33,363 bases of DNA, from NCBI GenBank assembly GCA_003669615.1, contig QWOO01000046.1, positions 1-33,363 of the forward strand, given 5' to 3'. The stretch is from Planctomycetota bacterium. Its GTDB lineage: Bacteria > Planctomycetota > Planctomycetia > Planctomycetales > Planctomycetaceae. Both the position numbers and the translations under genes were made by a program. This document shows, in pieces, positions 1 through 33,363 of this stretch. The first letter of the stretch is position 1; each line of letters starts with the position of its first letter. A model generated the notes under the pieces. That model saw only the letters and a program-made list of their open reading frames with translations. It did no database searches and was not told the origin of the DNA.

Positions 1-1663
1 AGATGCGGAAAGATTCGCCTTCCGGAGAATTATCGAGAACGATTGGGAAGTCGCCTTCGGTTTTGAAGTGACCAACTCTCGACAGAATTGGTAGGCCGAT
101 GGCACTGTCAATTTCAGAAGACGTGCGGAATCGCGTATCCAGTTGGTCAATCATTACGGCTGCAAACAGGCCAGCGACGAGGCCCAGCATCAATCCACCC
201 ACGCCGCACAACGGCAGACTTGGCCAAATCTGAACTCCTTTACGGGGAGATTCAAGCAGTTCATGAATGTAACCCTGCATTCCGGCCGCAAGGTCGAGCC
301 CGCGGAGTTGTTCGACGAGGCCATCAAATAGTAATTGTGTTCGATCAATTCGTGACTTCAGAATTCCCTCTTTGAGTTCAAACTCAACAAGAACTCTCGC
401 CTGTTTTTCCGCGTCTTCTTTCAGCAGGGTCAATTCATTCCTGCGTTCCGCAACAGCTATGATATCGCTTTCCAGAAAAGCGATGTAAGCCCTCAGCAGA
501 CCGTCTGGGCTTAGCTGGGTATCTTCAACATCAGGCGAAAGGGTTGCTTCACGCTCTTCGATTCTTTGTTTCAGAAATGCGATCTGGTCTTCCAGTTTCT
601 TCACGTCCGGGTGCTTTAGCCCCAAATCTGCCTTGAGTACCCCGAGTTCCGCTTCCTTGACCAGTAAGTCACCGATGGTACGAGCTTGTTCCATTCGAGC
701 CGGCTGATCGGCGAGGAAAGGTGTTGATCTAGCCGCATTCGCCTGCATTCCCGCAAAAATACCAAGTCGGCTCAGGCTGTCCGTATCAATGATGCCAAGA
801 TCGTCAAGTTCAATTTTTTGCCCTTCCGCCTTGCTGGTGAAAACAGATTTTGCTTTCAACAACCGGGAACGGCTGGAGGACTCCTGGATGTCCAATGTCA
901 AAAGTTCTTCGTGGAGCCGACGGTATTGTTCGAGGTACACATTGCTGCTCCCGTCGCCCTGAAAGAGGACTGGGGCACTTTGCCTTGCCAGAATGTACTC
1001 TTCCTGAACTTTTTCAAGTTCCTTCTCAAGGTTATCCCGAGCACCCTGTACCAGACCATTTGCTTCAGACATCGCGATCGTCAACTGCTCTGAAAGAAAC
1101 ATCTGATATTCAACCACAATCGCTTCGAGGACCAACCGGCAATCATCGGCGTTGATGTGCTCGAATCTGATAGACAGGCTTCGTGCGTCCTTTGCTGTTC
1201 CTTCTCCACCACGGCTAAGTTTCAGGTGGTCAATCACGTAGTCTGCCGAGTCATCGTCGGGGTCGGTGATTTGTTCTTTAATCGAAGGCAGGTCAGCTAA
1301 TTTGTGCCTTGAAAGTGCTCCTTCAACAATTTTTCGACTTCGTATCACTTCCATGTGATTCGCCAGAACATCTTCATCCACCATGTTCTGGCCACTGTTT
1401 GAACTGTTTTCTGTAGAAGTCAATCCGGAGTCTCGCTGGCTGACGAGAATCTTGGCCGACGATTCGTACCAGATTTTTGCCTTCGTCCAGTAGAGAGACG
1501 CCAGGGCCAGGCCAAGACTCATCGCTCCAAAAATAACCCAGCGCTGCCTGTGGAGAACTTCTGACAGTTTGAGGGAAGACTGTCCCTGCATTGAATCTGC
1601 AAAGACTACTTGGCTAATTCGATTTTCCCCAGGCTGCGGATTTGTTTTTGACGAACCCTTCAT
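1..1663 (-). CDS. Wzc-like polysaccharide chain-length / tyrosine autokinase protein (partial, C-terminus off the left edge)
   Basis: The reading frame is open from ATG at 1663 to the window edge, giving 554 residues without a stop. A transmembrane helix lies at about residues 42-59 and a second at about 485-505. Between them is a long Glu/Gln/Arg-rich, probably coiled-coil periplasmic region. A Pro-containing stretch (SPRKGVQIWPSLP) precedes the second helix, as in Wzz/Wzc proteins. After it the chain reads DTRFRTSSEID and ends in SPEGESFRI, which matches the linker that leads into the BY-kinase domain of Wzc/CapB-type autokinases (usually ESFRxLRTN). Family knowledge: such inner-membrane proteins oligomerise and control exopolysaccharide polymerisation and export. 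The ATP-binding domain itself is not in the window, so a kinase-less Wzz protein is the alternative. The Shine-Dalgarno match is weak (AGAAAG). Confidence 0.87.
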   Translation of the reverse strand, partial: MKGSSKTNPQPGENRISQVVFADSMQGQSSLKLSEVLHRQRWVIFGAMSLGLALASLYWTKAKIWYESSAKILVSQRDSGLTSTENSSNSGQNMVDEDVLANHMEVIRSRKIVEGALSRHKLADLPSIKEQITDPDDDSADYVIDHLKLSRGGEGTAKDARSLSIRFEHINADDCRLVLEAIVVEYQMFLSEQLTIAMSEANGLVQGARDNLEKELEKVQEEYILARQSAPVLFQGDGSSNVYLEQYRRLHEELLTLDIQESSSRSRLLKAKSVFTSKAEGQKIELDDLGIIDTDSLSRLGIFAGMQANAARSTPFLADQPARMEQARTIGDLLVKEAELGVLKADLGLKHPDVKKLEDQIAFLKQRIEEREATLSPDVEDTQLSPDGLLRAYIAFLESDIIAVAERRNELTLLKEDAEKQARVLVEFELKEGILKSRIDRTQLLFDGLVEQLRGLDLAAGMQGYIHELLESPRKGVQIWPSLPLCGVGGLMLGLVAGLFAAVMIDQLDTRFRTSSEIDSAIGLPILSRVGHFKTEGDFPIVLDNSPEGESFRI

Positions 1664-2172
1664 CGTTCACTTTCTGGCCGATTTTAAAGAAAACAAGATA
1701 TGGTCGGCTGATCACTTGGAATGATTTTAGCCTTGGCGGGTGATTCAAACGTCCGAGTGTCAAATTCGCCCGGATGGAAAAGAGGTTACATCGCCCCGTT
1801 CAGGTTCATAGAAGCTGAGCAGGGTCGCATTCCGGACATCGACTAGGTCTGTGTTAGTGTCTGATTTCCAGCAAAAAAATGCTAGACCAGACGCTTATGG
1901 GACACAAATGAGACGTGTTTCGGGGAGTTTGTTAACATGGATGGAATGGGTCTCTATGGTGTGTTTCAACTGCGGAGATTGCGGGCTTTAGTGGGTTCTG
2001 TGGGCGAGTTTGCCAAGCCGGGCCTCCACAGGATGAGACTGGAGTTTTGTGCCATTCGCGCTGCATTTCCCAGAATTTCCGCATGCAGTAGACTTCCTGA
2101 TCACTCTGCCAGTTTCGTCGATTCAGCCCGGTGTGCTTTAGCATCCTGTTTTTCTCAAAGGGTTTAATTTCC
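1664..2172. other. Divergent intergenic region, no gene seen
   Basis: About 500 bases separate the minus-strand Wzc-like gene from the plus-strand dehydrogenase, so both promoters should lie here. Short open frames exist on both strands, but their products are Cys/Arg/Ser-rich without recognisable motifs and I do not call them. An imperfect dyad (CTGTGG at 1998-2003 with CCACAG at 2026-2031) could form a hairpin. No clear -35/-10 pair, tRNA or riboswitch signature was found. A purine stretch (AAAGGG, 2157-2162) ten bases before the dehydrogenase ATG is a plausible ribosome-binding site. Confidence 0.5.
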
Positions 2173-3276
2173 ATGAAAGCCATTGCTGTCCGTCCAGGTA
2201 CTCCGAACAGTGTGCACCTTGCAGAGCTTGCAAAGCCTGCGATGAGTGATGTTCCCGGCGGCAGGGGTGTGCTTGTGCGGGTGCTGAAGGTCGGCGTAGA
2301 TGCCACTGACAGGGAAATTAATGATGCCTTGTATGGCAATGCACCGCCGGGCTATGACTTCCTGGTGCTTGGGCATGAGTGTTTTGGAATTGTGGAAGAG
2401 GTGGGGCCAAACGTCAGGAAGGTGAAGGCCGGAGACTACGTGACCTGCACCGTGCGTCGACCTGGGGGTTCAATCTACGATCAAATTGGACGTTCGGATA
2501 TCACCAGCGAAGAGCAGTATTACGAGCGAGGAATTAATCTTCGGCACGGTTACCTCACCGAGTTCTTCGTCGATGACGAAGAGTTCATCGTGCGTATGCC
2601 TGTGGGCTTGAAACATCTGCATGTTCTTGCGGAGCCCATGAGCTGCGCGGCGAAAGCCGTCGAGCAGGCTTTTCTGGCCCAGAAGCGATTGCAGGTGTGG
2701 GAACCTAAACGTGCGTGGGTCACAGGAGCAGGGCAGATTGGTTTGTTGTCAACTCTGGTTCTGCGTCTGCGCGGAATTGAAGTCTTTACGCTGGCTCGTG
2801 GCAAAAAGCCAAATCTCAAGGCCGAAATTGCAGAAGGTCTGGGATCCACTTATATCAGCACCGGTGATTATTCGCTGCAGGAATTGGCGGCGAAGTATGG
2901 CAAGCCCGATCTGATCATCGAAGCGACCGGAAACAGTGCTATTGCCTTCGAAGCGATGCAGGTTCTTGGACACAACGGCTGCATTGTCTGGACCAGCATC
3001 ACTGGCGGCCAGCGGAAAGTAGAAGTTCCCGGGGACCACATTAATCTGAACTGGGTGCTTGGCAATAAGCTGCTGGTCGGTTCCGTGAACGCCAATTTTC
3101 GTCATTTTGAATCGGGCATCGCCGACCTGGCTCTGGGCGAGGTGACTTATCCGGGCGTGATCGGAAAGATCCTGACGACTCCCGTTCAGGGGCTCGACAA
3201 CTACCAAGAGATGATGCGTCTGCTGGTGGAAGACCGCGACGCGTTGAAGGTCTACGTAGAAGTTGCTGCTGGTTAG
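2173..3276 (+). CDS. Glucose 1-dehydrogenase-like zinc-dependent MDR oxidoreductase
   Basis: The protein has 367 residues and belongs to the medium-chain dehydrogenase superfamily, closest in pattern to archaeal-type glucose 1-dehydrogenase (glucose to gluconolactone with NAD(P)). Visible signatures are GVDATDRE with D43 as the likely zinc ligand, LGHE (H68, E69), TVRRP, YYERGI followed by HGY, AEP with E154, a Rossmann motif VTGAGQIG (183-190) and [13 protein letters not shown] near the C-terminus. These line up in order with the Haloferax enzyme, where Asp, His, Glu and Glu bind the catalytic zinc. The start at 2173 is preferred over an upstream in-frame start because MKAIAV is the family N-terminus and AAAGGG precedes it. 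It is convergent with the aldolase gene, which suggests a sugar-acid pathway, though another aldose or polyol substrate is possible. Confidence 0.87.
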
Positions 3277-3298
3277 TTCTTTCAATAAAGCGTTCTCG

Positions 3299-3328
3299 AA
3301 AGTGCCGGTTTGTCCTGCGCCGGCTTTT
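3299..3328 (+). terminator. Hairpin terminator between convergent genes
   Basis: GCCGG (3304-3308) pairs with CCGGC (3320-3324) across an 11-base loop, with A-rich sequence before and TTTT after. It lies 28 bases after the dehydrogenase stop. The A-run on the left means it could also serve the minus-strand aldolase gene. The stem is short, so confidence is moderate. Confidence 0.5.
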
Positions 3329-3380
3329 CGTATTCCATCAGTGCATACTCATTGAGTACGGGCAATGGATTTACAACGCT

Positions 3381-4136
3381 TTACGCTTCCTGCATTTCCT
3401 TGAGCGTTCGTCGGGCTCCAGCACCGAGGAACAGTACGTCAACTCCGGCAACCAGAAGCGTATATCCCTGCGCGGCATACGGGGCGACGGCTTCTGCCGA
3501 AACGCCAAAATAGCCCAGCGGGATGCCGGCAGACTGACACGCTGCCGTCACTCGGGAAATTCCCGCGAGGACTTCCGGGTCTGAGATCTGGCCCATTTTT
3601 CCGTAACTGGCCGACAGGTCATAAGGACCCAGCAGTACGCAGTCAATGCCTGGAACGCTGGTGATACTCTGGATGTTATCGACTGCGATTTTGTGTTCCG
3701 CCTGAACAACCACAATGACTTCATCGTTGGCATTCGCCACATAGTCGGCAAATTTAAATCCGTATCCGTGGGCACGAGCCAGTCCAACTCCTCGAGCGCC
3801 CTCCGGCGCGTATCTGGAAAAGCGAACCACGTCCGCTGCCTGATCGGCAGTATTGACCTGCGGCACGATGACTCCCTGTGCGCCGAGGTCGAGGACCTTT
3901 TTGATTTCCGCCTCATCACAGATTGGCACACGTACGATGCATGCGACGCGGTGAGAGACGGCCTGGAGTATGGAGAGGATATCAGAAGTCGCCAATGGTC
4001 CATGCTCGCCATCAATAAACAGCCAGTCGAAGCCTGCATCAGCGAGGATTTCGGCTGTCGAGGCGGTTGGCAGAGTCACCATCGTGCCGAGCAGTTTTTC
4101 GCCATTTTTGAGTCGAGTTCGAAAGCCCTTGATCAT
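3381..4136 (-). CDS. HpaI/HpcH-family class II aldolase (2-keto-3-deoxy-sugar-acid type)
   Basis: This is a 251-residue TIM-barrel aldolase of the HpaI/GarL family, which cleaves 2-keto-3-deoxy acids to pyruvate plus an aldehyde with a divalent metal. The catalytic set can be placed by eye: FIDGEHGP with His45, the Arg of IVRVP (R69), the metal-binding Glu of VQAEH (E147) and the Asp of GPYDLSASYG (D173). Length is normal for the family. Its stop is about 100 bases from the convergent glucose dehydrogenase stop. A dehydrogenase for an aldose beside a keto-deoxy-acid aldolase would fit a non-phosphorylative sugar oxidation route, but no dehydratase is present here, so the pathway is an inference. 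The exact substrate (KDG, 2-keto-3-deoxyglucarate or an aromatic keto-acid) cannot be read from the sequence. Confidence 0.9.
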   Translation of the reverse strand: MIKGFRTRLKNGEKLLGTMVTLPTASTAEILADAGFDWLFIDGEHGPLATSDILSILQAVSHRVACIVRVPICDEAEIKKVLDLGAQGVIVPQVNTADQAADVVRFSRYAPEGARGVGLARAHGYGFKFADYVANANDEVIVVVQAEHKIAVDNIQSITSVPGIDCVLLGPYDLSASYGKMGQISDPEVLAGISRVTAACQSAGIPLGYFGVSAEAVAPYAAQGYTLLVAGVDVLFLGAGARRTLKEMQEA

Positions 4137-4220
4137 GTTTCTGAAGACTCGCAGTAAGTAAGATTCGGTGAGGCATCCGGCGTGAGAACAGACTCTGTCC
4201 TTCGCTCAAATTTGATGTCA

Positions 4221-4248
4221 GCGTCGTTTTTAAATATGTCTGCGACGC
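4221..4248 (-). terminator. Hairpin just downstream of rmlA
   Basis: GCGTCG (4221-4226) and CGACGC (4243-4248) form a perfect six-pair stem with a 16-base A/T-rich loop, immediately after the rmlA stop codon on the minus strand. There is no U-tract after the stem, so it may be an mRNA-stabilising hairpin rather than a true intrinsic terminator. Confidence 0.3.
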
Positions 4249-4251
4249 AGG

Positions 4252-5124
4252 TTATCTGGCCACATGCTTCAGATAATCACCGTACTCATTCGGGAACTCG
4301 TTTGCCAGCGAGAGCAACTGGCTGCGATCAATGAATCCTTTTCGCCAGGCAATCTCTTCCGGGCAGGAAATCTTGAGACCCATGCGTTTTTCGATCGCTG
4401 CGACAAAATTGCCGGCATCCAGCAGTGATTCATGAGTGCCCGTGTCCAGCCATGCAAATCCGCGAGACAGGAGTTCAACCTGCAGCAGTCCCCGGTTCAT
4501 GTACTCCCGGTTGACATCGGTGATTTCCAATTCACCACGCGGCGATGGCTTCAGGTTTCGCGAGATTTCGACAACGGAGTTGTCGTAAAAATACAGCCCG
4601 GGAATCGCAAAATCAGATTTGGGCTGAGAAGGTTTCTCTTCAAGGGAGATGGCTTTGCCAGAGGCGTCGAATTCTACAACACCATACCGCTGCGGATCCC
4701 GCACTTCGTATCCAAAAATTGTAGCCCCGGTTTCCAGACTGCAGGCGTGTTCAAGAATCCCGCGAAAGCCACGGCCATAGAAAATATTGTCACCCAGAAC
4801 CAGCGCCACATGATCGTCACCGATAAAGCTGGCTCCCAGAATAAAAGCCTGCGCAAGTCCTTCAGGTTTCTCCTGAACGATGTAGGAAAACTTCATGCCC
4901 CATTTCGAACCATCGCCCAGAAGCTTTTCAAAGCCCTGAATATCGCGAGGTGAGGAAATGACGAGGACTTCACGGATGCCGGCCAGCATCAACGTTGACA
5001 GTGGATAATAGATCATCGGCTTGTCGTACACCGGAGCCATCTGCTTGCTGATACCCATCGTAATTGGGAACAGCCGCGACCCAGTGCCACCTGCGAGGAT
5101 AATGCCTTTTGTGAAATTCGTCAT
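4252..5124 (-). CDS. rmlA: Glucose-1-phosphate thymidylyltransferase
   Basis: The 290-residue product matches RmlA/RfbA, which makes dTDP-glucose from glucose 1-phosphate and dTTP, the first step to dTDP-rhamnose and other 6-deoxyhexoses. The nucleotide-binding signature [11 protein letters not shown] is at about residues 10-20, followed by [28 protein letters not shown] near 110 and [20 protein letters not shown] in the sugar-binding half. Length is typical. It lies 57 bases downstream of rmlB on the same strand, so the two are probably one transcript. rmlC and rmlD are not next to it, so the final sugar could be rhamnose made with genes elsewhere, or another dTDP-deoxysugar. Cytoplasmic. 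Confidence 0.96.
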
Positions 5125-5181
5125 ATGCCCGTCGACAGTGAAGAGGAATTGAAAGAAAGTCAGCGAACCGAGAGTGCAGAA

Positions 5182-6231
5182 TTAACCGAGGCCAAGTCGT
5201 TCGCCGCGGTACTTGCCGCTTTGAACGCGGTCCACCCAAACGCGATTTTCAAGATACCATCGGACCGTTAATTCAAGCCCTGACTGAAAGTCCTGCTGCG
5301 GCTTCCAGCCGAGTTCGTTCTCGATTTTTGTCGCATCAATTGCATAGCGACGGTCGTGCCCGGGGCGATCCTTCACGTACTTGATCAGGGATTCAGAGGG
5401 AGCGTGGGGAAGACCGGGACAAAGTCTGTCGACAGTCGAGCAGATCATCTTCACGATGCTGATGTTTGTCTGTTCGTTGTTTCCACCAACATTGTAACAT
5501 TCGCCGACTCGTCCGTTTGAAAGTACCGTCTCGATCGCCGAACAGTGGTCTTCCACAAACAGCCAGTCGCGAACATTCAGTCCGTCGCCATAAACGGGCA
5601 GCGGTTTGCCTTCCAGCACATTCATGATTATCAGGGGAATCAGTTTCTCTGGAAACTGGTATGGACCATAATTATTGGAGCAATTTGTGATGAGCACCGG
5701 CAAACCATACGTATGCAGATAAGCGCGAACGAAATGGTCAGATGCGGCTTTGCTGGCTGAATAGGGGCTGTTCGGTGAGTACGCGGTTTCTTCTGTAAAC
5801 AAACCGGTGGCTCCAAGTGAGCCGTAAACTTCATCTGTCGAAACGTGCAGAAACCGGAACGTTTCGCGGGCCAGTCCCTGCAGCTGAGAGTAGTACTCGC
5901 GAACCTCCTCAAGCATTCGGCAGGTGCCCAGGACATTGGTTTCTACAAAGGTCAGTGGTCCATCAATCGACCGATCCACGTGAGACTCGGCTGCAAAGTT
6001 GACGATGGCAGATGGCGTGTGTGTGTTCAGCAGCGATCGGACCAGCGCTCGATCGCCAATGTCGCCCTTGATCAATTGATGAGCGTCTGAGTCTTCGGGA
6101 ATGGAATCCGGATTCCCGGCGTAGGTCAGCTTGTCAAGGTTGATGATTCGCACATCTCCCTGCGCGATGGCACGTCGCACAAAGCAACTGCCAATAAAAC
6201 CAGCACCACCCGTGACCAGGATTGTTTTCAT
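5182..6231 (-). CDS. rmlB: dTDP-glucose 4,6-dehydratase
   Basis: The 349-residue product is RmlB/RfbB, an extended SDR that converts dTDP-glucose to dTDP-4-keto-6-deoxyglucose with bound NAD. Motifs: the NAD-binding loop GGAGFIGS (8-15), AESHVDRSI (81-89), the catalytic STDEVYG with Thr132, Asp133 and Glu134, and the YxxxK pair Tyr157/Lys161 in YSASKAASDH, then NCSNNYGPYQFPEK. The frame stays open upstream to 6639, but the start at 6231 gives the family N-terminus MKTILVTGG; the upstream part is Arg-rich with no match, so I exclude it. It is first of the rmlB-rmlA pair. The 270 bases upstream to the hydrolase stop hold no gene. Confidence 0.96.
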   Translation of the reverse strand: MKTILVTGGAGFIGSCFVRRAIAQGDVRIINLDKLTYAGNPDSIPEDSDAHQLIKGDIGDRALVRSLLNTHTPSAIVNFAAESHVDRSIDGPLTFVETNVLGTCRMLEEVREYYSQLQGLARETFRFLHVSTDEVYGSLGATGLFTEETAYSPNSPYSASKAASDHFVRAYLHTYGLPVLITNCSNNYGPYQFPEKLIPLIIMNVLEGKPLPVYGDGLNVRDWLFVEDHCSAIETVLSNGRVGECYNVGGNNEQTNISIVKMICSTVDRLCPGLPHAPSESLIKYVKDRPGHDRRYAIDATKIENELGWKPQQDFQSGLELTVRWYLENRVWVDRVQSGKYRGERLGLG

Positions 6232-6500
6232 AGAGATGACTTTAAACACCACGAAATATGACGGATGCTGATGGGCGGATTCCAGATCGGGCCACAATGC
6301 CAGAACGTGGATCGGGAAAGAAGTGTTGAGGAACGCCTCTGCTACGACGTATGGCCGCAAAGTTTGAGGGATTTGCCCAGCGAAACAACGTAAATTCAGA
6401 AAAGTTGCGATCGTTTCGCCATCGCCGGTCGCGGTGGTGCGATATGCGCGACGAGGCATGCCTGTTTTGAGGGGACGTGGCGATGCGGCAACGTGGCGAA

Positions 6501-7601
6501 TCAGATCAGGCCAAGATCCTGATAAATGGCTTCGTTCAGCATGCGGTTTCGACGCTGATGCTGTCCTTCGCCGCAGAATCCGTTTGCGGACCACGCGACA
6601 ACCAGCCCGCGAGGCGGATCGCAGAAGCCGATCGAACATTGGGATCCACCATGACCGAAAGATGCTTCGGCCGACCAGCGTCCAAATCCGTACGGGACTG
6701 TGGCTGCTCCGTGGCGATTAGAATTGCAGATGACTCCCAGCCCAAAGTCGACCACATGCTGCAGCGTCTGATCAAACTGGTTTTCACGATGGCGTGAAGT
6801 CATCTGTGTCACGGTGGTTTCGGAAACAAACGCGTGCCCATTCGAATCTGCGCCTTTGCGGAGCAGCATTTCCAGAAACATCCCCAACTGCCGAATCGGT
6901 CCGCGCAGGTTGCCGCCGGGTGACGGAGTCTGCAGCCACCGGCCGCCACCGTAGGATGACTTCACCAACTGACCCTGGTCACGTTCATAAAGAACTGGCA
7001 GTCTGTGATGAATGAAAGCACTTCGCTCCGCAGAGATTCCACATGCGGTCTCGTTTAGTCCCAGCGGATCAAGAAGATCGTGCTGAAGGACCTGTTCAAA
7101 GTGATCGGCACCAGCAAGGCGTCGGAGGATTTCGCCCAAAAGAAACCAGCTGCTTTGCGGATGGTACGCGGCGGTGCCTGCGGGAAGCTGAACGGGTTGC
7201 TGAACGATCCGATCAATAATTGTTGACCATTCCGACTGAGGCCATCCCGTTTCTGTGCTCGGAAAGCCCGACTGGTGGGTGAGAAGATCAAAGATTGTGA
7301 TCGATGACTTATCTGTTCCGACTGTCTCTTCCAGAACTTCCTGCAGCGGCGTGTTGAGTTTCAATCGCCCGGTTTCAATCTGTTGCAGGATCAGCAGTGC
7401 TGTCAGAGGCTTACCCGCGCTTCGCCAGGGCATGACAGTTTCTGAGGTCATGGGCTGATCGGGAGTGGCCTGGCCAAAGCCCGCATCCAGCAGCGGAAGT
7501 CCATTTCGAGAGACATAAATTTGAATGCCGGTATGGAGCTGGCGGGCAATGCCGTCTTCAATGACCGCCGCTACTGCGGGAAAGTCGGAAACGGGAAACA
7601 T
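6501..7601 (-). CDS. Beta-lactamase-fold serine hydrolase (class C / esterase type)
   Basis: A 366-residue protein of the Pfam beta-lactamase (class C/PBP-like) superfamily. The SxxK motif is S61-A-G-K64, and the third motif is HGG at 317-319 (FGHGGSQ). The second motif, normally YxN, is Y146-H-P in PAGTAAYHPQSSW, so the Asn is missing. No clear signal peptide is seen, so it may act in the cytoplasm; family members include esterases, peptidases and transacylases, and I cannot assign the substrate. Start at 7601 is chosen because a longer in-frame start (7727) would overlap the upstream gene by 89 bases and adds 42 residues without similarity to the fold. It follows the membrane-protein gene by 37 bases and may be co-transcribed with it. 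Confidence 0.88.
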   Translation of the reverse strand: MFPVSDFPAVAAVIEDGIARQLHTGIQIYVSRNGLPLLDAGFGQATPDQPMTSETVMPWRSAGKPLTALLILQQIETGRLKLNTPLQEVLEETVGTDKSSITIFDLLTHQSGFPSTETGWPQSEWSTIIDRIVQQPVQLPAGTAAYHPQSSWFLLGEILRRLAGADHFEQVLQHDLLDPLGLNETACGISAERSAFIHHRLPVLYERDQGQLVKSSYGGGRWLQTPSPGGNLRGPIRQLGMFLEMLLRKGADSNGHAFVSETTVTQMTSRHRENQFDQTLQHVVDFGLGVICNSNRHGAATVPYGFGRWSAEASFGHGGSQCSIGFCDPPRGLVVAWSANGFCGEGQHQRRNRMLNEAIYQDLGLI

Positions 7602-7638
7602 TCGCGGGGCATGTCCTGTAATGAGACGAAAAATCAGG

Positions 7639-8205
7639 TCAGTCGACCGGCAGGCCTCGTTCCAGCCGAATCCTTCGAACTTCTGCAAGCACGCCTTCGA
7701 CAACCGCAGAGTTGCGTGCAATGGCAATGTACTGGGTGAAGTTAATCATCATTGTGACGATCCATGTCAGAACAGCCATGGCAAAGTGAAGCGTCGAATC
7801 AGAGATGCCGACGGTCGCTTCCAGTGAGACGGCAGTGGCTGGATCAGCGACGGCTCCCAGACATCCAGTGCCAAGAATCATCAGGAAGCTGATCATGATT
7901 CCGGGAAGGATGCCATACTTTATTTTCTGATTTCGCTGATACCAGATATCAGGCAGAGCGTAGGCTGTTGATGTTTCCTCAAGCCAACGGCCGGTTCCCA
8001 TGAAGTAAGTGAAGATCAGCGCATGAACCATCGTGGTGCTTGTCAACGCGCCCAGTCCGATCAGGATATGGGTTCCAATGCGTGAATTCACCGCAGGATC
8101 TCGCCCGCCATTCTGCATGGGGTCACCGATCTGAACGCCCAGTATCAGGGCGATCAGCATGGTGATGTTGGCGAGAACGGCCAGAGTCAGAAAGATGCGT
8201 TTCAC
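7639..8205 (-). CDS. Four-helix integral membrane protein of unknown function
   Basis: The 188-residue product has four hydrophobic helices at about residues 4-24, 44-68, 98-120 and 135-160, and an Arg-rich cytoplasmic C-terminus. I do not recognise the family. Helix 2 carries His46 and His61 and helix 4 carries His140. Paired membrane histidines are the arrangement seen in heme-binding cytochrome b-like bundles, but no other hallmark is present and this is only a suggestion. The start is GTG at 8205 (VKRIFLTL, an N-in membrane start); no ATG lies nearby upstream. It is 37 bases upstream of the beta-lactamase-fold gene on the same strand, so the two may form a small operon. Confidence 0.75.
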   Translation of the reverse strand: MKRIFLTLAVLANITMLIALILGVQIGDPMQNGGRDPAVNSRIGTHILIGLGALTSTTMVHALIFTYFMGTGRWLEETSTAYALPDIWYQRNQKIKYGILPGIMISFLMILGTGCLGAVADPATAVSLEATVGISDSTLHFAMAVLTWIVTMMINFTQYIAIARNSAVVEGVLAEVRRIRLERGLPVD

Positions 8206-8247
8206 AGCTCAGATTCCGATCTGTTAATGAATTTAAACCCGGATACC

Positions 8248-8292
8248 AAAAGAATAAGGCCGCAGGAGAACTTTGAGAGTTCATCTGCGGCC
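8248..8292 (-). terminator. Nested hairpin terminator of the DUF6263-type gene
   Basis: GGCCGCAG (8258-8265) pairs perfectly with CTGCGGCC (8285-8292), and inside the loop GAACT pairs with AGTTC. Reading the minus strand, the stem is followed by TTATTCTTTT (8257-8248), a good U-rich tail. It therefore terminates the gene ending at 8388, isolating it from the membrane-protein gene that follows. Confidence 0.75.
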
Positions 8293-8387
8293 CGGAGGTT
8301 AAAATTCTTCAGAATACAGAATGCGAGATCAGGTTTTTTCAATCCTGAAAACTGTCCACTATCTTGTTCTGCAGAATACCGACTTCT

Positions 8388-9272
8388 TTATTCAGCCAGC
8401 ACCATGGACGTTTTCTGACGCAGGGTTTGTGGAATCTGAGTTCCGAACTGCTTAACCATTAACTCCATGGTGAGGTCCAGATCGGACTTTGCAATGCGAC
8501 CTTTGGCCACGTCAAACATAACCGTTCCCTTGCCTTCTGACTTCTTCATCGTCAACGTGATCGGTGCGCCTTCTTTTGGCTTCACATCGATCTTTGGCTG
8601 CATTGTGATTTTGGCCAGACCGTTTTCGGTTCCTTCGTAGGTCAGGGTTGAAGAAACTGTCATGGTTCCAAATGGCAGTTCAACCTTCTGATTGCTTTCC
8701 CACGAGTCTCCTGCTTTGATGGCTTCGGCCGGCAATGTCACGGCCGACTGAGTCATCATCTGCTTGAGAGTGTCTTCATTCATCGCATTGCCGGCCGGGC
8801 CGGATTCCGTCAGTGCCTTCAACAGCGACGGTGGTACAGTCACCTGCTGGACTTTACCTGTCGGTTGCATCGTGACTCCGAATTCCTGTCCGACGATCTT
8901 CTTGAAAACTTCAGCCATTGATTTCACCAGTGGGGAATCCACGGCGTCTTTGCTGCTGGAGTCAAATTGAACCGCGCCGAACGGGCCTCCCTCCGACTTG
9001 AACTGCACGCGGTCGACGATCTGAGACATCTTTGTGTCACCATTGGACTCGATGGAAGCGATCTTCCACGCCATGTCCATCGTCTGGTTCATTGTCATCG
9101 CCTGCTTTTGACCGTTCAGGTCCATTTCCATTTGGGTGGACTGCTGGACGACGTATTTTAACGACTCACCCGCCGTGAATTTCCATGCCAGGCTGTCCTG
9201 AGCGATTCCGGCAGAGCAGCCAAGGAACATCGCGACGATCAAAGAAATGTTGGAAATGCAACGTGACACCAT
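8388..9272 (-). CDS. Secreted DUF6263-type protein of unknown function
   Basis: A 294-residue exported protein. Residues 1-25 form a signal peptide (hydrophobic core ISLIVAMFLG, likely cleavage after GIA). The mature part begins with LAWKFTAGESLKYVVQQ and is rich in Met, Gln, Thr and Lys beta-strand-like segments, with a later AGDSWESNQKVELPFGTM block. The pattern agrees with the DUF6263 group found in planctomycetes and bacteroidetes; function is unknown. A Cys at position 19 follows FLG, but the lipobox is poor, so release to the periplasm or surface is more likely than lipidation. A GGGAGAG ribosome-binding site lies about ten bases before the ATG, inside a short palindrome. It is an independent unit with its own terminator. 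Confidence 0.75.
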   Translation of the reverse strand: MVSRCISNISLIVAMFLGCSAGIAQDSLAWKFTAGESLKYVVQQSTQMEMDLNGQKQAMTMNQTMDMAWKIASIESNGDTKMSQIVDRVQFKSEGGPFGAVQFDSSSKDAVDSPLVKSMAEVFKKIVGQEFGVTMQPTGKVQQVTVPPSLLKALTESGPAGNAMNEDTLKQMMTQSAVTLPAEAIKAGDSWESNQKVELPFGTMTVSSTLTYEGTENGLAKITMQPKIDVKPKEGAPITLTMKKSEGKGTVMFDVAKGRIAKSDLDLTMELMVKQFGTQIPQTLRQKTSMVLAE

Positions 9273-9274
9273 CA

Positions 9275-9318
9275 GAGAGCTCTCCCGATGAACTGGCCGA
9301 CATTCAGAATGTCCGGCC
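9275..9318 (-). promoter_or_regulatory. Leader hairpin and palindrome over the ribosome-binding site
   Basis: GGCCGACATTC (9295-9305) pairs with GAATGTCCGGCC (9307-9318) with one bulged base. Immediately closer to the gene is the perfect ten-base palindrome GAGAGCTCTC (9275-9284), which overlaps the GGGAGAG ribosome-binding site. Both sit within 46 bases upstream of the secreted-protein start. They could be a translational control element or an operator; no known riboswitch class is recognised. Confidence 0.35.
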
Positions 9319-9415
9319 GATAGAGTAAGAACTGGGTTTCAACAGGCCCGTACCTCGCCCATGTCTGTTTGGGCGGATACGAAGCATATCAGAACGAACA
9401 ATTTTCCAAGAAGAG

Positions 9416-9487
9416 CGATTCCGTCCCGGGCGATTCCGATGGTTTTCGCCTGAAAAATCGAAAAAAGTATTCCGGACGACGATTCCG
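9416..9487. repeat. Short CGATTCCG repeats between genes
   Basis: The octamer CGATTCCG occurs at 9416-9423, 9431-9438 and 9480-9487, and a partial copy (ATTCCG) at about 9469-9474. On the minus strand these read CGGAAT(CG) four times in roughly 75 bases, upstream of the DUF6263-type gene and just after the mutarotase stop codon. They may be binding sites for a regulator; chance is not excluded. Confidence 0.4.
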
Positions 9488-9937
9488 TTAGCTGGCCTGA
9501 CGAACTCCGACGGTCAGAAGCAAGTTTGCCCATAATGCCTGGTCGCCCGTCTGAATCGTCAGCACGTGATCCCGGGACTCCACTGCGTCATAGAAATCCC
9601 AGCGAGAGATGGGAGTCAGCTCAATCGGCTGGCCGGCTGCCGAAAGGATCGAGCGGTACTCATTCCATACCGGAGGATCATGAGGCAGGCGGTATGGATC
9701 GTCGTCCGGCATTCCCATGGTGCTGACCGCCTCAACAGGAATGGCCGTCAGCAGGACTCGCAGCACCTGAGCGACGGTCACCATGCCGGGCGCAAGATTC
9801 AGGCTGATCAGTTCCGCTTTGGGGCCGATAGCGGAAGACGCAGGATAATTGCCATCGGCGATAAGGACTTTGGAACTGTGGCCGGCGCGAGCCAGGATTC
9901 GAGAGATTTCGGGATGGATGAGTTCAGAGCGAAGCAT
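9488..9937 (-). CDS. FucU/RbsD-family sugar mutarotase
   Basis: The 149-residue product matches the FucU/RbsD family, which interconverts anomers of free sugars (fucose, ribose). Markers are IHPEISRILARAGHSSKVLIADGNYPA, here split as His20 and Asp28 in the active site, and the C-terminal block QTGDQALWANLLLTVGV, which follows the FucU pattern (TGE..YANIILKKGV) better than RbsD. A likely preference for L-fucose or a related sugar is therefore an inference. It is cytoplasmic and probably decameric or smaller by family. It lies 121 bases downstream of the DHPS-like gene on the same strand; no sugar kinase, isomerase or transporter is adjacent. Confidence 0.88.
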   Translation of the reverse strand: MLRSELIHPEISRILARAGHSSKVLIADGNYPASSAIGPKAELISLNLAPGMVTVAQVLRVLLTAIPVEAVSTMGMPDDDPYRLPHDPPVWNEYRSILSAAGQPIELTPISRWDFYDAVESRDHVLTIQTGDQALWANLLLTVGVRQAS

Positions 9938-10058
9938 GGAGCCTTTTTCTTTCAGGAAGCAGGAATGTTTTTGGGCAAATACGACTGCGAGGCCCGGATC
10001 TTATCCCCTGTGAAGTTTGCTGCCAGCGAATCAAATTCATCTGCAGACACAGTCGTCA

Positions 10059-11480
10059 TCAGGATTTTTCGTCCTGATGCCGTGCGGCCGAAGAAGAAGC
10101 CTTGAGTTCCCCCAGCAGTCCCCAGGTCATCGTTTCATCCTGGATATATTGTTTCCCGAGATGCAACGCTATTTCTGCGCGGGCCATTTCATATCCCAGA
10201 TAAAACGCATGGTTACTGTCGATGGCGTTTCCGGCTTCGACCTGTCGAGCAGCAGCGGCCGCGAAAATCCGGAACGGATCAGCACCATGCCCGTAGCCTT
10301 TGCTGTTCATCAAATGCAACTCGCCGGACTCTGCGAATATCCGAAAGTTCTCATCGGACAACGCAGCAGACAGCTTTTGCAGCGCGGACTGCGAGGTCGG
10401 TTTGAGACGCGAATCGCGCAACATGACAAGCGATGAACTCAGGTGCTTGGGAATTGTTCTGGCGGCGACCGCGTGGTGAACCATCCGTCGAGCCGCATCG
10501 AATTCCGCCACGGCAGATCGGCACCAATTGATCACCTGAGTTGTCAGAATACTTTGAATTCCCAGGTCTTCGCAAATGGCAGCAAGCAGCATGTTGACGC
10601 CGGCGGAATCCACTTCTGTGAGTTCCGTAATGTTGCCAACACCCATCATCATGGCGACTTCCGGATGTTTCTGCCGCACACGAATGTAGCGGTCCAGAGA
10701 AGACGTGAAGCCCATGCCGATGGGTTCGATAATGGGATCAGCACGGAACCGTACTTTCGCGGCCGACAGGCGTTCGATCAGGCGATCGAGCGAATCCATG
10801 TCATCCGGAGTATCCGGGATAGCGACCACTTCTGTCTCGAGCTGAGTCACCCAGTCAAAATTGCCATGGTTACAGCTGAGGATAAGTTCTGCGCCTGCCC
10901 GGACTGCCTGTTCCACTTCATGGCGATCGAAGCTGTCGATCGAGACTCGAATTCCTTCACTTCGCAGCGCTGTCACGATATCAAAAACACGCGGGCTGCT
11001 TTCACCCGGTGAACCGCCTACATCGATCATGTTCGCGCCGGACGCGATCAAGACGCGGGCTTCACGGAGGATGTCCGAGAGCGGTAATTGCGTGGCGTGG
11101 TTAATTTCTGCAATGATTTCCGTCGAATATCGACTTAGATCCACCGTGCGGCGTTTGCCGAGTCCGAAATGTTCAGGCAGGTCTCGCAGATCCCGAGGCC
11201 CGCGTTCAAACGGTTTCCCAAAATGCAGTTCAAGAGCTGCGAGGTCGCCCTGGCACCAGCCTGGCAGAATCACGCGGTCAATGTGATCCGGTACCTCCAG
11301 TCGTCGAAGCAGAAGGCTGGAATGCAACAGCGCGGCCACCTGGATTCCGGGCACCGCGATCTCATAACGGAAGCCGAGCCGAGCGGCGATTTTTTCGACT
11401 TCTTCACGCAGGCTTGCCTCTGCGAGTCGCCCGGTGACGAACAGCAGTGACGCCGGAGATTGTTGCTGCGGAAGAGACAT
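10059..11480 (-). CDS. Dihydropteroate synthase-like protein (DUF6513 plus DHPS-like barrel)
   Basis: A 473-residue two-part protein. Residues 1 to about 130 form an N-terminal domain (LLFVTGRLAEASLREEVEKI, then ILPGWCQGDL) resembling DUF6513. Residues from about 130 to 370 form a DHPS-like TIM barrel with NMIDVGGSPGES, VSIDSF and LSCNHGN, and a further C-terminal part with MNSKGYGHGADPF. This is the architecture of the dihydropteroate synthase-related family (TIGR00284) found in methanogens, methylotrophs and planctomycetes next to tetrahydromethanopterin-linked C1 genes. A role in H4MPT cofactor synthesis is accepted only by association, and it is not the standard FolP. No other C1 gene is visible in this window. 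Upstream by 135 bases is the unusual SDR. Confidence 0.88.
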   Translation of the reverse strand: MSLPQQQSPASLLFVTGRLAEASLREEVEKIAARLGFRYEIAVPGIQVAALLHSSLLLRRLEVPDHIDRVILPGWCQGDLAALELHFGKPFERGPRDLRDLPEHFGLGKRRTVDLSRYSTEIIAEINHATQLPLSDILREARVLIASGANMIDVGGSPGESSPRVFDIVTALRSEGIRVSIDSFDRHEVEQAVRAGAELILSCNHGNFDWVTQLETEVVAIPDTPDDMDSLDRLIERLSAAKVRFRADPIIEPIGMGFTSSLDRYIRVRQKHPEVAMMMGVGNITELTEVDSAGVNMLLAAICEDLGIQSILTTQVINWCRSAVAEFDAARRMVHHAVAARTIPKHLSSSLVMLRDSRLKPTSQSALQKLSAALSDENFRIFAESGELHLMNSKGYGHGADPFRIFAAAAARQVEAGNAIDSNHAFYLGYEMARAEIALHLGKQYIQDETMTWGLLGELKASSSAARHQDEKS

Positions 11481-11615
11481 AAAGTTTCAGAGGCGGTTCA
11501 AAGGCGAGCACCGTCGGTTCGATGATAGGTGTTGATATGAGCGAACGATTCGTGTTACGTTAAGTCTTCGTTTTTCTGCCATGCGTACGTTTTGAGTTAA
11601 AGGGAAATTCTCTTT

Positions 11616-12374
11616 CTAGCGTACGGCACCGCCATTCACGTTGATGATCTGGCCGGTAATAAAAGCGGCTTCTTCGCTCAGCAGAAATCTGGCCATGTTG
11701 GCAATATCCTCAGGCTCTCCCCAACGTTTCAGGGGAGTCTCTGACATCACTCGCTGCTGCCAATACTCGCTGGCTGTTTCGCCCCACGCAGTTCGGATCC
11801 AGCCTGGCGCAATACAATTGACTCGAACATGAGGCGCCAGGCTGACGGCCAGCGAACGACTGAATCCCATGATCGAATTTTTGGCCGCTGCGAAAAGTTC
11901 GCCGCTGTCGCCTTCCATGCCGCGATCCGATTGATCCCAGCCGATGTTGATGATCGCTCCTTGCTGCTGGCTTTGGAACCGACGGCCAAAAGCGCGAGAC
12001 AATTCAATCGTGCCCAGCACATCGACCTGAAGGAGTCGATCCAGTTTGACGGAGAATTCGGCGCCCTTGAATTCTGTAGTGAGTAAATCTGCACCTGCGT
12101 TGTTGATGAGGGCATGCACAGGGCCGATTTTGAAGGCCTCAGAAAGCAGACGTTCGCGGTCGTTGCTGTCAGCCACGTTTGCCTGAATAACATTCGAGGA
12201 GACTCCCAGACTCACCAGTTCTGCAGCGACCTCATGAGCTTGCTCAATTGACTTCTGGCAATTCAGGATGATGTCTGCGCCGGCCTTCGCGCATTCAATC
12301 GCAATCGCGCGACCGATGCCGGACGAAGAGCCAGTGATGACGACTCTTTTACCTGTCAGTGATGCAAAGGGCAT
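11616..12374 (-). CDS. SDR-family protein with replaced catalytic residues
   Basis: A 252-residue short-chain dehydrogenase/reductase-fold protein. The NAD(P)-binding loop TGSSSGIG (14-21), NNAG (91-94) and a C-terminal GQIINVNGG are normal. The active site is not: the usual Asn of helix 4 is Asp118 (QVDVLG), the catalytic Ser region reads INIGWDQ (143-148) instead of INISS, and the Tyr of YxxxK is Phe161 in ELFAAAK, leaving only Lys165. FabG, PTR1 and similar enzymes need this Tyr, so the protein may use another mechanism or act as a binding or scaffold protein. Start ATG 12374 is preferred; an in-frame GTG lies two codons upstream. It probably shares a transcript with the DHPS-like gene, which hints at, but does not show, a pterin role. 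Confidence 0.85.
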   Translation of the reverse strand: MPFASLTGKRVVITGSSSGIGRAIAIECAKAGADIILNCQKSIEQAHEVAAELVSLGVSSNVIQANVADSNDRERLLSEAFKIGPVHALINNAGADLLTTEFKGAEFSVKLDRLLQVDVLGTIELSRAFGRRFQSQQQGAIINIGWDQSDRGMEGDSGELFAAAKNSIMGFSRSLAVSLAPHVRVNCIAPGWIRTAWGETASEYWQQRVMSETPLKRWGEPEDIANMARFLLSEEAAFITGQIINVNGGAVR

Positions 12375-12705
12375 GGGCACGGGAATTCAGAAGGAAATGA
12401 AAGAGAGTTTTAGAATGGCAGAATAACGGTTTTCCTGCCGCAACGCGATGATATCTCGATACGCAACAGCGGCCTGAATGGCATGATTCACCACCGGGCG
12501 ATCAGAAGAATACGGAAAAACATTGGGGAATTAGCCAGTTCGTTTCTCAACGGTCACTAGTACCGAACACCTGAACACGTGCTCAAGTCTCTATTGAGGC
12601 AACGTTCGCAGCGAGAATAAACTACGAGGGCCACTTTCCTGATCTCGGGTCAGCAGCGTCGTGCTGTCCTGTGTCCTGTTGAACAACTTACGTGCGTCCC
12701 ATCCG
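12375..12705. other. Divergent intergenic region, no gene seen
   Basis: About 330 bases between the minus-strand SDR gene and the plus-strand SGNH-like gene. It should contain both promoters. I found no convincing -35/-10 pair, no strong hairpin and no open frame with coding character. A CACGTG hexamer lies near 12577 but has no supporting context. Confidence 0.4.
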
Positions 12706-13872
12706 ATGCCTCTTCAACCCCTCACTGCCGTAAAACATGCGACCACAGCACTGGTGCTGTTGCTTGTTGCATTGGCAGGCGTTGAAATCTGGCTGCGGAC
12801 GCGCCCCATGCCTTCTGTGCAAATAATCGCCTCAACCGCAAGTGTGATTGATCAGCCGCTGTTAATGCCATCTGCCGTTTGTCATCACGAACTTCGTCGA
12901 TTGCAAAAGACAACTGTTAGTCCGGGGCAGGGGGTCGAGCCGGTCCGTTTTCGAGTCAATTCGCTGGGCTGTCGGGGGCCGGATGTGGCGACGCCTGCAG
13001 CCCCGGGTTTGTATCGTATCCTGATTCTTGGCGACGATTCTGTTTGTGGTAGTGGAGTGGCTGAAGAAGAAACCATCGCCGCTCGGTTGAAGCAGTTTCT
13101 CTCAAAGTCCACGACCGCTGAAATTGAAGTGATCAATGGAGGAGTTCCCGGATATTGTCCATTGCTTTCTTCATTGAAGTTTGAGCACGATCTGGCCCGC
13201 TTGAAGCCTGACCTCGTCATTCTGCATGTGGACATGACAGATATCGGCGACGACAGCCGATATCGCAGTCTCGTTCTGCACGACGGGGATCACGCGATTT
13301 GTTCCCATGCGTCGTTTCGGCTACAGGCGAAGTCGGCAAGCATGCTGATGCAGCTCACGAAACAGTCGGCGACCGCCTGCTGGTTCGTAGCTCAGACACG
13401 ACGGCATGCTCCGGAATTGTTGTCCGTTGCGACGACTGCTGAACAATCTTCTTCTGGCCTGACATGGATCACGGACCATCCGCCCGATTTGCGTCTGCAG
13501 ATTCGGCATGCCCTGGATCCCATTAAGAACCTTCAAGCTTCCGTGGCGAACGCCGGTGGTCAATTATTGGTCACAACCTCGCCAGTGCTTTGGCAGGTCG
13601 TTTCTGCGGACGAAGCACCTGATTTGAGTCGACAATACGGGGTCAGCGGAGCCACTCCGTATGCCAGCCTGTTTCCATTTGAGGTTCTGGCCAGTTTTTG
13701 TCGAGCCGGTAGTATTCATTTTTGCGATACCTCAGTAGCGTTTCGCAATGAAAATGCAGCAAAACTCTTTTCAAAGGATACCGTCGTGCTGTCTCGAATA
13801 GGCATGGCGTTGTATGCTCGTGAGATTGCTCGCTGCCTTCTGGCAGATCCACCATCGCAGTGGTCTCGGTAA
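12706..13872 (+). CDS. Membrane-anchored SGNH/GDSL-like protein with degraded active site
   Basis: A 388-residue protein with an N-terminal signal anchor (hydrophobic residues about 13-30) followed by an extracytoplasmic SGNH-hydrolase-like domain. The fold is recognisable from FRVNSLGCRGPD (82-93), ILILGDDSVCGSGVAEEET (105-123), INGGVPGYCP (143-152) and PDLVILHVDMTDIGDD (168-183). The key residues differ: GDS reads GDD-S with Asp111 at the nucleophile position, the Asn of block III is Thr178, and the C-terminal DxxH reads DTVV. It is therefore possibly a non-catalytic member. Members of this group are common in planctomycetes and often take part in polysaccharide acyl modification, but that role is unsupported here. 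ATG 12706 is chosen over an in-frame GTG at 12661. It precedes gdhA by 199 bases. Confidence 0.78.
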   Translation: MPLQPLTAVKHATTALVLLLVALAGVEIWLRTRPMPSVQIIASTASVIDQPLLMPSAVCHHELRRLQKTTVSPGQGVEPVRFRVNSLGCRGPDVATPAAPGLYRILILGDDSVCGSGVAEEETIAARLKQFLSKSTTAEIEVINGGVPGYCPLLSSLKFEHDLARLKPDLVILHVDMTDIGDDSRYRSLVLHDGDHAICSHASFRLQAKSASMLMQLTKQSATACWFVAQTRRHAPELLSVATTAEQSSSGLTWITDHPPDLRLQIRHALDPIKNLQASVANAGGQLLVTTSPVLWQVVSADEAPDLSRQYGVSGATPYASLFPFEVLASFCRAGSIHFCDTSVAFRNENAAKLFSKDTVVLSRIGMALYAREIARCLLADPPSQWSR

Positions 13873-13934
13873 TGTTTTCAGCAGAGATTAAAGATTCCCC
13901 ACAAGACGCTGCAGATGTTCCTGCTCCGCGATTC

Positions 13935-13948
13935 AGGAGAGAGGAATG
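13935..13948 (+). promoter_or_regulatory. Strong Shine-Dalgarno and ATG in frame upstream of gdhA
   Basis: AGGAGAGAGGA (13935-13945) directly precedes an ATG at 13946 that is in frame with gdhA, 42 codons before the family start at 14072. It is the best ribosome-binding site in this part of the window. It either starts an N-terminally extended enzyme or is coincidental; the extension is rich in Arg, Trp, His and Leu and unlike the rest of the gene. Confidence 0.4.
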
Positions 13949-14071
13949 TTCGACCGTTCCCGTCGATCGCTCCTGTTGCTTCATTGGAATCCGTGGATCA
14001 ACAACGTATATCGTCCCGTCAGGCATGCCCGATACGGCCTGCGATTTTGTTCCATTGACAGGTCTGGTGTT

Positions 14072-15304
14072 ATGAAGACTGCGTTTGAAGCTGCCCAACA
14101 ATATTTCGAAGAAGCTGCTGCAGTGATGAATCTTTCATCCAGCATGCGGAATCTGCTGCTGACTCCCGAGCGTGAAGTCAAAGTTCAGGTTCCGATCAAA
14201 CGAGATAACGGAGAAGTGGCAACGTTCATCGGATTTCGTATGCAGCACAACAGCAAACGGGGCCCGATGAAAGGCGGCCTGCGTTACCATCATGAGGTCA
14301 ACGCTGACGAAGTTCTTGCGCTGGCGTCGCTGATGACGTGGAAGACGGCCGTGGTTGATATTCCTTATGGGGGCGCGAAGGGCGGAATCAGCGTCAATCC
14401 GAAGGATCTTTCAATCGATGAACTCGAACGACTCACTCGTCGTTTTGTGGACGAGATCCATGATATCTTTGGCCCGGACAAGGATATTCCGGCGCCGGAC
14501 ATGGGCACGAATTCTCAGACCATGGCCTGGATTATGAATCAGTACGAAAAGTTTCATGGGTTCAGTCCTGGTTGTGTGACCGGCAAGCCCGTGGAACTGT
14601 ATGGGGCGGAAGGACGTGAAGAAGCGACCGGGCGAGGCGTTGGCACTCTGACGCTTGCTCTTTTGCGGAAGTACGGCCGGTCGATTGAAACGTCAACCGT
14701 TGCGATTCAGGGCTTCGGAAACGTGGGCACCTATACCGCTTCGTATTTGCACAAAGCGGGCGGTCGCATTGTGGCTGTCTCAGACGTCAGCGGCGCTGTG
14801 TTCAATCGTGAAGGGATTGATATTCCTGCGGCTCTGCAATGGGTGGCCGACAAAAATAGTCTGGCCGGGTTTCCCGGAGGTGACTCCATCACCAACGAAG
14901 CATTGCTGGCTCTTGATGTGGATGTTCTGATTCCCGCGGCTCTGGGAGGCGTTCTGACGGAAGACAATGCCGGGGACGTGCGGGCGAAATTCATCATCGA
15001 AGCGGCGAATGGTCCGACAACTCCCGAGGCGGATGCGATCTTTCATCAAAAAGATATCGTGGTGCTGCCCGACATTCTCGCCAACGCGGGCGGCGTGACC
15101 GTCAGCTATTTTGAATGGGTTCAGAATCAGCAGTATTTCCGCTGGGATTTAAGTCGCGTGCGTGAAGAACTTGAACGCACGATGACTCGCAGCTTTGATA
15201 AAGTGTGGTCGACTGCACAGGAAAAGAAGGTGTCGCTCCGAGTCGGCGCGTATCTTGTGGGTATTGGCCGCGTTGCTCGGGCGACAACCCTGGGCGGAAT
15301 TTGA
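14072..15304 (+). CDS. gdhA: Glutamate dehydrogenase
   Basis: A 410-residue hexameric-type Glu/Leu/Phe/Val dehydrogenase that interconverts glutamate with 2-oxoglutarate and ammonia. Visible residues: PMKGGLRYH (substrate Lys67), [18 protein letters not shown] with catalytic Lys103, PAPDMGT with Asp143, and the Rossmann loop GFGNVG (214-219). Length matches the ~410-420-residue bacterial/archaeal class rather than the 450-residue NADP class. Coenzyme preference cannot be fixed by eye. Start 14072 fits the family; an upstream in-frame ATG at 13946 has a stronger ribosome-binding site and would add 42 residues. It is followed after 53 bases by proA, so the pair probably forms an operon linking ammonia assimilation or glutamate turnover to proline synthesis. 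Confidence 0.94.
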
Positions 15305-15357
15305 CTGGATCCGGATCGCGTTGCTATCTTCTTGCTCCCACGCTCACCTGAAGTTTT

Positions 15358-16617
15358 ATGTCTATGTCTCTTGAGTATTCACAGTCGCTTGCTCGCAACT
15401 CGCGTGCCGCCTCTTCGGAACTTGCACCCATCGCCTCAGGTCGCAAAAACGCGTGGCTTCAGCGAGTTGCCAGTCTGCTGCGCACAAACAGTTCACTGAT
15501 CGTGACGGCGAACGAGAAGGATATGGACGCCGCCGCCGCAGCGGGCCTGAGTTCCGCGATGCTGGATCGTCTGAAGCTGACTTCGGATCGGATCGAAACC
15601 CTGGCGAAGGCTGTCCAACACATCATCTCCCTGCCAGATCCTGTCGGTGAAGTGATTGAAGGGCAGCGTCGGCCGAACGGGTTATTTGTCAGTCGCGTTC
15701 GAGTTCCTCTGGGTGTTGTTTTTTTTATCTACGAATCGCGTCCGAATGTCACGATTGACGCTGCCGCGCTGTGTGTCAAAAGCGGCAACGCGGTCATCCT
15801 GCGAGGTGGCAGCGAAGCGATTCACAGCAACCGGGCGTTGCAGCAGGTTATTCAGGAAGCGTTAGAGTCCGAGGGACTGCCAAAGAATGCTGTGCAGCTT
15901 GTGGATTCCATCGACCGAAGCATCGTGGGCGAGCTGCTTTCCATGGGCAGCCTGATCGATGTCACCATCCCACGCGGGGGACGGTCGCTGATTGAACGAG
16001 TCACTCGCGAAGCGACGATGCCCGTGATCAAGCACTTCGACGGGATCTGCCACGTCTATGTGGATGCGGCTTCCGACGAGAAGATGGCTGTCGACATCAC
16101 CGTCAACAGCAAGTGCCATCGACCTGGCGTGTGCAATGCTGCGGAGACGCTGTTGATTCATCGTGCGGCAGTTCCGCATCTGTTGCCGCGACTGGCTGCC
16201 GAGCTGCAGTCACACGGAGTGGAACTGCGCTGCTGTCCGGCCAGTCTCGCCATGATCTCGGGCGGGAAGCCGGTGACGGATGAAGATTATGGAACGGAGC
16301 ATATGGATCTGATCATGTCGGTGCGGATCGTGGATAACATCGAACAGGCGATTGAGCATATTCGCCGTTTTGGTTCCTCACACACAGATGCAATCGTTAC
16401 CGACTGCGTGTCGGCTGCGATGAAGTTCGAAGCCGAAGTGGATTCTGCAGCCGTGATGATTAATGCGAGCACTCGCTTCAACGACGGTGGAGAATTGGGC
16501 ATGGGTGCCGAGATCGGGATCAGTACTGATCGCTTTCATGCCCGCGGTCCCTGTGGAATGCGAGAGCTGACAAGCTACAAGTTCGTCGTTCGCGGAGTCG
16601 GCCAGATTCGCAGTTGA
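15358..16617 (+). CDS. proA: Gamma-glutamyl phosphate reductase
   Basis: A 419-residue ProA, which reduces gamma-glutamyl phosphate to glutamate-5-semialdehyde with NADPH in proline synthesis. The ALDH-like fold shows VPLGVVFFIYESRPNVT (117-133), SGNAVILRGGSEA (142-154), IPRGG (204-208) and the catalytic Cys259 in RPGVCNAAETLLIH, then SSHTDAIVT. Length is typical. Two in-frame ATGs (15358 and 15364) are equivalent; the first is used. It lies 53 bases after gdhA and ends before a strong hairpin terminator. The partner kinase gene proB is not adjacent. Confidence 0.96.
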   Translation: MSMSLEYSQSLARNSRAASSELAPIASGRKNAWLQRVASLLRTNSSLIVTANEKDMDAAAAAGLSSAMLDRLKLTSDRIETLAKAVQHIISLPDPVGEVIEGQRRPNGLFVSRVRVPLGVVFFIYESRPNVTIDAAALCVKSGNAVILRGGSEAIHSNRALQQVIQEALESEGLPKNAVQLVDSIDRSIVGELLSMGSLIDVTIPRGGRSLIERVTREATMPVIKHFDGICHVYVDAASDEKMAVDITVNSKCHRPGVCNAAETLLIHRAAVPHLLPRLAAELQSHGVELRCCPASLAMISGGKPVTDEDYGTEHMDLIMSVRIVDNIEQAIEHIRRFGSSHTDAIVTDCVSAAMKFEAEVDSAAVMINASTRFNDGGELGMGAEIGISTDRFHARGPCGMRELTSYKFVVRGVGQIRS

Positions 16618-16663
16618 TTGTGCAAATGTTTCGCGACTTTGCTACGCGAAGCAGTGCCAAAAG

Positions 16664-16710
16664 AAAGAGCCCGAGGTTGCAAACAATTCGTTGCGAACTT
16701 CGGGCTCTTT
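16664..16710. terminator. Strong bidirectional hairpin terminator
   Basis: AAAGAGCCCGAGGTT (16664-16678) pairs with the segment ending CGGGCTCTTT (16695-16710), giving a long GC-centred stem flanked by A-run and T-run. It lies between the proA stop (16617) and the convergent DUF1080 stop (16751) and can end transcription from both sides. A second small hairpin, TTCGCG/CGCGAA, lies at 16630-16650. Confidence 0.85.
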
Positions 16711-16750
16711 ACGTTTGGTGTTCAGTCAGTCGGACTGCTGAAGACGGTGG

Positions 16751-17647
16751 TTACTTGTCGTCTTTCTTCTCTTCGGCTGGCTTTGCATCCTCTGCGGGGG
16801 TCTCTGCCTTCTTGTCGTCTTTCGTTTCTGACTTCTTCTGTTCTTCTTTTTTAGGCTCTTCTGTTTCCTTCTTAACCTGCAGATTGAACGGCGCACTTAC
16901 TCGACGACCCACAGCCGGCTTGATTTCCCGTACCCAGATGTTGCGAAATTTGACAGGGTCATTGTGGAACTGAAGAGAGATCGGACCAGTTTCGGCGTGG
17001 GGCTGGTAATGGGGTGCTTCCACGAAACTGGTTGGCCCTTCCATTTCGAAATGGTTCAGCATCAGCACGCCGTTCTGGATTAAAGTGACATAGCCTGGCT
17101 TCAGGACATCACCGTTACTCTTGAATTGAGGTGCATTAAAAATGATGTCGTAGTAATTCCACTCGCCCGGCTTTCGCATCGCGTTCGCCAAAGGGGCAGT
17201 CTGCTTGTAGATCGAACCGGCCTGGCCGTCAAAGTAGGTGGGGTTTTCGAACGAGTCGAGAATCTGGACTTCATAAAAGCCCATCAGATAACAGCCGCTG
17301 TTGCCTCGCCCCTGACCGTCGCCACGAATTTCTGTCGGAGCCGACCATTCCAGATGCAGCTGCATGTCGCCAAAATTCTGCTTTGTGGTGATGGCTGTCT
17401 CTCGTGGAATGGCCACGCCGTCTTCGATCAGCCATTTGTCGCCGCCGCTCCAGGCGTCCATATTCGTCCCGTCAAACAGAACGACTGCATCCGACGGAGG
17501 CGCATCGTCCGTCGCACCGGGAGTCACCAGCGGTGGCTCCTGCCATTCGATCCCGCTTTTCCATTCCTGAGCGGCGAGGCTGCCGACACCGACGGCTAAA
17601 GCGGTGATGGTCGGCAAACTGAGTCGAAGAAGTCGGATGAACATCAT
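16751..17647 (-). CDS. Secreted DUF1080 (3-keto-disaccharide hydrolase-like) protein with charged tail
   Basis: A 298-residue exported protein. A signal peptide covers about residues 1-26 (cleavage near SLAAQ). The DUF1080 beta-jelly-roll domain follows: VVLFDGTNMDAWSGGDKW (55-72), then LEWSAPTEIRGDGQGRGNSGCYL, written here in parts as LEWSAP and RGNSGCYL, with YEVQILDSF, GSIYKQTAP and PISLQFHNDPVKFRNIWVRE. The family is close to laminin-G/concanavalin folds and some members hydrolyse 3-keto-glycosides. From about residue 257 to the end the chain is almost only Lys, Glu, Asp, Ala and Pro, a charged low-complexity tail not needed by the fold. Single gene, convergent with proA and divergent from the membrane protein gene. 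Confidence 0.9.
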   Translation of the reverse strand: MMFIRLLRLSLPTITALAVGVGSLAAQEWKSGIEWQEPPLVTPGATDDAPPSDAVVLFDGTNMDAWSGGDKWLIEDGVAIPRETAITTKQNFGDMQLHLEWSAPTEIRGDGQGRGNSGCYLMGFYEVQILDSFENPTYFDGQAGSIYKQTAPLANAMRKPGEWNYYDIIFNAPQFKSNGDVLKPGYVTLIQNGVLMLNHFEMEGPTSFVEAPHYQPHAETGPISLQFHNDPVKFRNIWVREIKPAVGRRVSAPFNLQVKKETEEPKKEEQKKSETKDDKKAETPAEDAKPAEEKKDDK

Positions 17648-17831
17648 GAGAATACAACTCCGGGAAAAAGGTCAGGAGAATTGAGTCAGAAAGTTGATCC
17701 AGGGCCGCTAATAATGGCCCGCTTTCTGCGAATTGCAGCATCTTGCCGGGCGAACCCTTCAATTTGTGGTGGGGGCCATCATACTTTCGCAGGGGACTTC
17801 GCAAAACCGACTTTTCGCAGACGAACGGAAC

Positions 17832-18992
17832 ATGAAGTATCTTTTGGCTCAACCGTTTCTGGCAGCAGCGGCCCTGCTGTTTATGCTGAATTCCGTACAG
17901 ATATTGATCGCGCAGGAACCTGATCTCCAGCGCGCATCGCGAGCTCCGATTTCAGAAGCCGAGATCGTAGCCGCTCAACAGTTTGGACAGACACTATCGA
18001 TCGCAGAATGGCTGGGGCCAATGGCGCCGGTAGCGTTGTCGCCATTCTTTGGGATCACATGCCTGAGCGGAATGTCCCTGTTTGGAGCTGACTGGATCTC
18101 ACCGGGAAATCCCCTCATGGGAGAGAATTCGCCTCTGCATAACCCGGCTGTCTTCTGGACATTTCTTGCACTGACAATTGCCACATCAGTTCCGCGCCTT
18201 GCCAAAGTCAGTAAGCCGTTCGCTCAGGCACTTGATCAACTGGAGGCGTGGTCGGGAATCATCACCATGCTGGTCATGAAGGTGCTGCTTTCATCACAGT
18301 CCGACGTTGAAGAAGTCACCATTCCCGTGGCGCAGATGGGACTGATCAGTTTTTCGATGGACGTAGTTCTCATGATCGCCGCGGCCATTAATATTCTGGT
18401 CATTAACGCGGTGAAGTTTTTCTTTGAAGTCCTGATCTGGGTCACTCCTGTGCCGTTCCTTGACGCTGTCTTTGAGTTCTCCAACAAAGCCGTTTGCGCA
18501 GCCTTGATGGCTTTATATGCCTGGAGTCCTTCAACAGCTGCCGCAGTGAATGCGGCTATGTTCTTTGTGTGTTTCATGGTGTTTGGATGGATCTGGCGTA
18601 GCGAGATCTTCTTTCGAACTATGTTGCTGGAATTTTTCCGGTCCCAGCTCGGGAGATCGCGGCCAGGCACGTCGCTGGTTGTTTTTCCGGTGTCGGCCGT
18701 CGGGCCTATCAAAGCACGCGCGAAATGTTTCCTGCGTCGTTCGGACAACGGGTGGCAACTCGTGTATGAACCCTGGTTTCGACGAACTGTTTGCGTGGAG
18801 TTTGCGCCAGACAATCGGCCGCTGCTGCAGCGGGGGCTGATTTCTAATCAAATCCGCATGACGACTCCCTGCGTCACGTTCACCTTTGGCCGGCTTCACA
18901 ATGACTGCCTTCCCGACCTCGCCGTTTCAATGAACCTTGTCATGTTCGACGACGGTTCGTCAGTGTCGACAGTGAATGCGGAGTTCGTATGA
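17832..18992 (+). CDS. Polytopic membrane protein of unknown function, coupled to the NagA-like gene
   Basis: A 386-residue protein that I do not recognise. It starts with a signal-like helix (about 5-27), then about six more hydrophobic segments (about 62-85, 106-122, 141-153, 170-206 as two helices, 221-255 as one or two), and ends in a soluble domain from about 265 onwards with several Cys, Arg and Trp residues (GWQLVYEPWF, CVTFTFGRLHNDCLPD). Start 17832 gives a clean signal-anchor; an in-frame start at 17733 would add 33 residues with no clear motif. The stop codon overlaps the next start (ATGA), so the protein is translated together with the amidohydrolase, suggesting a shared task. A membrane transporter or scaffold is possible, but there is no direct evidence. 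Confidence 0.75.
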   Translation: MKYLLAQPFLAAAALLFMLNSVQILIAQEPDLQRASRAPISEAEIVAAQQFGQTLSIAEWLGPMAPVALSPFFGITCLSGMSLFGADWISPGNPLMGENSPLHNPAVFWTFLALTIATSVPRLAKVSKPFAQALDQLEAWSGIITMLVMKVLLSSQSDVEEVTIPVAQMGLISFSMDVVLMIAAAINILVINAVKFFFEVLIWVTPVPFLDAVFEFSNKAVCAALMALYAWSPSTAAAVNAAMFFVCFMVFGWIWRSEIFFRTMLLEFFRSQLGRSRPGTSLVVFPVSAVGPIKARAKCFLRRSDNGWQLVYEPWFRRTVCVEFAPDNRPLLQRGLISNQIRMTTPCVTFTFGRLHNDCLPDLAVSMNLVMFDDGSSVSTVNAEFV

Positions 18993-20209
18993 CAATGAGC
19001 CAGAGGAATCCAAGCCAAAACGAAGAACACTTTGCCATTATTAATGGCACTGTCGTTTTACCGGATGGTTTGCTGGCAAACGGCATGGTCGAATTTGTCG
19101 GCTCCCGAATTGTTGCCGTTGGACAAGAAGAGCAGCGTGACAGGTCCGTCCGGATTATCGATGCAAAAGGCGGCTATATCTCGCCCGGGTTTGTGGATAT
19201 CCACGTGCACGGCGGCGCTGGTTCTGATTTCATGGATGGAACTGCTGAAGCCGTCCGCATCGCCTGTGAAGCGCATGCGCGACATGGAACCACGACAATC
19301 TTTCCAACAACAACGACCGGAAGTTTTCCGCACATTATGACGATGATCAGTGCCTGTGAAGCGGTCGGTCGTGAGTTCGCCGGATCCTGTGGACCGACGT
19401 TGGCCGGTATTCATCTTTATGGTCCCTACTTTGCCGAAGACAAAGTGGGATGTCATCCCAAAGATGGCTGTCGGCCACCGAACAGCAGCGAATACGAAAA
19501 GTACTTTGCGACAAATCTGATTCGTGTTGCCACCTGTGCCGCTGAACTGCCGGGAGCAGGCGAGTTCTACAATTTAGCCCGGCGACATCAGTGCCTTGTC
19601 ACTTGCGGACATTCAAACTCCAGCTGGAATGAGATGCAGCTTGCCTTTGATGCCGGCATGAGGCATGTGGATCATTTTTGGTGTGCCATGAGTTCTGTGC
19701 CATCCATGCGGCAACGCTTTAACGTGCCCATGCAGGGGAGCATGGCCGAGTTTGTGCTGATGAATTCGGAGATGAGTACCGAGGTCATTGCGGATGGCTG
19801 TCATCTGGCTCCGGAACTTCTGGAGTTCGCATATCGCATGAAAGGCGCTACACGATTGTGTCTGGTCACCGACTGCAATCGTGCGCTCGATATGCCGCCT
19901 GGCGAATATCTGTTTGGAAACGCTGAAGAGGGGACAATGTTCCGCAGTGATGGCAAGGTTGGGTGGGCTCCCAACGGAAGTCTGGCAAGTTCCATCGTCG
20001 GTATGGACCACATGGTTCGGCATATGAGACAGAACACCTCCGCGTCACTTCCCGATGTCATTCGCATGGCCAGCCTGACGCCCGCCGAGCGAACGGAAAT
20101 TTCTCATGAGACCGGAAGTCTGGAAGTCGGCAAGCGCGCTGACATCGTTCTGCTGGATTCGGCGTTGAAAGTTGTGCAGACAATCGCCGCGGGGAAGTTT
20201 CTGGCTTAG
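18989..20209 (+). CDS. NagA-like amidohydrolase (N-acetylglucosamine-6-phosphate deacetylase family)
   Basis: A 406-residue amidohydrolase-superfamily TIM barrel nearest to NagA, which removes acetate from GlcNAc-6-phosphate. Metal and catalytic positions seen: HVH (His72, His74), GHSN with His208, HVDHF (His226/His229), DGCHL with His272 and LVTDCN with catalytic Asp295. The NagA motif HLEGPF reads HLYGPYF here, so the metal-ligand Glu is Tyr144, and the normal GAH motif reads GCHP. The enzyme may bind a single metal at the other site or have another substrate. The start overlaps the stop of the membrane protein gene by four bases (ATGA). No nagB is adjacent. It is convergent with the sulfotransferase gene 51 bases away. 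Confidence 0.88.
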   Translation: MTMSQRNPSQNEEHFAIINGTVVLPDGLLANGMVEFVGSRIVAVGQEEQRDRSVRIIDAKGGYISPGFVDIHVHGGAGSDFMDGTAEAVRIACEAHARHGTTTIFPTTTTGSFPHIMTMISACEAVGREFAGSCGPTLAGIHLYGPYFAEDKVGCHPKDGCRPPNSSEYEKYFATNLIRVATCAAELPGAGEFYNLARRHQCLVTCGHSNSSWNEMQLAFDAGMRHVDHFWCAMSSVPSMRQRFNVPMQGSMAEFVLMNSEMSTEVIADGCHLAPELLEFAYRMKGATRLCLVTDCNRALDMPPGEYLFGNAEEGTMFRSDGKVGWAPNGSLASSIVGMDHMVRHMRQNTSASLPDVIRMASLTPAERTEISHETGSLEVGKRADIVLLDSALKVVQTIAAGKFLA

Positions 20210-20221
20210 AAGTCTTTTCGA

Positions 20222-20235
20222 CGCGGCATTCCGCG
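20222..20235. terminator. Possible short hairpin between convergent genes
   Basis: CGCGG (20222-20226) pairs with CCGCG (20231-20235) across the loop CATT, between the NagA-like stop and the sulfotransferase stop. The stem is GC-only but short and neither side has a good U-tract, so it is a weak candidate. Confidence 0.35.
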
Positions 20236-20260
20236 CTTCTGCTGTCGGCAGGCGACTGAT

Positions 20261-20953
20261 TTAGAAGCGATAATCGAACAACTGCATCTCGCGATGAAAT
20301 CGGGCGGCGATCTCATCGCGGCATTCGTCATCCAGAATTTCTGAGTAATGGCGTCGATCGGTTCGGTGTGAAGTCTTTGCCTGGGGCAGGACCAGCGGCT
20401 CCGGAATTCCAAGCCGCTGACGGATCTCGTCCAGATCGTGCGTCAGTGTTTCATAACGTCCGATCTTGTCGACAACAGGCTGCTCCCCGTCGAATGTGTA
20501 AAGAGAGATGCCGCGTGTGGAAAGAAGTTGAATTTCCTTGTGCTTCAGGAATTCAGCCATTGTTGGTCGCGGCTCAGTCTTGTGACACCAGTAATAGAGC
20601 GAGACTACTCGATCAAACGGATTGCGTTCGAAACAGAACTTGTAATACCCGTTCCAGATTTCGTCACCGATCAGATCGCGGACTTCGTGCGCCGGCATAT
20701 GGTTGTAAAATGCTTTTTGTCGCCTGCCGAACATCGTGCTGAAGAACGAGGATACTCGGCGCTTTCCAGGAGTGCGTCGGAAATTCTGCGGCCCGCGGTA
20801 GCCCAGCTGGCGGCGAATGTTTTCATCGTCGGATGAAACTGGCGTGATGATGTCATCATCGCCGAGGAATTTTGACAATGCGATCTCGATACTTGTTCCC
20901 GCGGTCTTGGCGGTCTTGAGAAAGATGAACCTGTACTTGTGCGAGATGATCAT
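20261..20953 (-). CDS. Sulfotransferase family 2-type protein
   Basis: A 230-residue PAPS-dependent sulfotransferase. The 5'-phosphosulfate loop is KTAKTAGTSIE (13-23) and the 3'-phosphate motif is ERNPFDRVVSLYYW (109-122) with Arg110 and Ser118. Both agree with the Sulfotransfer_2 group, which sulfates glycans in eukaryotes and marine bacteria. The chain is short and has no membrane anchor, so it would act in the cytoplasm on a sugar intermediate. The ATG at 20953 is used; an upstream TTG is possible. It lies 24 bases downstream of another sulfotransferase gene, making the last gene of a probable fkbM-exporter-ELM1-sulfotransferase run. Confidence 0.88.
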   Translation of the reverse strand: MIISHKYRFIFLKTAKTAGTSIEIALSKFLGDDDIITPVSSDDENIRRQLGYRGPQNFRRTPGKRRVSSFFSTMFGRRQKAFYNHMPAHEVRDLIGDEIWNGYYKFCFERNPFDRVVSLYYWCHKTEPRPTMAEFLKHKEIQLLSTRGISLYTFDGEQPVVDKIGRYETLTHDLDEIRQRLGIPEPLVLPQAKTSHRTDRRHYSEILDDECRDEIAARFHREMQLFDYRF

Positions 20954-20977
20954 GAGAGACAAGCCTGCTCAATGAGT

Positions 20978-21817
20978 TCATGCGGCGGACGGCTGAACAT
21001 TGAGTATTTGCCTGTATTTGTGAGTCCATGCATCGCCTGTTTCGTAACCAAGATCGATCAGCACTTCGGGCAGTTCAGGCATCTTCTGAAGCAGGACTCG
21101 GATTCTTTCCCGATGGGACTCGTCCTGCCAGCGGTTAAGATTTGTTTTATCCAGCGCACGCAGACCGTTCAACGCTCGCCCGTCGAAACCCGCTGGGACT
21201 GACTCGTGAAAATCGCAGAACGGACGCGAGACGGGCCATCCAGTCAGTTCGGCGACCTGGCATTCCACAACGTCAGGACGAGCGACCAGATCCTCGTAGC
21301 GAACAGGCAGCACGTCCGCTGCGGACACGGACCATTTCCAGTGTCGATAGACATGTCGCCACTGATCAACCGACACGAAATAGTCTGAGGGATTTGAAAA
21401 ATGAACGGAAGTGAGGATCGCGCGCGGATCGCGGCTCATCAGAATGAAACGTACGTCAGCCGTGTGAGATGCGTAAAAATCCCGCAATTCGGGGATCAAG
21501 AAAATGTCTTTGGGCCGTTTCGTCACCACGCGAGAATGTGTTCGACGGCCGTATTGCGCCATTTCCAGGCCGCGGCGCTCACGGCCGAATGTTCTGATGC
21601 CGTCGATGCACGATTCGATCATCAACTGGCACAGTGTGGTGCCACTCCGCGGGAAACCGCAGATCACGAGATGCTGCCGCAGTGGAACGGCTGGCAAGAG
21701 TCGTGAGTCCTGCATGCGAATCCACGGACGTATCAGCGGCTGCAGCAGAGACTTTGGAAACTGGAAGGTTGGAATGGATTTACAGATCGCTTCCGGTGGC
21801 AGTTCAGGTCGAGACAT
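20978..21817 (-). CDS. Sulfotransferase (PAPS-dependent)
   Basis: A 279-residue sulfotransferase of a different subgroup from its neighbour. The PAPS loop is GFPRSGTTL (54-62), the classic Sulfotransfer_1/3 form, and the 3'-phosphate motif is MSRDPRAILTSVH (127-139) with Arg129 and Ser137. The first 50 residues (PPEAICKSIPTFQFPKSLLQ) have no membrane helix. It likely transfers sulfate to a sugar of a surface glycan or to a lipid-linked intermediate. The ATG at 21817 has ACAGGA about eleven bases upstream. Downstream by 24 bases is a second sulfotransferase; the two differ in motif, so they probably modify different positions or sugars. Confidence 0.92.
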   Translation of the reverse strand: MSRPELPPEAICKSIPTFQFPKSLLQPLIRPWIRMQDSRLLPAVPLRQHLVICGFPRSGTTLCQLMIESCIDGIRTFGRERRGLEMAQYGRRTHSRVVTKRPKDIFLIPELRDFYASHTADVRFILMSRDPRAILTSVHFSNPSDYFVSVDQWRHVYRHWKWSVSAADVLPVRYEDLVARPDVVECQVAELTGWPVSRPFCDFHESVPAGFDGRALNGLRALDKTNLNRWQDESHRERIRVLLQKMPELPEVLIDLGYETGDAWTHKYRQILNVQPSAA

Positions 21818-21969
21818 GAAGCGAAAATCCTGTCATCCGATTCATTGTGCATTGTGACCAACGGCAATTGATTTAACGTCACGTTTCGGTCAGGTTGTTT
21901 TAGTTATCGGACGTCAGAGAAGAGACTGGCTGGTCTTCGACCCATGCTGCGATACGCATGCCATGGGCG

Positions 21970-23037
21970 TCAGTGAATGGGCACGTGAACGTTATTGGTG
22001 AATCCGGCAAGGCTTTCCAGTCGCGCTGAGCTATTGTCGAGAAGGTGGTTGGTGTTCAGGAAGTCTGTAAACAGACCTTGTCGCAAACCTGCCCATGATT
22101 GTGAAAGGCAATGATCCAGCACAGCTACGGAGCAGCGATCGGATTCAGAGAACGGTCGGCGAAACGCGGTCAATGAATCGCCTTTGATCCAGCGACTCCA
22201 CGGAGTTGCCAAAGAGTTCCGAGCGAGTCGCTCAATGTTTGCAGAGATGCGGCCAGCGAACAATGGTTTCAGTTCCAGAAGGCCGACTCTCGCGCCCGCG
22301 GTCAGGGCCTCATAAATCATCGACATGCTGTCGCAGGAGACCCAGACAACGCCGCTTTGACTCAGCTGTTCGGGCAGCCAGTCATTGGAGCAATCTCGGC
22401 ACGATACGATGGGAATGTGCGGAATCGTTTCTTCGCAGAGTCTCAGAAAGCTCGCGGGAGTTCTCTCGGATGTAGCAATCGTCCAACGAAGTTCGCTGTT
22501 GCAAGCGACTGCCTGAACCTGGTTTACAATTGCAGAATCTGACCAGTGAAAATGGCGGGATGGACCACCAATGAGGATCATCCCACGCTCATGATTTTGA
22601 CGTGTGGATGGCCGAACGCGATTCAGAGCACCCTCTGTGCGGATAACATTTCTGGCCGGAAAGAGCAGTCGGTCGTGAGCCGGGATCAAGCAAAGATCAA
22701 ACAAAGCCAGCGGAAGACTGGGCTTCATGATGACAATCGTGTGCCCGCCAAACCGCTTCTTACTCGCCAGCATCGGCAGGTGTGTGGAATGACCGGCCCC
22801 GATCAGCACGTCGGGCGAGGGCAGGGAATATCCAAAGTCGAGTCGACCCGGAAGCAGGCTTTTCAGGCCCGAAAGATCGCTGCGCACACGCACATCAAAC
22901 ACATCAACGTCATGATTTCTGCTGATGGCCTCGGTCAGACCCTTCACCTGGTTCTCGTGGCCCGGTCGACCATCAAGAAACTGCCAGATGGTCAACGGCA
23001 ATTGGTTCCGAATTCGTCGATGCATAACAAACCTCAT
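21970..23037 (-). CDS. ELM1/GtrOC1-family putative glycosyltransferase
   Basis: A 355-residue protein of the ELM1 (DUF1022) family, a GT-B-like group named after a plant mitochondrial fission protein but found in many Gram-negative bacteria near lipid A and LPS genes. The family signature WQFLDGRPGHENQVKGL starts at residue 18. Other marks are LIGAGHSTHLPMLASKKRFGG given as LIGAGHSTHLP, VIMKPSLP, ILIGGPSRHFHW and the nucleotide-sugar-site-like VVWVSCDSMSMIYEALTAGA region (near residue 230). The exact sugar is unknown. It starts 17 bases after the exporter gene stop, so the two are tightly linked; this pairing with an MsbA-like exporter fits a lipid A/LPS-type glycolipid role. Confidence 0.85.
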   Translation of the reverse strand: MRFVMHRRIRNQLPLTIWQFLDGRPGHENQVKGLTEAISRNHDVDVFDVRVRSDLSGLKSLLPGRLDFGYSLPSPDVLIGAGHSTHLPMLASKKRFGGHTIVIMKPSLPLALFDLCLIPAHDRLLFPARNVIRTEGALNRVRPSTRQNHERGMILIGGPSRHFHWSDSAIVNQVQAVACNSELRWTIATSERTPASFLRLCEETIPHIPIVSCRDCSNDWLPEQLSQSGVVWVSCDSMSMIYEALTAGARVGLLELKPLFAGRISANIERLARNSLATPWSRWIKGDSLTAFRRPFSESDRCSVAVLDHCLSQSWAGLRQGLFTDFLNTNHLLDNSSARLESLAGFTNNVHVPIH

Positions 23038-23054
23038 GATGACGGAGCATCGTG

Positions 23055-25052
23055 TCAGGCAGCGTCTCGAATAATCAGTTGGGGCTGATTCAGTGCGCGG
23101 TACGCGTCGCAGGATCGCATCAATTCTTCATGAGTGCCGGTGGCGACGATGCGGCCCTGATCCATAACCACGATGCGTGTGACAAGGTCGAGGAATGTTC
23201 GATTCAAAACATGGCTGATGATGAACACCGTCCGGTTCTTGGAAAATTCCTTGAGCACCGTGTGAATGACTTCTTCGCTCTGCGAATCCACTGCAGAAGT
23301 CGCTTCATCCAGAATCAGAATTGCCGGGTCTCTGAGAATCGCACGGGCCAGTGCAATACGCTGGCGCTGACCGCCGGAAAGCTTTCCACCCTTGTCACCG
23401 ATCACCGTGTCAAAGCCGTTCGGCAATTGACGAATGAACCCGGCAGCCTGGGCCTGGTTGGCGGCATCCAGCACCATTTCGCGAGTGGCCGAAGGGTTTC
23501 CGTATCGAATGTTTTCAAAAATCGTGTCGTTAAACAGCAGCGTGTCCTGCGTCACAAGCCCCATCTGGCTACGCAGATCGTGCGTACGCAATTCGCGAAT
23601 GTCCACGCCATCGATTAAGACTCGCCCCTCATGCGGATCCATGAATCGCGGCAGGAGGCTCAGCAGAGTGGATTTACCTGATCCGTTTCCGCCGACGATA
23701 GCGATGGCTTCGCCAAAACGAACATTGAGTGAGACACCCTTCAACGCGAGCGGCCGCTGATTTTCTTCTGCTTCAGTACCCTCGTACCGGAACGAGATGT
23801 CCTGCAGAGAAATCATGGAGGAGTGGCGAATCATCATGCGAGGTGATTTTGGCTCTGGAACGATGGAGCGTTCATCGATCAGGTCAAAGACTCTTTCAGA
23901 GCCCGCCATGCCGCGTTTTACCTGTTCAAAAATTCCGGACAACTTTCGGACCGGATCCAGAGTACCGGCCAGCAGCGCGTACAGTGTGGTCAGTTCCGCG
24001 ATACTCATGGTTTCTGAGGCCAATTTGATGCCGAGAATCGAATCGGTGTTTCGCAGCACCAGATAGGCGCCGGGAGCCAGAGCCGCAAAGACGGCGACGA
24101 CACCCATGATCTCGCTGATCGGCCGCACCAGAGCACCCAGTCGGACAATCTTCATGGAACCTGCATAGTAGTCACGATTCGCTTTCAGAAATTGTTTACG
24201 GTGCTTGCGAAAGCCGGAAAAGGCAATGACCACGCGAGCTGATCCGAATGTCTCCGAAATGCACTCGTAGATTCTTGCCATGCTCTCCATCGTTCGGTGC
24301 GATGCGCGACGCAGCCGCTTTCCGAACAGATTGAAAACCAGGCCGAGCAGCGGAACTACGGTGATGGCCAGCATTGTCAGCCGCCAGTTGACGTAGAACG
24401 CCAGCAGCGTGCAGGCACCTGCCTTCAGAGGCTCACGAACCAGTGTCACACCGAACACGCGGATTGCAGCCGTCATTTGTTCGATGTCGTTGGTCATACG
24501 CGACATCAGGGCCGATGTGCCAATCCGATTGAGCGACTGATAATCGAGCCGAAGTGCCGATCGGAAACAGTCCTGTCGAATGCTGTTGACGGTCAACTGA
24601 ACGACGCTGCCAACAAGCATTTCCTGATAGTAAATGAACAAGCCCTTCAGGAATGTCGCGGCCAGCAGTACACAGAGAATCAATGCCATCGCGTCGAATT
24701 TGTCTTTGGGAACGTAGGGCAATACGGATCGTCGAACCTTGGTCAGCATCAGCAGGTTTCGTGATCTTTCACTCGCTCTGTACTGTAGCTTAGCGCGTTC
24801 CTTTACCTGATCTTCAGGAATGGAATCAAGAGCTGCCGTATCTACGCGAATCGCTGTCTCCAACAACGCGATTTCATTTTCGACGTAATCATGCAGACTG
24901 TCGTTCTGGAACAGCACTTTGACGACCGGGAATGCAATTGAGAGATTCAGTGCCCAAAATGCAGACACAATACTTGCGCAAATGACCGACAGCACGAACA
25001 GCCGACGGTATGGCCAGACATACGAACCAATGCGAACGAAATCATGCATCAT
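23055..25052 (-). CDS. MsbA-like ABC exporter (fused permease and ATPase)
   Basis: A 665-residue half-transporter with an N-terminal six-helix domain (about 1-385) and a C-terminal ATPase. Walker A is GGNGSGKS (454-461), the signature is LSGGQRQR (558-565), Walker B is ILILDE (578-583) and the H-loop His is 614. It would work as a homodimer at the inner membrane and flip a lipid-linked glycan or lipid A. Between helix 1 and helix 2 is a charged hydrophilic insertion of about 70 residues (50-120) that ordinary MsbA lacks; it would face the periplasm. AAGGA lies about six bases before the ATG. It follows fkbM by 56 bases and precedes ELM1 by 17. Confidence 0.93.
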   Translation of the reverse strand: MMHDFVRIGSYVWPYRRLFVLSVICASIVSAFWALNLSIAFPVVKVLFQNDSLHDYVENEIALLETAIRVDTAALDSIPEDQVKERAKLQYRASERSRNLLMLTKVRRSVLPYVPKDKFDAMALILCVLLAATFLKGLFIYYQEMLVGSVVQLTVNSIRQDCFRSALRLDYQSLNRIGTSALMSRMTNDIEQMTAAIRVFGVTLVREPLKAGACTLLAFYVNWRLTMLAITVVPLLGLVFNLFGKRLRRASHRTMESMARIYECISETFGSARVVIAFSGFRKHRKQFLKANRDYYAGSMKIVRLGALVRPISEIMGVVAVFAALAPGAYLVLRNTDSILGIKLASETMSIAELTTLYALLAGTLDPVRKLSGIFEQVKRGMAGSERVFDLIDERSIVPEPKSPRMMIRHSSMISLQDISFRYEGTEAEENQRPLALKGVSLNVRFGEAIAIVGGNGSGKSTLLSLLPRFMDPHEGRVLIDGVDIRELRTHDLRSQMGLVTQDTLLFNDTIFENIRYGNPSATREMVLDAANQAQAAGFIRQLPNGFDTVIGDKGGKLSGGQRQRIALARAILRDPAILILDEATSAVDSQSEEVIHTVLKEFSKNRTVFIISHVLNRTFLDLVTRIVVMDQGRIVATGTHEELMRSCDAYRALNQPQLIIRDAA

Positions 25053-25108
25053 GCAATTCCTTACAGGCTCACGACGGCAAGAAATTCAAGCCGCTTTCTA
25101 GGACTTAC

Positions 25109-25939
25109 TCACGCCGCCTTACTGGCCACCTGTGACATGTTCTCAAACATCAGAATCACTCGTTCATTTGACACCATCGTGTCGATCATGCGAAAGCCTC
25201 TCTCGTAGACCGAGTTACAAGCGTCCCGGATCGTGTTTTCTCCTTTTATCCCGCGTTCACATCCGCAATCAATGGTGACGAAGTGACAGCGTCTAAGCGT
25301 TTTCTCTGCTCCTCGCAGGACTTCCGGCTCAGCACCTTCCGCTTCGATTTTCAATACTTCGATGGCCTTTATGTTTTTCTGCTGAACATACTGATCAAGT
25401 GTTGCGACTTTCACCGTCTTGATGCTGTCGTATTGACTGATTTCGATAAACGAACTGTCTGCAGAATGAGCCTTGGAATAGAACTTAAGCTCAGTGTCCT
25501 CGAACCAGAGCCCCATCCGATTTGTTCGCGCTTCGCCACGGTAATTGTTCAGATCACAACAGCGAGCCTCTTTGGACTCGGGTTCAAACGCATGATATTC
25601 AAGCCCGTTGCGCCGAGCCCAGATCCCCAGCTCACCGACATTGGCACCACAGTCGATAAAGACCCCGCCGGGGGCCAGGCTGATCCGGTTGAGCTGATAT
25701 TGAGCCGCCAGACTATTGACCCATTTGGTGATCCCTTTTTTGTACCTCGGGTGACGCTTTCGCTGCGAAATATAAATCGTGTCGTCGCCATCGCTGATAG
25801 ACAGCACACCGTTTTCAAAAGGGAGCACTCGGTGTCGCCGTCCCTGAACAAAATTCATTGCATTGACACACGCACAGTAGATGCTGCCGGGAACGCTTTC
25901 CCGAATACGCTGCCTGGTTCGTTTAATCCATGATTCCAT
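25109..25939 (-). CDS. FkbM-family SAM-dependent methyltransferase
   Basis: A 276-residue (with this start) methyltransferase of the FkbM group, which usually O-methylates sugars or polyketides. The SAM motif is FIDCGANVGELG (94-105), followed by HAFEPESKEARCCDLN with the acidic ribose-binding Glu-Pro-Glu, and IEVLKIEAEGAEPEVLRGAE, given here as LKIEAEGAEPEVL. The start at 25939 has GGGAAG eight bases before ATG. A longer start at 26011 (24 more residues) has GAGGTG before it, but the extra codons are A/T-rich and rare ones, so I prefer the shorter. It heads the minus-strand run of exporter, ELM1 and sulfotransferases, and probably methylates the same glycan. Confidence 0.88.
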   Translation of the reverse strand: MESWIKRTRQRIRESVPGSIYCACVNAMNFVQGRRHRVLPFENGVLSISDGDDTIYISQRKRHPRYKKGITKWVNSLAAQYQLNRISLAPGGVFIDCGANVGELGIWARRNGLEYHAFEPESKEARCCDLNNYRGEARTNRMGLWFEDTELKFYSKAHSADSSFIEISQYDSIKTVKVATLDQYVQQKNIKAIEVLKIEAEGAEPEVLRGAEKTLRRCHFVTIDCGCERGIKGENTIRDACNSVYERGFRMIDTMVSNERVILMFENMSQVASKAA

Positions 25940-26027
25940 GAAGTATTCTTCCCTTCTCACAGTTGTGTTATTCAGAAAATCATTAAGTATCGCCTGATTA
26001 CTCAGCGACATATTGACGAGACACCTC

Positions 26028-26052
26028 AAATAATACCCACTGCTGTCCAGTG
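26028..26052 (-). promoter_or_regulatory. Candidate fkbM promoter with dyad
   Basis: On the minus strand TATTAT (26035-26030) is a -10-like box, and just upstream lies the dyad CACTG-CTGTC-CAGTG (26038-26052). A start near 26023 would leave a leader that favours the fkbM start at 25939 over 26011. No good -35 is seen, so this is weak. Confidence 0.3.
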
Positions 26053-26481
26053 AACTGCTATATGGAAAGAGAATCAGACTCCCGCCAGCAGAATCTACAA
26101 GAGCGGATGATCACCTTCGCTCCGTCGTCGACTCGGAATCTACTGAAACACGCTCAAGCGATCAAGATGAGTTGCCCCCCTGTAATGCCCCCTTGTCATG
26201 CCGCGCTTTGAGCCATCAGGGATGTCATCTGATCGTGACCAACGAAGCAACAGATTACGCATTGATCTTGCCCTGGCAGACAAGCCGCTGATACTATCCG
26301 CCCGCCTCATTTCACCTGCTGTTCAAAGCACCCCGTCGCAAAGTTCCCGACAAGTGGCCATCGTCAGGATTGTTCAAAGATGATCCGGAACGAACGAGCG
26401 TCCCGGTCGCAGTCAGCCTGTCAAGCTGTGAGGATGATTGTCGGGAACTTCGGGCAATCCCTATGCTCAACTCGAAACAGT

Positions 26482-26513
26482 TATAATTCTCTTCTGGTAC
26501 AATTCTCTTCTGG
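26482..26513 (+). repeat. 16-base tandem repeat carrying two -10-like boxes
   Basis: TATAATTCTCTTCTGG (26482-26497) is followed immediately by TACAATTCTCTTCTGG (26498-26513), 15 of 16 bases identical. Each copy begins with a -10-like hexamer (TATAAT, TACAAT). The second copy runs into the ribosome-binding site of the GT2 gene. A slipped-strand duplication of a promoter element is likely; no TTGACA-like -35 is obvious 17 bases upstream. Confidence 0.65.
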
Positions 26514-26518
26514 GGAGG
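26512..26518 (+). promoter_or_regulatory. Strong ribosome-binding site of the GT2 gene
   Basis: GGGGAGG (26512-26518) is followed by four bases (CCAA) and the ATG at 26523. It is the best Shine-Dalgarno match in the glycan locus and fixes the start, although the spacing is short. Confidence 0.6.
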
Positions 26519-26522
26519 CCAA

Positions 26523-27335
26523 ATGCCTCATCTGCAACGAAATCTTCCCGTCAATACGGTTGTTCCGCCCGCTATTTCAGCAGCCATCATCTGCCTGAAT
26601 GAAGAAAACTTTATCGGGAAGTGCCTGCAACAGCTCGATTGGTGCGACGAGATCGTTGTCATCGACTCCGGTTCGACTGACAGAACAATTGAAATCGTTC
26701 GTTCGTTTCCCAAAACGCGACTCATTCATCGCGATTTCGATACATTTAAGCAACAGAAGAATAGCGCCCTCGACGAATGCCGGAACGATTGGGTGCTGTC
26801 ACTTGACGCCGATGAATTTCTCACTGAATCCCTGCGACAGGAAATCCTGTCTTTGAAATTCAATGTTGCCGGGTACAAGTTCCCCAGAAAAAACTTCATC
26901 GGAGATCGACAAATTCGGTATGGAAACTGGAATCCGGACTTTGTGTTGCGATTATTCTCGCGATCGCAGTGCCGGTGGGGTGGCACCAATCCTCATGAAT
27001 CGGTTATCACGGAAGGTGTCACGAAAAATCTGAAATCTGAGCTTCTGCACTACAGCTACGCTTCGCGCGCCGAATATGTTTCGCGAAACCGCAAGTATGC
27101 CCTGATGATGGTCGAGTTTCTTCGTGAGAGCGGTGCTTCTTCCACACGATTTAAGGCATGGAGGCATGCTCTCGGCAACTTCCTGAAAGCCTATGTGCTT
27201 CGTCGTGGCTTCCTTGATGGCTCCGACGGTCTGTTTCTTGCCTGGCACGGCGCACAGGCGTCATATTTGAAGTACTCAGAACTGGCGAAACCACGACCGC
27301 AGGCTGCTTGTTCCGACCTGACAAGGCTCAGGTAA
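26523..27335 (+). CDS. Family 2 glycosyltransferase, WaaE/KdtX-like
   Basis: A 270-residue GT-A enzyme of family 2. Residues 17-60 read AISAAIICLNEENFIGKCL and IVVIDSGSTDRTIEIV, the nucleotide-sugar half, with the DxD-like LSLDADEF at 93-100 and QQKNSAL (77-83), the pattern of WaaE/KdtX LPS inner-core glucosyltransferases. RLFSRSQCRWGGTNPHE in the C-terminal part fits the same group. No membrane helix; likely attached peripherally at the cytoplasmic face. Start supported by GGGGAGG. It is the only complete plus-strand gene in the locus and ends by overlapping the convergent methyltransferase by eight bases. The sugar donor and acceptor are not known. Confidence 0.9.
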   Translation: MPHLQRNLPVNTVVPPAISAAIICLNEENFIGKCLQQLDWCDEIVVIDSGSTDRTIEIVRSFPKTRLIHRDFDTFKQQKNSALDECRNDWVLSLDADEFLTESLRQEILSLKFNVAGYKFPRKNFIGDRQIRYGNWNPDFVLRLFSRSQCRWGGTNPHESVITEGVTKNLKSELLHYSYASRAEYVSRNRKYALMMVEFLRESGASSTRFKAWRHALGNFLKAYVLRRGFLDGSDGLFLAWHGAQASYLKYSELAKPRPQAACSDLTRLR

Positions 27336-28098
27336 CAGTCCGACGCTGATCGTACAACTGCTCAGCACTTGCCTCCTTCTGCAGAACAATGATTAACGAA
27401 CGACTGTATAAAAGCGCCCCTGAGTTAATGTCATTATAAATTTCCATATTTCGCCGGGCATTCTTTTTATATTTTCCGGAGCAAAACAACGACCACGACC
27501 AAGGCTTACCAAGCAGGCGAATAACTACGTATAGGGGAAGCAGGAGTAGCCGCTTGATTTTGTCCCCCGAAACATGCTTCACGGATGCCCCCAGGTGCTC
27601 CGCAAGATAGCGAATGCGGTGATACGACATCGGAGAAATATGGAATCGATCACGCATTTCCCCCGGCGGAATATCTTCCAGTTGTGACGGATGGAACTGA
27701 TAAAACGTGCCAGTCAGTAAGAACTGCAGCCTCGAATACATATTCATGATATTTGGTGTCGAGATCATTACCTGACCGCCAACTCGCGTCACTCGGATCA
27801 GTTCCTGCATTAACATATAAGGATCCAGAAGGTGCTCCAGACCTTCGAGGCATACCACCGCGTCAAAGTGATTATCCGCGAACGGCAATCTCTTGTTCAT
27901 GTCCGCATAGACGTAGTCACTTTGGTGTTCGTTTATATCAGCGGGCGTCACGATGTGCCCGGCGTTTCGAAGCTGCTGCGTGAGTTTGCCACTGCCAGCC
28001 GGAATATCCAGGATACGTTGTCCCGGATTCATCTTCTGAAAATACTCGCCCGCCTGCTTCATATATTCAGGCGTAGAATTCATTTTGTGTTCACGCAT
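27328..28098 (-). CDS. Class I SAM methyltransferase (Methyltransf_11/23-like)
   Basis: A 256-residue SAM-dependent methyltransferase. Motif I is ILDIPAGSGKL (29-39), followed by a motif near VVCLEGLEHL and VGGQVMISTPN, and SRLQFLLTGTFYQFHP. These last blocks are shared with the methyltransferase at 31470-32201, so the two are paralogues. A hydrophobic stretch LLLLPLYVVIRLLG in the C-terminal half may attach it to the membrane. CGGAAG lies before the ATG. Its stop codon interlocks with that of the convergent GT2 gene. The target is probably a sugar of the glycan, or it may modify a lipid carrier, but this cannot be read from the sequence. Confidence 0.88.
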   Translation of the reverse strand: MREHKMNSTPEYMKQAGEYFQKMNPGQRILDIPAGSGKLTQQLRNAGHIVTPADINEHQSDYVYADMNKRLPFADNHFDAVVCLEGLEHLLDPYMLMQELIRVTRVGGQVMISTPNIMNMYSRLQFLLTGTFYQFHPSQLEDIPPGEMRDRFHISPMSYHRIRYLAEHLGASVKHVSGDKIKRLLLLPLYVVIRLLGKPWSWSLFCSGKYKKNARRNMEIYNDINSGALLYSRSLIIVLQKEASAEQLYDQRRTVT

Positions 28099-28161
28099 CT
28101 GGACTTCCGTGACGGTTTCATAGGAACAAGAGGACGATATAAACTTCTATTAGCCGGCGAA

Positions 28162-28207
28162 TCACTGTGAATGGTATCATGAGCCACAGATTGACAGTTG
28201 ACTGTCA
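28162..28207. promoter_or_regulatory. Cluster of short inverted repeats upstream of the methyltransferase gene
   Basis: TCACTGTGA (28162-28170) is a nine-base palindrome, and TGACAGT-TG-ACTGTCA (28192-28207) is a perfect seven-base dyad. A further ACTGTCA is at 28226-28232. They lie 64-135 bases upstream of the methyltransferase start and after the GT4 stop. They could be an operator or part of a transcript end; no T-run accompanies them. Confidence 0.35.
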
Positions 28208-28278
28208 GGACCAGGCAGGATTCTCACTGTCATTCAGGACGTCCGGGCAGGTGAGCTCAGCCACGTGATGCAGGGGCT

Positions 28279-29415
28279 TTAAGCGACGCGTTTTCGATCT
28301 GCACAGCGTGGAGCCTTAACCGGAAGGACAGAATCAAAAACGTCCTCCATTCTATCGAGCATTTTTTCTTTTCCGAATTCACTGACTGCTTTTCGGCGTG
28401 CTGCAGCTCCATAATGTCTTCTTCGTTCCCCATCTTCCATCAGGTTACGAATTTCGCTGGCAAGCAGAGCAGCGTTCTGGGCGGGAATAATCCGGCCAGT
28501 GTCTCCATCCGCGACCGCTTCAGTAATGCTGCCAACGGGGGTTGATATCACCGGAAGACCACAGGCCATCGCCTGCATAATGCTCTGCGGTACTCCCTCG
28601 TTGGCGTATGACGGCAGGACGAAAATGTCCATCGCCTGCATCCAGTCCGCCACATTGTCAGTATTACCTGGGCACGTAAAGTGATCCGTCAGATCCAATT
28701 GCCCCAATTGCTGCGAAATATTCTCGCGTTGGGGACCATCACCAACCACTGCATAATGAAAGCCGGTGTCGCGAAGAATATCTGCCGCATCGATCAGGTA
28801 GCGATGCCCTTTCCAGCTTCTTAATGTGGCAACGACTCCAATCAGAGGTTTGTCGACAGGAAGACCAAGCCTGAGTCGAGCCGCTGTCTGGCTTCCGGGA
28901 ACAAACTTTTCCAGGTCGATCCCGGTGGGAACCGAAACCACATGCTCGGCAGGCAAACCGTTTCGTTCGATCAGGTTTTTTCGTAAACGTTCTCCTGTCG
29001 TGACGACCCGACCAGCACCGTATCTGTAGACCCAGTGTGTAAACGGATCCCGTCCGACGTCCGCCGAGATATGTCTGGTGCGTACCAGACCTGTGCGCAG
29101 CCTGAGAAATTTCGCCGCAGTGGCAAACAGCCAACTGTCCGTCGAACTGTGTGTGTTGATAATGTCGAACGTATTGTGCCGCAGAAAACGAATCACGGCC
29201 GACAACGCAGACAGATTCCGGCGGCTGATCGGCAATCCCGTGACTGGTATCTTCATCTTATGCGCCGCACTGAAAATCTCCGAATCCGGAGGACAGGCAA
29301 TCGACACGTCATGTCCGCGCTCCGCCATTCCGCGAGCTTCATGCAGAATGCGAAGCTCCTGGCCACCCCATCCAACTGAGTTCTCCGAGTGCAGGATTCT
29401 AAGACTTCTTTTCAT
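28279..29415 (-). CDS. Family 4 glycosyltransferase
   Basis: A 378-residue GT-B enzyme of family 4. The N-terminal half starts RILHSENSVGWGGQELRIL with the acceptor-side GGQE loop. The C-terminal half has GVVATLRSWKGHRYLIDA, DIFVLPSYANEGVPQSIM and QAMACGLPVISTPVGSI, the nucleotide-sugar site; the second Glu of the EX7E motif is Gln, as in a known subset of GT4. It would transfer a sugar from a nucleotide donor to a growing glycan on the cytoplasmic side. The start overlaps the end of the preceding GT4 gene by 17 bases, so both are co-translated from one transcript. Donor sugar unknown. Confidence 0.92.
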   Translation of the reverse strand: MKRSLRILHSENSVGWGGQELRILHEARGMAERGHDVSIACPPDSEIFSAAHKMKIPVTGLPISRRNLSALSAVIRFLRHNTFDIINTHSSTDSWLFATAAKFLRLRTGLVRTRHISADVGRDPFTHWVYRYGAGRVVTTGERLRKNLIERNGLPAEHVVSVPTGIDLEKFVPGSQTAARLRLGLPVDKPLIGVVATLRSWKGHRYLIDAADILRDTGFHYAVVGDGPQRENISQQLGQLDLTDHFTCPGNTDNVADWMQAMDIFVLPSYANEGVPQSIMQAMACGLPVISTPVGSITEAVADGDTGRIIPAQNAALLASEIRNLMEDGERRRHYGAAARRKAVSEFGKEKMLDRMEDVFDSVLPVKAPRCADRKRVA

Positions 29416-30553
29416 CGGTAGACTCCATCAGGCCCATATACAGTCTTGTGAGTTCATTCTTCATTCGCGCAGGGGACATGAGTTCGACAGCTTTGCGGGC
29501 TGCAGCACCCATGGCACTTGCATGAACCGGGTCCGTTAATTTCCGCATGCTGTCAGCGATTGCTCCATCGTCCAGAGCGTCGCAGATATATCCGCTTTGC
29601 GATGGTTCTATAATGTCGATGCCGCCACAATGTGTCGTTGTGATCACCGGCAGCCCGCAGCTCATGGCTTCAAGCACAACGTTTGGAAAAGGATCGTAGA
29701 GCGTGGGCAGCAGGAGCGCATCAGCCATGCCGTACCACGGTCGCACATCTTTCACGACCCCTGCAAAACGAATCCGATCAAGACAGCCCAGACGCCGCGC
29801 CAAAGACAGATAGGAAGTGTTCCGTTTCGCGTTACCGACAACAACAAGCCGGGCGTCCGGAACAACGGCCGCAGCTTTGATCGCCGTCGCGAGTCCTTTA
29901 CGTTCGAATCCCGAGCCAACAAGGAGAAACACAGGTTCTGATTCGCTCAACCCCAGCTCTTGTCGAAGAGCAGACCTGTGCATCCTGACTCTCGGGTGGA
30001 ATTCATCTCCGTCAACGGAATTGTAGATCACATGGATCTTCCTGTGATCAATCCTGAAATGCTTTAGAATTTCATCCTTCACCATCTTCGAATTACAGAT
30101 CACTGCGTTCAATCGGCTGTCTTCGAACAGCTTCTTTTCTGCCCATTTCAGGTAGATGTGATAAGGACTGATCAGGGAATGAATTCGCCCTAACAGTGAC
30201 TGGGTGCGGGCCTTCTGAGACAGCCATTCTCGATGCACGCCATCACCGGCCCGATAAATGTGACAGCCGGGGATGCGTTCGTTGGTCTGCACCAGGTCGA
30301 AATGCCCCTCCTTGATCGCCTGCTGAACAGCGGTTGAGAATCTCCATTCGCGCGTCAGACGGCCGACGTAGCCAGGATTGCAGTTCAACACACTGACGTG
30401 ATCGTGATTACCGGTTAATTCCTGCCAGCGGCGCGTGATAAGCGTTACGTCGATGTCCGGCGTCCCGATAACAGAAAGAAGTCGGGACACGAATCTTTCC
30501 GCTCCCCCGTCATCTCGATAGGATTGTCGAACAATCGCAATGTGAGTTCTCAT
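29399..30553 (-). CDS. Family 4 glycosyltransferase, WaaG-like
   Basis: A 384-residue GT-B enzyme. It begins MRTHIAIVRQSYRDDGGAER, the N-terminal GGAER loop of WaaG-like heptose-targeting glucosyltransferases. Near the middle VIYNSVDGDEFHP is the linker, then LLVGSGFERKGLATAIKA, closely matching the WaaG pattern GSDFGRKG, and DPFPNVVLEAMSCGLPV with the EX7E-type site. In enterobacteria WaaG adds the first outer-core glucose of LPS. The ATG at 30553 gives this family start; a longer frame adds 11 residues without a match. Its end overlaps the next GT4 by 17 bases. A role in a core-like glycan is an inference from this match. Confidence 0.92.
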   Translation of the reverse strand: MRTHIAIVRQSYRDDGGAERFVSRLLSVIGTPDIDVTLITRRWQELTGNHDHVSVLNCNPGYVGRLTREWRFSTAVQQAIKEGHFDLVQTNERIPGCHIYRAGDGVHREWLSQKARTQSLLGRIHSLISPYHIYLKWAEKKLFEDSRLNAVICNSKMVKDEILKHFRIDHRKIHVIYNSVDGDEFHPRVRMHRSALRQELGLSESEPVFLLVGSGFERKGLATAIKAAAVVPDARLVVVGNAKRNTSYLSLARRLGCLDRIRFAGVVKDVRPWYGMADALLLPTLYDPFPNVVLEAMSCGLPVITTTHCGGIDIIEPSQSGYICDALDDGAIADSMRKLTDPVHASAMGAAARKAVELMSPARMKNELTRLYMGLMESTDEKKS

Positions 30554-30692
30554 TCGAATCAACAACTCTCTCAGAAATTGCGGCAATCACGTTTTCGACT
30601 ACTACCGCCCCCGCCGAATACCAGCGACCATGGAGGGAGACCCGAGCGCCTGGCGTGAAACGCCATTGGTTCTTCACACATCACCAGCGGCG

Positions 30693-31352
30693 CTAGGCGA
30701 CTCGACCGATCTGACGCTTTGCCCGCCTTCGTTCGATCTCCAGAGGGAAGTGCCATGCAATCGAGTAGATGCGGTCGCTGATCGTGACTTCGTCTGTAGT
30801 CCCCGCAGCCGTCTTCCGAATGGCGAGCAACGTCCCTGCACAGTCGAGACGCTGATAGTTCTGGTGTTTTCCCAGAAAACGATCAACACACATCCGGACG
30901 CCTGGAAACTTCGGGGAATAATCGTGAAAACAGATGATCCCACCAGGCTTCAGCAGTCCCGCCCATCGAAGGTCCGCCATGACCGAAATGATTTTGTGTG
31001 AAGCATCAACCAGAATAAACTCAAACGTTTCGCCCGAGGATCGCGCCTGCCGATAAGCCTGCGAACTGGACGCCTGACGGAAATCCACGCCAGACGGATC
31101 AATCTGGTTAGCACGCAGATTTTCGTACACTAATTGCTGCTGGTTAGGGAAATATGTCATCCGGTCAACCACGACGAAGGGGGGCCGCTGATCGTCTGCA
31201 AACGTCTTCATCATCGACACCAGCGTGCCTCCCGCAGCCGTACCGATTTCAAGATGTTTCCCCTGTTTCGAATTCTGCGCCAGCAGCCGTTGCAGCAACC
31301 GCAATTCTTCAGCAGACATCTCAGATTCAAGCGTTTCAGCACACGCACGCAT
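30693..31352 (-). CDS. Class I SAM methyltransferase (Methyltransf_24-like)
   Basis: A 219-residue methyltransferase. Motif I is LEIGTAAGGTLVSMM (34-48), then FVVVDRMTYFP, and the later FILVDASHKIISVMADL and LLKPGGIICFHDYSP fit the Methyltransf_24 group (cephalosporin hydroxylase/CmcI-like and sugar methyltransferases). The normal DGDH motif reads DASH. C-terminal residues are Arg-rich. It lies between the GT4 pair and another methyltransferase on the same strand, with gaps of about 140 and 117 bases, so it probably acts on the same glycan. No strong ribosome-binding site is seen. Confidence 0.87.
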   Translation of the reverse strand: MRACAETLESEMSAEELRLLQRLLAQNSKQGKHLEIGTAAGGTLVSMMKTFADDQRPPFVVVDRMTYFPNQQQLVYENLRANQIDPSGVDFRQASSSQAYRQARSSGETFEFILVDASHKIISVMADLRWAGLLKPGGIICFHDYSPKFPGVRMCVDRFLGKHQNYQRLDCAGTLLAIRKTAAGTTDEVTISDRIYSIAWHFPLEIERRRAKRQIGRVA

Positions 31353-31469
31353 TTCGAAGGCTCTGTAAGGGGATCAGGTTGAGGTGAAATCCGGATTCAG
31401 ACAACGGTCGCCACCTGATGTTTCCTCGGAGACTTTGTCATCATGACAATCAAATCTGTGCAAGCCAGA

Positions 31470-32201
31470 TTAGTGGATGTGGGCTAAGCGAATGTTATCT
31501 AGGTTGCTCTGACGTTTGCGTGCAGTCACAACCAGACGTCGGCCGAAAATGGACTGTGCTGAGCCAGCGTTTTTCCAAAACTCCCGCTCTTCGTCGTCCG
31601 TCGCCGCCTTCGCTTTTTTCCGGCACGAATGTAGCTGCGGCATCGCAAAAATACGCTCGAAGAAATGTCTTGGTTTTGGCTCGTCAACATCGTGCAGCTG
31701 TATGTCCGAGTAGCCGGCGAGTTTCAGATAAAGAAACAGGTGCGGAAACGACCACGGCGTGATGTGCATGTGAGTACCACGTTTGATTCGTCCAACAAGG
31801 CACGGAAAGCTCGGAAAAAAGCCTCGAATCAGGAATTGTAGACGTGAAGCGGGAAACCATGTGTTCGGCGTGGTGACGATAATCAGCCCGCCATGCACCA
31901 AGTGCCTGGCCGCGTGTTCGAGCAACAGCAGTGGATTACCGACATGTTCGATGCCCTCGCATGTGACGAAGGCATCGAACTCACCGAGATGATCCGGAAG
32001 TCCATAGTCAAGGTCTGCTTGACAAAAACCTGTGTATCCCTCAGGGGCGCTTTCAAACAGATCCACGCCGGTCAATTCGACGTCATATTCGAGTCCCTTA
32101 CCAATCCAACCGTCACCCGATGGGGCATCCAGGATCGTCCTTGGTCGTTCTTTGTTTAGGATCCTTGTGATGACCGGTCGGTTCTCTTTCGATGCTTCCA
32201 T
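31470..32201 (-). CDS. Class I SAM methyltransferase, paralogue of the one at 27328-28098
   Basis: A 243-residue SAM-dependent methyltransferase. Motif I is ILDAPSGDGWIG (23-34), followed by VDLFE, FVTCEGIEHVGNPLLLLEH and HGGLIIVTTPNTWFP, then SRLQFLIRGFFPSFP. The block EGxEHxxxP...TPN...SRLQFL is shared with the other methyltransferase of this locus, and both have an HI(S/T)P motif soon after. GAAGGG is placed seven bases before the ATG, a good ribosome-binding site. It is the first gene of the minus-strand run from 32201 to 28279. The substrate is likely a sugar of the surface glycan. Confidence 0.88.
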   Translation of the reverse strand: MEASKENRPVITRILNKERPRTILDAPSGDGWIGKGLEYDVELTGVDLFESAPEGYTGFCQADLDYGLPDHLGEFDAFVTCEGIEHVGNPLLLLEHAARHLVHGGLIIVTTPNTWFPASRLQFLIRGFFPSFPCLVGRIKRGTHMHITPWSFPHLFLYLKLAGYSDIQLHDVDEPKPRHFFERIFAMPQLHSCRKKAKAATDDEEREFWKNAGSAQSIFGRRLVVTARKRQSNLDNIRLAHIH

Positions 32202-32787
32202 TCGACAACCCTTCGACCTTCAGTGTATTCGTGCTGTTACTCGGACGCAAACGGAGTGCTTTCTTGCGGTGAAGTACAACCGCCTCACGTACAGTCCGCG
32301 TCAATCGAGACACAAGCAGGCTGTTTTTAGGCTAGCTGAGGGCTATGCACAGACACATGATTTGAAAAGTCTAGTCCTAAGTAAAAAACACCGCAATGGC
32401 AATCGTATTCGGTATTTCGCTTGCGACTGACGCTATCAGAAGACCTGTCGAATTGGACGCTCGTTAGACAGCTCGATAGCGAGTGTGGCCAAAATCAGAA
32501 TCCCGAATATGAGCTTGCAGTAGCGAACAGATTTTTTGTTGTCGGCGTTCACAGCTTGTGCGATTTGTGTCTGCAAGATGACCTTTCACCTGCCAGTCAG
32601 TCGGTGATAAGATCTGTGAATTCTGATGCTCAAAAAATGTCGATCGCCCATGTCGCGATTCGTTGCTATATTGGTGTATTTGCAGCACCGATACAGCAGG
32701 AGTTTTTCCCAACGACTGACACAAGATACCCCGCACCTCGATCACAACATTTGCAACACTTCTGTGTTTGCGGTATAGGATTTCAGT
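32202..32787. other. Divergent intergenic region, no gene seen
   Basis: About 590 bases between the methyltransferase (minus) and the glycosyltransferase (plus). Long open frames exist on both strands, but none has coding character and those at the right end overlap the real gene in another frame. AGGA (32777-32780) is spaced seven bases before the ATG and is the probable ribosome-binding site. Confidence 0.45.
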
Positions 32788-33363
32788 ATGAAGAGCGTTC
32801 ACATCGTTGCGAGGAAGAACGGCGTCGGGATCGATCGCGATGTTGCGATCATGGAAGCAGTGCTGAGTTCCGGCCACGATGTGGACTATCGGTCGCAAAA
32901 GCGACCTGAATCTCTGTGGAAGCAAATAGTAGCCTCAATGTCATCACGTCAGACGAGAGACAATTCAGATCTCTACCTGCTGACTGAGCGGATACCGTTT
33001 TTGTTAGGCCGCCTTCCCGGATGCGTCGCACTCGTCCCAAACCAAGAGCGTTTTCCTAAGCGGCATACCCAGCGTCTCAAACACGTAGATCACATCTTGT
33101 GCAAGACGCGGCACGCGGAGACTGTGTTTTCTGGGTTTGGTCCTGCCGTTCATTACGTTGGTTTTACCTCGTTTGATCGTCAACTTGCGGATGAAACGCC
33201 TGACTACAGCCGATTTTTTCATTTGGCTGGACGAAGTACGCTAAAAGGAACTGCCACATTGCTCGCTGCGTGGTCTCGACATCCAGAATGGCCACAATTA
33301 ACTCTTGTGCAGGCACCTGAAAATGCGCCTGCAAATGTCCCGAAGAATGTTCGCCTGATAACG
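32788..33363 (+). CDS. Glycosyltransferase (partial, C-terminus off the right edge)
   Basis: The frame is open from ATG 32788 to the window edge, 192 codons without a stop. It reads MKSVHIVARKNGVGIDRDVA at the start, then VALVPNQERFPKR, DHILCKTRHAETVF, VGFTSFDRQL and FFHLAGRSTLKGTATLLAAW. This order (acceptor-domain NQE, CKT, GFTS, then the LAGxSxxKGT hinge that opens the donor domain) is the pattern of a GT4/GT1-like group seen in polysaccharide loci. The catalytic donor half lies beyond the window. A good AGGA lies upstream. It is transcribed away from the minus-strand methyltransferase, so the glycan locus continues to the right. Confidence 0.85.
   Translation, partial: MKSVHIVARKNGVGIDRDVAIMEAVLSSGHDVDYRSQKRPESLWKQIVASMSSRQTRDNSDLYLLTERIPFLLGRLPGCVALVPNQERFPKRHTQRLKHVDHILCKTRHAETVFSGFGPAVHYVGFTSFDRQLADETPDYSRFFHLAGRSTLKGTATLLAAWSRHPEWPQLTLVQAPENAPANVPKNVRLIT

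Follow-up and report, generated by a model that had tools for sequence, protein, structure and literature searches.

Results

A NagA-fold enzyme overlaps a membrane protein gene by four bases

The window, by which we mean the entire 33,363-nucleotide stretch of planctomycetal DNA analyzed here, carries two consecutive genes of interest on its forward strand. The upstream frame (17832..18992, + strand; ATG at 17832, stop codon at 18990-18992) encodes a membrane protein of 386 amino acids that neighbors the enzyme in this genome only. The downstream frame (18989..20209, + strand; ATG at 18989, stop codon ending at 20209) encodes a 406-residue NagA-fold amidohydrolase that belongs to a clade bearing the motif HLYGPYF. 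As originally predicted, the stop codon of the first gene and the start codon of the second overlap by ATGA (18989..18992, + strand), an arrangement that is absent from relatives and specific to this genome, and a GGAG lies just 5' of the enzyme start. A second in-frame ATG of the enzyme is located at 18995, 6 bases after the first; a start at that codon would instead leave a 2-base gap, so the exact overlap hinges on the choice of start.

To place the enzyme, we compared it with family models and solved structures. It matches Pfam Amidohydro_1 (7.4e-25) and scores 225.8 bits against TIGR00221, the nagA equivalog model (EC 3.5.1.25), passing the cut-off of 225.65 by 0.15 bits. A profile of 18 orthologues ranks NagA structures first, with B. 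subtilis NagA (2vhl) at 9.7e-70. The AlphaFold2 model of the enzyme (pLDDT 91) also has 2vhl as its best match (Z 55.7, rmsd 1.7, 382 residues); the remaining listed NagA entries score Z of at least 49, and the next amidohydrolases drop to Z 29. The profile, model, and structure matches thus identify the enzyme as NagA by fold. A scan for hydrophobic segments in the enzyme returned none, and we infer that it works as a soluble protein without need of a membrane partner.

The membrane protein has hydrophobic segments at about residues 1-28, 162-214, and 233-255, and its AlphaFold2 model, which is of low confidence (pLDDT 60), is helical to residue 273 and beta-rich beyond. Searches of Pfam, NCBIfam, and solved structures gave no sequence match, and Foldseek with the low-confidence model gave no match at E ≤0.001, with PH-like folds dominating the weaker matches. 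Clear homologues are present in 5 of 98 other relatives, and alignment to five homologues spans the protein end to end, one of them being shorter at the C-terminus. Only weak homologues (E about 1e-5) occur in 2 of 198 others of the phylum; such distant relatives, similar in layout, lie in another family of the phylum (L005, 1288-2427, - strand; L006, 994-2127, + strand).

The metal-ligand Glu is replaced by Tyr together with two further active-site changes

Orthologues of at least about 41% identity were found in 24 genomes (this one included; 40 relatives searched), and all 24 carry Tyr at the position of Tyr144. We then tabulated residues for 93 distinct Tyr-clade sequences against 29 Glu-type homologues, the 93 being drawn from the 24-genome set, the 80 best-ranked loci among 370 relatives from named genomes, and 3 sequences from a search with the NagA model. 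The 80-locus set was retrieved with peptide patterns, and since Asp228 and Cys232 form part of one pattern, the conservation of these two residues in that set is partly due to selection; the residue result is the same for the 24 clade sequences, which were obtained independently of the patterns. Likewise, 16 "canonical" rows of an earlier table had been chosen by an Asn-containing pattern, and the full table covers all 29 Glu-type sequences.

The solved NagA structures provide the functional assignments. In M. smegmatis NagA (MSNagA), the first metal is bound by His-56, His-58, and Asp-267 and the second by His-188 and His-209, while Glu-122 ligates both; a His in the loop from Glu-122 to Pro-136 is important for catalysis, and His-244 and Asn-212 contact sugar and phosphate (PMC6016474). 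Human AMDHD2 holds Zn on Glu143, His211, and His232 and contacts phosphate through Asn235, Ala236, His242*, and Arg243* (PMC8970586). Most of this set is retained throughout the clade. The first-metal ligands H72-V-H74 (19202..19210, + strand; role from MSNagA His-56/His-58, PMC6016474) are His in 93/93, the second-metal ligand His208 (19610..19612, + strand) and the catalytic Asp295 (19871..19873, + strand) are invariant in both the 93 and the 29 sequences, and the catalytic His156 and the sugar-contact His272 are each kept in 93/93.

Against this background, three positions differ. The residue aligned to the Glu common to both metals (MSNagA Glu-122, PMC6016474) is Tyr144 (codon 19418..19420, + strand) in 93/93 clade members versus Glu in 29/29 homologues. 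Asp228, which lies beside the second-metal ligand His229 (Asp228-His229, 19670..19675, + strand), is likewise found in 93/93, versus 27 Thr and 2 Ser in the Glu-type sequences, His229 being present in all. Cys232 (19682..19684, + strand; 93/93) stands where 28 of the Glu-type sequences have Asn and one has Ser; this is the phosphate-contacting Asn of AMDHD2 (Asn235) and MSNagA (Asn-212) (PMC8970586, PMC6016474). One locus of the clade (L052) has HYYGPYF as its motif. The prediction that HLYGPYF stands in place of HLEGPF, with Tyr144 at the position where solved NagA structures have the metal-ligand Glu, is therefore confirmed by alignment, and its fixation in 93/93 members indicates that Tyr144 is neither a sequencing error nor a chance substitution. 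Because Tyr144 replaces a metal ligand, the chemistry of the enzyme may differ from that of NagA, a further suggestion of the prediction to which the clade-wide Tyr and the linked active-site changes lend support.

The region of the partner-subunit Arg is more ambiguous. Met248 is also invariant in the clade (93/93), and MAFFT pairs it with the NagA Arg (29 of 29 Glu-type homologues), whereas HMMER sets the 6fv3 Arg pair against an Arg-x-Arg in the lengthened loop. As the two aligners treat the Met248 loop differently, we do not regard the phosphate-contacting Arg as demonstrably lost. Arg241 in this loop (Arg in 92/93, Lys in 1/93) may replace that Arg, and the partner subunit may still bind phosphate through the loop Arg-x-Arg, as judged from alignment.

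Loss of the ligand that is common to both metals in MSNagA (PMC6016474) raises the question of whether catalysis was lost with it, leaving a non-catalytic or regulatory protein. We consider this very unlikely, as the other ligands and the catalytic Asp and His are kept in 93/93 sequences and would be needless in a dead enzyme. With all other ligands and catalytic residues retained, an active metal-dependent deacylase is the best reading of the conservation pattern.

Tyr-bearing enzymes form one group with a patchy distribution

A tree was built from 65 of 122 usable sequences, 36 of them Tyr rows. The Tyr rows all fall into a single group with support of 100/98, and a Glu-bearing sequence (L175) joins just outside it with support of 100/99; deeper branches of the tree are weak or long. 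A single change from Glu to Tyr accounts for the data. Members of the Tyr clade come from Planctomycetota and Verrucomicrobiota, plus a small number of drafts that carry Acidobacteria or Proteobacteria labels; orthologues in Rhodopirellula europaea (L109) and Brevifollis gellanilyticus (L098) are among them. In a phylum sample of 199 genomes, 28 were listed by a profile search at E 1e-60. Seven of them scored over 540 bits and, after a clear gap, the rest at most 309; the 7 high-scoring genomes, some of which were read, look Tyr-type. The distribution of the Tyr type across the phylum sample is therefore patchy.

Glu-type paralogues coexist with the Tyr-type enzyme

Of the 24 Tyr-type genomes, 20 show a second, weaker match. 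All 20 of these matches (from this genome, G224, and 18 others) were read and carry Glu, so the Tyr-type gene is not the sole NagA candidate in these hosts. Among 37 loci tried for paralogues, 4 yielded no frame by pattern and the window's own copy (L178) was dropped; the Glu motif of L195 was taken from L187. One Glu-type group, with HxEGPxISxxDGPRGAH and with HLGNG for HLFNAM, is common in Planctomycetia (L002, L030-L035, and most of L192-L210).

Genomic linkage of nagA to nagB is usual in bacteria. The Glu-type gene directly adjoins NagB in two genomes whose gene layout was read (G232 and G121), and match coordinates place it side by side with NagB in two more (G224 and G221). By comparison, a NagB-like frame lies near the Tyr-type enzyme at 1 of 90 distinct loci; this frame, of 656 aa, is two genes from the enzyme on the opposite strand (L092, 4601-6571, - strand). 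NagB itself scores above cut-off in 30 of 40 relatives; among the 24 Tyr-type genomes it does so in 21. The 1/90 result therefore concerns linkage rather than absence of the pathway, and GlcN6P could be used in these hosts.

These data bear on whether the protein is simply an ordinary GlcNAc-6-phosphate deacetylase that tolerates Tyr and binds the phosphate via a re-arranged Arg loop. The NagA fold, acceptance by TIGR00221 at its cut-off, retention of His156 and His272 in every clade member, the nearly invariant Arg241 of the loop, and the presence of NagB in most host genomes all agree with such a function, and the TIGR00221, loop, and NagB results count against our preferred explanation. However, three linked active-site changes fall on one branch and include the phosphate-contacting Asn, a Glu-type paralogue occupies 20 of the 24 same genomes, and the Tyr-type gene shows no nagB linkage. 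On balance, we regard an ordinary deacetylase as doubtful and favor a NagA-fold deacylase with a changed substrate.

The membrane protein and the enzyme are not adjacent in relatives

From the ATGA overlap it had been predicted that the two genes are probably made in fixed ratio; a membrane partner with a C-terminal soluble domain had suggested uptake or sensing of an amino sugar or other acylated compound, and the pair was put forward as a possible undescribed two-gene unit. Lack of adjacency in related genomes had been set beforehand as the refuting outcome. We collected 104 enzyme loci, of which 90 are distinct, and searched all frames of at least 80 aa with the membrane protein. The only match was in the window; no relative of the membrane protein was found at the 89 other distinct enzyme loci. 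In G203 and G202, both genes are on one contig, 28.4 and 27.8 kb apart and in a different relative orientation; the membrane protein gene there adjoins a DUF1080-type gene, which flanks it in the window too, and faces genes that read as respiratory NADH-dehydrogenase. In G219 the two genes are on separate contigs, each with other neighbors, and in G216 the membrane protein is present and the best NagA relative is Glu-type. Enzyme adjacency was thus looked at in four of the five homologue-bearing genomes, the fifth being G266.

A real two-gene unit, perhaps confined to this lineage, would be in keeping with the ATGA overlap, the upstream GGAG, and the full length of both genes. Such a unit is nevertheless highly improbable given adjacency at 0 of 89 other loci, the wide separation and altered orientation in G202 and G203, the finding that G216, which has the membrane protein, offers only a Glu-type relative of NagA, and the ATGA coupling of the enzyme to a different gene elsewhere. 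As the pair is adjacent in no related genome examined, the two-gene unit is contradicted and an uptake or sensing role for a membrane partner goes unsupported; production in fixed ratio fares no better, the overlap with the membrane protein being confined to this genome. The membrane protein appears to be a chance neighbor rather than a partner.

How the two genes came together can be approached from the surrounding gene order. At the three nearest enzyme loci (G214, G203, and G202; 74-75% identity), an AsnB-like (asparagine-synthase-like) gene precedes the enzyme, with a phosphohexomutase ahead of it at two of the three. On the 3' side, the window and all three loci share two sulfotransferases, an ELM1-family gene, and an ABC exporter; in the window this row occupies 20261-25052 (- strand), and it is conserved beside the enzyme in L036, L037, and L038. 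Since the membrane protein and enzyme blocks are separate in relatives, the window represents a junction of two blocks, and the membrane protein would have been brought beside the enzyme by either a lineage-specific rearrangement or an assembly join.

The draft genome is 62% complete. Its AsnB-like gene, which shares 92% identity with the G203 gene, is on a contig that ends exactly at the gene's stop codon. Together with the AsnB-like gene that precedes the enzyme at the three closest loci, this contig end speaks for an assembly chimera at the junction. We consider a chimera unlikely, as the AsnB-like contig end and the window have no sequence in common, neither gene is truncated at the junction, and the window contains a second rearrangement, a block at 7639-16617 whose genes lie the other way round in G202 and G203 (L145, L144), which makes a real rearrangement plausible. 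A dispersed repeat was also considered as the cause of rearrangement; a 13-base core is found in both relevant intergenic stretches of the relatives, its 16-base form is absent from the genome studied here, and the idea was set aside as unproven.

A Gfo/Idh/MocA oxidoreductase is a better-supported partner in one group

In one Verrucomicrobiaceae group, the stop codon of a Gfo/Idh/MocA oxidoreductase gene directly upstream overlaps the enzyme's ATG as ATGA at 10 of 10 loci (L081, L082, L083, L085, L088, L089, L094, L095, L104, and L115). These ten loci are close relatives, and the coupling may therefore be one event. Because this coupling is repeated, unlike that of the window, the oxidoreductase is the better-supported partner, and its coupling to the enzyme fits a carbohydrate pathway.

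Elsewhere in the clade, the enzyme stands alone or behind other genes, and across the 90 distinct loci we found no conserved operon that would name the substrate. Of 74 close same-strand neighbors listed, 20 were scanned against Pfam. The neighbors are mixed and include xylose-isomerase-like barrels, sulfatases, esterases, and a polysaccharide deacetylase, as well as housekeeping genes such as adenylate kinase and a tRNA-synthetase-like gene (the sulfatase and tRNA-synthetase-like labels rest on sequence reading). Carbohydrate genes near the enzyme in several Verrucomicrobiota would fit a sugar substrate. An apparent fusion in L056, a 1749-aa open frame, was rejected, since the sequence ahead of the enzyme is of low complexity and the enzyme has a separate start. 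Separately, the window encodes a DUF6513 and pterin-binding protein (10059-11480, - strand), and L039 and L040 have a relative of it directly 3' of their Tyr-type enzyme gene. This may be a tetrahydromethanopterin-type C1 gene.

Discussion

Taken together, these observations suggest that the enzyme probably represents a distinct NagA-fold subfamily: an active deacylase with a remodelled metal centre and a changed substrate, without NagA-type 6-phosphate binding and without a membrane partner. On the branch leading to the clade, the bridging Glu gave way to Tyr, the Thr preceding the second-metal His to Asp, and the phosphate-holding Asn to Cys. The resulting enzyme is predicted to be active and to use metal in deacylating an N-acyl amino sugar or a close analogue; one or two metals would be held by H72/H74/D295 and H208/H229. 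Tyr144 may serve as a phenolate ligand or may no longer be a ligand, in which case the enzyme would be mononuclear at the first site, while Asp228 possibly supplies the missing negative charge. The 6-phosphate would presumably not be bound in the manner of NagA.

A stronger version of this proposal, which we put forward only tentatively, is that the clade makes up a family of metallo-deacylases that has not been described before. In this family a Tyr phenolate would stand in for the bridging Glu, possibly favoring Fe(III), the new Asp would restore the charge, and the substrate would be an N-acyl sugar that lacks the phosphate or is altered in some other way, in some members with an ATGA-coupled Gfo/Idh/MocA oxidoreductase.

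If the distinct-subfamily reading is correct, automatic annotation assigns the wrong substrate to an enzyme that is widespread in Planctomycetota and Verrucomicrobiota, and thereby distorts the predicted use of chitin and amino sugars in these phyla. Furthermore, Tyr at the bridging position would be an unusual way of building a metal site in a superfamily that has been studied well. The pairing with the membrane protein should be dropped.

A literature search of limited scope found no paper on a Tyr-for-Glu variant of NagA; the fold and superfamily are already known, and the residue set is new as far as this limited search tells. Altered metal centres do have precedent in the superfamily among mononuclear amidohydrolases with a changed bridging position, such as the type-I dihydroorotase of Aquifex aeolicus (PMC3880350). 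That enzyme belongs to a different branch, however, and is not known to carry a Tyr at the strand-4 ligand position. Closer at hand are the Glu-type NagA paralogues of the same bacteria, which belong to the same superfamily and coexist with the Tyr type in 20 of 24 genomes, but which keep the Glu and occupy a separate branch of the tree; seven tabulated paralogues of the HxEGPxISxxDGPRGAH kind also keep the Thr and the Asn and have QxN for HxH. Relative to NagA itself (B. subtilis 2vhl, M. smegmatis 6fv3, and human AMDHD2 7nut), the enzyme shares the whole fold and two-domain layout, the second-metal His pair, the catalytic Asp, the catalytic His, and the sugar-contact His, with an HxH as in the B. 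subtilis and mycobacterial enzymes. It departs from NagA in having Tyr for the metal-ligand Glu, Asp for Thr, and Cys for the phosphate-contacting Asn, in its longer and rebuilt Arg loop, and in a gene that is not linked to nagB.
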